From Geothrix sp. (GTDB lineage Bacteria; Acidobacteriota; Holophagae; Holophagales; Holophagaceae), in assembly GCF_030219325.1 (NCBI RefSeq), contig NZ_CP126625.1, positions 3,150,857 to 3,214,856 of the forward strand: a stretch of DNA of 64,000 nucleotides, written 5' to 3'. Below the pieces are notes generated by a model, which saw only the letters and a program-made list of their open reading frames with translations, was not told the DNA's origin and ran no database searches. Shown in pieces: positions 1 through 64,000 of this stretch (the first letter of the stretch is position 1; every line of letters starts with the position of its first letter). Position numbers and translations under genes: made by a program.

Positions 1-1
1 C

Positions 2-325
2 CTGGAGATGGAAGGGTTGAAGGTCTTCATGGCTTCCAACGGCGTCGAAGGGCTGGAGATCCTCCAGCGCGAACCCATCGACCTGGTCACCACGGACCTG
101 ATGATGCCCGCCATGAACGGCTTCCGCCTCGTCCAGGAGATCCGCGATCTGCCGCCGCCCAAGGGGCGCGTGCCCATCCTGCTCATCTCCAGCAACCAGA
201 ACGAGCAGGACATGATCCGCTGCCTGGCGGCCGGGGCCGACGACTACATGACCAAGCCCATCTCGGCGCAGGTCCTGGTGGAACGCCTCTGGCGGATGCA
301 TCAGCGCTCTTTCAGCGCGGGCTGA
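2..325 (+). CDS. Response regulator receiver domain protein (5' end outside window)
   Basis: Only the C-terminal ~108 codons are present; the frame is open to the window edge and lacks the first beta strand with its acidic pair, so the start lies upstream. The visible part is a CheY-like receiver. It has the phospho-acceptor aspartate in TTDLMMP, the switch-region serine in LLISSNQ, and the conserved lysine in MTKPIS near the end. No output domain follows before the stop. It sits 8 bp before a HEAT-repeat membrane protein and a processive glycosyltransferase, so it probably controls polysaccharide synthesis by protein contact rather than by DNA binding. That role is inferred from context. Confidence 0.85.
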   Translation: MEMEGLKVFMASNGVEGLEILQREPIDLVTTDLMMPAMNGFRLVQEIRDLPPPKGRVPILLISSNQNEQDMIRCLAAGADDYMTKPISAQVLVERLWRMHQRSFSAG

Positions 326-333
326 GGCAGGCG

Positions 334-1413
334 ATGCACCTGCCTCCGGCGATGGTGCTCCAGGTCCTGATCTGGGGGACGGTGATCCTGGGCAGCCTGG
401 TCTCCGGCCTGGTCCTCCTGGGCGCGGGCATCCAGTTCCGGCGCGACCGGCAGAACCGGCATCGCATCGCCCGCTACCAGGCCTGGGAGACCGATCTGGC
501 CGTCTACCTCTTCAGCGGCGACGACACCGCGCCCGCCTTCCCCCGCATCGCGAAGGAGGACCGGCAGCTCTTCCGGAAGTTCCTCACCCGCTACCACGCC
601 ACCCTGGCCGGCCAGGAGGCGGAGGCCCTGCGGGAGCTCTACCTCGGCCTGGGCGTGCACGAGTCCCTCCCCGGGCGCCTGAAGCACCGCCAGACCACCG
701 TCCGCGCCCAGGCCGCCCAGGAGGTGGGGATCTTCAAGCTGGGAGAATACCTGGACGCGGTCGTCCCGCTCCTGGATGACCCCGTGCCCTACGTGACCCA
801 CCTGGCGGCGCAGGCCCTCACCTTGAGCGGCGACCTCCGCTTCGCCCAGCCCGTGGTCGACTGGGTGCTGCGGGAGGAGCGCTACCAGCGGGAGCGGCTG
901 CTGCGGGTGCTCGAGGGCTTCGGCCCGGACCTCCTCCCATGGCTGGAGTCGCACCTCGAGCCGCCCGGAGGCGCTCCGGAACCCTGGATCCTCTTCGCCC
1001 TCCTGGCGGGTTCGCACCGGCACCGCGAGAGCGAGCCCCGATTGCTGGAGCTCATCGCCAACCCCGACGTGGACATCCAGGCCTCGGCCCTGAAGGCCCT
1101 CGCGGCCCTGGCCGATCCCCTCACCTATGCCAGGGTGGAGCCCCTGGCCCAGCACGAGGCCTGGCCCGTCCGGGCCCAGGCTGCCAAGGCCCTCGGCCTG
1201 ATCGGCGGTCCCGATGCCATCCCCGCCCTCATCGCCCTGACCAGCGATCCGATCTACGAGGTCCGGCGCAACGCCGCCCAGGGCATGGCCGACCTGGGCC
1301 ATGCCGGAACGTCGGCGCTCACCTGGCTGGCGGAGGATCCCACGGCGGACCGCTTCGCCCGCGACATCGCGCGGGAGCGCCTGGAGTGGGCCGACGAGCG
1401 GGGGCACCAGTGA
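334..1413 (+). CDS. HEAT-repeat protein with N-terminal membrane anchor
   Basis: The protein has 359 residues. Residues about 8-30 form one hydrophobic membrane segment followed by the basic stretch RRDRQNRHR, so the repeat domain should face the cytoplasm. From about residue 120 onward there are alpha-helical repeats of HEAT/PBS-lyase type, such as TVRAQAAQEVG, PVRAQAAKALGLIG and EVRRNAAQGMADLG. These are protein-protein scaffolds. A purine-rich GAGGCAGG sequence precedes the start. The stop overlaps the GTG start of the glycosyltransferase by 4 bp, which indicates translational coupling. A likely role is a membrane adaptor between the receiver protein upstream and the synthase downstream; this is inference. 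Confidence 0.8.
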   Translation: MHLPPAMVLQVLIWGTVILGSLVSGLVLLGAGIQFRRDRQNRHRIARYQAWETDLAVYLFSGDDTAPAFPRIAKEDRQLFRKFLTRYHATLAGQEAEALRELYLGLGVHESLPGRLKHRQTTVRAQAAQEVGIFKLGEYLDAVVPLLDDPVPYVTHLAAQALTLSGDLRFAQPVVDWVLREERYQRERLLRVLEGFGPDLLPWLESHLEPPGGAPEPWILFALLAGSHRHRESEPRLLELIANPDVDIQASALKALAALADPLTYARVEPLAQHEAWPVRAQAAKALGLIGGPDAIPALIALTSDPIYEVRRNAAQGMADLGHAGTSALTWLAEDPTADRFARDIARERLEWADERGHQ

Positions 1414-2840
1414 GCTTCCGCGGCTTCGTCACCGTCTTCATCGAGTGGGGCATCCTGGTCTACTTCCTGGCCCTCCACCTCACGCACCTGTCCCTGATCC
1501 TGCGGGCCTTCTTCTCCATCCGGAGCTACCTCGAGGAGGTGGAGACCGATCGGCTCGACACCGCCTTCGAGACCAGCCACTACAAGCCCATGACCCTCAT
1601 CTGCCCCGCCTACAACGAGGAGGCGGGCGTGGTGCCCAGCGTGAACAGCCTCATCAGCCTCCGCTACCCGGAGTTCCAGGTGGTGGTGGTGAACGATGGC
1701 AGCAAGGACGCCACGCTGGAGAAACTCATCGAGGCCTTCCGGCTGAAGCCCAGCCATCGCGTGCTCCGCCAGCTCCTGCCCACCAAGGAGGTCCGCGGCA
1801 TCTACGAGAGCGCCTACGTGCCCAACCTCGTGGTGGTGGACAAGGCCAACGGCGGCAAGGCCGACGCCCTGAACTGCGGCATCAACCTCGCCCGCTACCC
1901 GCTGGTGTGCTGCATGGACGGGGACAGCCTGCTGGAGAACGATTCGCTCCTCCGCATCGCCCGGCCCTTCATGGACCGCCCCAACCTGGTGGCCTCCGGC
2001 GGCGTCATCCGCCCCCTCAACGGGTGCCGGGTCACGGCCATGGGCATCCGCGGGATCCATCTCCCCGATTCCTGGCTGGCCCGCTTCCAGATCGTCGAGT
2101 ACCTGCGGGCCTTCCTATTCGGCCGCGTGGGCCTCGCCTCCCTGGACACCATGTTCATCGTGAGCGGGGCCTTCGGCGTGTTCCGCAAGGAGCTGATCGT
2201 CCAGTCCGGCGGTTTCGAGACCGCCACCATCGGCGAGGACTTCGAGCTGGTGGTGCGCATGCACCGGTGCCTGCGCGAGTGGAAGCGGCCCTACCACATC
2301 ACCCTCGTGCCCGACCCCGTCTGCTGGACCGAGGTGCCCGAGGACGCCAAGGTCCTGGGCCGGCAGCGGAACCGCTGGCAGCGGGGCCTGCTGGAGACGC
2401 TCTGGAAGCACCGGCGGATGTGGTTCAACCCGAAGTACGGGCGCGTGGGCCTCTTCTCCATGCCCTACTTCATCTTCTTCGAGGCGCTGGCGCCGGTCAT
2501 CGAGGTCCTGGGCTACGTGGTGTTCGTGTGGTCCCTGTGGACCCACTCCATCAACAGCGCCTTCGCGATCCTCTTCATCTACGTGGCCCTCCTGCTGGGC
2601 GTGCTGAACTCCGTGGTGTCCGTGGTGCTCCAGGAGATCAGCGGCCACCGGTACCAGGGGCTCAAGGCCTGGTCCCTGCTGCTCTTCACCGCCGTGGTCG
2701 AGAACTTCGGCTACCGACAGATGACCGTGTGGTGGCGCCTGAAGGGCACCATCGACTGGTTCCGGGGCAAGGAGGGCTGGGGCCAGATGAAGCGCAAGGG
2801 CATCGGCCCCCAGCCGCCCGCGGCGCCACCCCCGGCTTGA
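1410..2840 (+). CDS. Processive family 2 glycosyltransferase, membrane-embedded (PgaC/hyaluronan-synthase-like)
   Basis: The protein has 476 residues and starts at the GTG inside the GTGA overlap with the HEAT gene. One membrane helix lies at the N-terminus (about 8-30). A cytoplasmic GT-A domain follows with CPAYNEE, VVVNDGSKD, the metal-binding DxD as D170-G-D172, a TIGED acceptor motif, and QRNRW at 319-323 (the Q/RxxRW signature of processive synthases). Several helices follow from about 350. The family polymerises and extrudes beta-linked polysaccharides such as poly-N-acetylglucosamine, cellulose or hyaluronan from UDP-sugars at the inner membrane. The actual sugar cannot be read from sequence. 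No PilZ domain is present; the partner receiver and HEAT proteins probably provide control. Confidence 0.88.
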   Translation: MSFRGFVTVFIEWGILVYFLALHLTHLSLILRAFFSIRSYLEEVETDRLDTAFETSHYKPMTLICPAYNEEAGVVPSVNSLISLRYPEFQVVVVNDGSKDATLEKLIEAFRLKPSHRVLRQLLPTKEVRGIYESAYVPNLVVVDKANGGKADALNCGINLARYPLVCCMDGDSLLENDSLLRIARPFMDRPNLVASGGVIRPLNGCRVTAMGIRGIHLPDSWLARFQIVEYLRAFLFGRVGLASLDTMFIVSGAFGVFRKELIVQSGGFETATIGEDFELVVRMHRCLREWKRPYHITLVPDPVCWTEVPEDAKVLGRQRNRWQRGLLETLWKHRRMWFNPKYGRVGLFSMPYFIFFEALAPVIEVLGYVVFVWSLWTHSINSAFAILFIYVALLLGVLNSVVSVVLQEISGHRYQGLKAWSLLLFTAVVENFGYRQMTVWWRLKGTIDWFRGKEGWGQMKRKGIGPQPPAAPPPA

Positions 2841-2894
2841 CGGCGGTCCTCTCCCCATTCATTCTTGACGCTCGATCTTTGGCAGTCCTAGAGC

Positions 2895-2996
2895 GCTATC
2901 CAGAAAGGTGGAGGGAAAGGCCCTGTGAAACCTTGGCAACCTGCGACAGCAAGGTGCCAACTCCTGCCCTCGGCGTGCCCGGGGGGAAGATACCGA
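2895..2996 (+). promoter_or_regulatory. SAM-I (S-box) riboswitch aptamer upstream of metF-fusion gene
   Basis: The conserved S-box core is visible: TATCCAGAAAGGTGGAGGGA, then GGCCCTGTGAAACCTTGGCAACC, the P3 arm AAGGTGCCAA, and a closing P4 and GAAGATA that pairs with TATC of P1. SAM-I aptamers bind S-adenosylmethionine and shut off methionine biosynthesis genes. No T-rich intrinsic terminator follows before the start at 3063, so control may act on translation; CCTGGA (3022-3027) and TCCAGG (3050-3055) could form a hairpin near the start. Confidence 0.92.
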
Positions 2997-3062
2997 ACCG
3001 TCACAGACTGACCCGAACCGACCTGGATGCCGATCAAGCGACTGTCCCTTCCAGGCGCAGCC

Positions 3063-4931
3063 ATGACCCATCCCACCTTCCAGCAGGCCCTCGACGCGGG
3101 CGAGTGCTTCCTCTTCGACGGAAGCACCGCCACGGCCCTGCATGACCGCGGGATCACCCTGCAGCGCAGCTTCGAGGAGTGCAACCTCAAGTCACCGGAC
3201 CTGCTGCTGGCCATCCATGGCGAATTCCTCGCCGCCGGTGCCCAGGTGCTCACCACCAACACCTGGGGGGCGGGTCGGCTGAAGCTCGCGGCCCGGGGCC
3301 TCGATGGCGAGCTCGACGCCATCAACCGCCAGGGTGTGGACCTGGCCAAGAGGGCCATCGCCCAGCAGGGCGCCCGGGCCTGGGTGGCCGGCTGCATCGG
3401 CCCCCTGGGCGTGCGCATCGAGCCCTGGGGACCCACCTCCTTCGACGAGGCCCGGGCCCTCTTCCGCGAACAGGCCACCCCCCTCATCGAAGCCGGCGCC
3501 GATCTCATCGTCCTGGAGGGCTTCGAGGACCTGAACGAGATCCACCAGGCCATCCTTGCGGTGCAGGAGGCGGGCCAGCTGCCCATTGCCGCGCTCATGA
3601 CCACCAACGAGGACGGCCAGGCCCTCTTCGGCGCCGAGCCGGACTGGTTCATCAAGCAGTTGGATACCTGGGGCGCCGACATGGTGGGCCTCATCGGCGG
3701 CAACGGTCCGGCGCCGCACCTCCGCCTGCTGGAAAAGCTGAAGGCCGTCACGGCCAAGCCCATCGTCCTCCAGCCCAACCCGGGCCTGCCCAACATGGTG
3801 GATGGCCGCCTGATCTATGGCGCCAGCCCCGAGTACCTGGGCGGCTTCGCCGGGCGCGCCCTGGCGGCGGGTGCCCGCGCCGTGGGTGGCTGCAGCGGCA
3901 CCACGCCGGCCCACATCCGGGCCATGCGCGGCGCCTTCCGGCAGGAGCGCGCCTTCGTGCAGGGCGGTGGTGGCTTCGAGCTGAAGCCCCACGAGCAGCC
4001 CCAGCCCGAGGTGCCCTTCGCCTTCCGCAGCCGCTTCAGCCTGAAGCTGGCCCAGAACGAGTTCATCCACACCGTGGAGCTGGTGCCACCCAAGGGCATG
4101 GAGTACGACAAGCTCGTGGCCAAGACCCGCCAGTGCCGGGCCCTGGGCGTGGACGCCATCAACGTGCCGGACGGCCCCCGCGCCATGGCCCGCATGTCGG
4201 CCCTGGCCACGGCACTGATCATCGAGCAGCAGGTGGGCCTGGAGACCATCCTCCACTACGCCTGCCGGGACCGGAACCTGCTGGGCATGCAGAGCGACCT
4301 GCTGGGAGCGGCAGGCCTGGGCCTGCGCAACATCCTGGCAGTCACCGGCGATCCCCCGAAGCTGGGCCCCTATCCCCAGGCCACCGCGGTCTTCGACGTG
4401 GACGCCATCGGCCTGGTGAACATGCTGAAGCGCCTCAACACCGGTCTCGACCTGGGCGGCGCCAGCATCGGCAAGCCGACGTCCTTCAGCGTGGGCGTGG
4501 GCGCCAACCCCGTGGCCGCGGACCTGGAGCGGGAGAAGACGCGCTTCCGCTACAAGGTGGAGGCCGGTGCCCAGTGGGCCATCACGCAACCCGTCTTCGA
4601 CGCCGAAAGCCTGTTCCGCTTCCTCGACTTCACGGAAGCCCTCGACGGCAAGGGCGGCCTGCCCATCATCGCGGGCATCTGGCCCCTCAAGAGCCTGCGC
4701 AACGCCGAGTTCATGGCCAACGAGGTGCCCGGTGCCTATGTGCCGCCGACCGTGCTCACGCGCATGGCGAAATGGTCCACCGCCGAGGATCAGATCAAGG
4801 AGGGCCTCGCCATCGCCCAGGAGGTCATCGACGCCATCCGCCCCCGCATCCGTGGCCTGCAGCTCTCCGCCCCCTTCGGCCAGGTGGAGCTGGTGGCGCC
4901 CCTGCTGCCCAAGCCGGAGGCCCCGTGGTGA
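3063..4931 (+). CDS. Bifunctional homocysteine S-methyltransferase-like / methylenetetrahydrofolate reductase
   Basis: The protein has 622 residues, similar in length and layout to Bacillus YitJ. Residues about 1-300 form a homocysteine-methyltransferase barrel (FDGSTATAL, LTTNTWGA). Residues about 335-610 form a MetF/MTHFR flavoprotein barrel (VELVPPKGMEYD, LHYACRDRN, AVTGDPPK, AITQPVFD). The MTHFR half makes 5-methyl-THF, the substrate of MetH downstream. The zinc site of the first half is damaged. The usual GxNC reads GLIGGNGP (Gly at 212) and the usual GGCCG reads GGCSG (C277, S278), so only one of three cysteine ligands remains. ATG 3063 was chosen because the family homology begins there; ATG 3027 is also in frame, and neither has a strong ribosome binding site. 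Confidence 0.9.
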   Translation: MTHPTFQQALDAGECFLFDGSTATALHDRGITLQRSFEECNLKSPDLLLAIHGEFLAAGAQVLTTNTWGAGRLKLAARGLDGELDAINRQGVDLAKRAIAQQGARAWVAGCIGPLGVRIEPWGPTSFDEARALFREQATPLIEAGADLIVLEGFEDLNEIHQAILAVQEAGQLPIAALMTTNEDGQALFGAEPDWFIKQLDTWGADMVGLIGGNGPAPHLRLLEKLKAVTAKPIVLQPNPGLPNMVDGRLIYGASPEYLGGFAGRALAAGARAVGGCSGTTPAHIRAMRGAFRQERAFVQGGGGFELKPHEQPQPEVPFAFRSRFSLKLAQNEFIHTVELVPPKGMEYDKLVAKTRQCRALGVDAINVPDGPRAMARMSALATALIIEQQVGLETILHYACRDRNLLGMQSDLLGAAGLGLRNILAVTGDPPKLGPYPQATAVFDVDAIGLVNMLKRLNTGLDLGGASIGKPTSFSVGVGANPVAADLEREKTRFRYKVEAGAQWAITQPVFDAESLFRFLDFTEALDGKGGLPIIAGIWPLKSLRNAEFMANEVPGAYVPPTVLTRMAKWSTAEDQIKEGLAIAQEVIDAIRPRIRGLQLSAPFGQVELVAPLLPKPEAPW

Positions 4932-5209
4932 AGGTCCACTTCCGCCTGGAGGACCTGCTGGTGGAAGCACCGGCGGGCACGTCCCTGCAGCGCATCGCCG
5001 ATGCCGCAAGCGCGGACATCACCTTTGGTTGCCGCACGGGCTCCTGCGGCACCTGCCGCGTGCGCGTGATGGAAGGGCTATCTCATTGCAGTGAAATGGG
5101 ACCCGAAGAACGAGATTTCCTGGGTGGCCTGAACGCGCCCCCCGATCAGCGCCTGGCCTGCCAGGTCACCGTTCTGGGCGATGTCGCTATCGATTACCTG
5201 GGGCTTTAA
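4928..5209 (+). CDS. 2Fe-2S ferredoxin (plant/adrenodoxin-like fold)
   Basis: The protein has 93 residues. The cluster motif is GCRTGSCGTCRV, i.e. C-x4-C-x2-C, with the fourth cysteine in RLACQV near the C-terminus. This is the classic [2Fe-2S] pattern of soluble electron carriers. The GTG start overlaps the stop of the MTHFR fusion by 4 bp (GTGA); a second GTG lies 3 bp earlier. Such tight coupling suggests it serves a neighbour. It could supply electrons to the MTHFR flavin in place of NAD(P)H, or to reductive reactivation of cob(II)alamin in MetH. Both roles are inferred. Confidence 0.88.
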   Translation: MKVHFRLEDLLVEAPAGTSLQRIADAASADITFGCRTGSCGTCRVRVMEGLSHCSEMGPEERDFLGGLNAPPDQRLACQVTVLGDVAIDYLGL

Positions 5210-5215
5210 AGATGA

Positions 5216-5301
5216 AACCGCAGATGACGCAGATGGCGCAGATAAATGAACGGGAACAACGCCCGGTTTCTCATCTGCGCACATCTGCGCCATCTGCGGT
5301 T
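5216..5301. repeat. Palindromic intergenic repeat built from GCAGATG-type units
   Basis: The left arm (5216-5243) contains three tandem copies of a CGCAGATG-like unit. The right arm (about 5273-5301) is its near-perfect reverse complement with three ATCTGCG units, differing by one inserted base and one mismatch. The loop is about 30 bases. The transcript would fold into one long hairpin between the ferredoxin gene and metH. It resembles the REP/MITE-like dispersed palindromes found in many bacterial genomes. No second copy was noticed in this window. Confidence 0.8.
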
Positions 5302-5318
5302 AAAAACAAGGTTTTCCC

Positions 5319-8300
5319 ATGACGAATCTCAACGCCCTCCTCCGCGACAAGGTGCTGCTGCTGGACGGCGGCATGGGGACGCAGATCTTCGCTCGGAAGC
5401 CCACGGTAGAGGACTACGGCAGCGCGGCCCTGGAAGGCTGCGTAGACCTGCTGACGGAGCGGCGCCCCCAGTGGATCCACGAGATCCACGAGAGCTACTT
5501 CAACGCCGGTGCCGACGCCGTGGAGACCAACACCTTCGGAGCCAATCCCCTGGTGCTCGGCGAGTTCGGCCTCTCCGACAAGGCCTACGCCCTGAATGTG
5601 CAGGCCGCCTCCATCGCCAAGGAGGTGGCGCGCAGCTTCGACCGGCCGCGCTTCGTCATCGGCTCCGTGGGCCCGGGCACCAAGCTCATCACCCTGGGGC
5701 ACGTGGGCTACGCCGAGCTGCTGGCCTCGTACCGCGTCCAGATGGACGGCCTGCTGGATGGCGGGGCCGACGCCATCCTCATCGAGACCTGCCAGGACCT
5801 GGGCCAGATCAAGGTGGCCGTGCGGGCCGCCCGGGAGGCCATGGCCGCCAAGCAGCGCCACCTCCCGCTCTGGGTCCAGGCCACGGTGGAGACCACGGGC
5901 ACCCTGCTGGTGGGCTCGGACATCTCCGCCGTGCTCACCAGCGTCGAGCCCCTGGGCATCGACGTGCTGGGGCTCAACTGCGCCACGGGCCCCGACGAGA
6001 TGCACCAGCACCTGCAGACCCTCTGCGAAGCCAGCCCCTTCGCCATCAGCTGCCTGCCCAACGCGGGCCTGCCGGAGAATCGCAGCGGCCAGGTGGTCTA
6101 CCCGCTGGATCCTGCAGGCTTCGCGCCCAAGGTCCTGCATGCGGCCACGGAGTTCGGCATCGCCATCCTGGGCGGCTGCTGCGGCACCACGCCCGATCAC
6201 ATCCGGGCCCTGGCCCCCGGCGTGGAAAGACTGAACCCGCCCAAACGCACTCCCACCCTGGAGCGCAGCGCCGCCAGCCTCTACCAGAGCGTCACCCTCA
6301 GGCAGGAGCCCGCCCCCCTCATCGTGGGCGAGCGGACGAACGCCAATGGCTCGAAGAAGTTCCGGGACCTGCTGGCCGCCGAGGACTGGGACGGCATGAT
6401 CACGCTCGCCAAGGAACAGCAGCGGGAAGGCGCCCACCTGCTGGACCTCTGCGTGGCCTACGTGGGCCGAGACGAGGTGCGCGACGCCGACGAGCTGCTG
6501 AGCCGCCTCGTCTCCCAGATCACCCTGCCCCTCATGATCGACAGCACGGAGTTCCCGGTCATCGAGCGGGCCCTGCAGCGGTCTCCGGGAAAGTGCGTCA
6601 TCAACTCCATCAACTTCGAAGACGGCGACGCCAAGGCGAGGGCCATTCTTGGACTCTGCAAGACCTACGGCGCGGCCGTGGTGGCCCTCACCATCGACGA
6701 GCGGGGCATGGCCAAGACCCGGGAACAGAAGCTGGAGGTGGCCAGGCGCCTCCACGCCCTGGCTGTGACTGAGTACGGTCTCGATCCCGGCGACCTCATC
6801 ATCGATCCCCTGACCTTCACCTTGGGCAGCGGCGACGAAGAGTTCCGCGGATCGGCCATCGAGACCCTGGAGGCCCTGAGGCTCATCAAGGCCGAGCTGC
6901 CCGGCGTCATGACCATCCTGGGCGTGAGCAACGTGAGCTTCGGCCTGAACCCGGCCAGCCGCCACGTGCTCAACGCCCTCATGCTCTACCACGGCGTGAA
7001 GCACGGGCTGGACATGGCCATCTTCAACGCCTCGAAAGTCATCCCCGTGGCGAAGATCGATCCCGACGACCGGAAGATCGTCGAGGATCTCATCTTCGAT
7101 CGCCGGAGCGAGGGCTACGATCCCCTCAAGGCCCTCATGGCGCGCTTCAGCGACCGCAAAGCCGCCGTGGCGGACGATCACCGCGCCGACCTGCCCGTGC
7201 TGGAACGGCTCCACCGCGGCATTCTGGACGGCGAGAAGCAGGCCATCCTCGCCGATGTGGATGAGGCCCTGAAGGATCACGATCCCCTGAAGCTCATCAA
7301 CGAAACCCTGTTGGCGGCCATGAAGGTCGTGGGCGAGCGCTTCGGCGCCGGCGAGATGCAGCTGCCCTTCGTGCTGGAGAGCGCCGAGGCCATGAAGGCC
7401 GCCATCAGGCGCATCGAGCCGCACCTGCCCCGCGAATCCAACTACCAGAAGGGCCGCATCCTGCTGGCCACCGTGAAGGGCGACGTCCACGACATCGGCA
7501 AGAACCTGGTGGACATCATCCTCAGCAACAACGGCTTCGAGGTGAAGAACCTCGGCATCAAGCAGCCCATCGAGGCCATCCTCAAGGAGCTGGAGGCCTG
7601 GCCCGCCGAGGCCATTGGCCTCTCGGGCCTGCTGGTGAAGTCCACGGTGATCATGAAGGAGAACCTGCACTTCATGGAGGAGCTGGGACTCAAGGTACCC
7701 GTGATCCTCGGCGGCGCGGCCCTCACCCGCGACTACGTGGAGGGTGACTGCCGCCGGGTCTACGCGGGTTCCGTGTACTATGCCGAGGACGCCTTCGAGG
7801 GGCTTCGGCACATGCAGGCGCTGGTGTCGGGCGATGCCAGCACGCCAGCACCCGCGCCCGCCGCGTCCGCGGCGGGCGCGATCAAAGTGCTTCACCGGGG
7901 CACGGCTTCGGTGCCTCTGACGGAGCAGGGCCAGAGCAGTTGGGTGCGCCACGAGGCCGCACCGCCGACGCCGCCGTTCTGGGGCGTGCGCGAGCTGGCG
8001 GATACGCCAGTGGACCTCTTCGAGCACCTGGACGAGTTCGCCCTGATCCGCAACCGCTGGGGCTTCAGCCAGGGCAGCCAGGGTGACGAGGCCTTCGCGG
8101 CGGTGCTGCGCGACAAGGCCGCGCCCCAGCTGATGCACTGGAAGGAACGGCTGGCAGCCGATCCGTTCTTCCAGCCGAAGGCCCGCTACGGCTACTTCCC
8201 CGTACGGGCCGAGGGTGATTCCCTCCGGGTGTTCGATCCCGCGGATCCCGCACGGACTCTGGCACGACTCAGCTTCCCCCGCCAGGCCACAGGCCGGCGG

Positions 8301-8741
8301 CTCTGTATATCGGACTTCTTCTCCGCCGGGCACACGGATGTGCTGGCCCTCCAGCTCGTCACCCTGGGCCAAGCCGCCGCCGACCACGCCGCGAAGCTCT
8401 ATCGCGAGGACGGCTACGCGGACTACTTCGCCTTCCACGGCCTCGCCACGGAGCTCACCGAGGCCTACGCGGAGCGCCTCCATGCCCGCATCCGCAAGGA
8501 GCTGGGCATCGCCGCGAAGGACCTGCCCGGCCGCGCCCTCTTCGCCCAGGGCTACCAGGGCTCGCGCTATTCCTACGGCTATCCCGCCTGCCCGGACCTG
8601 GAGGGCAACGGCCCCATCCTGGACCTGCTGGGCGGCGCCCAAATCGGCGTGACCCTCAGCGACAGCCACCAGATGGACCCCGAATACACCACCAGCGCCC
8701 TGGTGGCCTGGCATCCCCAGGCGCGGTACTTCTCGGTCTGA
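5319..8741 (+). CDS. metH: Cobalamin-dependent methionine synthase
   Basis: The protein has 1140 residues, slightly shorter than E. coli MetH (1227). Module 1 binds homocysteine with an intact zinc triad: C221 in GLNC and C287-C288 in GGCCGTTP. Module 2 is the pterin-binding barrel beginning at PLIVGERTNANGSKKF. Module 3 is the cap plus B12 domain with D722-V-H724-D-I-G, where H724 is the lower axial cobalt ligand. Module 4 is the SAM-binding activation domain with YGYPACPD. It transfers the methyl group of 5-methyl-THF to homocysteine in the cytoplasm. An Ala/Pro-rich linker (about 845-860) separates modules 3 and 4. No cobalamin riboswitch is visible upstream; transcription probably comes from the riboswitch-controlled metF promoter, through the palindromic repeat. 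Confidence 0.97.
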   Translation: MTNLNALLRDKVLLLDGGMGTQIFARKPTVEDYGSAALEGCVDLLTERRPQWIHEIHESYFNAGADAVETNTFGANPLVLGEFGLSDKAYALNVQAASIAKEVARSFDRPRFVIGSVGPGTKLITLGHVGYAELLASYRVQMDGLLDGGADAILIETCQDLGQIKVAVRAAREAMAAKQRHLPLWVQATVETTGTLLVGSDISAVLTSVEPLGIDVLGLNCATGPDEMHQHLQTLCEASPFAISCLPNAGLPENRSGQVVYPLDPAGFAPKVLHAATEFGIAILGGCCGTTPDHIRALAPGVERLNPPKRTPTLERSAASLYQSVTLRQEPAPLIVGERTNANGSKKFRDLLAAEDWDGMITLAKEQQREGAHLLDLCVAYVGRDEVRDADELLSRLVSQITLPLMIDSTEFPVIERALQRSPGKCVINSINFEDGDAKARAILGLCKTYGAAVVALTIDERGMAKTREQKLEVARRLHALAVTEYGLDPGDLIIDPLTFTLGSGDEEFRGSAIETLEALRLIKAELPGVMTILGVSNVSFGLNPASRHVLNALMLYHGVKHGLDMAIFNASKVIPVAKIDPDDRKIVEDLIFDRRSEGYDPLKALMARFSDRKAAVADDHRADLPVLERLHRGILDGEKQAILADVDEALKDHDPLKLINETLLAAMKVVGERFGAGEMQLPFVLESAEAMKAAIRRIEPHLPRESNYQKGRILLATVKGDVHDIGKNLVDIILSNNGFEVKNLGIKQPIEAILKELEAWPAEAIGLSGLLVKSTVIMKENLHFMEELGLKVPVILGGAALTRDYVEGDCRRVYAGSVYYAEDAFEGLRHMQALVSGDASTPAPAPAASAAGAIKVLHRGTASVPLTEQGQSSWVRHEAAPPTPPFWGVRELADTPVDLFEHLDEFALIRNRWGFSQGSQGDEAFAAVLRDKAAPQLMHWKERLAADPFFQPKARYGYFPVRAEGDSLRVFDPADPARTLARLSFPRQATGRRLCISDFFSAGHTDVLALQLVTLGQAAADHAAKLYREDGYADYFAFHGLATELTEAYAERLHARIRKELGIAAKDLPGRALFAQGYQGSRYSYGYPACPDLEGNGPILDLLGGAQIGVTLSDSHQMDPEYTTSALVAWHPQARYFSV

Positions 8742-8898
8742 GGCCAATAGGCATCCTGCGGATCTTGTAAGGGCCAGCTCTGGCGCGCCTTCGGCGACTT
8801 GTCTGTCGCGACAAAAAGCTTATGGTGAAGGGGAATTTCGTCGATAGGCTTCCTATGGTTGGCACGGATGCCATCGACTCGTCGCCTGGGAGGCCATC

Positions 8899-9093
8899 AT
8901 GAGTTCCATTCAAGGTCTTGGCCCATCGAGCGCTGCGGCGATCATCCCGAAACCCCAGGCGGTGGCGCCCAAGCCCGAAGCCCGCGAGACGGCGCAGGAC
9001 GAGCGCGCCGAGGCCGCCCGTGGCGCCCAGGAGGCCAATGAGGCCCCCAGCACGAACCCCCAGGTGGGCAGCCGCCTTTCTGTGACCGCCTGA
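8899..9093 (+). CDS. Small hydrophilic protein of unknown function
   Basis: The protein has 64 residues, is Ala/Pro/Glu-rich, probably disordered, and ends GSRLSVTA. A strong ribosome binding site (GGGAGG) lies 6 bases before the ATG, and nothing on the other strand competes. The 157-bp gap upstream contains TTGTCT-16-TATGGT (8799-8826), a weak sigma70-like candidate overlapping a small palindrome TTGTC-N6-GACAA. Similar short Ala/Pro-rich proteins ending in S-x-L-x-VTA occur in other bacteria, but no function can be assigned. It stands alone between metH and the second riboswitch. Confidence 0.55.
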   Translation: MSSIQGLGPSSAAAIIPKPQAVAPKPEARETAQDERAEAARGAQEANEAPSTNPQVGSRLSVTA

Positions 9094-9115
9094 AGAAAAT
9101 CCCTCTCGGGGCAGG

Positions 9116-9144
9116 TTGAAACCACGACCTCGAAGCGTTACCTT
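9116..9144 (+). promoter_or_regulatory. Candidate sigma70-type promoter for the metY transcript
   Basis: TTGAAA (9116-9121) and TACCTT (9139-9144) are separated by 17 bases. The implied start near 9151 lies about 48 bases before the riboswitch aptamer. The -10 box is weak, so this is tentative. Confidence 0.3.
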
Positions 9145-9198
9145 TGGGGATCGGCCCTTCGGGGTCGTTTCCATCGAGATCCTTGTCAGTTCCATAGC

Positions 9199-10713
<1,515 letters not shown>

Positions 10714-10717
10714 TCCC

Positions 10718-11653
10718 ATGCCCGTCAAGATCCCAGCCTCCCTGCCGGCCCGCGACGTGCTCGAGGCGGAGAACGTGTTCCTCATCGAGGAATCCCGCGC
10801 ACTCCACCAGGACATCCGCCCCCTGCGCATCGCCATCCTCAACCTGATGCCCACCAAGGTGGCCACGGAGACTCAGCTGCTCCGCCTGCTGGGTAACACG
10901 CCCCTGCAGGTGGAGGTGACGCTCCTGCACATGGCCTCCCACGCGTCGAAGAACACCTCCGCCGAGCACCTGCTGGAGCACTACGTGTCCTTCGAGGAGG
11001 TGCGCCACCAGACCTTCGACGGCCTCATCGTCACGGGCGCGCCGGTGGAGACGCTGCCTTTCGAGGAGGTGGACTACTGGCCGGAGCTCACGCAGATCCT
11101 GGACTGGGCGAGAACGAACGTCTTCTCCTGCCTCTTCATCTGCTGGGGCGCCCAGGCCGCCCTGCACCGCTACTACGGCATCCCCAAACATCCCCTGCCG
11201 GAGAAGATGTTCGGGGTCTTCCCCCACCATCTGCGGGTGGCCAACGAGCGGCTCGTGCAGGGCTTCGACGATGTGTTCTACGCGCCTCACTCGCGCCACA
11301 CGGAGACCCGCCGGGCGGACATCCAGGCGGAGCCGCGTCTGGTGCTCCTGGCGGAGTCGGACGAGGCCGGGGTGTACCTGGTGCAGTCCGCGGACCGGCG
11401 GCTGGCCTTCGTCACGGGGCACTCGGAGTATGACCCCTGCACCCTGCAGGGCGAGTACGCCCGCGACCTCGGCAAGGGCCTGCCCATCGGCATCCCGCAG
11501 AACTACTTCCCGGAGGACGACCCCACCCGGCCACCCCAGGTCCGCTGGCGCGGGCACTCGAACCTGCTCTTCTCCAACTGGCTGAACTACTTCGTCTATC
11601 AGGAGACGCCCTTCGACCTGGGGCTTTCCGCGGTGGAAGGGGGGAAGGCATGA
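10718..11653 (+). CDS. metA: Homoserine O-acetyltransferase (MetA family)
   Basis: The protein has 311 residues and is full length. The catalytic cysteine C142 (FICWGAQ), H235 and E237 (TGHSEYD) are all present. Residue 111 is Glu in GAPVE; in this family Glu111 marks acetyl-CoA users (e.g. Bacillus cereus) while Gly111 marks succinyl-CoA users (E. coli). The product is therefore predicted to be O-acetylhomoserine, the substrate of MetY just upstream. The stop overlaps the aspartokinase start by 4 bp (ATGA). Confidence 0.95.
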
Positions 11654-12978
11654 GCCTGAAAGTCCTCAAGTTCGGCGGCAGCTCCGTGGGCAGCGCCGAG
11701 GCCCTGCGCCGAGCCGCCGGCATCGTCCGCGACGAGTTGCCTGCCGGGGGCCTGGTGGTGGTGTCCGCCCTGCGGGGCACCACGGACCAGATCCTCGATG
11801 CCTGCGCGGCGGCGGGCCGAGGCGACCTCGCCACGGCCCAGACGATCCTGGCCGCCATTCAGGCACGCCACCAGGCCGTGGCCGAGGAACTCGGCCTCAC
11901 CCAGGCCGTGGCACCGGCCTGGCCCCCCCTCTTCACCAGGCTGGATCAGCTCCTGACGGGCATGGCCATGCTGGGTGAGACCACGGCCCGGGCCCGGGAT
12001 GCCGCGCTGGCCGTGGGCGAGACCCTCTCCGCGAACCTCGCAGCCCTCTGCTTCCAGGGGACCTTCCAGGACGTGCGGCAGGTCATGCAGACCGACGCCC
12101 GCTTCGGCAAGGCCCGCCCCCGGCTGGAAGCCCTCCGCGAGGCCGCCGCCCCCTGGCGCCAGGCCCTGGCCGCGGGCGCCCTCTGGATCACCCAGGGCTT
12201 CCTGGGCTCCTCCCCCGAGGGTGTCACCACCACCCTGGGCCGGGGCGGCTCCGACACCAGCGCCACCCTGCTGGGCGAGGCCCTCGACGCGGAGGAGGTG
12301 CAGATCTGGACGGACGTGGACGGCGTCCTCACCGCCGACCCCAGCCTGGTGAAGGAGGCGCGCCCCATTCCCCAGATGAGCCTGGGCGAGGCCGAGGCCC
12401 TCAGCGCCTTCGGGGCCAAGGTCCTGCACGCGGACTCCCTGGCCCCCGGCGGGCGGGCGGGGTTCCGCCTGGTGGTGGCCAACACTCTGCGTCCTGGCGC
12501 CTCACGCACCGAAATCCTGCCGGTGCCGCCCGCTCGCGCCGCCGGTGCCGTCACCTCGGTGGCCTACAAGGAGGGCATCAGCCTCCTGCGCTTCCCGGCC
12601 TCGGCGGGCCTCGAGCCCCCGCTGGAGGCGGCCCGGAGCCTGGAGGAGGCCGGCGCCCTGCGCTTCGGCCTCATCTCCAGCCCCGCGGGTACCCTGCTGG
12701 CGGTACGCCCCGAGACCCACGCCGCCACCGAGGTGCTGGGCACTCTGGCGGCCTCGGGAGTGCCCTGCGAGTCCGGCTGGGCCGTGGTGGCCCTGGTGGG
12801 CGAGGGCCTGCGGGCCGACCCGGTGGCGGCCCTGCGACACCTGGGCGAGCTGGGCCAAGAGCCCGTGGGCGGACTGCTCACCGGCAGCAGCACGGTCTCC
12901 ATGGCCTTCCTCGTTCCCGAGTCCCGGCTGGGCAGCCTCATCCCCCGCCTGCACTCCCGATGCGTGCTCGGCTACTAG
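11650..12978 (+). CDS. lysC: Aspartokinase
   Basis: The protein has 442 residues. The amino-acid kinase domain begins [11 protein letters not shown] and contains [11 protein letters not shown] and [12 protein letters not shown]. The C-terminal ~140 residues are an ACT-type regulatory region ([25 protein letters not shown]). It catalyses the first step of the aspartate pathway to homoserine, methionine, threonine and lysine. It is the last gene of the riboswitch-headed unit metY-metA-lysC, so this isoform is probably the methionine-controlled one. No fused homoserine dehydrogenase is present. Confidence 0.93.
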
Positions 12979-13214
12979 CCTTGCTGGCCCTGCCGCAGCA
13001 GCCAGGCCGTGAGACGAGAGTGGAAGCCCTCGGGATTTTCCAGATCGGTCGGGAGCAGGCGGGCCGGATGGGCCGGATCACCCACCACCAGGGGGGCCGC
13101 CTCCACCAGGTTGGGAAGGCGCTGGCCATCGGGCAGGGTCCAGAGGGCCCCCCGGCAGTCGGCGTCCCTCGGTGTGGAGGCCTGGCGCCGTTCGCCCTGT
13201 GTCTCGCAGACCAT
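12975..13214 (-). CDS. Small hypothetical protein
   Basis: The protein has 79 residues. AGGAG lies 7 bases before the ATG, which supports translation. The stop overlaps the 3' end of lysC by 4 bp in convergent orientation. No family is recognised. The sequence has two cysteines near the N-terminus (VCETQ, DADCRG), the phrase WTLPDGQRLPNLVEAAPLVV and a basic C-terminus; no signal peptide or membrane segment is seen. It is read divergently from the short-chain dehydrogenase at 13301. Confidence 0.6.
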   Translation of the reverse strand: MVCETQGERRQASTPRDADCRGALWTLPDGQRLPNLVEAAPLVVGDPAHPARLLPTDLENPEGFHSRLTAWLLRQGQQG

Positions 13215-13300
13215 CCGCTTTCTCCTGTGGAATCTAAAAGATAGGCCTCCCCGCTACCCGCGCCACCCCTCGCCTGCCACCCTTTGGGAAAGGAACCGCC

Positions 13301-14053
13301 ATGACCCGACGCATCCTCATCACGGGCGCCTCGCGCGGCATCGGCCGGGCCTGCGCCCTGTGGCTGGCCCAGACTGAGGCCGCCCACCTGGTCCTCCTGG
13401 GCCGGGACGCCCAGGCCTTGGCAAGCTCGGCCGAGGCCGTCCGGCAGGCGGGAGGGACCGCCGAGGTCCATGCGGCGGATGTGGCCGACCGGTCCGCCCT
13501 TGCCACCCTCGCCGGATCGGTGGGCCGCCTGGACGGACTGGTGGCCGCAGCGGGCATCTCCGGCATGACCCCCGTGGACCGGGACTCGGATGCCTTCTTC
13601 GATGAGATCCTGGCCACGGACCTGACGGGCCCCTGGAACACGGTGCGGGCCTTCCTGCCGGCCATGGGTGCGGGCGGCCGCATCGTGCTGGTGTCCAGCG
13701 TGCTGGGCCGCTTCGGCGTGCCGGGCTACGGGGCCTACTGCGCCGCCAAGCACGGCCTCATCGGCCTGGCCAAGGCCCTGGCCCTGGAGCTCATCGACCG
13801 GGGCATCGTGGTGAACGCCGTGGCGCCGGGCTGGGTGGACACGGACATGGCCCAGACCGGCATCCGGCAGATCGCCGCGGCCACAGGCCAGACCGAGGCC
13901 CAGTTCCGGGCCCAGGCCGAGGCGGCCGTCCCCGTGAAGCGGTTCTTCCAGCCCGAGGAGATCGCCCAGGGCATCGGCTGGCTGCTCAATCCCGCGAACA
14001 CCATGCAGGTGGGCCAGTGCCTGAACCTCGACGGGGGCGTGGTCCAGTCCTGA
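13301..14053 (+). CDS. Short-chain dehydrogenase/reductase (FabG-like)
   Basis: The protein has 250 residues with a Rossmann fold. The NAD(P) motif is TGASRGIG at the N-terminus, followed by AAAGISG (NNAG equivalent), the catalytic serine in VLVSSVLG, and Y146/K150 in YCAAK. The C-terminal LDGGVVQS is typical of classical SDRs. It reduces or oxidises a carbonyl/alcohol using NAD(P)H; the substrate is unknown, and because it stands alone a role in fatty-acid synthesis is not assured. A GGGAAAGGA ribosome binding site precedes the start. A hairpin overlapping the stop codon ends the transcript. Confidence 0.88.
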   Translation: MTRRILITGASRGIGRACALWLAQTEAAHLVLLGRDAQALASSAEAVRQAGGTAEVHAADVADRSALATLAGSVGRLDGLVAAAGISGMTPVDRDSDAFFDEILATDLTGPWNTVRAFLPAMGAGGRIVLVSSVLGRFGVPGYGAYCAAKHGLIGLAKALALELIDRGIVVNAVAPGWVDTDMAQTGIRQIAAATGQTEAQFRAQAEAAVPVKRFFQPEEIAQGIGWLLNPANTMQVGQCLNLDGGVVQS

Positions 14054-14067
14054 CGGACCACGCCCCC
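14033..14067. terminator. Bidirectional hairpin between convergent genes
   Basis: A perfect 13-bp stem, GGGGGCGTGGTCC with its complement, has a 9-base loop that contains most of the dehydrogenase stop codon. It lies 7 bp beyond the stop of the minus-strand peptidase at 14075 and can serve both genes. The T-tract is poor on either side. Confidence 0.65.
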
Positions 14068-14074
14068 TTGGGTG

Positions 14075-17000
14075 CTATTTCGTCCGCACCGGGAAGGGCG
14101 GCCGCACCAGCTTCTGGGGCGGGTTCTTCTTCAGCTCCGCCTTCACCAGCTCGATGGCCTTCTCCAGCTGGGGGTCCCGGCCGGCGATGACGTCCTTGGG
14201 CAGCTGCTCCACTTCGATGTCCGGGGCCACGCCCTCGTTCTCCACCACCCAGCCCTTCTCGGTCCAGATGGCCAGGTTCGGGGCCGTGATGTTGCCGCCG
14301 TCCATGAGGGTGGGGAAGCCGAGGATGCCCACGAGTCCGCCCCAGGTGGGACGGCCCACGAGGGGGCCCAGGGCGAACTTGCGGAACATCCAGGGCAGCA
14401 GGTCGCCGCCGGACCCGGCGGTCTCATCCACCAGCATGACCTTGGGGCCCTGGATGGAGGCCTGAGGCGTCTTCAGGTCCTGGCCGTAGCGCATGGCCCA
14501 CATGGCGATGAAGGGGCGGCGCAGCAGGTCGATGTAGTAGTCCGCCACCTGGCCGCCGCCGTTGTAGCGTTCGTCGATGATCACGGCGTCCTTCTGGGCC
14601 TGGGGATAGAAGTAGCGCTTGAAGTAGGTGTGGCCCAGGCTGGTGGTGTTGGGCACGTAGACGTAGGCCACGCGTCCCTCCGTGGCCTCCTGGACCTTCT
14701 TCAGGTTGCCCTCCACCCAGTCGCGGTTGCGCAGCGCGGCCTCGCTCTCCACCGGCACCACCGTCACCGTCCGCGCGCCCTTGCCGGTGGGATCGGCCCC
14801 GACCGTCAGCTCCACCAGCTTCCCGGCGGTGTTCTCGAAGCGGGCGTGGAGGTTCTCCGGGGCCGCGAGGTCGCGGCCATTGACGGCGAGCAGGTACTCG
14901 CCGGGCTTCACGTTGACGCCGGGCTCGGTGAGCGGTGAGCGCAGCTCCGGGTTCCAGTTCAGGCCCCCGAAGATCTTGGCGAAGCGGTAGCGGCCGTTGG
15001 CCACGTCGAGATCCGCGCCCAGCAGGCCGCCGGGGATGGGCTTGCCCGTGTCCGGCAGGTCGCCGCCGCCGCCGCGGTGGTGGCCCACGGCGAGCTCCGA
15101 GCACATCCACTGGATCACCCGGTTGAGGTCCGCGCGGGTGGCGAGATCCGGCAGGAAGGCCGAGTACTTCTGCTTCATGGCCTTCCAGTCGGCGCCGTGC
15201 ATGTTCGGGGCGTAGAAGAAGTCGCGGTTGATGCGCCAGACCTCGTCGAGGATCTGCGCCCACTCCTGGCGGGGCTCCATCTGCACCTGCAGGGCGTCCA
15301 GCCCCACCTTACCCTTGCCCGGCTCAGGCTTGCCCGTGGTCGGGATGATGGTGGCGGCGTCCTTCAGCCGGTAGATGAGCTTCTTGCCGTCGGCCGAGAG
15401 TCCGTAGGCATCGGCCTTCTCCACGAGCACGGTCTCTTCGCGCTTCTTGAGGTCGAAGCGGCAGAGCGTGGCGGCCTCGTTCGCGTTGAAGCGATTCTCC
15501 CCGCCGGCCTTGCGGAGGTAGAAGAGGCTCCCCTCCTCGCCGGTGGCCAGATCCGTGAAGGCGGCGCTCTTGGCGGCCTCGATGGGGACGATGCGCTCAG
15601 CCAAGCCCTCGAAGTCGATGCGGACCTTCACCTCGGCCTTGGCGCCCTTCTTCTCGTCGCCCTTGCCCTTGTCCTCCGCCTTGCCCACGCCGGACTCTTC
15701 GTCGCTTTCCTTGGCCAGAGGCGAGGGCGTGTCCTTGGCCAGCACCATGAGGTAGAGGTTCCCGCGCATCAGGGCATCGGCATTGGACTGGGCGAACCAG
15801 TCCCGGACCGGGCCCGCCTCGGTGCTGGCGGTGAAGTAGAGGTACTTGCCGCCGCGGTCGAAGACGGGCTCGCCGGCATCGGCCAGGCCATCCGTCAACG
15901 CCGTGGACTTGTCGTCCTCCACCGAATAGACGTGGATGCGCTGCATGCCGGACTCGGTGTTGCGGGTGTAGGCGAGGAAGCGTGAATCCGGCGACCAGTT
16001 GTGGGTGAGGGTGGGCGAGGGCGTGTAGAGCAGCTCGCTGGAGATGGGCTTCGCCGCGCCGGTTCCCAGGTCGAGGATGTACAGGGCCATGGCGTTGTCG
16101 ATGTAGGCGATGCGCTTCCCATCCGGCGACCACTTGAGGTCGCGGTAGAAGCCGGCGCCCTTCAGGGCGTAGCTGCGTACCTCGCCCTTGCCGTCCTGGG
16201 CCTGCACCTTCAACGCGTACTCACCGCCCGCATCCGACACGTAGGCGATGGCCTTGCCGTCCGGGGACCAGGCGGGGTTGCGCTCGTGGGTGCCCGGCGT
16301 GCGGGTGAGGTTCCTGGCATCGCCCTTTTCGGCGGGAACGCTGAGGATCTCTCCGCGGAACTCCACGGCCACGCGGTTGCCGGAGGGCGAGAGGTCCATG
16401 CTCCGCACCCACTTGGCGCCGGAAGCCCAGCGGCTGCGCGTCTCCGGCAGGTCTGCCGCGACGGCGACCTTCAGGCGCGTGGCCTGCCCGGTGCCGGGGT
16501 CGAAGCTGTGGAGCCAGCCCGCCTGCTCGTAGACGATCCGGCCCGCGCCCTGGCTGGCGGCCAGGATGGGGAAATCCGCGTGCTTGGTCAGCTGCGCCAC
16601 GGCCCTGGTCGCCAGGTCGTAGCTGAAGAGGTTGAACTCGCCGGCGCGGTCGGACACGAAGTAGACCTTGCCGCCGATCCACATGGGGTCGATGTCGTTG
16701 CAGCGCCCCTCGGGCTGGGGGATCTGCGTGACTTCGTGGTCCTTCACCCGGTAGATCCAGAGCCGCGAGGCCGTGCCGCCCCGGTAGTGCTTCCACTGGC
16801 GGAAGGCGTCGGACAGGGGGTTGTAGACGATGTGGCTGCCGTCCGGCGAATAGGTGGCCCGGGCGGCGTTGGGGATGGGCAGCTTGGTGGGCATGCCGCC
16901 TGCCAGTGGCACGGTGAACAACTGGGTGAAGCGGGTGGTGTGGACCGAGCGGCCCGAGGTGAACAGCACCGCCTTGCCATCCGGCGTCCAGTCCTGCACC

Positions 17001-17350
17001 AGATCTGCGCCGGGGTGCCAGGTGAGGCGGCGGGGCTCGCCGCCCGCCGCGGGGATCACCCAAACGTCCGCGTTGCCCTCCAGGGCCGCCGTGTAGGCGA
17101 TCCAACGGCCATCAGGGCTGAAGCGGGGCGTGCCGATGCAGCCCCCGCGGGTGGTGAGCCGCCGGGCAGCGCCGCCATCCGGCGCGCTGGTCCAGAGGTC
17201 CCCGGCATAGAGGAAGGCCACCTGGCGGGCGCTGAGGGCCGGCGAGGCCACCAGCCGGGTGTCCTGCAGATCCACCGCCGAGAGGGGCTGGACGAGGGCC
17301 GCAGCCATGACCAGGGCCAGGGGCGTCAGGGAGGAGGAGCGATGGATCAT
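14075..17350 (-). CDS. Secreted tricorn-like S41 peptidase
   Basis: The protein has 1091 residues. GGAAGGA lies 7 bases before the chosen ATG, which opens a signal peptide (hydrophobic LALVMAAALV, then PLSA). The N-terminal ~600 residues are TolB/PD40 beta-propeller repeats (FSPDGRWIAY, WSPDGKAIAY). A charged Lys/Glu linker, a second propeller part, a PDZ-like segment (PGEYLLAVNGRDL) and the S41 catalytic domain follow. The nucleophile is S980 in TAGSGGD. It should degrade peptides in the periplasm, with the propeller acting as a gate. It is read divergently from an M13 peptidase gene; a TATACA box lies 26 bp before the start. Confidence 0.92.
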   Translation of the reverse strand: MIHRSSSLTPLALVMAAALVQPLSAVDLQDTRLVASPALSARQVAFLYAGDLWTSAPDGGAARRLTTRGGCIGTPRFSPDGRWIAYTAALEGNADVWVIPAAGGEPRRLTWHPGADLVQDWTPDGKAVLFTSGRSVHTTRFTQLFTVPLAGGMPTKLPIPNAARATYSPDGSHIVYNPLSDAFRQWKHYRGGTASRLWIYRVKDHEVTQIPQPEGRCNDIDPMWIGGKVYFVSDRAGEFNLFSYDLATRAVAQLTKHADFPILAASQGAGRIVYEQAGWLHSFDPGTGQATRLKVAVAADLPETRSRWASGAKWVRSMDLSPSGNRVAVEFRGEILSVPAEKGDARNLTRTPGTHERNPAWSPDGKAIAYVSDAGGEYALKVQAQDGKGEVRSYALKGAGFYRDLKWSPDGKRIAYIDNAMALYILDLGTGAAKPISSELLYTPSPTLTHNWSPDSRFLAYTRNTESGMQRIHVYSVEDDKSTALTDGLADAGEPVFDRGGKYLYFTASTEAGPVRDWFAQSNADALMRGNLYLMVLAKDTPSPLAKESDEESGVGKAEDKGKGDEKKGAKAEVKVRIDFEGLAERIVPIEAAKSAAFTDLATGEEGSLFYLRKAGGENRFNANEAATLCRFDLKKREETVLVEKADAYGLSADGKKLIYRLKDAATIIPTTGKPEPGKGKVGLDALQVQMEPRQEWAQILDEVWRINRDFFYAPNMHGADWKAMKQKYSAFLPDLATRADLNRVIQWMCSELAVGHHRGGGGDLPDTGKPIPGGLLGADLDVANGRYRFAKIFGGLNWNPELRSPLTEPGVNVKPGEYLLAVNGRDLAAPENLHARFENTAGKLVELTVGADPTGKGARTVTVVPVESEAALRNRDWVEGNLKKVQEATEGRVAYVYVPNTTSLGHTYFKRYFYPQAQKDAVIIDERYNGGGQVADYYIDLLRRPFIAMWAMRYGQDLKTPQASIQGPKVMLVDETAGSGGDLLPWMFRKFALGPLVGRPTWGGLVGILGFPTLMDGGNITAPNLAIWTEKGWVVENEGVAPDIEVEQLPKDVIAGRDPQLEKAIELVKAELKKNPPQKLVRPPFPVRTK

Positions 17351-17508
17351 GGGGTGTCCTTCCATAGCAAGACGATGTATAAAAAAGGGCCCCTCCACCT
17401 TGCGCCTCCGCCCGGGCCCGGGTCAAGGCTTGCGGACCGGGAATCCCGGGACGGGTATCATGCACTCCGGATTGCTCTTTCCCAACCGCCGCCATTTGAG
17501 GTTCTTCC

Positions 17509-19557
17509 ATGCGCCGATCCGCCTCTTTCCTGGTCCTCTGCCTGGCCGTCCCCGCGCTGGTGGCCGCCCCCCCCAAGGCTGGAACCCGCGGCCTCGACCT
17601 GGCGGGCATGGATCGCGCCGTGGCCCCCGGCGATGACTTCTTCGCCTATGCGAACGGCGGCTGGGTGAAGCGGACGGAGATCCCCGGCGACCGGGGCTCC
17701 TTCGGCGTGGGCCATCAGGTGACCGACCTCACGGATCGCCGGGTGGCGGCCCTCATCAAGGCCGCGGCGGCGACCAAGGCGCCGGCGGGATCGGAACTGC
17801 GCAAGGTCGGCGACTGCTTCACCAGCTTCATGGACGAGAAGACCATCGAGGCCCGGGGTCTGGCCCCCCTCCAGCCCACCTTCCAGGCCATCGCGGCCAT
17901 CCGGGACCGCAAGGATCTGGCCCGCTACCTGGGCACCACGCTGCGCGCCGACGTGGACGTGCTGAACGCCACCAACTATTACACGGCCAACCTCTTCGGC
18001 CTCTGGGTCGCCCAGGACCTGGACGAACCCAGCCGGTATTCCCCCTTCCTGCTGCAGGGCGGCCTGGGCATGCCCGAGCGCAGCTACTACCTGGATCCCT
18101 CCGAAGGCATGGCCAGGATCCGCGCCCAGTACCTCGCCCACGTGGCGGCCATGTTGAAGCTGGCCGGCGTTCCCGACGCCGACGCCAGGGCCGGGGCAGT
18201 GCTGGACCTGGAGACGCACATGGCCACGGCCCACGCCGGCCGCGAGGAATCCGGGGACGTCCTGAAGGGCAACAACCACTGGCGCCGGTCGGATTTCGGC
18301 ACGAAGGCCCCGGGCCTCGACTGGGAGGTCTACTTCGCCGCCGCCGGCCTGACGCAGCCCGAGACCTTCGTGGTCTGGCAGCCCGGCGCCTTCACCGGCC
18401 TTTCCGCCCTGACGGCCGAAGTCCCCCTCGAAGTCTGGAAGGACTACCTCACCTTCCACGCCCTGCAGAGCCGGGCGCGCGTGCTGCCCAAGGCCGTGGC
18501 GGACCAGTCCTTCTCCTTCTACGGCAAGGTCCTCAGCGGGGCGGCCAAGCCCCGCGAACGCTGGGTCTACGGCGTGGCGGTCACCAATCAGGCCCTGGGC
18601 GAGGCCATCGGGAAGGCCTACGTGGCGAAGTACTTCCCGCCCTCCGAGAAGGCCCGGGCCCAGAAGATGGTGGCCAACCTCATCGCGGCCTTCCGGGCCC
18701 GCATCGCGGCCCTGGCCTGGATGTCCCCGGAGACCAAGGCCAAGGCCAACGCCAAGCTGGACACGCTCAAGGTGGGCGTCGGCTATCCCGACCGCTGGCG
18801 GGACTACGCGGGCCTGAAGATCGTGGCCGGCGATGCCTTCGGCAACGCCGAGCGGGCCGAGCGCTTCGAGTACGAGCGCAACCTGCGCAAGCTGGGCCAG
18901 CCCATCGACCGCAGCGAGTGGGTGATGACGCCCCAGACCGTGAACGCGGTGAACCTGCCCGTGATGAACGCCCTCAACTTCCCGGCGGCCATCCTGCAGC
19001 CCCCCTACTTCGACCCGAAGCGGTCCGAAGCCATGGACTACGGCGCCACCGGAGCCACCATCGGCCACGAGATCAGCCACAGCTTCGACGACTCCGGCTG
19101 CCTCTTCGACGCCAGCGGCAAGCTCAACAACTGGTGGACCCCCGAGGACCTGAAGCACTTCGAGGCCTCGGCGGAGCAGCTGGTGAAGCAGTTCGACGCC
19201 TACGAGCCCTTCCCGGGCCTGCACATCAAGGGCCGGCAGACCCTGGGTGAGAACATCGCGGACGTGGCCGGGCTGGCCGCCGCCCATGACGCCTACCGCC
19301 TCTCCCTGGGCGGCAAGGCCGCGCCTGTGGTGCAGGGGCTCACCGGGGATCAGCAGTTCTTCCTCAGCTACGCGCAGAGCTGGCGGGAGAAGACCCGCGA
19401 GCCGCTGCTCCGCCAGCAGATCCTCACGGACGGCCATACCCCGGCCCCCTTCCGGCCCACCACCGTGCGGAACCTGGACGCCTGGTACCCCGCCTTCCAG
19501 GTGAAGCCCGGCCAGACCCTCTATCTGGCCCCGGCGGATCGGGTGAAGATCTGGTAG
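17509..19557 (+). CDS. Secreted M13 family (neprilysin-like) zinc metallopeptidase
   Basis: The protein has 682 residues with a signal peptide (MRRSASFLVLCLAVPALVAA). The N-terminal M13 domain opens with DDFFAYANGGWVKRTEIP. The zinc site is H520-E-I-S-H524, with the third ligand E581 in ENIADVAGL. The family's C-terminal features (SYAQSWREKTREP, YPAFQVKPGQTLYL) are present. M13 enzymes are ectopeptidases that cleave small peptides on the amino side of hydrophobic residues, here presumably in the periplasm. It is divergent from the S41 tricorn-like gene and 17 bp upstream of an isochorismatase-like gene. Confidence 0.95.
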   Translation: MRRSASFLVLCLAVPALVAAPPKAGTRGLDLAGMDRAVAPGDDFFAYANGGWVKRTEIPGDRGSFGVGHQVTDLTDRRVAALIKAAAATKAPAGSELRKVGDCFTSFMDEKTIEARGLAPLQPTFQAIAAIRDRKDLARYLGTTLRADVDVLNATNYYTANLFGLWVAQDLDEPSRYSPFLLQGGLGMPERSYYLDPSEGMARIRAQYLAHVAAMLKLAGVPDADARAGAVLDLETHMATAHAGREESGDVLKGNNHWRRSDFGTKAPGLDWEVYFAAAGLTQPETFVVWQPGAFTGLSALTAEVPLEVWKDYLTFHALQSRARVLPKAVADQSFSFYGKVLSGAAKPRERWVYGVAVTNQALGEAIGKAYVAKYFPPSEKARAQKMVANLIAAFRARIAALAWMSPETKAKANAKLDTLKVGVGYPDRWRDYAGLKIVAGDAFGNAERAERFEYERNLRKLGQPIDRSEWVMTPQTVNAVNLPVMNALNFPAAILQPPYFDPKRSEAMDYGATGATIGHEISHSFDDSGCLFDASGKLNNWWTPEDLKHFEASAEQLVKQFDAYEPFPGLHIKGRQTLGENIADVAGLAAAHDAYRLSLGGKAAPVVQGLTGDQQFFLSYAQSWREKTREPLLRQQILTDGHTPAPFRPTTVRNLDAWYPAFQVKPGQTLYLAPADRVKIW

Positions 19558-19574
19558 CGAACCCGGAGGTTCCC

Positions 19575-20168
19575 ATGGCGCTTCTCGACTCCAGCCGCAG
19601 CATCCTCGTCGTCATCGACTTCCAGGGGAAGCTCGTCCACATGGTGCACCGCCCGGCCCCGGTGCTGGAGTCGGCGCGCCGCCTTCTCCGGCTGGCGGAC
19701 CTCTTCGCCGTGCCCGTGGTGCTCACGGAGCAGTACCCCAAGGGCATCGGGCCCACGGAGGAGAGCATCCGCGCCATCTACGACGGCCTTGCCACCCCGA
19801 AGTTCTTCCTCGAGAAGACCGCCTTCGGCTGCTGCGGCGACACGGGCTTCGAGACCCTGCTCCAGCAGGCCCGGCCCATGCTGCGGCCCCCGCAGCGCCA
19901 GATCGTGATTGCGGGCATCGAGGCCCACGTCTGCGTCATGCAGACCGTGCTCGAGCTGCTCGCTCAGGGCTCCGAAGTGCACCTCTGCTGGGACGCCATC
20001 AGCGGCCGGGGGGAGGAGTACCGGGACCGCGCCCTGGACCGCATGGCCGCCGCCGGCGCGACCCTCACCAACCACGAGTCCGTGGCCTTCGAGTGGGCCC
20101 GGGACAAGAACCACCCCCAGTTCAAGGCCCTTTCGGCGCTCATGAAGGAAGGCCAGCCCCAGGGTTAA
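19575..20168 (+). CDS. Isochorismatase-family hydrolase
   Basis: The protein has 197 residues. The cysteine-hydrolase triad is complete: D15 in VVIDFQGK, K81 in LEKTAFGCC, and C120 in GIEAHVCVMQT. The fold hydrolyses amides or vinyl ethers (nicotinamidase, isochorismatase and relatives). The arrangement matches the YcaC-like/ISOC1-like subgroup, for which a firm substrate is seldom known. No signal peptide is present, so it is cytoplasmic. GGAGG lies 5 bases before the start. Confidence 0.9.
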   Translation: MALLDSSRSILVVIDFQGKLVHMVHRPAPVLESARRLLRLADLFAVPVVLTEQYPKGIGPTEESIRAIYDGLATPKFFLEKTAFGCCGDTGFETLLQQARPMLRPPQRQIVIAGIEAHVCVMQTVLELLAQGSEVHLCWDAISGRGEEYRDRALDRMAAAGATLTNHESVAFEWARDKNHPQFKALSALMKEGQPQG

Positions 20169-20178
20169 GATCTCCTCC

Positions 20179-20592
20179 ATGAAGCTGCTCCCATCCCTCG
20201 CCGCCCTGCTCCTCATCTCCGCCCTGGCCTGCGGAGGTCACGACGATGACGACAAGAACAACGAGCTGATGGCCCCTGGCCAGAACTGCTTGGCCTGTCA
20301 TGGCTTCACCGTGGCGGGAACGGTGTTCGGAACCGCCAACGCGGACTCCGGCAGCGGCCTCGCCGGGATCACGGTGATCATCACGGATGCCAACTCCGTG
20401 GACACCACGCTCACCACCAATGCTGCGGGCAACTTCTTCTCCAGCGCCACCCTGGCCCTGCCCCTGAAGAAGGCCGCCGTGGTGCGCAACGGCACCCGCA
20501 CCGACATGGGTGGCGTCCCGGAAGGCGCCTGCAACCGCTGCCACACCCTGCCCGCCACCGGCGGCGCGGCGGGACGGATCCACGCTTCCTAG
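20179..20592 (+). CDS. Diheme c-type cytochrome lipoprotein with inserted Ig-like domain
   Basis: The protein has 137 residues. A lipobox (SALAC, C18) is followed by an acidic stretch, so it is probably attached to the outer membrane or cell surface. Two CxxCH heme motifs are present, C37-H41 near the N-terminus and C118-H122 near the C-terminus. Between them about 65 residues (VAGTVFG, SGLAGITVIITD, TTNAAGNFF) look like a carboxypeptidase-regulatory/transthyretin-like beta sandwich. The hemes would lie at the two ends of a beta domain. It is probably an electron-transfer protein; the partner is unknown. Confidence 0.8.
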   Translation: MKLLPSLAALLLISALACGGHDDDDKNNELMAPGQNCLACHGFTVAGTVFGTANADSGSGLAGITVIITDANSVDTTLTTNAAGNFFSSATLALPLKKAAVVRNGTRTDMGGVPEGACNRCHTLPATGGAAGRIHAS

Positions 20593-20598
20593 CCCATC

Positions 20599-21201
20599 AT
20601 GTCCCGCATCCAAGGCCACCCCGTCCCCGCCCTGTTCCCGGCCTCCGGAGCGGTTTCCGTGATGCTCTTCGGGGAGGCTCCCGGTCCCCGTGGCGCAGAC
20701 CAGTCGGGCATCCCCTTTTGGGGGGACGGCGCGGGCATCACGGTGTACCGGGCTCTGGCCGCCACGGGCCGCGCCGAGGTGCCCGCGGCGGCCTGGGAAG
20801 ACTGGGATGGGGCCCGTTTCAAGGCCCTGGGCCTGGCACCCCGGCTGCATCGCACGGCCCTCAGCAACGCCTTCCCCGCCTGCCCGACGAAGGACGGCGA
20901 GCACTTCCACGCCCCTTCGAACCGCGACCTGCTGGCCCCCGCCAACCTGGCCCGGCTCTCGGCGGAGCTGACCCGGGCGGCCGCGGGGCGAACCTCGCCG
21001 CTGCGCGTCATCGCCTTCGGCAAGCGGGCCGAGTGGGTGCTCAGCCGCCTGCCCGGGGCCTCGGTGTTCGACCTCCACGCCCTGCCCCACCCCAGCGCCC
21101 AGGGACTGCTGCAGGGCGCCCCGGGGAAAGGGAAGGGATTGAAGCTGGAAGACCTCCGCGCCGCCTGGCAGGCGCAGCTCTGCGGCCTCCTCTCCGATTG
21201 A
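20599..21201 (+). CDS. Uracil-DNA glycosylase superfamily protein
   Basis: The protein has 200 residues. Motif A is GEAPGPRGADQSGIPF (about residue 25) and motif B is LPHPSAQG near the C-terminus, as in the family 4/5/6 UDG fold. The four cysteines that bind the 4Fe-4S cluster in families 4 and 5 are absent (only two cysteines are seen), which points to a cluster-free branch or an uncharacterised member. It probably removes deaminated bases from DNA; activity is inferred from the fold only. Confidence 0.75.
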   Translation: MSRIQGHPVPALFPASGAVSVMLFGEAPGPRGADQSGIPFWGDGAGITVYRALAATGRAEVPAAAWEDWDGARFKALGLAPRLHRTALSNAFPACPTKDGEHFHAPSNRDLLAPANLARLSAELTRAAAGRTSPLRVIAFGKRAEWVLSRLPGASVFDLHALPHPSAQGLLQGAPGKGKGLKLEDLRAAWQAQLCGLLSD

Positions 21202-21269
21202 GCGGCGCCTCGGCTGGCGGTCCGCCGCATCCGACCCTATGTTGAGCCCTCAACCACTCCGAGGTGCCG

Positions 21270-21623
21270 ATGCGGTCCGCTCTCCTCCTGTCCCCGCTCC
21301 TGCTCTGCTCCCATCTCCTGGCGGATCCGTCCCCCAAGACCGTGACCGAGCTCAAGGCCTTCTTCGCCGCGAACTGCGTCAAATGCCACGGACCCGACGG
21401 CTCCGCCATGGCCGACGGCAAGAAGCTCGGCGGGCGGGACTTCACGGATGCGGCCAAGCAGGCCAAGCAGACTGACGAAGAGATGGCCAAGACCATCCGG
21501 AAGGGCATCTTCTTCGGGGTCGTCATGCCTTCCTTCAAAGACCGGCTCAGCGACGAGGACGCCCTCCTGATGGTCAAAGAGGTCGTCCGCAAGGCCGAGA
21601 AGGGCAAGGTCATCGCCCCCTAG
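21270..21623 (+). CDS. Small periplasmic monoheme cytochrome c
   Basis: The protein has 117 residues. A signal peptide (MRSALLLSPLLLCSHLLA) is followed by a class-I cytochrome domain with C36-V-K-C39-H40 and a distal methionine ligand, M86 in VMPSF. ATG 21270 was chosen because GAGGTG lies 3-8 bases upstream; an in-frame GTG lies 6 bp earlier. It probably carries electrons in the periplasm. It is the last gene of a + strand run and meets a convergent TPR-PDZ gene. Confidence 0.88.
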   Translation: MRSALLLSPLLLCSHLLADPSPKTVTELKAFFAANCVKCHGPDGSAMADGKKLGGRDFTDAAKQAKQTDEEMAKTIRKGIFFGVVMPSFKDRLSDEDALLMVKEVVRKAEKGKVIAP

Positions 21624-21650
21624 GATCCTCTCCTTGAACCAGGGCTGGCA

Positions 21651-21689
21651 GGCGGAACCTGGACCACCACCAGGGGTGCAGGTCCCGCC
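21651..21689. terminator. Hairpin between convergent genes
   Basis: GGCGGAACCTG (21651-21661) pairs with CAGGTCCCGCC (21679-21689) at 10 of 11 positions. A smaller CTGG...CCAG hairpin lies inside. It separates the cytochrome gene from the minus-strand gene ending at 21697. Confidence 0.5.
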
Positions 21690-21696
21690 CTCCAGG

Positions 21697-22884
21697 TCAG
21701 TTCGTCCAGACTTCGTAGACGAAGGGCCGGTCCGCCGCGGGGGGCGCCACCGGCACGCGGGACACGCGTAGGATCTCGGGTTCCTTGGCCTTCTTGTGCA
21801 GGACGGTCAGGGCCACCTCGCTGCCCACGGGGCCCCGCAGGCGGCGGACGATCTCGGCGGGAGCCAATTCCTTGATGGGGAGGCCATCGATGGCGATGAT
21901 CTCATCCATCTTCTGGAACCCGAGGGCCTTGGCCCGGTCAGTGAGGGGTGCCGTGTAGCTGCCCACGCCCAGGTGGCCCTGCCACTCGTGCCGGATCAGG
22001 ACCCCGCCCGGCAGGTAGGCCAAATCCACGGGAATATCGATCCCCCCTTCCGGGAGGGGACCCAGCAGCATCACCTGGACCTCGTCCTTGCCTAGGCTGG
22101 TCACTCCTCGGCAGTCCACGGGATCCAGGAAGAGGTTCACGCTGGTGCGGCTCTGGAATCGCGTCCTCTGCATCTTGAGGGTCAAGCGCCCGGCGGCCTC
22201 GTCGTACGAGCCCTCCACTTCCACCACTTCCGCCGGCACCGTGCACTTCCCCGCCACCACCTCGCTGCGCGTGCTCGTGCCCGTGACCTTGGTGCCCTGC
22301 AACTCCAGCCGGAACTCGCGGACGGGGATCCCGGTATCGCCACCCATGAACTCGTTCGCGTCCAGCTCCCGAGCCGACATGCGCTGCCGCGCCGTCTTCA
22401 GGACAAGGCTGTTGCCTTCCGCCTTGGCCAGGTAAGGCATGCCCCCCTCCCCGACCCAGATCCCGCCCCTGTTGCGGATCCGGGCGCTCTGCTCAAGGCG
22501 GAACTCCAGCTTGATGAGTTCGTCGCTGACCTTGCCCGCCTCCTTGTCCTCCGGCGCCAGGACGAGGAAGCGCTTGTAGCTGGCCATGGCCTCCGGCAGG
22601 CGGCCCAGCCTCGCCTGGACCTGGCCCAGGTTCATCCAGGCAAAGGCCCATCCCGGGTAGATGGTCACGGCCTTTTGGAACTCGTCGGCGGCCAGGGCGA
22701 GATCACCATCGTTCTTGGCCATCTCGATGGCGGCGGCGCCGCGCACCAGATGCCGTCTCGCCTCGTCGAAGGTGGCCTTGTCCGGTGCCTGCGCTGGAGC
22801 CGGGGGGGGGTCGGCCTGGCTGCGTCCGGTCGGCCCAGCGAGGCCGAGGAGCATGCAGATGGCGAAGGCGGCAAGGTGGCGCAT
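21697..22884 (-). CDS. Secreted TPR-PDZ protein
   Basis: The protein has 395 residues. A signal peptide (MRHLAAFAICMLLGLAGP) leads to a TPR pair (about 45-120: AAIEMAKNDGDLALAADEFQKA, WAFAWMNLGQVQARLGRLPEAM). A beta-rich middle with no recognised family follows. The C-terminal PDZ domain (about 305-380: GFQKMDEIIAIDGLPIKEL, VGSEVALTV) has no protease domain attached. It is likely a periplasmic or envelope adaptor. The start has GGAG 6 bases upstream. It is 17 bp downstream of, and co-oriented with, the coiled-coil protein gene at 22902. Confidence 0.75.
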   Translation of the reverse strand: MRHLAAFAICMLLGLAGPTGRSQADPPPAPAQAPDKATFDEARRHLVRGAAAIEMAKNDGDLALAADEFQKAVTIYPGWAFAWMNLGQVQARLGRLPEAMASYKRFLVLAPEDKEAGKVSDELIKLEFRLEQSARIRNRGGIWVGEGGMPYLAKAEGNSLVLKTARQRMSARELDANEFMGGDTGIPVREFRLELQGTKVTGTSTRSEVVAGKCTVPAEVVEVEGSYDEAAGRLTLKMQRTRFQSRTSVNLFLDPVDCRGVTSLGKDEVQVMLLGPLPEGGIDIPVDLAYLPGGVLIRHEWQGHLGVGSYTAPLTDRAKALGFQKMDEIIAIDGLPIKELAPAEIVRRLRGPVGSEVALTVLHKKAKEPEILRVSRVPVAPPAADRPFVYEVWTN

Positions 22885-22901
22885 CGGGTGCTCCGGGAAG
22901 G

Positions 22902-24281
22902 TCACAGGGGGGAGACGGGACTCGCCAGCCGCGGCAGGGATGGCTGGGCCTGGACCGGGATCAGGTCCTCGGGGCGTACCCCCAGCTTGGCGGCCAGGGT
23001 GGCGCGGGAATCCTGGAGGCGGCCCACCAGCACGGTCATCTTCCCCAGGACCGCCTTCTGCCGCTGGCTCAGCAGCGCCTGGTCGCCCGCGGCGCCCTTC
23101 TGGTAGGCCCAGGCGTCCAGCTCCTGGGCCACATCCAGGCCGGAGCCCACGATGCTCTTGCCCAGCTCCCACTGGGTACTGAGGGGCTTCCAGGCCTTGT
23201 TGGCGTGCTGCAGGTTGGTCGCGATGAAGTCGAGGTTCTGGTACAGCGACTGCTTGGCCTGGACCCAGTCCACCGCGTCCCGCGCCGCCAGGGCGCGGTC
23301 GGCACGCTCGGTCACGAAATCGGTGAAGTCGTTCACCTGGGTGAGGGCTTCCACCGTGCCGCTCCAGACTCGGGGGTTCTTCTGGAGGGTACGGAGGCCC
23401 GCGGCCGTCCCCTCGGGGATGAGGGTCCCCGTGAGGAGGCTGGTGCCCCGCTCCAGCGAGTTCTGGATCGCCCGATCCACCGCCGCGCCCCAGGCCTCGT
23501 GCTCCCGCGCGAGCTGGCGGCCGTCCGAGCCCAGCCGGGCGGCCTCGGCTTTCAGGCGGGACAGCTCGTCTTCCAGCTCGTAGAAGCGCTTGCCGAGCAT
23601 CTTCAGGTCCCCGTTTTCGGCCATCATGCGCTGGAGCCGCGCCTGGGCTTCGGCCCGGCGCCGGAGAACCTCGTCGGGCGTCACGGGCCTGGGTGCCGGT
23701 TCGGCGGCCTTGAGGTTGCCAGGGGTGAGCGCCCGCGCATCCCGGAGGTCCACGACCAGCGGATCTCCACCAGGAGTCCGGGTCCCACCGTCCCACATTC
23801 CCGACTGGGCTGCGGTCTGGCCCTCCAGGTTGCCGCCCCGCAGGGACAGGAGCTGGTGATTCAGCTGAGAGGCGTAGTCCTGGGCCCAGGACTGGAGTGC
23901 CTGCTGGTCTCGGGCCAGGGCCTCCTGACGCTGCTGCTGGATCCGGGCCTCGATCTGCGCCTGCTGCTCGTCGTGGTGGGCCATGCCGGAGCCGGGCTGC
24001 GGGCCCGCGGAAAGAGCCTGGGACAGCAGCCCGCCGAACACGCCACCCAGCAGGCTCGCCGCCTGTTGGTCGGGGGTCAACCGCGCAGGCTTCACCACCC
24101 TACTGGCAGCCGTGGGAGCCTGCCGATACCTGTAGGCGCTGGAACCCTGGAAGCGCTGGACCTTTTGGCCGGTCATGCTCTCCAGCTGACCCAGGGCGCT
24201 CTGGGCCGGCAGCTGGGTTCCCACCAGGCCAAGCAGGGTGACTGCGAACCACCCGGCGCGGGATTTCGTCGCGGCATTCAT
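22902..24281 (-). CDS. Secreted coiled-coil protein of unknown function
   Basis: The protein has 459 residues from the ATG that opens a signal peptide (WFAVTLLGLVGTQLPAQS). It then has a Gly-rich hydrophobic patch (LLGGVFGGLLSQAL), a Gln-rich helical stretch, and helical segments with Lys/Glu/Leu heptads (RFYELEDELSRLKAEAARL). No family is recognised. Gln/Ala-rich periplasmic coiled coils often act as structural or secretion accessories, but nothing assigns a role here. It forms an operon with the TPR-PDZ gene and is divergent from the M16 peptidase gene. Confidence 0.7.
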   Translation of the reverse strand: MNAATKSRAGWFAVTLLGLVGTQLPAQSALGQLESMTGQKVQRFQGSSAYRYRQAPTAASRVVKPARLTPDQQAASLLGGVFGGLLSQALSAGPQPGSGMAHHDEQQAQIEARIQQQRQEALARDQQALQSWAQDYASQLNHQLLSLRGGNLEGQTAAQSGMWDGGTRTPGGDPLVVDLRDARALTPGNLKAAEPAPRPVTPDEVLRRRAEAQARLQRMMAENGDLKMLGKRFYELEDELSRLKAEAARLGSDGRQLAREHEAWGAAVDRAIQNSLERGTSLLTGTLIPEGTAAGLRTLQKNPRVWSGTVEALTQVNDFTDFVTERADRALAARDAVDWVQAKQSLYQNLDFIATNLQHANKAWKPLSTQWELGKSIVGSGLDVAQELDAWAYQKGAAGDQALLSQRQKAVLGKMTVLVGRLQDSRATLAAKLGVRPEDLIPVQAQPSLPRLASPVSPL

Positions 24282-24427
24282 GATCTTGGCCTCTGGAAAC
24301 ACCACTACCCTGCCTCCCCGATGCCCTCGGGTCAAGCTTTCGTACTTATTCTTAACGGGCCAATCCCGGAAACCTTTCGTAACCTGGGGTCTTCCCCAGC
24401 GGGGATCTTTCACAGCCTGGAGGCTCC

Positions 24428-27232
24428 ATGCGCTTCTCCCGTCGATTGTTGCTGCCCCTCTGCGGGGCCCTGGCCTTCACGCTGGTGGCGGGGGACGCCC
24501 CCAAGGCCGTCGCTAAGAGCCCCTCCAAGGCGAAAGCCGCCAAGTCCGCGCCCCTGCCTGATCCCATCAAGGTCACGGCGGTGGAGGGCATCACCGAGTA
24601 CCGGCTGGCGAACGGCCTGCGGGTGCTGCTCTATCCCGATGCCAGCAAACCCACGGCCACCACGAACATCACCTACATGGTGGGCAGCCGCCACGAGCAC
24701 TACGGCGAAACGGGCATGGCCCACCTGCTGGAGCACATGCTCTTCAAGGGCACGAAGGACCGCCCTGAGACCTGGAAGATCCTCAATGAACTGGGCGGTG
24801 ACGCCAACGGCACCACCAACTTCGACCGCACGAACTACTACGTCTCGTTCCCAGCCAGCGAAGAGAACCTGAAGAAGGCCCTGGATCTGGAAGCGGACCG
24901 GATGCTGAACTGCACCTTCACCGCCGAGACGCTGTGGGGCAAGGACGGCAAGAGCGGGGAGATGACCGTCGTCCGCAACGAGTTCGAGTCCGGTGAGAAC
25001 AATCCCTTCCGCACCACCCTCCTCCGGGTCCTGTCGGTGGCCTTCGACTGGCACAACTACGGGAAGCCCGCCATCGGGGCCCGCAGCGACATCGAGCACG
25101 TGAACGTCCAGCACCTGCGCGACTTCTACCAGAAGTACTACCAGCCGGACAACGCCGTGCTGGTGGTGGCGGGAAAGTTCGACGAGCCCAAGACGCTGGC
25201 CTACATCAACGCCACCTTTGGCCGGCTCCCCAGGCCCACCCGGTCCCTGGAGCCCACCTACACCGTCGAGCCCACCCAGGATGGCGAGCGCCAGGTCACC
25301 GTCCGCCGCGTCGGCGGCACGCCGCTGCTGGTGGCCGGCTACCACTCCGCACCCGCGGCCCACGCCGACCGCACGGCCACGGACATGGCGGCCTCCATCC
25401 TGGCGGATGTGCCGAGCGGCCGCCTCTACAAGGCGCTGGTGGAAACCAAGCTGGCCGCCCAGGTCTTCCAGATCTCCTTCACCACCTTCGAACCCGGCCT
25501 CCAGATGTTCGGCGTCGTGCTGCCGAAGGACGGCGACATGGAGAAGGCCAAGGAGGCCCTGGTGCGCGAGCTGGAGGGTCTGAAGGACAAGCCTCTCACC
25601 CAGGCCGAGCTGGACCGCGCCAAGGTGCAGGCCCAGAAGGGCATCGACCAGGCCCTGTCCGACACCAAGAACATGGCCATCAGCCTCAGCGAGGCCATGG
25701 CCGCCGGCGACTGGCGGGAGTGGTTCCTGGATCGCGATCGCACCCAGACGGCCACCCTCGAGCAGGTGCAGACGGCCGCCGTGGCCTACTTCAAGCCCAG
25801 CAACCGCACCCTCGGCCAGTTCATCCCCACCGAGAAACCGGACCGCACGACGGTGCCGGGCGTACCCGACATCGACGCCGAGGTGAAGGGCTACACCGGC
25901 AAGCAGACCATCGCCCAGGGCGAGGCCTTCGATGCCAGCCCCGCCAATGTGGACCAGCGCACGCTCCGCTTCACGGCCCCCAACGGCCTGAAGGGCGCCC
26001 TGCTCTCAAAGAAGACCAAGGGGGGCATGGCGTCGATCCAGCTGACCCTGCGTTTCGGACAGGAGACGGCCCTGCGGGACAAGGCCGCCACGCCGGGCCT
26101 CACCGGCGGCATGCTCATGCGCGGCACGCTGAAGCACAGCCGCCAGGAGATCGCGGATGCCTTCGACAAGCTGAAGGCCGAGGTGTCCATCACCGGCGGC
26201 GCCACCTCCGCCAATGCCACCCTCACGGTGCCGCGGGAGAACCTGGCCGCCACGCTGCGACTGGTGGCTGAAGTCCTTCGCGAGCCCGCCTTCCCCGTTG
26301 CGGAGCTCGACACGCTCGTGAAGCAGCAGACCACGGGGCTGGAGTCCCAGCGCCAGGAACCCCAGGCCAAGGCCATGGAGTTCATGGGCCAGACCTTCGA
26401 TCCCTATCCCGCCGGGCACCCCTCGGCCTACCGCTCCTACGAGACGCGGATCGGCGAGCTGAAGGCCGCCAAGGTCGAGGACCTGAAGGCCTTCCACGCC
26501 GCCTTCTACGGCGCCGACCACGCCACCTTCGCGGCCTCCGGCGACTTCGACGCCCAGGAGGTCCAGGGCCTCGTGACCGAGCTCTTCGGCTCCTGGAAGG
26601 CCACTTCGCCCTATGAGCGCATTCCCGCCCGGCTGAAGGAGGTGGCAGGCCAGTCGAAGGTGCTCGAGACCCCCGACAAGCAGATGGCCTTCTTCCTGGC
26701 CTCCGAGCGCTGGGCCATGAAGGATACCGATGCGGACTACCCGGCCTTCCTCATGGCCAACCAGGTCCTCGGCGGAGGCGCCCTGAAGAACCGCATCGCC
26801 GACCGCCTGCGCCAGAAGGAGGGCTTCAGCTACGGCGCCGGTTCCTTCGTGAACGTCAGCAGCCAGGATCCCGTCTCCGCCTGGCAGGCTTACGCCATCT
26901 ACGCGCCCCAGAACGTCGCGAAGCTGGAGGCCGCCTTCCACGAGGAGATCCAGAAGGCACTGAAGGAGGGCTTCACGCAAGATGAGCTCGAATTCGCGCG
27001 CAAGACCTGGCTGCAGGGGGAAGAGGCCCAGCGGCAGGAGGACAAGGAGATCGCCGGCTGGCTGAACAGTTCGCTCTACCTCGGGCGGTCCGTCCTCTTC
27101 CAGGCGGAACTGGAAACCAAGGTGAAGGCCCTGAAACTTGACGAGGTGAACGCGGCCCTCCGGAAGTACCTGGATCCCGCGAAGCTGGTGGTGGTCAAGG
27201 CCGGAGATTTCGCCAAGGATGCAAAGAAGTAG
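24428..27232 (+). CDS. M16 family (insulinase-like) zinc peptidase, two-domain
   Basis: The protein has 934 residues with a signal peptide. The N-terminal catalytic half has the inverted zinc motif H99-L-L-E102-H103 and the downstream Glu in LDLEADRML. The C-terminal half is an inactive M16 repeat that lacks HxxEH but keeps the fold (LGGGALKNRIADRLRQKEGFSYGAG). Both halves together form the clam-shell chamber that degrades short peptides in the periplasm. TGGAGG lies 4 bases before the start. A strong terminator follows at 27251. Confidence 0.93.
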   Translation: MRFSRRLLLPLCGALAFTLVAGDAPKAVAKSPSKAKAAKSAPLPDPIKVTAVEGITEYRLANGLRVLLYPDASKPTATTNITYMVGSRHEHYGETGMAHLLEHMLFKGTKDRPETWKILNELGGDANGTTNFDRTNYYVSFPASEENLKKALDLEADRMLNCTFTAETLWGKDGKSGEMTVVRNEFESGENNPFRTTLLRVLSVAFDWHNYGKPAIGARSDIEHVNVQHLRDFYQKYYQPDNAVLVVAGKFDEPKTLAYINATFGRLPRPTRSLEPTYTVEPTQDGERQVTVRRVGGTPLLVAGYHSAPAAHADRTATDMAASILADVPSGRLYKALVETKLAAQVFQISFTTFEPGLQMFGVVLPKDGDMEKAKEALVRELEGLKDKPLTQAELDRAKVQAQKGIDQALSDTKNMAISLSEAMAAGDWREWFLDRDRTQTATLEQVQTAAVAYFKPSNRTLGQFIPTEKPDRTTVPGVPDIDAEVKGYTGKQTIAQGEAFDASPANVDQRTLRFTAPNGLKGALLSKKTKGGMASIQLTLRFGQETALRDKAATPGLTGGMLMRGTLKHSRQEIADAFDKLKAEVSITGGATSANATLTVPRENLAATLRLVAEVLREPAFPVAELDTLVKQQTTGLESQRQEPQAKAMEFMGQTFDPYPAGHPSAYRSYETRIGELKAAKVEDLKAFHAAFYGADHATFAASGDFDAQEVQGLVTELFGSWKATSPYERIPARLKEVAGQSKVLETPDKQMAFFLASERWAMKDTDADYPAFLMANQVLGGGALKNRIADRLRQKEGFSYGAGSFVNVSSQDPVSAWQAYAIYAPQNVAKLEAAFHEEIQKALKEGFTQDELEFARKTWLQGEEAQRQEDKEIAGWLNSSLYLGRSVLFQAELETKVKALKLDEVNAALRKYLDPAKLVVVKAGDFAKDAKK

Positions 27233-27250
27233 CTCCATTCTTTGACTTAG

Positions 27251-27284
27251 CGAAAAGGGGGTGGCGCATGCCGCCCCCTTTTCG
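27251..27284 (+). terminator. Intrinsic terminator after the M16 peptidase gene
   Basis: CGAAAAGGGGGTGGC pairs with GCCGCCCCCTTTTCG (one G-T wobble) around a CAT/GCAT loop. The arms are A- and T-rich at their base, so the 3' arm itself ends in TTTT. Confidence 0.8.
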
Positions 27285-27367
27285 TTAGGAACAGAGCCCA
27301 TTCCATGGTCTGCTGTTAGTCCGTTCGGCGTTGATGAGGATGCAGGACGATGACGGAGGGCGTTGCC

Positions 27368-29245
27368 ATGGCACGCATCGAACGGGAGTGGCAGGCGGAA
27401 CATGAGGGCTCGGCCCTGGCTTCTGAACTGCACCGGATCATGGTCATCAGCCACCGGCAGGCCAAGGGCTTCATCGACTGCAACTGCGTCACGGTGAATG
27501 GCGAGATCGTGCAGAAGCACGGCCATCGGCTGAAGGCCGGCGACTCGGTCAGGGTGGAATTCGATCCCGAGCAGACCTACGAGGTGCTGCCGCCGGAGCG
27601 CAAGCTGAAGGCCGGCCCCTTCGAGACGCTGTGGGAGGACAACCACCTGCTCTTCGTCTTCAAGCCCGCGGGCCTGCTCACGGTGCCCGCCGAGCAGGGC
27701 GGCGAGCCCAGCCTGGCCGAGGCCATCACCGAGGCCTACCGGCGTCGCGGCTTCAAGCGTTTCAACCTGTACATCGTGCATCGCCTGGACCGCTTCACCA
27801 GCGGCGTGCTGGTGTTCGCGAAAACGCCCGAGGCCCTCCACGGCCTGAAGAAGCACTTCGAGCTGCACCGCCTCCAGCGCGTCTATTTTGCCGTGCTGGT
27901 CGGTGAGCTGCCGGAGAACAGCGGCACCCTGGCCGGGCACCTCATCGAGCACGCCAAGTCCCTGAAGATGTCCGTGGCCGTCGCCCGCAAGGGACCCGGC
28001 GGCGGCAAGCGCATGCCCCCCGGCGCCAAGGAGGCGGTGACCCACTACCGCGTCATCGAGCGCCTGCCAGGCCACACCGTGGTGGAGGTGAAGCTGGAAA
28101 CCGGCCGCCGCAACCAGATCCGGGTGCAGTTCGCCGACCGCGGCTTCCCCCTCCTGGGCGACCAGGTCTACGGCGTCGAGAGCCCCCTGCTGGACCGCCA
28201 GGCCCTGCATGCCGAGCTGCTGGGCTTCAAGCATCCCGTCACCGAGGAGCAGGTCACCGTCACGGCCCCCATGCCCGCGGACATGGAGGCGGCCCTGAAG
28301 GTGCTGCGCAACCAGGCCCGGCTCGTCCGCGCGTCCACGGGCGTGAAGGGTGAGGAGGGCATCTTCCAGCCCACCGAAAGCTTCGATCACAAGCTCAAGC
28401 GCGTGGCCCGCGCCAAGCGCTATGAGGATCGGGACGAGGCCCCCAACCGTCCGGCCCGCCCCCGACCAGGTGGCAGCGAGGAGCGGCCCCGCCGCACCTT
28501 CGGCGCCACGGATCGGCCGTCCCGTCCTCCTCGTCGCGAGGATGGCGATACCCGCCCCAGGCACACCTCCGGGCCCAGCGATCGCCCCGCCCGTCCCCGC
28601 CGGGAGGATGGTGACGCCCGGCCCAGGCCCGCTTCCGGCCCCAGCGAGCGCCCCGCCCGCCCGCGTCGCGAGGATGGTGATGAGCGTCCCCGCCGTAGCT
28701 TCGGGTCCGCCGAGCGTCCGGCCCGGCCCCGCCGGGAGGATGGTGACGCCCGCCCCAGGTCCACTTCCGGCCCCAGCGAGCGCTCCGCCCGCCCGCGCCG
28801 CGAGGACGGTGATGAGCGCCCCCGCCGCAGCTTCGGTTCCGCCGAGCGTCCGGCCCGGCCCCGCCGGGAAGACGGTGATGCCCGCCCCAGGTCTACTTCC
28901 GGCCCCAACGATCGCCCAGCCCGCCCTCGCCGCGACGACGGTGACGAGCGCCCCCGCCGCAGCTTTGGTTCCGCCGAGCGTCCGGCCCGGCCCCGCCGGG
29001 AGGATGGCGAGGTCCGCCGGCCCAGGCCCGCGTCGGGTCCCGCGGATCGCCCGGCCCGCCCGCGCCGCGACGAGGGGGACGAACGCCCGCGCCGTACCTT
29101 TGGCGCCGGTGACCGGCCCACCCGGCCCCGCAGCGCCTCAGGCCCCCATGACCGCCCGTCCGGTCCCCGCCGGGAAGGCGCCACTGGGCGCCCCTCGGGC
29201 AAGCCCGCCCCGCGGACAAATAAACCCAAACCCCGGAAACCCTAG
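27368..29245 (+). CDS. RluA-family pseudouridine synthase with long Arg/Pro/Asp-rich repeat tail
   Basis: The protein has 625 residues. An S4 RNA-binding domain (about 15-75: MVISHRQAKGFIDCNCVTVNG) precedes the catalytic domain with HRLDRFTSG, where D141 is the catalytic aspartate, and GRRNQIRVQFA. It isomerises uridine to pseudouridine in rRNA or tRNA; the target site is unknown. Residues about 360-625 are a disordered tail of 22-residue tandem repeats. ATG 27368 was chosen because GGAGGG lies 8 bases upstream; ATG 27350, six codons earlier, is also possible. The enzyme core alone would be a usual length (~330). Confidence 0.88.
   Translation: MARIEREWQAEHEGSALASELHRIMVISHRQAKGFIDCNCVTVNGEIVQKHGHRLKAGDSVRVEFDPEQTYEVLPPERKLKAGPFETLWEDNHLLFVFKPAGLLTVPAEQGGEPSLAEAITEAYRRRGFKRFNLYIVHRLDRFTSGVLVFAKTPEALHGLKKHFELHRLQRVYFAVLVGELPENSGTLAGHLIEHAKSLKMSVAVARKGPGGGKRMPPGAKEAVTHYRVIERLPGHTVVEVKLETGRRNQIRVQFADRGFPLLGDQVYGVESPLLDRQALHAELLGFKHPVTEEQVTVTAPMPADMEAALKVLRNQARLVRASTGVKGEEGIFQPTESFDHKLKRVARAKRYEDRDEAPNRPARPRPGGSEERPRRTFGATDRPSRPPRREDGDTRPRHTSGPSDRPARPRREDGDARPRPASGPSERPARPRREDGDERPRRSFGSAERPARPRREDGDARPRSTSGPSERSARPRREDGDERPRRSFGSAERPARPRREDGDARPRSTSGPNDRPARPRRDDGDERPRRSFGSAERPARPRREDGEVRRPRPASGPADRPARPRRDEGDERPRRTFGAGDRPTRPRSASGPHDRPSGPRREGATGRPSGKPAPRTNKPKPRKP
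28514..29113 (+). repeat. 66-bp tandem repeats inside the pseudouridine synthase gene
   Basis: Nine units begin near 28514, 28583, 28649, 28715, 28781, 28847, 28913, 28979 and 29048. Each encodes about 22 residues of the form RPARPRREDGD + RPR + variable + SGPSE or SFGSAE. Two variants (GDARPRxxSGP and GDERPRRSFGSAE) alternate through most of the array, giving a 132-bp super-repeat. Most units are exactly 66 bp; two are 69. Confidence 0.9.
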
Positions 29246-29271
29246 CCCTGCCCTGGGGCATCCTTGATCCG

Positions 29272-29730
29272 ATGCGACCCCTCTGCTGCTGTCTGTTTGC
29301 CACGATCCTGGTCGCCCAGGATCCGGGGGCAGCTCAAGCGCTCCCGCTGAAGGTGCGGACAGGCCTGGGATCAGGTCCCACCACCGCCATCGAGCTGGCG
29401 CCCCCCGGCTGCTGGGACGGACTGTTGCTGTCGGCCTCCCTCCGTCCCGCGCCGCCCCCACGGCGCCGCGGGGCCGAGGCCACGGTGGAGGTCTGGGACC
29501 TGCTGCCACCCAGTGAAACCCGCCGCGAGGCCTTCAGCCTCTACCTGGGGGGCCTCCGGGAGCGTTTGTCCAGGGCCTTCACACAACCACCCCCCAAGCT
29601 CCAGGCCCTGGAACTGGGCGACATCATGCAGTCCGACCCCAGCCAGCCGCAGAAGCTGGATCTGACCAAGGTGAAGTCCATGCAGGAGCGCTTCAACCGG
29701 CTGCCGCCCAGCGGATTGCCGGCGAAGTAG
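29272..29730 (+). CDS. Hypothetical secreted protein
   Basis: The protein has 152 residues. The first ~22 residues resemble a signal peptide (MRPLCCCLFATILVAQDPGAAQA), although its hydrophobic core is short and holds three adjacent cysteines. The rest contains a proline- and arginine-rich patch (PAPPPRRRGAE) and amphipathic segments (FSLYLGGLRERLSRAF). No family is recognised. It follows the pseudouridine synthase by 26 bp and converges on the pterin dehydratase gene. Confidence 0.55.
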   Translation: MRPLCCCLFATILVAQDPGAAQALPLKVRTGLGSGPTTAIELAPPGCWDGLLLSASLRPAPPPRRRGAEATVEVWDLLPPSETRREAFSLYLGGLRERLSRAFTQPPPKLQALELGDIMQSDPSQPQKLDLTKVKSMQERFNRLPPSGLPAK

Positions 29731-29742
29731 GCACCGCCCGGG

Positions 29743-30051
29743 CTAGAGGTGCTCCAGATACAGCCGGTCCAGGGCCTCGGCCAGGTCCAGGTCGCGCTGG
29801 GTGATGCCGAGGCTGACGTGGGTCATGAGTACGGCGACGACCCACCGGTAGCCCAGCGTCAGGTCCGGGTGGTGGTTCACGGCCTCGGCGTGCTCCGCGG
29901 CGGCCACCACGAAGCCGAGCCCGCGGGGATAGGACGAGAACGCGAAGCGCCGGCGCAGCGTCAGGCCGTGGGAATCGCCCTGGGCCACCCACTCGGGATG
30001 CCGCGCCAGGAAGGCCTCCATGGCTTCAGGGCTGACCAGATCCTTGGACAT
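29743..30051 (-). CDS. phhB: Pterin-4a-carbinolamine dehydratase
   Basis: The protein has 102 residues, full length for the family. The signature EHAEAVNHHPDL (H60, H61, P62, D63) and the following THVSLGITQRDLDLA with H78 match the active-site histidines. It dehydrates 4a-hydroxytetrahydropterin so that the cofactor of aromatic amino-acid hydroxylases can be recycled. A GGGGGAAAG ribosome binding site precedes the start. No phenylalanine hydroxylase is in the window, but 4-hydroxyphenylpyruvate dioxygenase lies 7.6 kb away, consistent with tyrosine catabolism in this organism. Confidence 0.93.
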   Translation of the reverse strand: MSKDLVSPEAMEAFLARHPEWVAQGDSHGLTLRRRFAFSSYPRGLGFVVAAAEHAEAVNHHPDLTLGYRWVVAVLMTHVSLGITQRDLDLAEALDRLYLEHL

Positions 30052-30117
30052 GCTTTCCCCCCTGGTGCATCCTAATCCGTTGCCTCCGGTTTTGTTACGC
30101 CTTCCTCGAGTCCCGCC

Positions 30118-30876
30118 ATGCCCTTCAACCACCCCCCCCTCCTCGGCCGCGTCGCCTTCGTCAGTGGATCCTCCCGGGGCATCGGCCGGGCCATCGCCGT
30201 GGAGCTGGCCCACTGGGGGGCGGACGTGGTGGTCCACGCCCAGAAGAACCTGGACCTGGCCGAGGCCGTGGCGGCTGAAATCCGCGGCCTGGGCCGCCGC
30301 GCCATGGTCGTGCTAGCGGACGTGCGGGTGAAGGCGGAGCTGGAGGCCGCCGCCGACCGCGTGAAGGCCGAGCTGGGCCCGGTGGACATCCTCGTGAACA
30401 ACGTGGGCACCCGGCAGGACGGCCCCTTCATCCTCATGGGCGACGAGAAGTGGGAGGAGGTCATGAACGTCAACCTCCGGGGCACCGTCTACGCCACCAA
30501 GGCCTTCGTGCGGGGCATGATGGCCCGCAAGTGGGGCCGCATCGTCAACATCGTCAGCCCCACGGGCATCATCGGCAAGGCGGGCCAGACCAACTACGGC
30601 GCCAGCAAGGGCGCGGTGATCGCGCTCACCAAGAGCCTGGCCCGGGAGATGGCCCCCTTCGGCGTCCTGGTGAACGCCGTGAACCCTGGCCTCATCCACA
30701 CCGAGCTCACCCAGGACGTGTCCGAGGAGATGCGCCGCGAGATGCTGGCCCCGGCCATCCTCAAGCGGGAGGGCGAGCCGGAGGAGGTGGCCGGCGTGGT
30801 GGCCTTCCTCTGCTCCGAGTGGGCCAGCTACATGAGCGGCCAGATCATCAACGTGGACGGGGGGCTGTGCCCCTAA
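30118..30876 (+). CDS. Short-chain dehydrogenase/reductase (3-oxoacyl-ACP reductase type)
   Basis: The protein has 252 residues. The glycine motif reads SGSSRGIG, then NNVG, the serine in NIVSPTG, and Y160/K164 in YGASK. The C-terminal INVDGGLCP fits FabG-type SDRs. It is an NAD(P)H-dependent ketone reductase with unknown physiological substrate. It converges with a receiver-domain gene, with a 4-bp overlap of the stops. It shares the fold but little more than core motifs with the dehydrogenase at 13301. Confidence 0.88.
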   Translation: MPFNHPPLLGRVAFVSGSSRGIGRAIAVELAHWGADVVVHAQKNLDLAEAVAAEIRGLGRRAMVVLADVRVKAELEAAADRVKAELGPVDILVNNVGTRQDGPFILMGDEKWEEVMNVNLRGTVYATKAFVRGMMARKWGRIVNIVSPTGIIGKAGQTNYGASKGAVIALTKSLAREMAPFGVLVNAVNPGLIHTELTQDVSEEMRREMLAPAILKREGEPEEVAGVVAFLCSEWASYMSGQIINVDGGLCP

Positions 30877-31247
30877 CTTACCGATGGCCCTAGCAGTGCG
30901 TTGATCTTCCCCACCAGCCGGACCAGGTCCACGGGCTTGGTGTCGTAGTCATCGCAACCCGCCGCCATGGCTTCCTGCCGGTCCGAGGTCAGGGCCCTGG
31001 CGGTCAGGGCCACCACGGGGATGTGGGCGGTCCGGGGGTCGGCCTTGATCTGCCGGGTCGCCTCATAGCCATCGATGCCGGGCAGCCCGACGTCCATGAG
31101 CACCAGGTTCGGCTGGCGTTCCCGGCAGAGCTGCAGGCCCTGTTCCCCGTCCTCGCCGGTGATCACGGTGAAGCCGCGGCGCTCCAGCAGACGCGAAATC
31201 GCGTCCCGGTTCATCTCGTTGTCTTCCACCAGCAGGAGCGTCGGCAT
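30873..31247 (-). CDS. Single-domain response regulator (CheY-like)
   Basis: The protein has 124 residues: a complete receiver with the acidic pair in LLVEDNEMNRD, the phospho-acceptor in LVLMDVGLPGIDG, threonine in VALTARA, and lysine in DTKPVD. The EDNxxNRD opening resembles receivers attached to or served by hybrid histidine kinases. No output domain is present. It lies 70 bp downstream of folD on the same strand; no kinase is nearby. Confidence 0.92.
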   Translation of the reverse strand: MPTLLLVEDNEMNRDAISRLLERRGFTVITGEDGEQGLQLCRERQPNLVLMDVGLPGIDGYEATRQIKADPRTAHIPVVALTARALTSDRQEAMAAGCDDYDTKPVDLVRLVGKINALLGPSVS

Positions 31248-31317
31248 CGGGGGGGTCCACCGAAAGTGTTACCGAAGCACCGGGATTTCGCACCCTCGGG
31301 AGAAGGGGGAGGTCCGG

Positions 31318-32232
31318 CTAGGCGTTCCGGTTCGCGGCCACCAGGGTGTTGCTGAGCAGGCCGGCGATGGTGAGGGGGCCCACCCCGCCCGGGACCGGCG
31401 TCACCGCAGAAGCCACCTCCATGGCCTCCCCGAAGCGGACGTCGCCGCAGAGGACCCCGCCCTTGGCGCGGAGGGTCTCCAGCTTTCTGGGTTCGGCAGC
31501 GAAGATCCGGGCGCCAAGGGCCTCGTCCTCCACCCGGTTGATGCCCACGTCCACCACCACGGCGCCGGGCTTGATCCAGGAACCCTCCACCAGGCCGGGG
31601 CGGCCCACGGCGGCCACCAGCAGGTCCGCCTCGCGGCAGACCGCCGCCAGGTCCTGGGTGCGGCTGTGGGCGATGGTCACGGTGGCATGCTGCTCCAGCA
31701 GCATCAGGGCCATGGGCTTGCCCACGATCTCGCTGCGGCCCAGGACCACGGCGCGGATGCCCTTGAGGGCCACGCCGTGGTGGGCCAGCAGGGACATGCA
31801 GGCCGTGGGCGTGCAGGGGCGCAGGCCCGGCAGGCCCTCCAGCAGCAGGCCCTGGTTCATGGGGTGGAACCCGTCCACATCCTTGGCGGGGCTGATGCGG
31901 TGGAGGGCCCGCTTGGAATCCAGCCCCTTCGGCAGGGGCAGCTGCACCAGAATGCCGTCCACGCCGGTGTCGGCGTTCAGCTGGTCGATGAGGGCGTCGA
32001 GGGTGGCTTGGGGCGTGTCCGCCGCCAGCCGGTGCTCGATGGAGGTGATGCCGACCTTGGCGCAGGCGGCTGACTTGTTTCGGACGTAGACCTGACTGGC
32101 CGGGTCATCGCCCACCAGCACCACGGCCAGGGCCGGGGCCCGGAACCCCTTGGCCAGGCGTCCCTCGACCCCCTGCCGGACCTCCTCCAGCATGCGGTCC
32201 GCGTGCGCTTTGCCGTCCAGGATCATGGCCAT
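31318..32232 (-). CDS. folD: Methylenetetrahydrofolate dehydrogenase / methenyltetrahydrofolate cyclohydrolase
   Basis: The protein has 304 residues. Family motifs are present: VGDDPASQVYVRNK with the catalytic Lys in the following KSAACAKVGI region, GILVQLPLP, DVDGFHP, VVLGRSEIVGKPMA and TPVPGGVGPLT. It interconverts 5,10-methylene-THF and 10-formyl-THF, feeding the one-carbon pool also used by the MTHFR fusion and MetH at the left of the window. ATG 32232 has GGAGG 8 bases upstream; a second ATG two codons later is possible. Confidence 0.96.
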   Translation of the reverse strand: MAMILDGKAHADRMLEEVRQGVEGRLAKGFRAPALAVVLVGDDPASQVYVRNKSAACAKVGITSIEHRLAADTPQATLDALIDQLNADTGVDGILVQLPLPKGLDSKRALHRISPAKDVDGFHPMNQGLLLEGLPGLRPCTPTACMSLLAHHGVALKGIRAVVLGRSEIVGKPMALMLLEQHATVTIAHSRTQDLAAVCREADLLVAAVGRPGLVEGSWIKPGAVVVDVGINRVEDEALGARIFAAEPRKLETLRAKGGVLCGDVRFGEAMEVASAVTPVPGGVGPLTIAGLLSNTLVAANRNA

Positions 32233-32368
32233 GGGTGCCCCCTCCAACCATTGAATCCCAAGGCCCCTGTGGCCCTCATCAAGATTCTGTTCTCTTGAGC
32301 ATTCGGGAGAAAAGCGTTAGACTTCAGGCTCAATTCGGCCATGGTGTCCCGTTTCGGGCCCAAGACTG

Positions 32369-32395
32369 GGTGGGTTCGACCCACCTTTTTTGTTG
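32369..32395 (+). terminator. Intrinsic terminator / leader attenuator before rimP
   Basis: GGTGGGT-TCG-ACCCACC is followed by TTTTTTGTTGTT. It ends about 17 bp before the rimP start and lies in the 179-bp gap downstream of the divergent folD start. A terminator here cannot serve an upstream + strand gene, because none exists. It is therefore best read as a leader attenuator of the rimP-nusA-infB operon. Confidence 0.75.
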
Positions 32396-32411
32396 TTCTG
32401 TCGGAGTCTCA

Positions 32412-32981
32412 GTGGACTTGAAGAAAGTGCAGCCTCCCCTCGAGCGCCAGCTGGCCCTGCTGGGCTATGAGCTGGTGCACCTGGAGCTTGTCCGCGAGGG
32501 CAAGGATGAGACCCTGCGCCTCTACATCGACCATCTGGACGCCGAGACCAGCCACCGCAAGGTCACCCTGGACGACTGCACCACCGCCCACGAGGGCCTG
32601 CTGCTCTGGATGGACGTGGAGTTCCCCGACCTGCGCGAAAAGCTCGGGGTGGAGGTGAGCAGCCCCGGCATGGAGCGCCCCCTGGTGAAGGCCGATCATT
32701 TCCGGCGCTTCGCGGGGAGGCTCTGCCGCGTCCAGACCGCCGCCCCCATCAACGGCCAGAAGCGCTTCAAGGGGTGGATCGGCCCCGTGGCGGACGGCAG
32801 CGTCACCCTCGAAGAGGACGGCGTGCTGAAGGCCGTGCCCATCGAGGCCATCCAGAAGGCCCGGCTGGCCCCCTTTGACGAAGACAAGACCCCCCGGCCC
32901 AAGCACCTGGTCGGGCGATTCACCGAACTGCCTGATGCCGACGGCGTAGAGACAAGCGCCGCCGAAGAAGAGGAGGCCTGA
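32412..32981 (+). CDS. rimP: Ribosome maturation factor RimP
   Basis: The protein has 189 residues from the GTG start, which has CGGAG 6 bases upstream. RimP signatures are LGYELVHLEL, LRLYIDH, DDCTTAHEGL and VEVSSPGMERPL. It assists 30S subunit maturation. The C-terminal ~30 residues are an acidic extension beyond the usual domain. It is the first gene of the conserved rimP-nusA-infB operon; nusA follows after a single base. Confidence 0.93.
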   Translation: MDLKKVQPPLERQLALLGYELVHLELVREGKDETLRLYIDHLDAETSHRKVTLDDCTTAHEGLLLWMDVEFPDLREKLGVEVSSPGMERPLVKADHFRRFAGRLCRVQTAAPINGQKRFKGWIGPVADGSVTLEEDGVLKAVPIEAIQKARLAPFDEDKTPRPKHLVGRFTELPDADGVETSAAEEEEA

Positions 32982-32982
32982 G

Positions 32983-34311
32983 ATGGCAAACGTCGCAACG
33001 ACCTTTTTCGACAGCGTGAAGATGATCGCCGCTGAAAAGGGCATCCCCGAAGAAGATGTATTCGCCGCCGTCGAGGAAGCCCTCGCCAAGGCCGCGGACA
33101 AGTATTTCAATGCCCAGGATTTCTACGGCAACTTCCAGGCCCAGATGGACCGGGAGACCGGCGAGTTCCACGTCTACGCCCTGAAGCAGGTGGTGGCCGA
33201 GGTCGAGGAAGAAGATCTCGAGATCAGCCTGGCGGAAGCCCAGACCCTGAACCCGGACGCTGCCGAGGGGGACACCCTCTGGCTGCCCCAGGACACCAGC
33301 CAGCTGGGCCGCATCGCCGCGCAGGCCGCCAAGCAGGTGCTGGTCCAGAAGGTCCGCGAAGCCGAGCGTGAGCGCATCTTCACCGAGTTCGCCGACCGCA
33401 TCGGCGAGGTGGTGGTGGCCGAGGTCAAGCGCTTCGAGAAGAGCGCCATCATCCTCGAGATCGACCGCGTGGAATCCATGCTGCGCCGCAGCGAGGCCCT
33501 CCGTGGCGACCGCTTCGACAAGGGCCAGCGCATCAAGGTGGTCATCGTCAGTGTCGACCGCAGCGCCAAGGATCCCCAGGTCCAGGTGAGCCGCACCGAT
33601 CCGCGGCTGCTCATCAAGCTCTTCGAGAACGAAGTGCCGGAAATCCATGACGGCACGGTGGTCATCCGCAACTGCGTCCGCGAAGCCGGCGACCGCGCCA
33701 AGGTGGCCGTCCACAGCCTCGATCCCGATGTCGATCCCGTGGGCGCCTGCGTGGGCCTCAAGGGCAGCCGCGTGCAGGCCATCATCCGCGAGCTGAAGAA
33801 CGAGAAGATCGACATCGTCCGCTACTCGGACGACCCGGCCCAGTTCATCGCCAACGCGCTGAACCCGGCCAAGGCCATCCGCGTGAACCTCGGCGACCCC
33901 GAGGGACGCCGGGTCGAGGTGGTGGTGGACGACGAGCAGCTCAGCGTCGCCATCGGCAAGCGCGGCCAGAACGTGCGCCTCGCCGCCAAACTGACGGGCT
34001 GGAACATCGACGTCCGCAGCGAGGCCGACAAGCGCCGCGAGGCCGAGGTCGCCATGGGTCTGGCCCTGCCCGTCCCGGAGGCCGTGGATGCCCCCGATGA
34101 GGAGGCCGCCGCCCCCGCTTCCACCCTGCTCGACACCCTCCAGGTCGAGGGCCTGGACGCCATGCTGGCCGACCGTCTGGCCGCGGCGGGTTATCCCGAC
34201 GCCAAATCCCTTTACACTGTTACGGCCGAACAGCTGATGCAGGTGGAAGGCATGGACCAGGATCTGGCCTTCCGTCTCATCGATGCCGTGCAGGCTCACT
34301 TCGGGGAGTAG
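32983..34311 (+). CDS. nusA: Transcription termination/antitermination factor NusA
   Basis: The protein has 442 residues. The N-terminal RNA-polymerase-binding domain covers about 1-130. An S1 domain ([20 protein letters not shown]) and two KH domains ([34 protein letters not shown]) follow. A C-terminal helix-hairpin-helix-like module is at 385-440 ([15 protein letters not shown]). Its Shine-Dalgarno sequence GAGGAGG lies within the rimP end. It modulates pausing, termination and antitermination; NusA is a plausible partner in any attenuation at the hairpin upstream of rimP. Confidence 0.96.
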
Positions 34312-34369
34312 GCTGTCGTCCTGCAGCCCCCTTCCTTCTTCCCACCCCAGGCCGAGGTAATCCGCTTAC

Positions 34370-37300
34370 ATGCTGCGCATCAACCAACTCGCCAAAGAGC
34401 TCGGAGTCGCCAATCAGGAGGTCATCGAGGCCTGTGAGAAGCGGCTGGGCCTCCAGGGGAAGAGCCACAGCTCCAACCTCACCGATGACCAGGCGGACCA
34501 GCTCCGCCGGGGTTTCCAGGGCAAGCACAAGGGCGAGCAGGAAGCGCCCCCCCTCGCCCTGCACAAACCCTCCGCCGCCGTGAAGGTGGTGAAGGGCCCC
34601 GCCCCCGCCGCCCCCGCCGTCCGCCTCGAACCCAAGGCGGAGCCCGAGCCCGCCAAGCCCGCCCCGGCCGTGCTGGTGAAGAAGGCCGAGCCCAGGCCCG
34701 AGCCCCCGGCTGAGCCCGCCCCTGAGGTGAACCCCGCTCCCAAGGCGGCCGACCCCGTGGTGGCTGAGGCCCCCGCCGTCGAGCCCCCCGCCAAGGCGCC
34801 GGCCCCGGCTCCGGTGGCGCCCCCCGCCCCTGCCGAGCCCGTGGCGGAGACCTTCTCCCGCCTCAAGGTGTCCACCGCCGCTCCCGCGCCGGCGCCCCGG
34901 GAGGACAAGCCCGCCCGCTACATCCAGCTGCCGCCCGCACGCCCCACGGGCCCCGCGGCTCAGCGCCCGGCCCCGCAGGCCCCCGCGCCCGCCCAGCCTC
35001 AGACACCGGCCGGCGGCCCCCGCCCCGAAGCGGGCGCCCGGCCCATCGTCCAGCGCCCCGGCCAGTCCCCGAGCAATGTCCAGCGCTCGGGCATGCCGCA
35101 GAAGGAAAAGGCCGTCCTGCAGATGGCCACCAATACCGGCCGCGGCGAAGTGCGCCACGAGCCCGTGCCGCCCGTCACCCCGGCCCGGCGCCCCTACATT
35201 CCGCCCGCCATCACCGAGATGCGGACGGATCAGGGCTTCAGCCGCATCAAGACCTCGGACACCCCGGCCCCGGCCCCAAGGTCCACGGAACCCGCCCGCT
35301 ACATCCAGCTGCCCCAGGCCCGACCTGCGCCTGGCAGCCGGCCCAGCGGCCCTGGCGGCCGCCCCGGCGGTCCCGGTGGCCCTGGTGGTCGCGGCCCCGG
35401 TGGCCCCGGCGCGCGTCCCGGTGGCCCCGGCGGTCGTCCCGGCGGCCCCGGTGGCCGCCCCGGCATGGGCCCACGCACCGGCGGTCCCGGCCGCGGTCCC
35501 TCCATTCCCGCCTCAGGTCCCATTGATCCCAACAGCCAGAAGGGCCCCGGTCGCGGCGCCCACGTGGGTGGCAAGAAGAAGAAGGGCGGCTACGTCCGGA
35601 GCAAGGAAGAGGAACTCGACCTCAAGCTCCGCCAGCCCCGCTCCCGCGCCCAGCAGGTGGCCAGCGAATACATCGAAGAGGAAATCGGCATCGTCATGCT
35701 GTCCGAAGGCGTGACCGTCAAGGAACTCGCCGAGAAATGCAACCGCCCCGCCAAGGACGTGGTCGCCAAGCTGCTCCACCGCGGCATCTTCGCCACCATC
35801 AACCAGCCCCTCGACACCGAGATGGCCAAGGACATCGCCCGCGAGTTCGGGTTCCTGGCCGACATTGTCACCTTCGAGGAGGACGTCCAGATCATGGCCG
35901 ACGAGTCCGGCGATGTGCAGGGCGAGAAAAAGCCCCGTCCCCCCGTCGTCACCATCATGGGCCACGTCGACCACGGCAAGACCTCCCTGCTCGATGCCAT
36001 CCGCAAGACCAAGGTGGCGGCCGGCGAAGCCGGCGGCATCACGCAGCACGTGGGTGCCTACCACGTGGACGTGAAGGATCCGAACACCGGCGAGATGCGC
36101 CAGGTGGTCTTCCTCGACACCCCGGGCCACGAAGCGTTCACGAAGATGCGCGCCCGCGGCGCCAAGGTCACGGACATCGCCATCCTGGTGGTGGCCGCAG
36201 ACGATGGCGTCATGCCCCAGACCGTGGAATCCATCAACCACGCCAAGGCCGCGGATGTGCCCCTGGTGGTGGCGGTCAACAAGATCGACAAGCCCGGCGC
36301 CAACCCGGACAAGGTCCAGCAGGGCCTGCTCCAGCACAGCGTCCAGACCGAGGCCTATGGCGGTGACGTGCCCGCCGTGCTCGTCAGCGCCAAGACCAAG
36401 CAGGGCCTGGATGAGCTCCTCGAGACCATCCTGCTCGTGGCCGACCTGAAGGAACTGAAGGCCGTTTACGACTGCCCCGCCGCCGGGTCCATCATCGAGG
36501 GCCGCCTCGACCGCGGCCGCGGTCCCGTGGCCACGGTCCTCGTGCAGCGCGGCACCCTCAAGGCCGGCGACATCTTCGTGGCCGGCGCCACCATGGGTCG
36601 CGTCCGCGCCATGTTCGACGACCTGGGCCGCAAGGTCACCGAGGTCGGTCCCTCCAGCGCCGTGCAGATCCTCGGTTTCGAGGAGGTGCCCAGCGCCGGC
36701 GACAACTTCCAGGTGGTCGAGGACGAACCCAAGGCGCGCACCATCGTCACGTTCCGCCAGGAGAAGGCCAAGCAGGCGGCGCACCTCAAGCAGCGCGCCA
36801 CCCTGGAGACCCTGTTCAGCACCATCAAGGACGGCCAGGTCAAGGAGCTCGCCCTCATCATCAAGGCCGATACCCAGGGTTCTGTCGAATCCCTGGTGGG
36901 CCAGTTGGAGCGCCTCAGCACCGACAAGGTCCGGGTGCGCATCATCCACAGCGCCGCCGGCACCGTCACCGAGAACGACGTGCTGCTCGCCGAGGCTTCC
37001 AAGGCCACCATCATCGGCTTCCACACCAAGGCCGAGAAGAAGACCGAGGAGCTCGCCCGCGAAGAGGGCGTGGATCTGCGCTTCCACGACATCATCTACA
37101 AGGTCACGGAGGAGATCGAGCAGGCCATGGTCGGCATGCTGGATGCCACCGAGAAGGAGACCGTCCACGGCCAGGCCGAAGTGCGCCAGCTCTTCAAGAT
37201 CGGCCGCACCGTCATCGCCGGTTCCTTCGTCACCGAAGGCAAGGTCCAGAAGTCCTTCAAAGTCCGCGTCAAGCGGGGCGAGGCGGTCCTCTTCGAGGGC

Positions 37301-37456
37301 GGCCTGAAGAACCTCAAGCGATTCAAGGAGGACGTGACCGAGGTGAAGAACGGCCTCGACTGCGGCATCTCGCTCGAGGGCTTCGACGAGCTGAAGGAAG
37401 GGGACATCCTCGAGTTCTTCAGCAAGGAGAAGGTGATCGCCACCAGCCTGAGCTGA
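34370..37456 (+). CDS. infB: Translation initiation factor IF-2
   Basis: The protein has 1028 residues, long for the family. An IF2_N module ([13 protein letters not shown]) is followed by about 330 residues of Pro/Ala-rich low complexity. Next comes a Gly-Pro-Arg tract around 325-375 (repeats of GGPGGRPGG) and a second IF2_N-type module (about 440-490). The GTPase domain has G1 GHVDHGKT at about 531-538, DTPGHEAF and NKIDKPG. Domains II, III and the fMet-tRNA-binding C-terminal domain ([21 protein letters not shown]) complete it. It loads initiator tRNA on the ribosome. Confidence 0.97.
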
Positions 37457-37485
37457 TTGCGCCCTGCGCTTCGCGCAGAGCGATG

Positions 37486-37511
37486 ACGGGCCCGCTTCGC
37501 GGGCCCGTTTC
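37486..37511 (+). terminator. Intrinsic terminator after infB
   Basis: ACGGGCCCGC-TTC-GCGGGCCCGT is followed by TTCATTATT. A second smaller hairpin, CTGCGC-TTC-GCGCAG, lies just upstream (about 37463-37479). Together they end the rimP-nusA-infB transcript. Confidence 0.8.
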
Positions 37512-37633
37512 ATTATTGATCAAATATGACTCAATGGTATTCAAATGTTGATTAGACTGAAGTAACTATTTCCGCTGTGATCCCGATCACCTACATTGAT
37601 CCGCACACTGGTCTCTCCCCCCAGGACACCCCC

Positions 37634-38758
37634 ATGTCTACGCCCAGCTCCGCCACGCCCAGCTTCGACCTCAGCACCCCGGTCGAGGCAAAGACAGCCA
37701 CGAACCCCCTCGGGCTCAGCCGCATCGACCACTTCCAGCTGACCGGTTCCATCGACCGGCTCGAGCCCCTCTACCGCCGCCTCGGCTTTGAGCGCCTAGC
37801 CGTGGGCAGGCACGCCTGGGGCTTCGTGGTCCACCTGCGCCAGCAGCGCATGGACATCCTGATCTTCGAGGCGGATGCGACCCACCCCGCCGGACGGTAT
37901 TTCCAGGCCCACGGCGAGGGCGTCTGCGCCCTGAACTTCGCGGTGGAGGACCTGGACATGGCTCTGGCGCGGGCCCGCTCCCAGGGGGCGCGGGTCATGC
38001 TCGAACCCCAGACCCATGCGCTCGGGGAAGGCACGCTGCGTTTCGCGGCCATCCAGGGGGTGGGCGATGTCTGGAACTACCTCGTGGAGCGGAAAGGGGA
38101 CCCCACCAGCTTCTGGCCTGGTCTCGTCGCCGAGCCCGCCCCGGCCTTATGCGATCCCGGCCTGGTGCGGGTGGACCACCTCACCAATAACGTGGGCCCG
38201 GGCGAGATGGAGGCCCTGGTGGACTTCTACGAGCGGGTCTACGGCTTCGTGGTCACCCGCGAGTTCCACATCCGGGGCGCCCTGGGTACAGGCCTGGATT
38301 CCAAGGTCGTACAGAGTTCCAACAACCAGGTGATCATCCCCATCAACCAGCCCACGGACGAGAAGAGCCAGGTCCAGGAATACGTGACCCGCCACCGGGG
38401 CCAAGGCGTCCAGCACATCGCCATGTCCACCAACGACATCTTCCACACCCTGCGCACCCTGCGCGACCAGGGCTTCCAGTTCCTCCGGGTCCCCGATACC
38501 TACTACGACCTGCTCCCGGGCCGCGTGGCCCGCAGCGGGTATACCGTCCGCGAGGACTTCTCCACCGTGAAGGAGATGGGCGTCCAGATCGACGGCGACG
38601 AGACCGGCTACCTCCTGCAGATCTTCAGCGAGGACCAGATCGGCCCGCTGTTCTTCGAGATCATCCAGCGGCGGGGGAACATGGGCTTCGGTGAAGGCAA
38701 CTTCCAGGCGCTGTACGACTCCATCGAGCTGGATCAGAAGAAGAGGGGCGTGCTCTAA
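37634..38758 (+). CDS. hppD: 4-hydroxyphenylpyruvate dioxygenase
   Basis: The protein has 374 residues and two VOC (vicinal oxygen chelate) domains. The iron ligands in the C-terminal half are H182 (VDHLTNN), H261 (VQHIAMSTND) and E342 (LFFEIIQR); GEGNFQALYDSIE near the end is the family's closing helix. It converts 4-hydroxyphenylpyruvate to homogentisate in tyrosine breakdown. ATG 37634 has CAGGA 8 bases upstream; an in-frame GTG lies 57 bp earlier. The ~120-bp gap upstream is unusually AT-rich and has two similar TCAAAT-containing stretches (about 37519-37532 and 37540-37551), possible regulator sites. The 3' end is partly duplicated downstream. Confidence 0.96.
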   Translation: MSTPSSATPSFDLSTPVEAKTATNPLGLSRIDHFQLTGSIDRLEPLYRRLGFERLAVGRHAWGFVVHLRQQRMDILIFEADATHPAGRYFQAHGEGVCALNFAVEDLDMALARARSQGARVMLEPQTHALGEGTLRFAAIQGVGDVWNYLVERKGDPTSFWPGLVAEPAPALCDPGLVRVDHLTNNVGPGEMEALVDFYERVYGFVVTREFHIRGALGTGLDSKVVQSSNNQVIIPINQPTDEKSQVQEYVTRHRGQGVQHIAMSTNDIFHTLRTLRDQGFQFLRVPDTYYDLLPGRVARSGYTVREDFSTVKEMGVQIDGDETGYLLQIFSEDQIGPLFFEIIQRRGNMGFGEGNFQALYDSIELDQKKRGVL

Positions 38759-38781
38759 TCCTCCGATCGTGATTCGCTCCT

Positions 38782-38833
38782 CGCCGGGTCCCGGCTCCGC
38801 AGGCTCCCCCGGAGCCTGCTCTGCCACCCGGCG
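38782..38833. repeat. REP-like nested palindrome between two copies of the hppD 3' end
   Basis: The outer arms are CGCCGGGT (38782-38789) and ACCCGGCG (38826-38833). The inner arms are GCAGGCTCC (38799-38807) and GGAGCCTGC (38811-38819) with loop CCC. Both stems are perfect. The size and nested form are like repetitive extragenic palindromes. No other copy was noticed in this window. Confidence 0.7.
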
Positions 38834-38841
38834 GTCGCGAC

Positions 38842-38878
38842 CATCGAGCTCGACCAGAAGAAGAGGGGCGTGCTCTAG
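38842..38878 (+). pseudogene. Duplicated 3' end of hppD (last ~11 codons and stop)
   Basis: This stretch encodes TIELDQKKRGVL-stop, the same as the C-terminus of HppD at 38723-38758. The DNA is nearly identical: differences are seen only at two third-codon positions and the stop (TAA versus TAG). It has no start and is not expected to be expressed by itself. It carries the 5' arm of the terminator that the first copy no longer reaches. Confidence 0.85.
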
Positions 38879-38888
38879 ACACGCCCCT
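38864..38888. terminator. Terminator overlapping the duplicated hppD stop codon
   Basis: AGGGGCGTG (38864-38872) pairs with CACGCCCCT (38880-38888) around CTCTAGA. The 5' arm is part of the duplicated hppD coding end. It can act for hppD on + and for the nuclease lipoprotein gene on -. Confidence 0.65.
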
Positions 38889-38912
38889 CATTTCCGCAAC
38901 GGCCCACCGCTT

Positions 38913-41900
38913 CTACTGGATCCGGAAGTCGTCCAGGTTCAGGCGGGCGGCGGGGGTGCCGTCCACGGCCAGCTTGAAGCGGACCGGCCCCGTGAGGTTG
39001 AGGCCGCTGAAGGTGGCGGTGCTCAAGGTGTTGGAACTGGCCGTCACGGAGGAGCCGACCTTGGTCCAGGTGCCGCCCTGGTCCTGGGAGTAGTAGAGCG
39101 AGAAGCTGGCCGTCTTTCCGGCCGTGCCATCGCTCTTGTACACCCCGTAGGCCACGCTGACGCTACTCGCCTGGGTGCTGGCGCTGCCGAAGTCGAAGTT
39201 CATCCAGACCGCGCTATTGGCTGCCGCCTTCATGCGGAGACCTTGCCCGTCGTTCTTGGCGTCGCTGGCGTCCGCCGCGTAGCTCATGGTGGTCACGAAG
39301 TGCCAGGAACCCGTGGATAGGGTGTAGTCCCCCGTGGCGTAGACCGTCCCCGTGCCGGCCCAGGTGAAGGCCTCCGACAGAGCTGTCGGCGGGGTGGCGA
39401 TCCCCACGGCGAAGGTGAGGGTCTTGGTGGTGGTGGCAAGGTCGCCGTCCGTGACGCGGACCGTGAGGGTCACGGTGCCGGTGGCGCCCGTCGCGGGCAC
39501 GATGTGGAGCACCGGACTGGCCATGGTGCCGGTGAAGCTGAGGCCGCTGTCGGGCACGATGCTCTGGTCGCTGGAGGAGGCGGTGAACGTCACGGCCAGG
39601 GGTGCGACATCATCGCTGACGGTGAAAGCGAGATCCTTGGCCGTGTCCGCCGGTGTGGTGTCCGAGGCGGGCAGGCCGGTGACGGTCGGGGCCTGGTTGC
39701 CGCCGGTGACCGTAACCACCCGCGTGACGGCGTTGCTCACGCCGAGCCCATCCGTGGCGGTGAAGGTGACGCTGTAGGTGCCGCCCGCGGTGTAGCTGTG
39801 GCTGGCGGTGGGCCCGTTGGCCGTCTGGCCATCCCCGAAGGCCCAGCTGGTGCTGGCGACGCTGTTGTTCGGGCTGGTGGCGTCCCCTTGGAAGGTGAGG
39901 ACCGTTCCCACGGGGGAGCTGATGTCCCAGCTGGGGGCGACCATGTGGACGTTGGGCTTGCCCATCACTTCGAAGGCGCTGCCCCAGCCGCGGACGTCCA
40001 CGGCCGTCTTGAAGGTGGCGGGCAGGGGGCTGGCGGGGGCCGGGAACAGGTCCAGACCGGTCAGGGCCTCGATGCGGGCCACCGAGGTCGTGTATTTCTG
40101 GATCTCCGCCTCGGACATGGCCAGGCCTGCCTTGTTGGGGGTCAGGACCGCCACCACCTTCGGCTGCCCAGGCGCCGTCTCGCGGACGACGACCTTCCAG
40201 AACCCGCTGGAGATGCGCACGGGCGCCACGGCCCCGGGAAGCAGGGGAGCACCGGCGTCGAAGGTGGGTCCGGTGTAGATCCAGATCCGGTTGAAGGTAT
40301 CGGCCAGGCCAGGTGCCCAGGCGCCGCCGGAGCCGGTGAAGCTCCCGCCCACCACCTGCTCCAGGTGGTTCCAGAAGTTGTTGTTGTGGTCCGTGTCCTG
40401 GGGGGCGACGTTGGAGAGCCGGCAGGAGTCCGTGCCGGCCTGGGAACCGTAGCGGTAGGCCAGGTCGGACATCATGACCTGGTGCCCCCGGGTCCAGCCG
40501 CTGCCGGAGTAGTCGCCATCCGTCACCTGCGGCGCGGCCAAGCGGTCATCGGCCAGGAAAGTTCGGGTGCCGTTGGCGAAGGCGGTGGTGAACTTGAAGT
40601 TCGCATAGGTCGTCCAGGCGGGATTCTTCAGTGTCTCGTCGTATCCCACGCGGAAGGCCCCGTGCGGGAAGGCCGTACCCACCTGGTACGAGGGCAGGAC
40701 CGTGAGGGGGCGACTGGGCACCGCCACCGGATCGCCGGCATAGGTGGGTTCCGGCGCCATGACGGTGAGGGTGGCGTTTTCGCTGGTGGTGGTGGCTCCG
40801 CTGCCATCCTTGACCACCACGCTGTAGGTGGCGCTGATCTCCTGGAGGTCCGTCGGGCCGACCGTGAGGCTGGTCCCCATCTCGCCGGGGATGTCCGTGC
40901 CGTTCTTCCGCCACTGGTAGGTGAGGGTGCCGATTCCCGTGGCCGCCACGGTGAAGGTGGCCCCCTCGGGGGCGATCACGTTGGCGCCCTGGGGCTGGGT
41001 CTGGATGACCGGGGCCTGGGCGCTGACCGTGATGGCGGCCTGGCTGCCCGTGAGGGTGGCGGACACCGTATCCGTGGCCGTCAGCGTCTGGGCTCCAGCG
41101 GTGTTCAGGGTCGCCATGAAGCTGTGGGCCCCGTTATCGGACCCCGCAAAGGCATAGTCGCCGGGCAGGATCGCCACGGGGTCCGTGCTGGTGATGTGGA
41201 TCGTTCCCGCATACCCCGTCGCCGTGTTGCCATAGGCATCCAGGGCCGTGACAGTGAAGGTGTGGGAGGCCCCGGATGTGGTGGGGCTCGTGAATCCCGT
41301 CACACCGAAGTGGGTGGCCACCGCGTTGACGGTGACGGCCTGGGTTCCCGTGATGGAACCGCTCACCGTGTCCGTCGCGGTGAGGGACTGGGAGCCGGCG
41401 GACTTCAGCGTGGCCGAGAAGGTGTGCGTTCCGCTGTCAGCGCCCGCAAAGGTGTAATCACCCGGGAGGGTTGCTGCGGCATCGCTGCTGGTGAAGTGGA
41501 CGGTTCCCGCATACCCGGGGACCGGATTGTTCGACGCATCCAGGGCCGTGATGGTGAAGGTGTGGGAAGTGCCCGCTGTGGTGGGGTTCGTGAACCCCGT
41601 CACGCCGAAGTGGGTGGCCACCGCGTTGACGGTGACGGCCTGGGTTCCCGTGATGGAACCGCTCACCGTGTCCGTCGCGGTGAGGGACTGGGAGCCGGCG
41701 GTCTTCAGCGTGGCCGAGAAGGTGTGCGTTCCGCTGTCAGCGCCCGCAAAGGTGTAATCACCCGGGAGGGTGGCTGCGGCATCGCTGCTGGTGAAGTGGA
41801 CGGTTCCCGCATACCCGGGGACCGGATTGTTCGACGCATCCAGGGCCGTGACGGTGAAGGTGTGGGAAGTGCCCGCTGCGGTGGGGTTCGTGAATCCCGC

Positions 41901-42866
41901 AACGCTGAAGTGGGTGGCCGCCGGGGCGGTCACTGTCAACATGGCGGTGCTGCTCAGAATCGACTGACTGGTGCCATTCAGGGTGTTGGTGACCAGCACC
42001 GTGTAGCTGCCCGCATCCGTGAGGGCCACGGGGTTGAGGGTGAGCGTGGCCGAGGTCTTCCCGGCGAGGTCTGCCCCGCCCTTCTTCCACTGGTAGGTCA
42101 GGGTGCCGTTGCCCGTGGCCCCGATGCTGAAGGCGGCGCTGCCCCCTTCGGTGACCGACTGGCTAGCGGGCTGGGTCCCGATCACGGGCGCCGTGGCGGC
42201 GGGATTCACCGTCAGGGTGGCGACGCTGCTGAGGGTCGCCTGACTGGTGCCATTCAGGGTGTTGGTGACCAGCACCGTGTAGCTGCCCGCATCCGTGAGG
42301 GCCACGGGGTTGAGGGTGAGCGTGGCCGAGGTCTTCCCGGCGAGGTCTGCCCCGCCCTTCTTCCACTGGTAGGTCAGGGTGCCGTTGCCCGTGGCCCCGA
42401 TGCTGAAGGCGGCGCTGCCCCCTTCGGTGATGGCCTGGCTGGCGGGCTGGGTCCCGATCACGGGCGCCGTGGCGGCGGGATTCACCGTCAGGGTGGCGAC
42501 GCTGCTGAGGGTCGCCTGGCTGGTGCCATTCAGGGTGTTGGTGACCAACACCGTGTAGCTGCCCGCATCCGTGAGGGCCACGGGGTTGAGGGTGAGCGTG
42601 GCCGAGGTCTTCCCGGCGAGGTCTGCCCCGCCCTTCTTCCACTGGTAGGTCAGGGTGCCGTTGCCCGTGGCCCCGATGCTGAAAGCGGCGCTGCCCCCTT
42701 CGGTGATGGCCTGGCTGGCGGGCTGGGTGGAGATGACCGGAACTGTGGCTGCAGGTGTCGGCGCGGGGTTGGACCCGCCACCGCCGCCACAGGCCGGACC
42801 GAGAACCAGGGTACCCGCCAGGAAGAAACAGGCCACCCACCGGCCCAGGAAGCGTGTCTGGAACAT
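38913..42866 (-). CDS. Surface lipoprotein nuclease (NucA/NUC1-like) with Ig-like and PKD repeats
   Basis: The protein has 1317 residues. The ATG at 42866 has GGAG 6 bases upstream; another ATG lies two codons earlier. A lipobox (LVLGPAC) and Gly-rich linker follow. Then come three near-identical 92-residue Ig-like repeats, three ~100-residue repeats (FTVTALDASNNPVPGYAG...), and one more Ig-like domain. The DNA/RNA non-specific endonuclease domain spans about 715-930, with WTRGHQ (H795), SNVAPQ and NNNFWNHLE; canonical DRGH reads TRGH. A PKD domain (WAFGDGQTANG), a cadherin-like segment and a C-terminal beta domain complete it. It should cut DNA/RNA at the cell surface with Mg2+ or Mn2+. It is the last gene of an operon with an NHL protein and a TonB-dependent receptor. 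Confidence 0.88.
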   Translation of the reverse strand: MFQTRFLGRWVACFFLAGTLVLGPACGGGGGSNPAPTPAATVPVISTQPASQAITEGGSAAFSIGATGNGTLTYQWKKGGADLAGKTSATLTLNPVALTDAGSYTVLVTNTLNGTSQATLSSVATLTVNPAATAPVIGTQPASQAITEGGSAAFSIGATGNGTLTYQWKKGGADLAGKTSATLTLNPVALTDAGSYTVLVTNTLNGTSQATLSSVATLTVNPAATAPVIGTQPASQSVTEGGSAAFSIGATGNGTLTYQWKKGGADLAGKTSATLTLNPVALTDAGSYTVLVTNTLNGTSQSILSSTAMLTVTAPAATHFSVAGFTNPTAAGTSHTFTVTALDASNNPVPGYAGTVHFTSSDAAATLPGDYTFAGADSGTHTFSATLKTAGSQSLTATDTVSGSITGTQAVTVNAVATHFGVTGFTNPTTAGTSHTFTITALDASNNPVPGYAGTVHFTSSDAAATLPGDYTFAGADSGTHTFSATLKSAGSQSLTATDTVSGSITGTQAVTVNAVATHFGVTGFTSPTTSGASHTFTVTALDAYGNTATGYAGTIHITSTDPVAILPGDYAFAGSDNGAHSFMATLNTAGAQTLTATDTVSATLTGSQAAITVSAQAPVIQTQPQGANVIAPEGATFTVAATGIGTLTYQWRKNGTDIPGEMGTSLTVGPTDLQEISATYSVVVKDGSGATTTSENATLTVMAPEPTYAGDPVAVPSRPLTVLPSYQVGTAFPHGAFRVGYDETLKNPAWTTYANFKFTTAFANGTRTFLADDRLAAPQVTDGDYSGSGWTRGHQVMMSDLAYRYGSQAGTDSCRLSNVAPQDTDHNNNFWNHLEQVVGGSFTGSGGAWAPGLADTFNRIWIYTGPTFDAGAPLLPGAVAPVRISSGFWKVVVRETAPGQPKVVAVLTPNKAGLAMSEAEIQKYTTSVARIEALTGLDLFPAPASPLPATFKTAVDVRGWGSAFEVMGKPNVHMVAPSWDISSPVGTVLTFQGDATSPNNSVASTSWAFGDGQTANGPTASHSYTAGGTYSVTFTATDGLGVSNAVTRVVTVTGGNQAPTVTGLPASDTTPADTAKDLAFTVSDDVAPLAVTFTASSSDQSIVPDSGLSFTGTMASPVLHIVPATGATGTVTLTVRVTDGDLATTTKTLTFAVGIATPPTALSEAFTWAGTGTVYATGDYTLSTGSWHFVTTMSYAADASDAKNDGQGLRMKAAANSAVWMNFDFGSASTQASSVSVAYGVYKSDGTAGKTASFSLYYSQDQGGTWTKVGSSVTASSNTLSTATFSGLNLTGPVRFKLAVDGTPAARLNLDDFRIQ
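41020..41930 (-). repeat. Three ~300-bp tandem repeats in the nuclease lipoprotein gene
   Basis: Each unit encodes about 100 residues beginning THFxVxGFT and ending TGTQAVTVNAVA or similar. The two 5'-most units (on the minus strand) are almost identical at DNA level over long stretches, including synonymous sites; the third has diverged. Confidence 0.88.
41930..42740 (-). repeat. Three 276-bp tandem Ig-like repeats in the nuclease lipoprotein gene
   Basis: Each unit encodes 92 residues starting PVIxTQPASQ and ending TLTVNPAATA. The spacing of the shared CCTTCGGTGA landmark is exactly 276 bp twice (42145, 42421, 42697). DNA identity between units is very high, which implies recent duplication or gene conversion. 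Confidence 0.9.
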
Positions 42867-42906
42867 GGTCATCTCCGGAGGCGGCCGTCGGTCAAGGCCA
42901 CGAAGG

Positions 42907-42940
42907 CGCCAGGGGACCCGATGGGCCGGGCCCCCTGGCG
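42907..42940. terminator. GC-rich hairpin between nuclease and NHL-protein genes
   Basis: CGCCAGGGGACCCG pairs with CGGGCCCCCTGGCG at 13 of 14 positions with a 6-base loop. No T-tract follows on the minus strand, so it may attenuate transcription or stabilise an mRNA 3' end rather than terminate fully. Confidence 0.4.
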
Positions 42941-42958
42941 ATGGTGCAGTTGGTCAGG

Positions 42959-43021
42959 CTACTGGTTGGCCGGAGCCACCACCTGATAGACGGAAACCTT
43001 GGTGTCTGGTGGAACGTTCAC
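42959..43021 (-). pseudogene. Remnant C-terminus of a second NHL-lipoprotein copy
   Basis: The 21 codons after the NHL-protein stop read VNVPPDTKVSVYQVV then APANQ and stop. The last ten residues resemble the end of the intact protein just upstream (SVYTAVAPANK): SVYxxVAPAN is shared while the DNA has diverged. It starts with an in-frame GTG but has no ribosome binding site. It is most simply the tail of a lost paralogue. Confidence 0.6.
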
Positions 43022-43026
43022 CCGAA

Positions 43027-46000
43027 CTACTTGTTGGCAGGAGCGACAGCCGTGTAGACCGAATTGCCAGAAGTCAGCACGAGGTCACCCGTCGAAGTGA
43101 TGGAGATTCCCTGGGGGGAGAACACGTAGCCACCCGTGAGATTGCCGGGATCCCCGGTGGTGCGGTCGCTGTTCAGCAGGCCCATGCGTTGCCCGTAGTA
43201 GTTCGGGGCGATCGTGCTGGTGGGGGTTCCGACCAGGGTGGCCACATTGTTGCTGTTGCCAGTATCGATCACCCGGATGGCGTTGTTGGCGGTATCCGTC
43301 ACATAGACATACCCATTCCCGTCTGCGACAAGGCCGACGGGCGTCTTGAAGGTGGCCGTGGCGGCGGTACCATCGAGGAAAGCGCCAGTGGGCGTGGTGC
43401 CCGCCGCAACGCCCACGATGGCCAGGGCGCCGCCGGACAGGTCGAAGGACTTGACCTGGTTGGTGCCCGTGAAGGCTACCCACAGGGTCTTGGTCGCGCC
43501 GGCCTGGATGGCAATGCCAGTGGGGGTGCCGGACCCACCGGTGACGAGGACACTGGTGGCATTGGCGTTGGCGAGGTCCACCTTGTAGACGTTGTTGGCG
43601 GTGAAGTCCGTGAAGTACAGGTTCGTCCCATCCACGACCATGCCCTGGACGTTCAGGCTGGCCGCGGCCGGGAAGGTGCCGGTGAGCGTGAAGCTGAGGT
43701 CCTCCGTGAAGAAGGGCTGCCCTGAAATGGGCGTGAAGCGGCGGATCTTCTTGGTGGTTCCGGTATCGGCCACGAAGAGGGCCGTGAGCGCTCCCGTCCC
43801 GTCCACCTGGGCCGCGAGACCCTTCGGACTGAAGAAGATGATCGCGTTGCTGTTAGTGTCCTTCATCGTCGTCACTGTGCCATCCGCGGCGATGATGCGG
43901 ACGAGGTTGTTGCCCGTATCGGCGACGAAGGTCTTGCTTCCGCCAGGCAGCGTGGCGAGGTTGGCGCCCGTCGTCAGGCTTCCGGTGGCCAGGCTGCTGA
44001 AGCGGAACTGGGCGACAGCGCCAAGGCCGTCCATGTTTCCGTAGATCCGGGGACCACCGGCGAAGGCGTAGTTCTGGTTGGCCGGATCCTCCACGGTGAA
44101 AGCCGTTCCGGCCTTGGGGAATCCGTTGGCGTCCATCCCGGAAATGCTGACGCAGCGCACGGATTGGGTATAGAAGAGGCCCGTTTCCGCGTCCGCGACA
44201 TAAAGCTTTGATCCATCGCTGCTGAGGGTGATGCCATAGGGATAGGCGATGGTCGCGACGGTGTTGGCCGCGGTCGGCAGGCCCCCATCCAGGGTCTGAG
44301 CCGCATTCTGGTACCCGGTCGTGTAGGTACCGGCCTTGCCGACCACGGTGATCAGGGCTCCCGCATAGGTCCCACCGGCCGGCACCATGCGGATGGCAGC
44401 ATTGTCACGGTCAGACATGTAGAGGTTGCCCTTGGCATCCACCGCGACGGCCATGGCGGTCTTGAGGGTGCCGGTGGTGGCGGTCAGGCTGTCCGCGAAC
44501 CCGGCCGTCCCCGTGCCGGCGTAAAGGGAGACGGTCGGCGTGGCCGGGGCCAAGTCCACCTTGGCGATCTTGTTCGTGCCGATGATGTAGAGGAGCTTCC
44601 GTCCCCCGTTGAAGTCCTTGGCCATCTGTCCGGCCGAGTTGGCGGCGATGACGGACGTGATGTCCAGGATCTGGGTGGGCGCGGGGCTCGCGGCCTTGAG
44701 GTCCATGCTGTAGAGGTAGGTGTTTGGGGTGCTGTAGGTGACGCAATACATGATCTGATTGCTGTCGATCACGAGGCCATTGGCATTCAACGTGAAATTC
44801 GGCATCACGCTCGGGGTGTAGGTTCCGTCCGCGTTCCGGGCCAGCTTCAGCAGGCGGCGGGTGGTATAGGTTTCACCGCTCACGTAGACATCGCCGGTGA
44901 CGGGATCCACGGCGACGGCCCGCGGGTTGGACATGGTGGTGGCGACCAGGTTGTCGGTCGCGGCGCCCTGGACGCCCGGGGTTCCACCGATGGTGCGGAC
45001 CTTCCGGTCGGAGCTGATCCGGCGGAGGGAGTGGGCGGAGTATTCGCCCGCGAAGATGGCTCCGTTGTCGGCCGGATAGTCGCTCATGGTGAGGACCTGG
45101 GTGCGGTAGAAGCGCGCCGTGGAGGTCCCCTTGGAATCGGGATCCCCGTCCAGCGTGCCCCGGCCGCTGCCGTAGGAGCCGGCCACGTGGTACAGGTCGC
45201 GCTGGGCCACGAACCCGGTCTTGGTGGCGCTCTTCAGATCATTCTGGGCAGTCAGGGTGTAGGTCTGGCGGCCGGGCAGGAGGTTGGTGACGGTGAAGGA
45301 ACGGGCAGCGCCCGACAGGTCGCCGCTGATCTTGGTTCCGGCGGGATCCTTGACGAACTGGGTGACGGGAACGCCACTGGTGATGGACCAGGTGATGGGG
45401 GCCTGGGTGCTGCCGAAGGGGACCACGGCGGGGCCGAAGCTCCCGATGGTGATGTCACCGGCATCCACGTGGACCGTGGCCGTGGTGGTGAAGTCACCGG
45501 GCTGCACGGTCATGGTGTAGACCTGGGTCGCCGTGGGCGCCGTGAGATTGAAGGTGCCCGTGGTCGTGGAGGGCGTGTAGGGCGTGGGCTGGACCGTGGG
45601 TGTGATGGTGAAGCTGGTGACGCTGGGATTCACGGACCAGGTGAGCACCACCGTGCCTCCCGGGCCGGCGGGGTTACCCGCGCTGGTGGGGGAGCTGAGG
45701 CTGAAGGCGGGGGCGGGGTTCACCAGGATGGAAAGCGTGCCATCCACGAAACCGCCGCTGTTGGTGGCCCGGACGATGATGTGGGAAGTGTGCGGGAGGC
45801 TGACGGCTTCGTTGGGGGTTCCGCTGATGGCCCCGGTGGAGCTGCTCAGGGAGAGTCCATTGGGCAGGGGATCGCTGGTCGGAGCCAGGGCGAAGGTGCT
45901 CAGGCCCGGCTGGGCGGAGCCCAACAGGATCGGCACGGCGGCCGCGGCCATGGGCACCGTGTTGAAGAGGGACACGGAGGCCGGATTGTAGGTGAGGCTG

Positions 46001-46701
46001 GTGGGAGCGGTGTCCTTCAGGGTGAAGGAACGGGTGCCGGTGGTGATGGTATTGGCCGCGTTCTTCACATCACAGGTGAGCTGAAGGACCGTGCCTACGG
46101 TGCTGCCGGCCGTGAAGCTGAACGTGTTGGCCGTGGCGGCACTGACGGCCGTTCCACCGGCAATGGACCACTTGTAGGTACAGCCGGCCTGGGCGGGGAC
46201 GGAGGCCGTCAGCCCGGTGGTGCCGATGGTGAGCGTGGAGGCCGGGTCGGCGCTGGTGGTGATGGTGGCATCCGCGAGGCCGGGGATCGCGATCTGGACC
46301 TGGCTGTTGACAGCCACGCCCTTCGCATTGGTCACCGTCAAGGTGTAGGTCGTGGGCGTGGTGATGGGCCCCACGGGGACCGGGACATTGGTCGTCACGG
46401 AGAGGTTGCCAGGCGTGATGACGGCTGTTCCGCCAGTCACGGCGAAGGTCCCACGGAGGTAGATGGAAGACCCGCTCACGATGGAGATGGTGGTGCCGGT
46501 CTTTGGCGGCTCGGGGCTCGTGGGGTCGGGCAGAGTGAAGGTCTTGTCCTTGCATGCGAGGAAGGAGGAGATGGCGGGCGCGGGATCCTTGTAGGAGCTG
46601 GGATTCGAGGCGCAGCCTGTGTGCAGGGCGGCAAGGCCGAGGCCCATGGACAGGGCCAGCAGGATCCTGCCGGACCTCTGGCGCAGTGAGTGGATGGACA
46701 T
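43027..46701 (-). CDS. Large NHL-repeat lipoprotein with Ig-like N-terminal domains
   Basis: The protein has 1224 residues from the ATG with AGGAG 5 bases upstream. The lipobox LAALHTGC marks a lipoprotein. The N-terminal ~480 residues are Ig-like/putative cell-surface domains (TYTLTVTNAKG; the putative-Ig phrase DPLPNGLSLSSSTGAISGTP). The C-terminal ~730 residues are NHL-type beta-propeller repeats (NPRAVAVDPVTGDVYVSG, AVAVDAKGNLYMSDRDN, GLVADGNGYVYVTDTANNAIRV). Such propellers bind glycans, nucleic acids or proteins. It lies 51 bp after the TonB-dependent receptor and before the nuclease lipoprotein; a substrate-binding partner of the receptor is a reasonable guess. Confidence 0.85.
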   Translation of the reverse strand: MSIHSLRQRSGRILLALSMGLGLAALHTGCASNPSSYKDPAPAISSFLACKDKTFTLPDPTSPEPPKTGTTISIVSGSSIYLRGTFAVTGGTAVITPGNLSVTTNVPVPVGPITTPTTYTLTVTNAKGVAVNSQVQIAIPGLADATITTSADPASTLTIGTTGLTASVPAQAGCTYKWSIAGGTAVSAATANTFSFTAGSTVGTVLQLTCDVKNAANTITTGTRSFTLKDTAPTSLTYNPASVSLFNTVPMAAAAVPILLGSAQPGLSTFALAPTSDPLPNGLSLSSSTGAISGTPNEAVSLPHTSHIIVRATNSGGFVDGTLSILVNPAPAFSLSSPTSAGNPAGPGGTVVLTWSVNPSVTSFTITPTVQPTPYTPSTTTGTFNLTAPTATQVYTMTVQPGDFTTTATVHVDAGDITIGSFGPAVVPFGSTQAPITWSITSGVPVTQFVKDPAGTKISGDLSGAARSFTVTNLLPGRQTYTLTAQNDLKSATKTGFVAQRDLYHVAGSYGSGRGTLDGDPDSKGTSTARFYRTQVLTMSDYPADNGAIFAGEYSAHSLRRISSDRKVRTIGGTPGVQGAATDNLVATTMSNPRAVAVDPVTGDVYVSGETYTTRRLLKLARNADGTYTPSVMPNFTLNANGLVIDSNQIMYCVTYSTPNTYLYSMDLKAASPAPTQILDITSVIAANSAGQMAKDFNGGRKLLYIIGTNKIAKVDLAPATPTVSLYAGTGTAGFADSLTATTGTLKTAMAVAVDAKGNLYMSDRDNAAIRMVPAGGTYAGALITVVGKAGTYTTGYQNAAQTLDGGLPTAANTVATIAYPYGITLSSDGSKLYVADAETGLFYTQSVRCVSISGMDANGFPKAGTAFTVEDPANQNYAFAGGPRIYGNMDGLGAVAQFRFSSLATGSLTTGANLATLPGGSKTFVADTGNNLVRIIAADGTVTTMKDTNSNAIIFFSPKGLAAQVDGTGALTALFVADTGTTKKIRRFTPISGQPFFTEDLSFTLTGTFPAAASLNVQGMVVDGTNLYFTDFTANNVYKVDLANANATSVLVTGGSGTPTGIAIQAGATKTLWVAFTGTNQVKSFDLSGGALAIVGVAAGTTPTGAFLDGTAATATFKTPVGLVADGNGYVYVTDTANNAIRVIDTGNSNNVATLVGTPTSTIAPNYYGQRMGLLNSDRTTGDPGNLTGGYVFSPQGISITSTGDLVLTSGNSVYTAVAPANK

Positions 46702-46752
46702 GCGGACTCCTGAATGGCGCAGGGCAGAGTGGAGGGGATTCATGCCAGCCTC

Positions 46753-49700
46753 CTAGAACCGGGCCTTGAGGGTGAACTGGACTTCGCGGGATCGGTTGTC
46801 CGGGGAATCAATGGCCCCGAAGTACGGATTCACGCTCCCCGAGGACAGGGTGTACTGGGTCTGGCGGGTGTACTGGTTGGCCCAGTTGAAGACGTTGTAG
46901 ACGTCGATGGTCCCCTCCAGGGAGAGGGCCCGGGTGACCCGGAACGGTCGGGAGAGCCTCAGGTCGAAGGTCTTCTCGCTGGGCTGGCGATGGGAGTTGC
47001 GGCCATTCACCGTATCGATGTACTTTCCGTCGCCGTTCTGGTCGGCGTAGTAGATCCCGTTCCAGGGCCGGCCGGTGGTGTAGGTCGTGATGCCCGACAG
47101 CCGGATGCCGAAGAAGGTGGGGGCGAACCAGGCCAGGGTGGCGCGGAAGGCGTGGTCGTTGTCGCTCAGGGCCCAGGAGGACAGGGGATCCGCCGGATTC
47201 TCCGTGAGGGCGTTGGTGGAGGTGAGGGTGGCCCGCTCGTTGGAGTTGTTGTCCTCGGCCTTGGCGAAGGTCAGGCTGCTCTTGAAGCCCCAGCCGCTGC
47301 CGGGCTTCCGGCCAGCTTCCAGCACCACGCTGCGGTACCGCCCCTCGCCGTCATACTTGGAGAGGATCACGTCGCCGAAACCGCTGAGATCCAGGGCGCG
47401 GCCACGGACGATGGCACGCCCAGGGCGCGCGCCCGTGGAGAACCGGTTCCAGGTCGAGGGGTAGCCGTCGTTGTAGATCGCGGTGGGATCCACGGTGCTG
47501 GTCCCCGGCGCCATCTGGCCCAGGTTGATGTTCACGGCGTACTGAAGGTTGTTGAACTTCTTGTAGGTGCCGCGGATCCCCACGGTAAAGCCGTTGCCCA
47601 GATCCTGCTCGACGCCCAGGGAGGTCGCTCGGGCCTGGGTCATCTTGGCCTCGGGATCGATGATGGTGGGCACGATGGTGTCCACCTTGAGGTTGGGATC
47701 GGTCAGCAGGGTGCTGGTGGGAATGCGGGTCAGGGAGCCCGGGCCCGTCAGGGGGCCGCTCCACCGCTGGGAGGCGGAGAGCAGGCCGGTGGGGTCGAAC
47801 AGGGCGGGGTTCGCCGAGGCCGTCATGTAGTAGGACACCAGGTTGATGCCGTTGTTCATGATGGCGCCGGAGGTCGTCTGGCCCGGGTTGCTCACGCTGA
47901 ACCAGCCGTAGCCGCCCCGGATGATGGTCTTCGCGTTGCCAAAGAGGTCGAGGGTGAATCCGAAGCGGGGGTCCATGCTCTTGTCGTTGGGGGCGCGGTC
48001 CAGGCCCTGGAGCTTGGGGTTGGGGCTGGGGTTGCCGCTCCAGATCTCGGTGGTGTAGCGCAGGCCCAGGCTGACCAGGAGGCGCTTGTTGAGGAGGGCG
48101 CCGTTCTGGGCCTGGACGTAGCCGGCCATGAACTTCTCGCTGAAGCTGCTGACGCCATCCACGGGCGAATAGCCCTGGGTGTAGGTCACGCCGCTCAGGG
48201 AGGCTGCCGGGGCGCCCGTGAACCAGGACTGGGCCAGGGCATAGGTGGGGAAGACCCAGCTACCGTTGCCATTGGGCAGGTAGCGGTTCTTCATGTCGAT
48301 GAACTGGAGATCCACGCCGCCCTTGAGGACCCAGTCCCCGGTCATGAAGGTGAGGTTGTCCTGGATCTGGGTGGTGGTCTCATCCGTGGTGCGGGGATCG
48401 ATGTAGTACTGGCCTGCGTTGATGTCGTAGACCGAGCCCACCTTCTGGATGCGCACGGGGGACGAGACGGTGCTGTTGGGCGTCGTGGGCCGCTTCTCGT
48501 TGGAGAGTTGGACCCGGGCCTCGTTCAGCAGGCTGGGGGACAGGGTGGAGCTGAGCTCCAGCACCGTGGAGAGGCTGGTGAACTTCATGGTGGAGTTGCC
48601 GGACTCGGCGGTGTCGTTGTGGCGCACCCCGGCATAGATGTCGTTGAGCCCCTGGTAGTTCTGGGAGTTCATCCGGAGGGTCGCCCGGTGGTCCTGGTTG
48701 ATGTCCCAGTCGAGGCGGCCCATGAACACCAGGTTCTTCTGCTCGTCGGTCCACGCCCGGTGGCTCTCGTCCGCCAGAGTGCGGCCCGGCATGGTCACGA
48801 GGAGGGCGCCCATGCCGGTCCCCGGCGCAAAGAAGGCGTTGGAGGCGGCGCTGCCGTCCCCGAAGAGGGGGATGCTGTCCTCCCGCTTGCGGGCCATTTC
48901 CACGTTCACGAAGTAGTGCAGCTTGTCCTTGAGGATGGGGCCGCCCAGGTTGAAGCCCATCTGCAGGGTCTGGTAAGTGCGGGTCCGGGCCTCGTCGGTG
49001 TTCACGCCGTTGGCGTCGTAGGGCACGGGCTTGACCTTGGCCGTCAGGGAGTTGGGACGGAACAGCATGAAGGCCGTGCCCTGGACCTCATTGGTGCCGG
49101 TCTTGGTGACGGCGTTGATGACCGCGCCCACGGCATCGCCGAACTGGGCATCGAAGGAATTGGTGATGACCTGCAGCTCCTTGATGGAGTCCTGGCCGAA
49201 GGTGAAGGGGATGCGGGTGCCGCCCCGCTGTTCGCCGTTGAACTTGGAGTTGTAGCTGCCGCCGTCGATCTGCAGGTTGTTCTGGATGCCGCGGGCACCC
49301 TCGACCGTCGTGTAGTAGCTGGTGTTGCCCACGGCCGCGCCGGGGGTGAGCTGCACCAGGTCCGTGAAGTTGCGGCCGTTCACGGGGATGGCGTCGACCA
49401 GTTCCTGGGAGATGGAGGATTGGGTGTTGATCTGGGCCGCATCCAGGGCCGTGGCATCGGCCACCACCGTGACCACCGCGCTGGCTTCCACCGCATCGAG
49501 GCTGAAGTTCTGGAGCGCGGTCTGGCCCAATCCCACGCGCAGGGAAGCATCTTTGGCGGTCCTCAATCCAGGGGCGGCGACGGTCAGCTCATAGGTGCCC
49601 ACGGGCAGGAAGGCGAAGTGGTACTCGCCATTGGCATTGGTGGTGGTGGTGCGGGTCAGCCCGGTCTCCAGGTTCCGCAGGGTGAGCGAGGCGCTGGCGA

Positions 49701-49827
49701 CCACGCCCTTGGCCTTGGACTTGACCGTCCCCCGGAGGGCCCCCGAGGTGGTGCTGGTCTGGGCGTGGGCGACCACCGAGCAGGCCAGGGCTGAAAGGAG
49801 GAGGACTGCGGTTCTCTGGGCTGGCAT
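46753..49827 (-). CDS. TonB-dependent receptor, Oar-like, with carboxypeptidase-regulatory domain
   Basis: The protein has 1024 residues. AAGGAG lies 5 bases before the ATG of a signal peptide (VLLLSALACSVVAHAQ). Residues about 30-110 are the carboxypeptidase-regulatory beta sandwich (GTVKSKAKGVVASASLTL, NANGEYHFAFLPVGTYELTV). The plug domain (IPVNGRNFTDLVQLTPG, YNSKFNGEQRGGTRIPF, QFGDAVGAVINAVTKTGTN) and a 22-strand-type outer-membrane barrel ending QFTLKARF follow. The Oar-like type is abundant in Acidobacteriota. It imports bulky substrates with TonB energy. As first gene of an operon with a propeller lipoprotein and a nuclease lipoprotein, it may take up nucleic-acid fragments; the substrate is inferred from context only. 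Confidence 0.92.
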   Translation of the reverse strand: MPAQRTAVLLLSALACSVVAHAQTSTTSGALRGTVKSKAKGVVASASLTLRNLETGLTRTTTTNANGEYHFAFLPVGTYELTVAAPGLRTAKDASLRVGLGQTALQNFSLDAVEASAVVTVVADATALDAAQINTQSSISQELVDAIPVNGRNFTDLVQLTPGAAVGNTSYYTTVEGARGIQNNLQIDGGSYNSKFNGEQRGGTRIPFTFGQDSIKELQVITNSFDAQFGDAVGAVINAVTKTGTNEVQGTAFMLFRPNSLTAKVKPVPYDANGVNTDEARTRTYQTLQMGFNLGGPILKDKLHYFVNVEMARKREDSIPLFGDGSAASNAFFAPGTGMGALLVTMPGRTLADESHRAWTDEQKNLVFMGRLDWDINQDHRATLRMNSQNYQGLNDIYAGVRHNDTAESGNSTMKFTSLSTVLELSSTLSPSLLNEARVQLSNEKRPTTPNSTVSSPVRIQKVGSVYDINAGQYYIDPRTTDETTTQIQDNLTFMTGDWVLKGGVDLQFIDMKNRYLPNGNGSWVFPTYALAQSWFTGAPAASLSGVTYTQGYSPVDGVSSFSEKFMAGYVQAQNGALLNKRLLVSLGLRYTTEIWSGNPSPNPKLQGLDRAPNDKSMDPRFGFTLDLFGNAKTIIRGGYGWFSVSNPGQTTSGAIMNNGINLVSYYMTASANPALFDPTGLLSASQRWSGPLTGPGSLTRIPTSTLLTDPNLKVDTIVPTIIDPEAKMTQARATSLGVEQDLGNGFTVGIRGTYKKFNNLQYAVNINLGQMAPGTSTVDPTAIYNDGYPSTWNRFSTGARPGRAIVRGRALDLSGFGDVILSKYDGEGRYRSVVLEAGRKPGSGWGFKSSLTFAKAEDNNSNERATLTSTNALTENPADPLSSWALSDNDHAFRATLAWFAPTFFGIRLSGITTYTTGRPWNGIYYADQNGDGKYIDTVNGRNSHRQPSEKTFDLRLSRPFRVTRALSLEGTIDVYNVFNWANQYTRQTQYTLSSGSVNPYFGAIDSPDNRSREVQFTLKARF

Positions 49828-50386
49828 CAAGACTCCTTGCCCCACAGGGGCAGATCAGTAAGAAGGAAGCGGAACGGTTCAGGACGAGGGCAAGCTCGTT
49901 CCGGCTTCGGTCGTGGCGTTGGGGGCCGAGCCCCCGGGATTGCAGACGATCAGGACGGTATCCCATCGAAGGTCTCCTTCAACCTTCGGGGTGTCTATGA
50001 CCGATGTCACGGAACAACTCTGTAACGCCTCTTCATCAGCAGACTTCCAGACCCCCTGACTCCGGGTAAAATTCCCTTGCGGCATGGTTTGCTACATATG
50101 TAACAAATATGGGAATAGGGAGTTAGTCCGAACAGCCGGACCTCAGGCCCCCGAAAAGGCACCGGCGTGATGCCCACCCACCCTCCCGGCCTGTGAAGAA
50201 AAAGTCAGGTAGTCCAGAGGCCATCCCTCCGTCTGACGCACCTGCCGCTGGGTGAGCGAGATCGGTCCGCCGGGGTGGCGGCCGTGAAGGCGGTACCTGG
50301 TCCTGGCGGCTCCAGACGAAGACTCCGGGATGCCACCATCCGAACCTCCCTGGGCCCCGCCGCATCCCATGCGTTAAGGTGGTTCC
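49828..50386. other. Long intergenic/leader region between divergent genes
   Basis: These 559 bp separate the divergent receptor operon and pseudopilin gene. On the minus strand the stretch next to the receptor contains several hairpins: CGAAGGT...ACCTTCG (about 49967-49990), GGGGGC-TCG-GCCCCC (about 49921-49935), and GCCCC-TGT-GGGGC immediately before the receptor ribosome binding site (49840-49852). A palindromic CTACATATGTAAC lies in an AT-rich patch at about 50092-50110, a likely promoter or operator zone. No known riboswitch class was recognised. No convincing gene is seen in 50120-50386. Confidence 0.5.
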
Positions 50387-50788
50387 ATGCGCCTTTTCCC
50401 TTCCCGCCAGCGGGGCTTCACCCTCATCGAACTGGTCGTGGTCATGACCCTCCTGGCCCTGCTGGCCACCGTGGGGTTGGCCGGGTACCGGCAGAAGGTG
50501 CGGGCGGCCAAGGAATCCGTGCTCAAGGAGAACCTCTTCCAGATCAACCATGCCCTGGAGCAGCACCGGGCGGACCGGGGCAAGTACCCGTCCAGCCTGG
50601 GGCCCCTGCGGGAACTGGGCTACCTGCGGGACATCCCCTACGACCCCATGACCCAGTCCCGGGAGACCTGGCAGACCGAGCTGGAACCTCCTGACCCGGA
50701 CAATCCCGATGCCGAACTGGGCGTCTTCCGGGTGCGCAGCGGTTCCGCCGAGAAGGGCTCGAACGGCATCTCCTACAACGAATGGTAA
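50387..50788 (+). CDS. Type II secretion/type IV pilin-like pseudopilin (GspG-type)
   Basis: The protein has 133 residues. The prepilin cleavage motif RQRGFTLIEL lies at residues 8-17, followed by the hydrophobic alpha-1 helix (VVVMTLLALLATVGLAGY). The C-terminal domain (LREYLGYLRDIPYDPMT-like: GPLRELGYLRDIPYDP) has the GspG pattern in which the chain ends in a short beta region (NGISYNEW). It would be processed by prepilin peptidase and assembled in a secretion pseudopilus or minor pilus. No other secretion gene is adjacent. Confidence 0.88.
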   Translation: MRLFPSRQRGFTLIELVVVMTLLALLATVGLAGYRQKVRAAKESVLKENLFQINHALEQHRADRGKYPSSLGPLRELGYLRDIPYDPMTQSRETWQTELEPPDPDNPDAELGVFRVRSGSAEKGSNGISYNEW

Positions 50789-50807
50789 TGAGCGCCCGCA
50801 GGAACCC

Positions 50808-51335
50808 ATGAACCCGAACACCCTCCGCCGCCTCGACCAGCTCTCCCAGATCCTGCTGCTGCTCTGGGCGGGCGCGGCCCTGGGCTTCGGAATCTTCTCG
50901 GCCCCGGTCTTCTTCCGGGAACTCCCCAGCCGGGATGTCGCGGGGCGCATCGCAGGGCTGATCGTCGGTCGTCTCGACTGGGCCGCCTGGGTCGTGTTCG
51001 GCCTGGCCGGACTCAGCTGGGTCGGCCGCTGGGTCGCCGAGGTCAAGGAGGACCTCATCGGTCCCATCCGCCTCTGGAGCGGCGGCCTGATGGTGGCCCT
51101 GCTCATGTGCCTGGCCAGCAGCTTCGTCGTCACCCCCAAGGTGCAGGCCATCCGGGCCCGCATCAACGCCCCCATCGAAAGCCTGGCCGCCGATTCCGCG
51201 GACCGGGTGGCCTACGACAAGGCCCACGGCCTGAGCCGCAACCTGTTCTTCCTGCGCATCATCCTGGCGGTGGGTCTGGCGGCCACCGTGGGCTTGCTGC
51301 CGCGGAGCGGCAGGGATCAGGAACCGGCGGCGTGA
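50808..51335 (+). CDS. DUF4149-type integral membrane protein
   Basis: The protein has 175 residues with four predicted membrane segments: about 15-33 (LLLLWAGAALGFGIFSAPVF), 50-70, 85-105 and 145-165. The AlxxG...F..PVxF pattern near the first helix matches the DUF4149/TMEM205-like family, which has no firm biochemical function. GCAGGA lies 6 bases before the start. It follows the pseudopilin by 19 bp and overlaps the convergent hflX gene by 19 bp. Confidence 0.72.
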   Translation: MNPNTLRRLDQLSQILLLLWAGAALGFGIFSAPVFFRELPSRDVAGRIAGLIVGRLDWAAWVVFGLAGLSWVGRWVAEVKEDLIGPIRLWSGGLMVALLMCLASSFVVTPKVQAIRARINAPIESLAADSADRVAYDKAHGLSRNLFFLRIILAVGLAATVGLLPRSGRDQEPAA

Positions 51336-52516
51336 GGCTCGGCCTCCGGTAGCTCCCAGGCCTCCAGCTCCCGGGGCTTCGCCGGACCGGGGATCAACTC
51401 CCGCAGCCAGAGGCGGATCTCGTCCAAGCCGAGGTCCTGGATCGCGCACGACTGCACCGCGCCGGGGTGGTGCTTCCGGAGCTCGAGTTTCTGAGGCCGG
51501 TGCAGGCGGTCCACCTGGTTGAGGATCAGAAGCCGGGGCTGGGCCTCGATGCCCTCCGGTTCGCAACCGATCTCCCGCAGGGTGGCGCCGACGACCTTGA
51601 GGTGGTCCTCCAGGTCCGGGTGGGCCGCGTCGGCCACCACCAGCAGGGCATCGGCGGTGCGGACCTCCCCGAGGGTGCTGCGGAAGGCGGCCACCAGCTG
51701 GTGGGGCAGTTTCCGGATGAAGCCCACGGTATCGGCCACCAGGCAGTGCCTGGGTTCCAGGCTGCCCTCGCCGGTCTCCGCGTTGAAGTCCTGCCCCAGC
51801 CAGGCCTTGCGGGTGGTGGTGTCCAGGGTGGCGAAGAGCAGATCTCTGGGTTCACCTTCTCCGGTCAGGGCCTTGAGCAGGCTGGTCTTCCCGGCATTGG
51901 TGTAGCCCACCAGGGCCACCCGGGGCAGCCCCTTGGGCCGCCCCTGGCGCTGGGTCTCCCGCACCTGCTCCAGGTGCGCGAGCTCCCGCTTCAGCTGGCT
52001 GATCCGGGTGCGGACCATGCGGCGGTCCACCTCGATCTGGGTTTCGCCGGGGCCCCCGCGCAGGCCCACGCCCCCGCCCTGGCGCTCCAGGTGGGTCCAG
52101 GCCCCCTTCAGGCGGGGCAGTTCGTATTCGCACCGGGCCAGCTCCACCTGGGCCTTGGCCTCCCGGGTCTGGGCCCGCTGCTCGAAGATGCTGAGGATGA
52201 GGCCCGTCCGATCCAGGCAGATCAGGCCCGTCAGCTTCTCGATGGCGTTCACCTGGCTGCCGCTCAGCTCGTCATCGCAGATGAGGTGCCGCGTCCCCTG
52301 GCGGGCCGCCTCGTCCGACAGCGCCTCCAGCTGGCCCGAGCCGTAGAAGGTCCTGGGAGCGATCTGGGGGCGCTTCAGGATCCGCCGGGACTGCACCTCG
52401 AAGCCGCAGCTCCGGGCCAGATCGGCCAGTTCCAGCAGGTGGTCCTGGATGCGCTCCTCCCGATCCTCGGGGCCTTGACGGGCGATGAGCAGGCAGCGCA
52501 GGGGCGATTCATCCAT
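51317..52516 (-). CDS. hflX: GTPase HflX
   Basis: The protein has 399 residues. The N-terminal HflX domain (YGSGQLEAL, DDELSGSQVNAIEKL, DRTGLILSIFEQRA) and the linker helix (GGPGETQIEVDRR) precede the GTPase domain. That domain has G1 GYTNAGKTSLL, the DTVGFIRKLPHQLV switch region and NQVD. HflX binds 50S subunits and splits stalled ribosomes. The start region has only a weak AGG sequence. It is convergent with the DUF4149 gene and divergent from the PilZ gene. Confidence 0.94.
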   Translation of the reverse strand: MDESPLRCLLIARQGPEDREERIQDHLLELADLARSCGFEVQSRRILKRPQIAPRTFYGSGQLEALSDEAARQGTRHLICDDELSGSQVNAIEKLTGLICLDRTGLILSIFEQRAQTREAKAQVELARCEYELPRLKGAWTHLERQGGGVGLRGGPGETQIEVDRRMVRTRISQLKRELAHLEQVRETQRQGRPKGLPRVALVGYTNAGKTSLLKALTGEGEPRDLLFATLDTTTRKAWLGQDFNAETGEGSLEPRHCLVADTVGFIRKLPHQLVAAFRSTLGEVRTADALLVVADAAHPDLEDHLKVVGATLREIGCEPEGIEAQPRLLILNQVDRLHRPQKLELRKHHPGAVQSCAIQDLGLDEIRLWLRELIPGPAKPRELEAWELPEAEPHAAGS

Positions 52517-52597
52517 ATGGCAAACCTGCCTGCCCCTGCGGTAATAATCAAGCCCTTGTCCCCGGGGACGATGCAGAGGTCTGGGAGTCACGACTTC

Positions 52598-53920
52598 ATG
52601 GCCATGTTCGGGCTGAAAAAATCCAAGCCGTCGGAAGGATCCGAGCTGGTCCTGGCCTACCTGGAGGACGCCCAGCGCGTCCGGGCCACCATCTTCGCCG
52701 TGGACCCCAAGGGCCGCGAGATCCCGGCCTCCCTCGTGGTCGTCACCGAGGAGCGGGTGACGCTCGGCGTCCAGGGACGGGTCATGGCCGAAAAGGGCGA
52801 GCCCATCGGCCTCCTCTTCTACCTGGACGGCCTCCGGCTCAAAGCCACGGGCCGCCTCCAGGAGTTGAAGACCGGCACCCTGGTCATGGAGTTGCCCACA
52901 GCCATCGCCCTGGCCGAACGCCGGAAAAAGCCCCGGGCCCGGCTCAACCAGCGGGAGGGCGCCACCGCCATCGCCCTTACGGGACTGTTCGAAGGCATCG
53001 GCCTCACCGGCACCATCGACAACATCTCCGAAGGCGGCATGTGCCTGAAGGTCGGTCGGGCCATGAACGTGAAGACCCAGGGTCCCATGCACATGGGGCC
53101 CAACCTGCTGTCCAAGGGCGAAGTCTTCATGGTGATCAAGCTCAGCAAGCTGCCCAAGTGTCCCCTGATCGAGGTGGGCGGCGTTGCCGCCCATGTGGCC
53201 TCCGAAGGGAATGGCCTCTCGGTCGGAATCAGCTTCGAATCGGACAAGGAGTCGATCCTGGGCCCCGTCAAGGCCATGGTGACGAGCCGGGCCGGCTCAC
53301 TCCCCACCTCGGTGCCCCCCAAGGTCCGGCGCCAGCAGCCCAAGGCCGAGCCCGGCGAGCCCGCCATCGAACTGGCCGCCCCGCGCCCCGTGCAGAAGAA
53401 GGAGCCGGATCCCCCGCCAGCCACCCCGCCCCCCGCCGTGGCGCCAGATCCCCTGGCCATGGCCCCGGCTTCCACCCCCATTCCCGAGGCCGCGCCCGCG
53501 CAACCCGATGCCGCCAACCGGGGATCCGCCCTGAACCGCATGAAGAAGCGCACCCGCGGCGTGCTGCTCGCCATGTCCGAGGGGCCCGATCGGGAGGCCC
53601 TGGTCGGGTTCCTTGCGGCGGACGGCTACGGCAAGATCCGGGTCGCGGCCACCCTCACCGAGCTGCTGGATCAGCTGGACGAAGCCCAGCTGGTGTTCGT
53701 GGACGGCGGCGTGGTCGAGTTGCAGGGACTCGCCCTGGCCTCCCTGCTGCGCCAGCGCCTGGATGGCGAGGGGATCCCCGTGCTGCTGGCCGAGGCCTCC
53801 GTGGATGCGGAGCTGGTCCTGGGCGCCCAGGAGGTGGGCGTGGCCCAGGTCCTGGTGAAGCCCTACGGCCTGGATGCCGAGTTCCTGCAGATGATCGAAG
53901 GACACCTGGGCATCAGCTAG
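52598..53920 (+). CDS. PilZ domain protein with C-terminal degenerate receiver
   Basis: The protein has 440 residues. An N-terminal YcgR-N/PilZN-like beta domain (about 10-105) is followed by PilZ with R109-KKP-R113 and N142-x-S144-x-x-G147, the residues that bind cyclic di-GMP. A Pro/Ala-rich linker (about 240-310) leads to a receiver fold (about 320-440). This receiver keeps D369 in LVFVDGG and K421 in LVKPYG, but the N-terminal acidic pair is replaced by LLAMSEG, so metal-dependent phosphorylation is doubtful. The start is uncertain: ATG 52598 has GGGAG 10 bases upstream; ATGs at 52571 and 52604 are also in frame. Confidence 0.85.
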   Translation: MAMFGLKKSKPSEGSELVLAYLEDAQRVRATIFAVDPKGREIPASLVVVTEERVTLGVQGRVMAEKGEPIGLLFYLDGLRLKATGRLQELKTGTLVMELPTAIALAERRKKPRARLNQREGATAIALTGLFEGIGLTGTIDNISEGGMCLKVGRAMNVKTQGPMHMGPNLLSKGEVFMVIKLSKLPKCPLIEVGGVAAHVASEGNGLSVGISFESDKESILGPVKAMVTSRAGSLPTSVPPKVRRQQPKAEPGEPAIELAAPRPVQKKEPDPPPATPPPAVAPDPLAMAPASTPIPEAAPAQPDAANRGSALNRMKKRTRGVLLAMSEGPDREALVGFLAADGYGKIRVAATLTELLDQLDEAQLVFVDGGVVELQGLALASLLRQRLDGEGIPVLLAEASVDAELVLGAQEVGVAQVLVKPYGLDAEFLQMIEGHLGIS

Positions 53921-53939
53921 CTCCGGCTAATCTGGAGCC

Positions 53940-55166
53940 ATGCCCTTGTTCGAACGCACCGTCGCCGACCGCTACCTGAAGACCCACCGCAAGGGGGCCT
54001 TCATCCGGACCATGGTGCGCTTCGCCCGGGGCGGCACCGCGGTGGGCGTGTTCGCCATGGTGGTGACCCTGGCCCTGATGACGGGGTTCCGTGAGGAGAT
54101 CCAGGCCACCCTCTTCAGCGCCACGGCCCACTTCACAGTGTTCCACCTGGCCGGCGACATCCCGGATACCGAGGGTGCCCTGAGGACCATCCGGGCCGTG
54201 CCCGGCGTGAAGGCCGCCTCGCCCATCCGCATGGAGAAGGGCCTGCTGCGCCGACCCGACAGCGAGATGCCCCCCGAGGCCGTCGTGGTGAAGGCGGTGG
54301 ACCCGGCCACCGCCCACGGCACCTCCAGCATCTTCGATTCCATCAAGCCACTGCCCATCGAGCAGCTGAAGGAGGGCGAGATCGTCCTCGGCAAGGAGCT
54401 GGCCCAGCGCATGAGCCTGCGGGTGGGCGACACGGTGGCCCTGGCCCTCTTCCGCCTGGAGCTGGGCCTCGGCGGCCAGCAGCCGAAGGTGGCCGCCTTC
54501 CGCGTGGCCGGCGTCTTCCACAGCCACATCGCGGAGTACGACAAGGCCTGGGCCTTCATCCACCTGGGCGATGCCATGCGGATTGCCAAGGCCGAGGGCC
54601 GCGCCGAGATGATCGAGGTCCGCGCCAGCGGCATCGACGCCATCGCCGAGGTGAAGCCCCGCGTGCTGGAGGCCCTGGGCTCCGCCTACCTGGCCACGGA
54701 CCTGCGCGAATCCAATCGGAGCCTCTTCGCCGCACTCATCATCGAGAAGTGGCTCTTCACCGCCGTTCTCAGCCTCCTCGTGCTGGTGGCGGCCTTCAAC
54801 ATCGTGGCCTCCCTGGTGCTGCTGGTGACCGAGAAGCGCCGCGACCTGGGCGTGCTGCTGGCCCTGGGGGCCACCCCCCGCCAGATCCAGCGGCTCTTCG
54901 AGCTCCAGGGCCTGCGCATCGGCGCCGTGGGCACGGCCTGGGGCCTGGGCCTCAGCGTGCCCCTCTGCCTCATCCTCGACCACTTCCGCCTCCTGAGGCT
55001 CCCCGCGGCGGTCTACGACTTCATCAGCTACCTGCCCTTCCGGCTCAAGGTGCTGGACATCGTGCTGGTGGCCGCCTTCCCCCTGGTGGTGTCCTGGCTG
55101 GCCGCGCGGTACCCCGCGAAGAAGGCCGCCGCTCTGGATCCCGTTGACGCGCTGAGGGCGGAATGA
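53940..55166 (+). CDS. LolC/LolE-type ABC transporter permease
   Basis: The protein has 408 residues. One membrane helix near the N-terminus (about 28-50) is followed by a large MacB-PCD periplasmic domain and three C-terminal helices of the FtsX family (AVLSLLVLVAAFNIVASLVLLV; VGTAWGLGLSVPLCLIL; VLDIVLVAAFPLVVSWL). The ending KKAAALDPVDALRAE is typical of lipoprotein-releasing permeases. With the ATPase downstream (4-bp overlap) it forms a LolCD-like complex that extracts lipoproteins from the inner membrane for transfer to the outer membrane. Only one permease is present, suggesting a homodimer. Confidence 0.9.
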   Translation: MPLFERTVADRYLKTHRKGAFIRTMVRFARGGTAVGVFAMVVTLALMTGFREEIQATLFSATAHFTVFHLAGDIPDTEGALRTIRAVPGVKAASPIRMEKGLLRRPDSEMPPEAVVVKAVDPATAHGTSSIFDSIKPLPIEQLKEGEIVLGKELAQRMSLRVGDTVALALFRLELGLGGQQPKVAAFRVAGVFHSHIAEYDKAWAFIHLGDAMRIAKAEGRAEMIEVRASGIDAIAEVKPRVLEALGSAYLATDLRESNRSLFAALIIEKWLFTAVLSLLVLVAAFNIVASLVLLVTEKRRDLGVLLALGATPRQIQRLFELQGLRIGAVGTAWGLGLSVPLCLILDHFRLLRLPAAVYDFISYLPFRLKVLDIVLVAAFPLVVSWLAARYPAKKAAALDPVDALRAE

Positions 55167-55813
55167 TCGGTCAGACGCTTTCCATCCACGGGCTGCACAA
55201 GACCTATCCAGGGAATGCCCACCCGGTCTTCGATGGTTTCTCGCTCGAAGTCGAAGCCGGCAGCCTCTGCGCCATCGTGGGCGTCTCCGGCGTGGGCAAG
55301 ACCACCCTGCTGAACTGCGTGGCGGGCCTGGATCACTGGGAGGACGGCCGCATCACCGTGGGCGACGCCCCCGTGCCCGAAGGCCCCGAGGCCCGGGCCC
55401 TCTACCGCCGCCGCTCCGTGGGCCTGGCCTTCCAGCAGCCCCATCTCCTGCCGGAGTTCACGGTGAGGGAGAACCTACGCATGCCCCTGCTCATCGAGGG
55501 CGACGTGCCCCCCGAGGCCGAGGCCTGGATCGGTCGGCTCCTGAGCACCGTGGGCCTGGGCGGCCTTGGCGAGCGCATGCCCGGCCAGCTCTCCGGCGGC
55601 GAGGCCGCCCGCGCGGGTCTCGCCCGGGCCCTGGTGCGAAAGCCGGCCCTGTGGCTGCTGGACGAGCCCACCGGCAACCTCGACCCCGCCACCGCGGAAG
55701 AAGTGTTCGGCTTCCTCCTGGGCCTCCACGCCGAGCTGCGCCCCACCACCCTCCTGGTCACCCACAACCCGGGCCTGGCCGAGCGCTGCATGCGGACCGT
55801 GCGGCTGGGCTAG
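55163..55813 (+). CDS. lolD: ABC transporter ATPase, LolD-like
   Basis: The protein has 216 residues. Walker A is GVSGVGKTTLLN, the signature is LSGGEAARAGLARAL (LSGGQ variant), Walker B is LWLLDEP and the switch His is in LVTHNP. The length and FQQPHLLPEFT Q-loop region fit the MacB/LolD/FtsE class. It powers the permease encoded just upstream. No LolA or LolB is in the window. Confidence 0.9.
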   Translation: MIGQTLSIHGLHKTYPGNAHPVFDGFSLEVEAGSLCAIVGVSGVGKTTLLNCVAGLDHWEDGRITVGDAPVPEGPEARALYRRRSVGLAFQQPHLLPEFTVRENLRMPLLIEGDVPPEAEAWIGRLLSTVGLGGLGERMPGQLSGGEAARAGLARALVRKPALWLLDEPTGNLDPATAEEVFGFLLGLHAELRPTTLLVTHNPGLAERCMRTVRLG

Positions 55814-56251
55814 TCAATCCAGTTCGGCTGGCGCGATCCCCTTGGCCCGCCGGTCCTCCAGCAGCTCACTGAGGATCACCGCCGCCGCCGCTGCGTCCAG
55901 CAGCAGCTTCCGCTTCTCGGGCTTGACGCCCCGCTCGCGCAGCAGCCGCTCGGCCTCGGCGCTGCTGAGGTGTTCGTTCACGAAGCGCAGGGGCAGGCCG
56001 GTGCGGGCCGCCAGGCTTTCGCCGAAGGCCCGCGCCGCCGGGGCCGTGGCGCTCTCGGCACCATCCTTGTGGCGGGGCAGGCCCACGCAGAGGGCCTGGA
56101 CGCCCTCCTCGCGGCAGAGGCGTGCCAGGCGGTCCAGCGTGCGCTCCTCCTCCTGGGGCCACACCTCGAAGGGCGAGGCCAGGATCTCCAGCTCGTCCGA
56201 GAAGGCGAGGCCGATCTTCTTCGTGCCATGATCGATGGAAAGCCAGCGCAT
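55814..56251 (-). CDS. ruvX: YqgF/RuvX RNase H-fold nuclease (Holliday junction resolvase-like)
   Basis: The protein has 145 residues. It opens LSIDHGTKKIGLAFSD, the family's first active-site strand, and carries VGLPRHKDG, FVNEHLSSAEAERLL and a DAAAAAVIL closing motif. Family members process the 5' end of pre-16S rRNA and/or Holliday junctions. The usual DYGxKRIG reads DHGTKKIG. It is convergent with lolD (adjacent stops) and divergent from the GMC oxidoreductase. Confidence 0.92.
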   Translation of the reverse strand: MRWLSIDHGTKKIGLAFSDELEILASPFEVWPQEEERTLDRLARLCREEGVQALCVGLPRHKDGAESATAPAARAFGESLAARTGLPLRFVNEHLSSAEAERLLRERGVKPEKRKLLLDAAAAAVILSELLEDRRAKGIAPAELD

Positions 56252-56292
56252 GCCATCAGCCTAGCGGGAACCCCTGCCGTCCAGGAGACACC

Positions 56293-57888
56293 GTGGAGTG
56301 GGACTACATCATCATCGGGTCGGGGTTCGGCGGCAGCGTCAGCGCCCTGCGGCTGGTGGAGAAGGGCTACAAGGTGCTGGTGCTGGAGAAGGGGCGCCGC
56401 CTCCAGGCTGGCGACTTCCCCAAAACGAACTGGAACCTGAAGCGCTTCTTCTGGCTGCCCCAAGTGGGCTTCCGCGGCCTGTTCAAGATGACCTTCCTGG
56501 GCCACGTCACGGCCCTGTCGGGCGTGGGCGTGGGGGGTGGCTCGCTGGTCTACGCCAACACCCTGCCCGTGCCCAAGGATCCCTTCTTCGAGGCCCCCTC
56601 CTGGGCCCACCTGGCGGACTGGAAGACCGAACTGGCGGCCCCCTACCAGCTGGTGCTCCGCATGCTCGGGGCCACCCGGAACCCCGCACTGACCTACCCG
56701 GACGAGGTGCTGAAGGCCGTGGGCCGGGAGATTGGCCGCGAGACCACCTTCGAGCACACGAACGTGGCGGTCTACTTCGGGAAGTCCGGCGAGACGGTGC
56801 GGGATCCCTTCTTCAACGGCGAGGGCCCGGACCGCACAGGCTGCACCCTCTGCGGGGGCTGCATGCTGGGCTGCAACCACGGCGCGAAGAACACCCTGGA
56901 TCGCAACTACCTCTACCTCGCCGAAAAGCTTGGCCTGAAAATCGAGGCCGACACCGAAGTCACCTGGGTGAAGCCGGTGGACGGCGGCTACGAGGTGGAG
57001 GCTCGCCAGGGCACCTGGGCGCTCCCGGCCCTGAACCGGAAGCAGACCTACCTGGCGAAGAACGTGATCTTCGCCGGCGGCGTGCTGGGCACGGTGCCCC
57101 TGTTGCTGAAGCTCAAGGAGGCGGCCGCGGGCCTGCCGGCCCTGTCTGACCGCGTGGGCGACTTCGTGCGCACCAACTCCGAGGTGCTGGTCGGCGTCGT
57201 CACCCAGCGCCGGGACCAGGATCTGTCCAAGGGCATCGCCATCGGCTCGATCCTGCACACGGACGAGCATTCCCACTTGGAACCCGTACGCTACTCCGCA
57301 GGCGCGGGCTTCTTCCGCACCCTCATGCTGCCCATGGCCCCCGGCGACACGCTCTTCCAGCGCTTCGCCAACGCCCTCGGCCTGGTGCTGCGGCACCCCA
57401 TCCGGACCCTGCGCACCTACTTCGTGTCCGACTGGGCGAAGTTCACCATGATCCTGCTCTACATGCGCACCGTGGACGGCCACATCAAGATGCGGCTGGG
57501 CCGGGGCTTCCGCACGGGGTTCCTGCGCGGCGCCGTGACTGAGCCGGGCGATGGACCCCCAGCCAAGGCCTGGGCGCCTGAAGCCACGGACCTCTCCGAG
57601 CGCGTCGCCAGGCGGCTCGATGGCTACCCCACCAGCCTGCTCACGGAGACGCTGCTGGGCATCCCCACCACGGCCCACATCCTGGGCGGGGCGCCCATGG
57701 GCGATTCCCCGGAAACCGGCGCCATCGACCACCGCCACCGCCTCTTCGGGTATGAAGGAGTCTTCGTCATCGACGGCGCCGCCATCTCCGCCAACCCCGG
57801 GGTGAATCCCTCGCTCACCATCGCGGCCCTGGCCGAGCGCGCCATGACCTTCATCCCGCCCAAGCGGGAGCTGGAGCCGACCGCCTGA
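56293..57888 (+). CDS. GMC-family FAD oxidoreductase (cholesterol-oxidase-like)
   Basis: The protein has 531 residues from a GTG start with AGGAG 5 bases upstream. It begins DYIIIGSGFGGSVSALRL, the FAD-binding dinucleotide fold, followed by SGVGVGGGSLVYANTLP. A cysteine cluster, C184-TL-C187-GG-C190-MLG-C194 followed by NHGAKNTLDRNYL, is a known feature of this branch and might bind metal or a redox centre. The C-terminal FVIDGAAISANPGVNPSLTI contains the conserved GMC ending. It oxidises an alcohol, possibly a sterol or hydroxylated lipid; the true substrate is unknown. No signal peptide is present. Confidence 0.88.
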   Translation: MEWDYIIIGSGFGGSVSALRLVEKGYKVLVLEKGRRLQAGDFPKTNWNLKRFFWLPQVGFRGLFKMTFLGHVTALSGVGVGGGSLVYANTLPVPKDPFFEAPSWAHLADWKTELAAPYQLVLRMLGATRNPALTYPDEVLKAVGREIGRETTFEHTNVAVYFGKSGETVRDPFFNGEGPDRTGCTLCGGCMLGCNHGAKNTLDRNYLYLAEKLGLKIEADTEVTWVKPVDGGYEVEARQGTWALPALNRKQTYLAKNVIFAGGVLGTVPLLLKLKEAAAGLPALSDRVGDFVRTNSEVLVGVVTQRRDQDLSKGIAIGSILHTDEHSHLEPVRYSAGAGFFRTLMLPMAPGDTLFQRFANALGLVLRHPIRTLRTYFVSDWAKFTMILLYMRTVDGHIKMRLGRGFRTGFLRGAVTEPGDGPPAKAWAPEATDLSERVARRLDGYPTSLLTETLLGIPTTAHILGGAPMGDSPETGAIDHRHRLFGYEGVFVIDGAAISANPGVNPSLTIAALAERAMTFIPPKRELEPTA

Positions 57889-57921
57889 GGTCCAAGCCTG
57901 CGCACTTCAGGACGCGACGGC

Positions 57922-58857
57922 CTACTCTTCCTCGGGTGCCACCACGGGGAAGCGCGATCTCATCACCAGCTTGGGCCGGCGGTCCACCGTGAAAAGGCCC
58001 CAGTGCTTCTCCGGCTCGAGGGGATCGGCGGAACCCTTCCATGGCTCATCGAAGGCCTCGAAGACAAAGATGAGAATGCCCGCGGCCCGCGCCCAGGCCA
58101 GGAGGTCTCCACAGTAGATGGCCTGCAGCTCCTCCGAGGCATTCTCGGGGTGGATGCCGCGTCCGTTGGCATTCGTGGCCCAGCCAGCCTCGGTGATCAC
58201 CACCGGCTTGTCGGGGTAGCACCTCGCCACACTGGCGTAGTTGTCCTGGGTGTAGCGGAGTGCCTCGTGCACCTGCTTGTACTCCCAGACCGGGTAGGTG
58301 TGGAGCGAGATGAAATCCAGTTCCCCGCCCACCTGTCGCAGCTGATGCTGCCAGGGCACGTAGTTCTCGCAGATGGTCACCGGCTGGTGGACCCGGCTTT
58401 TCACTCGACGAACCAGCTCGCCTAGGCGATCGACGGGCACGAGATGGTCGGTCCACTCGACGGTCGCCTCGTTGCCCACGGCCACAGCGAAGACCAGGTC
58501 CTCGAACTGCCGGGCAAGGGCCACGAGCCGCTCGACCTCGGCGTCGTTCTCGGCATGGCTGGCCCTGAGGGCCGATTCGGTGTAGGTCGTACCCCAGGGG
58601 CAGGCCGGATTGTTCACCTCGGCACCGATGTGGGCGCCAAGCAAGATCCGGAAGCTAAGGCCAGCTTCACGGATGACTTCCAGAACCCGCTCCGCATGGG
58701 GACCGCTGTCGTACAGCCGCAGCAGCTGCCAGTGGCCCGCCAGGAGACGCAGGTCCTCCAGGATCTCCGCTTTCGAGGGATAAATTCGGTCCCCTGGGCT
58801 CTGGCCCCGCCGGTAGCCTGAGTAGCAGATGGCGTTGCCGGTGGGCAGGTTCAGCAT
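57922..58857 (-). CDS. Glycoside hydrolase family 17-like protein (beta-1,3-glucanase fold)
   Basis: The protein has 311 residues with a TIM-barrel pattern. AVAVGNEATVEW holds the general acid Glu after Asn (the NE pair of clan GH-A), and PVVITEAGWAT holds the nucleophile Glu. LLRLYDSGPHAERVLEVI is the usual second-strand region of GH17. These enzymes cleave or transfer beta-1,3-glucan chains. No signal peptide is visible, so it should be cytoplasmic. It is the last gene of a four-gene run, 18 bp after a second GH17-like gene. Exact specificity is not readable. Confidence 0.8.
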   Translation of the reverse strand: MLNLPTGNAICYSGYRRGQSPGDRIYPSKAEILEDLRLLAGHWQLLRLYDSGPHAERVLEVIREAGLSFRILLGAHIGAEVNNPACPWGTTYTESALRASHAENDAEVERLVALARQFEDLVFAVAVGNEATVEWTDHLVPVDRLGELVRRVKSRVHQPVTICENYVPWQHQLRQVGGELDFISLHTYPVWEYKQVHEALRYTQDNYASVARCYPDKPVVITEAGWATNANGRGIHPENASEELQAIYCGDLLAWARAAGILIFVFEAFDEPWKGSADPLEPEKHWGLFTVDRRPKLVMRSRFPVVAPEEE

Positions 58858-58875
58858 GGGCGAGAGTCCACGGGT

Positions 58876-59835
58876 CTACGCATACTTCGGCCGACCGTCC
58901 TTGTCCCAGAGCCCCCAGTAGGCCCCCACATCCCCCTCGTCGCCGATCTTCCAGGCCTCATCGAAGGCGGCGAAGTAGAAGACGGGAACGTCCTCCTCCC
59001 GGCTCCAACGGCAGGTGTCGATGAAGTAGCGCAGGGCTCCCTCCACCGACGGCACCGAGCCGTGGAACGCCTGCCCGGTATTGGGCCAGCCGGTCTCGCT
59101 GACGATGACCCGCTTGCCCCCGGCCACGGCGAGGGTCCGCTGGTGCATGCTCTGCATGTAGGCGATGGCCTGCTCCCGGGGACAGCCTTCCCAGAAGGGA
59201 TAGCAGTTGGTCATGAGGACATCGCAGGCGGCCGTGATGCTGGGGTGCTTCTCGAAGAGGTAGTAGGCATCCACGTAGCCCACCGGCACACCAGGCACTG
59301 CCGCCTTGGCCCGCTGGAGGTAGTCCAGCAGCTCGTCCTCGGCCAGGTCCTCCCGCAGGAGCACCTCATTGCCGATGGCCAGGAGGTCGGCATGCCCGGC
59401 GCGGGCGACCTCGATGGCGGCGGCGAGTTCCGCTTCGTTGTCGTCCCGGTTGGTCCCGAGCCAGGCGCCCACGAGGGTCTTCAGGCCCAGCCCGTGGGCG
59501 AGCCGCGGGGTATGCTGGTGCCCCTCGGTGCAGGAGAAGGTGCGGATCCAGCGGGTGTAGGGGCGGATGATCTCCAGCCGCTCCAGGATCTGCGCCTCGG
59601 TGACGATAGATCCCGGCGCCTGCCCTTCCACGTAGGGACTGAAGCAGAGGCCATGAATGCCTGCCTGGAGGGTCTGGCGGAAGGCTTCCGTCAGATGGGC
59701 CAGCTCCTGGGGTGCGGGGACGGCAGGGGGCGGCGGAAGGGGGGCGCCACCCGCTTCCAGGAGGAAGCCCTCGGCGCCTTCCGGCTGGGCGGCATGGTGG
59801 GCCCCTGCGGGCTCATCCTGTCTGGGCTTGGACAT
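58876..59835 (-). CDS. Glycoside hydrolase family 17-like protein (second copy)
   Basis: The protein has 319 residues. After an unstructured N-terminal ~45 residues (PLPPPPAVPAPQE) the barrel begins IHGLCFSPYVEGQ. It has LLAIGNEVLLRED for the acid Glu and RVIVSETGWPNTG for the nucleophile, as in yeast-type GH17 exo-glucanases. AAFDEAWK near the end matches FEAFDEPWK of the neighbour, so the two are diverged paralogues. No signal peptide is present. GGAG lies 6 bases before the start. The 84-residue unknown gene lies 18 bp upstream. Confidence 0.82.
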   Translation of the reverse strand: MSKPRQDEPAGAHHAAQPEGAEGFLLEAGGAPLPPPPAVPAPQELAHLTEAFRQTLQAGIHGLCFSPYVEGQAPGSIVTEAQILERLEIIRPYTRWIRTFSCTEGHQHTPRLAHGLGLKTLVGAWLGTNRDDNEAELAAAIEVARAGHADLLAIGNEVLLREDLAEDELLDYLQRAKAAVPGVPVGYVDAYYLFEKHPSITAACDVLMTNCYPFWEGCPREQAIAYMQSMHQRTLAVAGGKRVIVSETGWPNTGQAFHGSVPSVEGALRYFIDTCRWSREEDVPVFYFAAFDEAWKIGDEGDVGAYWGLWDKDGRPKYA

Positions 59836-59853
59836 GGCGTGACTCCCGGAAGC

Positions 59854-60108
59854 TCAGTCGCCCTGGGTCGCCTTCGGCACCCTGGCCCTGGATCTCCCCC
59901 GCGCGGAGCCGCCCGGCACCAGGGAGACCACGAGCGTGCCCTTGGCGATCTCGGCACGGAGGGCCGTGGCGAAATCGGGTGGCAGGGTCTCCAGGTAGGT
60001 CTCCAGGGTCCAGGGCTCTGCCCCCTGGGCCGGGCCAGGCTCGGGGGGGACGTGGTGCTGGATGGACAGTTCCATGACCTGCCGGACCGTCCTGAGTTTC
60101 TTGGTCAT
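59854..60108 (-). CDS. Small protein of unknown function in the GH17 operon
   Basis: The protein has 84 residues. GGAG lies 7 bases before the ATG. The N-terminal part is basic and helical (TKKLRTVRQVMELSIQHH); the middle WTLETYLETLPPDFATALRAEI is amphipathic; the C-terminal ~20 residues are Arg/Gly-rich (SARGRSRARVPK). No signal peptide, membrane segment or known family is seen. It sits between the repeat lipoprotein gene (52 bp upstream) and the first GH17-like gene (18 bp downstream). Confidence 0.65.
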   Translation of the reverse strand: MTKKLRTVRQVMELSIQHHVPPEPGPAQGAEPWTLETYLETLPPDFATALRAEIAKGTLVVSLVPGGSARGRSRARVPKATQGD

Positions 60109-60160
60109 CGCTAGGCTCCACCGCGGCTGGTCGGATGACTCCGACCAGGGGAGTCCACCC

Positions 60161-62780
60161 TCAAGGAAGGAAGGTGATGTCGTCGAGGTAGTAGGTCTTG
60201 GCAGCCCCGGCCGCGGCCCCCGTGGTTCCGAAGTTGAAGAAGATCGAGAGCTTGTTGTAGGTGAACGCGAGGTTGAGGGCGGCGGTGCCGGTGGCCTGGT
60301 TGGCGAAGTTGAAGGTCAGGGTCTGCCAGCCGGCAGCCGTGGTGACCGTGGCCTCCGTTTCACAGGTATGAGTGACGTCTGCGGCATCCTCGACCTTGAC
60401 GCGCACCTGGATCCCCGCATCCGGCGACCACACGCGCGCCGAGATCTGCTTCCTGGTCGCACTGAAGGGCAGCGTCGGGATCGAGTTGTTCGCGCCGGTG
60501 GACACCGTGGTGCCCGCCCACAGCTCGGCCGTGGCGGACTTCACGACCTTGGCGACCTTGTTGCTGCCACCGGCCGGATCGGTCACCACGGTGGAATCCT
60601 CCGCGCCGCCGAAGCCCGTCAGGGTGTAGGTGAGGGCGGCGTCGTCGAAGGTGATGGGACTATAGCTGGCTCCGCCAGCACCCCCGCTGCCAGTCCCACC
60701 GATGAAGGTCACGTCGTCGCAGTAGTAGGTCCTGGCCGAGCCCACGGTGACCCCGGCGGTGCCGAAATCGAAGAAGATCGAAACCTTGTTGTAGGTCTTG
60801 GTCACGTCCAGGGCCGCAGTGCCCGTGGCCGGGCTGGCGAAGTCGAAGGTCAGGGTCTCCCAGGCATTGGCCACGGTGGTGGTCGCCTCCGTCTCGCAGG
60901 TGATGGTGTTGTTCGAGGCGTCCTCCACCTTCAGCCGAATCTTGATGCCCACGACAGGGGAATAGGTCCGCACGGTCATCCGGGTGTTGGCGGCATCGAA
61001 GGGGAGCTTGCCGACGGACTGGTTGGCCCCGGTAGACAGGGTGGTCCCCGCCCAGGTCTCGGCCGTGGCCGACTTCACCACCTTGGCGACCTGGTTGGCC
61101 GCACCACTCGGATCCGCCGCGAGGGTGGAGTCTTCGGCACCGCCGAAGCCCGTGAGCGTGTAGGTCGTGGCACCGGTCTCGAAGGTCAGGGTGCTGAACG
61201 CCAGCGCCCCGCCGCCGCCCGAGCCTGTTCCGCCGATGAAGGCCAGGTCATCCAGGTAGAAGGTCTGGGCCCCCGCCGTGGCTCCGGCCGTCCCGAAGTT
61301 GAAGAAGACGGAGACCTTGTTGAAGGTCTTGCTGACATCCAGGGCCGCGGTGCCCGTGGCCGGGCTGGCGAAGTCGAAGGTCAGCGTCTCCCAGGCATTG
61401 GCCACCGTGGTGGTCGCCTCCGTCTCGCAGGTGATCGTGTTGTTCGCGGCATCCTCGACCTTCAGGCGGACCTTGATGCCGATGGCCGGCACATAGACGC
61501 GCGCCGTCATCCGAGTATTGGCGGCATCGAAGGGGAACTTCCCGACGGACTGGTTCGCGCCTGTGGAGATGGTCGTGCCCGCCCAGGTCTCGGCGGTGGC
61601 GGACCGGTTGACCTTCACCACCTTGTTGGTGCCACCGGTGGGATCAACCACCACCGTGGAATCCTCCGCCCCGCCAAACCCGGTCAGGGTGTAGGTCAGG
61701 GCGCTGTCATCGAAGGTGAGGGTGCTGAAGCCCACCGCGCTGCCGCCGGCGCTCATCGCCACATCATCGAAGTAGAAGGTCTGGGCACCCGCGGTGGCGC
61801 CCGCCGTTCCGAAGTTGAAGAAGACCGAGACCTTGTCGTAGGTCTTGCTGACATCCAGGGCTGCGGTGCCCGTCGCGGGACTGCTGAAGTCGAAGGTCAG
61901 GGTCTCCCAGGCGTTGGCCACCGTGGTGGTCGCCTCGGTCTCGCAGGTGATGGTGTTGTTGGCGGCATCCTCCACCTTCAGGCGGACCTTGAGGCCCGTG
62001 GCGGGAGCGTAGACCCGCAGGGACATCCGCGTGTGGGTGGCATCCAGGGGGATCTTCCCTACGGACTGGTTCGCGCCGGTGGAGACGGTGGTACCGGCCC
62101 AGGTCTCGGCCGTGGCGGACCGGTTGACCTTGCCCACCTTGTTGGAACCCCCGGCCGGATCGGTCACCACGGTGGAGTCCTCGGCGCCACCGAAGCCCGT
62201 CAGGGTGTAGGTCAGGGCGGCGTCATCGAAGGTGATGGCACTGAACCCCGTGGCACCACCGCCACCGCCCGTCCCGCCAATGAACGCCACATCATCGAAG
62301 TAGTAGGTCTTGGCGCCGGCCGTGGCTCCGCTCACGCCGAAGTTGAAGAAGATGGTCGCCTTGTCGTAGCTGCTGGCCACGTTCAGGGCAGTGGTTCCCG
62401 TCGCCTGGTGGGCAAAGTCAAAGGTCAGGGTCTCCCAGGTGTTGGACACCGTGGTCACGGCCTCGGTCTCCACCGAAGTGGCGGGGGTGGTGTGGTCCTC
62501 GACCTTGAGCCGGACGGGAATGCCTGCATTGGGGGAATAGACCCGCACGGTCATCCGGGTGTTGGCCGCATCGAAGGGGATCTTCGCAGCGAAGCCAAGG
62601 GTGCCATCGGCCGTCAGGGTGGTGCCGGCCCAGGTCTCGGCCGTGGCAGACTTGACGACCTTGGCCACCTGGTTGGTGCCGCCTGCGGGATCCAGGACGA
62701 TGCTGGAGTCGTCGGCGCCCCCAAACCCGAGCAGGCCGTAGTTCACGGTGGCCGAGTCGAACGTGACCGGCAGGCTCATC
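60161..62780 (-). repeat. Five tandem ~530-bp repeats in the lipoprotein gene
   Basis: Approximate units are 60161-60665, 60665-61210, 61210-61735, 61735-62255 and 62255-62780. Units 2 to 4 (on + coordinates) share long identical DNA stretches, e.g. around GTCTCCCAGGCATTGGCCAC. The unit nearest the N-terminus is the most diverged. Confidence 0.85.
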
Positions 62781-63217
62781 TGGGTCAGCACCACCGGGCG
62801 GGTATCGAAAGCCTGGGTGACACTGGCGCCGCTGGTGTTGGCTACGCCGGCGGCGCTGTGGAACGCGCCCGCAGCCACGCTGACGGTCAGGGTCCCGACC
62901 GAATTAGCGGGGGGAGTGACCACCAGGGTGTACTGGTTGGCCGAGACTTTGGTCGTGCTGGCAGCCCCCGTGCCGCTGGTGACCGTCACGGCCGAGGCCG
63001 GGAAGCTGCTCACGGGTTGGCTGAAGGTGAACATGAAAGTCACGGGGCCTTTGGCTGCGGTGCCGCTGGTCCCCCCGATGACCACGGCCGGCGCCGGGTT
63101 GTAGGTCTGGACGGGGGCGGGGTGAGTGGCCTTGCCGCCGCAGCTGGTCAGCAGGATCAACGGGGCTGCCAGGAGCGCCAGCGGAACCAGGAATCCTCGC
63201 AGTCGACGGCGTGTCAT
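60161..63217 (-). CDS. Lipoprotein with five glycan-binding-like repeats
   Basis: The protein has 1018 residues. The ATG has GAGGAG 5 bases upstream. The lipobox is LILLTSC. An Ig-like domain of the SbsA/BIG type (about 40-145: GPVTFMFTFSQPVSSFPASAVTV) is followed by five repeats of 170-180 residues of the form FDDxxLTYTLTGFGGAEDST ... SATAETWAGTT ... TRMTVRVYSP ... VRLKVEDA ... WETLTFDF ... FFNFGTxGATAGAxTYYxDDV. Domains of this form are found with beta-glucan (laminarin)-active enzymes, which fits the GH17-like genes downstream. It probably displays glycan-binding modules on the cell surface; the ligand is inferred. Confidence 0.8.
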   Translation of the reverse strand: MTRRRLRGFLVPLALLAAPLILLTSCGGKATHPAPVQTYNPAPAVVIGGTSGTAAKGPVTFMFTFSQPVSSFPASAVTVTSGTGAASTTKVSANQYTLVVTPPANSVGTLTVSVAAGAFHSAAGVANTSGASVTQAFDTRPVVLTQMSLPVTFDSATVNYGLLGFGGADDSSIVLDPAGGTNQVAKVVKSATAETWAGTTLTADGTLGFAAKIPFDAANTRMTVRVYSPNAGIPVRLKVEDHTTPATSVETEAVTTVSNTWETLTFDFAHQATGTTALNVASSYDKATIFFNFGVSGATAGAKTYYFDDVAFIGGTGGGGGATGFSAITFDDAALTYTLTGFGGAEDSTVVTDPAGGSNKVGKVNRSATAETWAGTTVSTGANQSVGKIPLDATHTRMSLRVYAPATGLKVRLKVEDAANNTITCETEATTTVANAWETLTFDFSSPATGTAALDVSKTYDKVSVFFNFGTAGATAGAQTFYFDDVAMSAGGSAVGFSTLTFDDSALTYTLTGFGGAEDSTVVVDPTGGTNKVVKVNRSATAETWAGTTISTGANQSVGKFPFDAANTRMTARVYVPAIGIKVRLKVEDAANNTITCETEATTTVANAWETLTFDFASPATGTAALDVSKTFNKVSVFFNFGTAGATAGAQTFYLDDLAFIGGTGSGGGGALAFSTLTFETGATTYTLTGFGGAEDSTLAADPSGAANQVAKVVKSATAETWAGTTLSTGANQSVGKLPFDAANTRMTVRTYSPVVGIKIRLKVEDASNNTITCETEATTTVANAWETLTFDFASPATGTAALDVTKTYNKVSIFFDFGTAGVTVGSARTYYCDDVTFIGGTGSGGAGGASYSPITFDDAALTYTLTGFGGAEDSTVVTDPAGGSNKVAKVVKSATAELWAGTTVSTGANNSIPTLPFSATRKQISARVWSPDAGIQVRVKVEDAADVTHTCETEATVTTAAGWQTLTFNFANQATGTAALNLAFTYNKLSIFFNFGTTGAAAGAAKTYYLDDITFLP

Positions 63218-63618
63218 GGGGTCTCCTCGGATGGGTCATGGCTCATGGGCCGATGGGTGCAATCAGATGGGTGCGGGACTTGGTTCCGGCGAGCAGGCGC
63301 CGTGCGGACACTGGGCTGATGGAGGGCTGGTCAAGGTTGGGTTCTGGAAAGTGGGTTGTATATGATCTTTTTTCGTAATCTAGAATGAATTTTCAGCGCC
63401 CGCCCCTATTGTGCCTGCCCAGCTTCGAACCCTTTGCGCGTTCCCGAATCAATGGCTCAAATTCATGGATTATCTATTTTTTATCAATCAAGACCGGTGC
63501 CCTGGGCCCCCGCCCAACCCTGCCAGCCTGGGCCCCACAGAGGGCTGGTCACCCGCCAGGCTGGGGCGGTCCGACCTCCCCGATTGCCAAAAATCTAGAC
63601 AGGCTGCAATCTCTTTTC
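63218..63618. other. Divergent regulatory region of the glucan locus
   Basis: These 401 bp lie between the divergent lipoprotein operon and the regulator gene. Two AT-rich patches stand out from GC-rich surroundings, about 63356-63400 and 63457-63492. On the minus strand TTCTAG-17-TATACA (near 63382-63354) is a weak sigma70-like candidate for the lipoprotein operon. No convincing gene is seen. Operators for the regulator are expected here but none could be defined by eye. Confidence 0.45.
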
Positions 63619-64000
63619 ATGCCCAAGAACCGCCACATCGCCCTCCTGGTCCCCGCCTCTGGGGGCTACAGCCGCGGCGTCTGCCAGGGTGTGGCCACCT
63701 ATGCCCTTGAGCACGATGACTGGCTGATCTTCCCCTACGAGCGGGCCGAGGTTACCAAGCTGCCGGCCTGGCTCAAGAAGGGCCACATCGACGGGCTCAT
63801 CGGTTTCATCTCAACGCCCGAGCTGGGCCGCCAGATCTCCTCCCTGGGCGTCCCAGTGGTGGACGTGCAGGGAGAGGGTAACTGCCCCGCCTCCCCAGTG
63901 ATCGACACCGATGCCGAAGCGGTGGCCCAGCTGGCGGCGGACTTCTTCCTCCAGGCTGGCTTCAACAACTTCGCCTTCGGGGGCTATCCCGGCATCTTCT
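63619..64000 (+). CDS. XylR-like sugar-responsive transcriptional regulator (3' end outside window)
   Basis: The first 127 residues are present. The protein begins directly with a LacI/RbsB-type periplasmic-binding fold (RHIALLVPASGGYSRGVCQGVATYA, HIDGLIGFI, VPVVDVQGE) and has no N-terminal helix-turn-helix. Such an order is typical of the XylR family, in which an AraC-type DNA-binding domain lies at the C-terminus, here beyond the window. It probably senses a sugar and controls the divergent lipoprotein/GH17 operon. No strong ribosome binding site is seen before the ATG. Confidence 0.82.
   Translation, partial: MPKNRHIALLVPASGGYSRGVCQGVATYALEHDDWLIFPYERAEVTKLPAWLKKGHIDGLIGFISTPELGRQISSLGVPVVDVQGEGNCPASPVIDTDAEAVAQLAADFFLQAGFNNFAFGGYPGIF

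Follow-up and report, generated by a model that had tools for sequence, protein, structure and literature searches.

Three large genes on the minus strand of a Geothrix chromosome encode an Oar-type TonB-dependent transporter (R), a lipoprotein with NHL-type propellers (P) and a large nuclease (N) that is probably lipid-anchored. On balance we favour the view that they make up a module for scavenging nucleic acids, in which a propeller-lidded TonB-dependent transporter is served by an anchored nuclease. The transporter and propeller genes are always found together in the relatives in which R occurs, the nuclease is usually found with them, and the nucleases that occupy this position have been acquired more than once.

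Results

Organisation of the locus

The window analysed here is the whole stretch of 64,000 nucleotides that corresponds to bases 3150857-3214856 of a single-contig 3.7-Mb genome. The initial annotation had placed three consecutive genes on one strand, and the list of open reading frames for the window bears this out at the same positions, with R running from 49827 to 46753, P from 46701 to 43027, and N, which has its catalytic residues, from 42872 to 38913. The features of the region are as follows.

46753..49827, minus strand: R, Oar-type TonB-dependent transporter of 1024 aa, with signal peptide, CarboxypepD_reg domain, plug region and barrel (open reading frame, profile and fold matches)
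43027..46701, minus strand: P, NHL-propeller lipoprotein, with the Cys of LHTGC, an Ig-like N-terminal part and apparently two NHL-type beta-propellers (open reading frame, profile and model)
43033..45207, minus strand: propeller region of P, model residues 470-1194 (structure comparison of the model)
42955..42994, minus strand: 40-bp remnant of a second P 3' end, within the P-N gap (87.5% identical to the 3' end of P in genome G013)
42909..42938, minus strand: G+C-rich hairpin between P and N, with no T-run (seen by eye; unreported by the terminator scan)
38913..42872, minus strand: N, predicted anchored nuclease of 1319 aa, with lipobox-like LVLGPAC, Ig repeats, Endonuclease_NS domain and PKD domain (open reading frame and profile)
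40038..40658, minus strand: Endonuclease_NS domain of N (aa 739-945), with its RGH, N and E residues (profile and alignment)
38863..38889, minus strand: terminator-like stem-loop immediately 3' of N (terminator scan)

The start of R is set at 49827 because an AAGGAG ribosome-binding site lies upstream, as it does in 11 of the 12 upstream regions compared. For P the more likely start is 46701, 51 nt after R, since this spacing resembles that in several relatives; an in-frame ATG at 46743 is also possible. R and P look operonic. N belongs to the same operon less surely, because the 154-nt gap between P and N contains the hairpin, a possible transcription boundary, and because four relatives have N and R in divergent orientation. 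The operon of three genes that had been proposed at the outset thus stands for R and P, and not as a simple three-gene unit, given that N is separable from the other two. The terminator scan found 3 sites of the kind seen after N in the region, fewer than the mean of 5.3 in shuffles.

The 40-bp remnant in the gap is read as the footprint of a replacement of P. The 3' tail of an HPPD gene is also duplicated beside N in the window, and the two features together show what appears to be shuffling of the module at this locus.

Upstream of R we found neither a regulator site nor an RNA: a search of the window gave no known RNA there at E 1, and a sigma-70 scan of 38700-50500 gave no promoter-like site. 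A 20-bp near-palindrome (50107-50088) was dropped as a regulatory lead; it is not seen in G021 (G numbers denote the genomes compared). Two SAM riboswitches lie elsewhere in the window.

The transporter and the propeller lipoprotein

R matches the CarboxypepD_reg (E 3.7e-19) and OMP_b-brl_4 (E 1.9e-52) profiles, and CarboxypepD_reg (PF13620) with an outer-membrane barrel is found in all 14 members of the R clade defined below. The plug domain PF07715 is detected in four of the 14 (best E 1.9e-4) and is undetected in R of the window. The 50 fold matches listed for R, of 871 in the PDB, are TonB-dependent transporters, SusC-type ones included, for a model that is weak (mean pLDDT 55.8); a profile of R retrieved nothing from the PDB sequences at 0.01. 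NCBIfam gave no match for R, P or N, and for R none at E 0.01, the SusC-type transporter model included.

By sequence inspection and profile search, P combines a signal of lipoprotein type with an Ig-like part at the N-terminus and with NHL repeats. Its model is fair in the propeller part only; there, structure comparison of residues 470-1194, made for P of the window only, finds NHL propellers at Z scores of up to 30.3. The SusD/RagB family is absent among the matches of P at E 0.01. BtuG and XusB are absent among the 50 fold matches listed for P, which excludes nothing, and the RNA-bound NHL propellers Brat, Lin41 and TRIM71, which are among the listed matches, were given no weight, as they share only the fold.

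P of the window has a net charge of -1 and a pI of 6.6. Charges were computed for 14 of 18 P genes (those of G060, G062, G015 and G037 were left out), and 13 of these lie between -9 and +1; the exception, at +9, is P of G042, whose overlong start is doubtful. Between the window and G029 the P proteins are 60% identical, compared with 44-46% between the window and G021, G005, G012, G013 and G014. R of the window, unlike P, is closest to its counterpart in G021.

The nuclease

The Endonuclease_NS domain (PF01223) of N is recognised at E 1.2e-25, with 90.9 bits against a curated cut-off of 23, and Ig and PKD domains are found by the same kind of profile search. The domain aligns with EXOG, EndoG and the Serratia nuclease, and TRGH, the Asn of LSN and the Glu of WNHLE are kept; the His of RGH, followed by this Asn and Glu, we take to be the catalytic residues of the family. 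In the nuclease of G062, RGH is replaced by RSH, with the His kept. N has a net charge of -27, compared with 0 for its nuclease domain. No PADLOC model reaches E 0.01 against any of the three proteins.

A lipobox-like Cys ends the signal in all 10 nucleases that adjoin R-P, as against 3 of the 13 stand-alone copies that could be read (Fisher 3.6e-4). The contrast is indicative, because the pattern is loose and also fires on the signal peptides of R, because the choice of start codon rewarded it, and because the copies are related. The G021 copy was read by eye, the window copy was taken from its open reading frame, and those of G029 and G068, with the N-terminus off the contig or broken, were dropped. 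The stand-alone N of G065 also looks lipid-anchored. A lipid anchor, for which these signals are indicative evidence, is what an enzyme fixed at the surface beside its transporter would need.

Conservation in relatives

Searches of the family and the class were confined to sets of 77 and 93 genomes, respectively. Genes in relatives were called with a codon-usage script rather than a standard caller, and several neighbouring genes were named by look, from their N-terminus or by BLAST to a Pfam-checked copy. The R clade, set at >=65% identity, is present in 14 of the 77 family genomes, and the next copy stands at 55%. Patterns drawn from the alignment of R, run against one genome for each of 84,980 species, picked out 13 loci, of which 11 belong to the R clade. 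The records carry the names Holophagaceae, Geothrix or Holophaga, with two exceptions: MAGs labelled Deltaproteobacteria and Bacillota, which match Holophagaceae members of our set in their DNA.

P follows R directly in every one of the 14 genomes. N adjoins R-P in 10, is not adjacent in two (G029 and G065, where it is present elsewhere in the genome), and is hidden by contig ends in another two (G045 and G068). It follows P in the same direction in six (the window, G021, G066, G067, G060 and G062; in G060 and G062 a contig break falls inside P, and the end of P lies with N on a second contig) and is divergent from R in four (G005, G012, G013 and G014). The module has several insertion sites. 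Its neighbour is the HPPD gene in two genomes, the window and G021; four Geothrix have it next to mur-type genes, an assignment checked by Pfam for G005 alone; and thiolase and symporter genes adjoin it in G066 and, to judge by look, in G067.

Endonuclease_NS is scarce: it occurs in 24 of the 77 family genomes, with 0 or 1 per genome in the genus of the window (n=47). All 14 genomes with R have it, compared with 10 of the 63 without R; Fisher's test gives 2.3e-9 for the family and 2.0e-5 for the genus, with shared ancestry not corrected for. Fifteen stand-alone N loci have gene calls, and none has an R- or P-like gene adjoining it on the sides that the contig shows. In G033 a weakly R-like gene lies two genes from a stand-alone N. 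We conclude that the linkage of R to P and the adjacency of N are beyond chance.

Repeated recruitment of the nuclease

Are the adjacent nucleases a single lineage that has travelled with its transporter? The nuclease tree comprises 25 cores of 33 rows, 8 short paralogues or fragments having been omitted from it and likewise from the lipobox and neighbour counts. It requires five changes between the adjacent and stand-alone labels, which were assigned from gene positions, and strong branches make at least four of these unavoidable. With labels placed at random about 8 changes are needed, and 16 of 500 shuffles were as low as 5, so the adjacent label is also somewhat clustered on the tree.

Three AU tests, all run after the first tree was known, reject a single clade of the ten adjacent nucleases (p 1.4e-8) and separate the nucleases of two closely matched pairs of loci into different lineages. 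The window and G021 share the same genomic site, and their R proteins are 86% identical (p 2.6e-4 for the nucleases); G060 and G062 have near-identical R (p 1.8e-6). The adjacent nucleases are thus not one lineage, implying that nucleases have been recruited or swapped repeatedly. On this phylogenetic reading N is a separable partner of R-P that appears to have been swapped often.

Nucleotidase loci and sister pairs

In G065, where N lies elsewhere, R-P is flanked on one side by a PF05761 5'-nucleotidase and a PF01663 phosphodiesterase, and on the other by Metallophos and 5_nucleotid_C genes. The PF05761 and PF01663 side is also visible beside R-P in G068, where the contig ends after P. Homologues of the four flanking genes of G065 surround a different Oar-like transporter in G066 and G070, 27-29% identical to R and with P absent; G067 gives a partial view of a locus of this type. 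The presence of another transporter in this slot suggests that R-P has taken the transporter position of a nucleotide-phosphohydrolase locus, or the reverse.

The gene next to R-P in G029 is a PF06189 5'-nucleotidase. Its homologues occur in 53 of the 77 genomes, one each apart from fragments, so that its adjacency may be an accident of the insertion site, and we downgraded it as strong support. The CNT permease (PF07662) is present in 61 of the 77, in 12 of the 14 with R (absent from G021 and G060) and 49 of the 63 without; being no commoner in R genomes, it speaks neither for nor against the link. PF02872 is found in 76 of the 77 genomes and a homologue of the G065 phosphodiesterase in 60. 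Neither the CNT permease nor PF02872 serves as a marker linked to R, as they fail to separate R genomes from the others. Phosphodiesterase, 5'-nucleotidases and CNT permease are general equipment of the family.

Sister R-P pairs, with R 50-51% identical, occur in another gene setting in G015, G037, G042 and G044, none of which has Endonuclease_NS. In G042 and G044 their neighbours are RND-pump and YHS genes (by Pfam), implying that R-P may be a general platform with changing substrates.

Discussion

Proposed function and alternatives

In the scheme that we favour, N would be lipid-anchored in the outer membrane and would cut extracellular DNA or RNA. P would sit over R as a propeller lid that captures fragments or hands them on, and R would import them with TonB energy. 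Phosphate and nucleosides would then be released by periplasmic phosphodiesterase and 5'-nucleotidases, whose genes lie elsewhere or, in G065, beside R-P, and the CNT permease would take up the nucleosides; the benefit may be phosphorus, carbon or bases. Gene families, catalytic residues, the link between R and P, the repeated recruitment of N and the exchange in the nucleotidase locus are read directly from the sequences, and from these we infer surface display, contact of the lid with R, substrate, direction of transport and benefit. The scavenging role was already proposed in the initial annotation. It gains real support from the conservation of N beside R-P in 10 of 14 genomes, drawn from several nuclease lineages, where an absence of such conservation in relatives would have counted against it, and from the two R-P pairs that lie, with no visible adjacent N, among nucleotide phosphohydrolases. 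That interpretation as a whole is partly supported. Counted against it are the lack of bulk positive charge on P, the sister pairs elsewhere, the location of N away from R-P in G029 and G065, the failure of the searches upstream of R to reveal a regulator site or RNA, the partial clustering of the adjacent label on the nuclease tree, and the export of a protein by Oar, which belongs to the subclass of R.

Could R-P serve another ligand, such as a metal chelate or a phosphate-bearing cofactor, with N adjoining because both answer the same shortage, for instance of phosphate or metal? R-P would then be a general lidded transporter with a variable neighbour. This idea fits the near-neutral charge of P and the RND and YHS neighbours of the sister pairs, which were checked by Pfam in G042 and G044. 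It also fits the ligands that are known for propeller-lidded transporters, B12 or ferric siderophores, as described in passages of PMC10404256 and PMC13142918. Within the R clade, however, several independent routes have led to nucleases and nucleotide phosphohydrolases as the neighbours, and a common shortage needs no physical linkage every time. We therefore regard another ligand as unlikely, though far from negligible.

A role for N in defence or in the turnover of biofilms, against invading or extracellular DNA, seems improbable to us; R-P would then be unrelated to it and kept alongside by chance or through a shared promoter. Secreted nucleases have many roles, and stand-alone copies of the N family are common in relatives; yet PADLOC does not recognise R, P or N at E 0.01, and neglect could hardly account for adjacency in 10 of 14 genomes of nucleases drawn from four groups of the tree. 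More doubtful still is a role for R as an exporter that helps N or P to the cell surface, as Myxococcus Oar acts with the protease PopC. In favour is the domain set of Oar, seen in the R clade as PF13620 and barrel in all 14 members and a plug in 4; against it, P stands beside R with no adjacent N in G029 and G065, nucleases of the N family occur in 10 of 63 genomes that lack R, and the adjacent N carry lipoprotein-type signals and so have an export route of their own.

Comparison with known systems

The nearest working likenesses to the scavenging module, by analogy, would be BtuB-BtuG and XusA-XusB of Bacteroides, together with PusCD. BtuB-BtuG (vitamin B12) and XusA-XusB (xenosiderophores) each pair a TonB-dependent transporter with a surface beta-propeller lipoprotein, as R-P appears to do, and XusA, like R, has an N-terminal carboxypeptidase-like domain (passages of PMC10404256 and PMC13142918). 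A propeller lipoprotein gene adjoins the transporter gene in all 14 R-clade genomes, as in systems of this kind, the propeller fold being taken from P of the window only. The differences are that R-P belongs to another phylum, that P combines NHL-type propellers (apparently two) with Ig-like domains, that a nuclease is the partner, and that contact between lid and transporter is presumed for R-P. By family, the propellers of the Bacteroides systems are BtuG and DUF4374, and P matches NHL models.

SusCD loci unite a transporter, a binding lipoprotein and a hydrolase in one locus. The SusCD-like character first suggested for R, P and N survives in this logic, with a polymer-cutting enzyme linked to the pair and adjacent in 10 of 14 genomes, and fails at the level of family, since no SusC or SusD model was matched; the enzyme here is a nuclease, and N may be divergent. 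The composition of SusCD loci is described in PMC8115612, in part of which PusCD of Flavobacterium also appears, a TonB transporter with phosphomono- and diesterases that resembles the G065 and G068 loci. PusD, however, is SusD-like, and the Flavobacterium nucleases EndA1 and EndA2, although induced there, are orphans outside the PusCD clusters, as reported in the same portion of PMC8115612. Oar of Myxococcus xanthus has the CarboxypepD_reg and barrel of R, and a plug such as is detected in 4 of the 14 R-clade members (PMC6434023, in part, for Oar); it differs in being required for secretion of the PopC protease, and the excerpt of PMC6434023 names no propeller or nuclease partner. N shares family and catalytic residues with EXOG, EndoG and the Serratia nuclease, and differs in being large, apparently lipid-anchored, and equipped with Ig and PKD domains.

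Secreted NUC-type nucleases have been reported from Acidobacteriota in sludge (PMC11495043, in part), so that the enzyme alone is not news; its linkage to a transporter of the lidded type is. The main text of PMC8289736, on sediment DNA degraders, does not contain 'TonB', 'SusC' or 'outer membrane'. Among the titles and abstracts listed from the open-licence literature, none describes an uptake unit of transporter and nuclease; this is weak evidence that no such report exists.

Implications

To our knowledge, how pieces of extracellular DNA or RNA pass the outer membrane as food is poorly known for Gram-negative bacteria. Four relatives with the same genus code as the window are linked by exact DNA matches to G. 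campi SG10, G. rubra Red803, G. paludis SG195 and G. oryzisoli SG189, which places the window in or very close to Geothrix. The presence of the module in these named strains would make nucleic-acid uptake testable. A more tentative reading, which we hold at somewhat less than even confidence, is that the module is a lidded TonB transporter for nucleic acids outside Bacteroidota, in which an NHL propeller replaces SusD and the anchored nuclease has repeatedly been exchanged for other lineages of its enzyme family, and hence a nucleic-acid counterpart of a polysaccharide utilisation locus. Finally, lipoprotein-capped transporters seem to be exclusive to Bacteroidetes according to the part of the Discussion of PMC10404256 that treats them; if R-P is indeed a propeller-lidded transporter, it would break that stated limit.

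Sequences flanking the nuclease gene

The nuclease lipoprotein gene (N) is bordered by short repeated or residual sequences on both sides:

37577-38758, HPPD gene (TIGR01263)
38721-38757 and 38841-38877, (+) strand, two copies of the HPPD 3' tail (sequence comparison)
42994-42955, (-) strand, 3'-end remnant of a second propeller gene (sequence match)

Some 37 terminal bases of the HPPD gene recur between it and N with a 94.6% match, and the second copy matches the HPPD end of the relative G021 at 88.6% across 44 bases. To judge from the sequence, this repeat looks like a recombination scar. The remnant between N and the propeller lipoprotein gene (P) matches the 3' ends of P in G013 and in other Geothrix copies.

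Other features of the window

50107-50088, (-) strand, 20-bp near-palindrome upstream of the transporter gene (R); no counterpart seen in G021
46714-49794, (+) strand, very long open frame antisense to R
39504-42986, (+) strand, very long open frame antisense to N
2893-2996, (+) strand, SAM riboswitch (Rfam RF00162) preceding 3063-4931
9199-9299, (+) strand, SAM riboswitch (Rfam RF00162) preceding 9427-10713
14075-17350, (-) strand, Tricorn-type protease
60161-63160, (-) strand, a further large protein resembling a lipoprotein; domains Big_12 and carbohydrate-binding-type

The antisense frames are probably a mere by-product of G+C-rich codon use.

Related transporter loci

In genus g9, the order 5'-nucleotidase, phosphodiesterase, TonB transporter, 5'-nucleotidase (L153, L154, L116, L113) retains its enzymes, while the central transporter has been swapped. 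Sister receptor-propeller pairs, which lie outside the R clade, adjoin a gene for an RND pump of the AcrB type and small genes with YHS domains at L117, L118, L119 and L120 (G042, G044, G015 and G037); the Pfam check of these neighbours covers L117 and L118, and two of the three YHS matches fall under the curated cut-off. Additional genes near the pair at L118 appear ars-like by eye. The sister pairs with RND and YHS neighbours perhaps represent the same transporter platform, put to use for metals.
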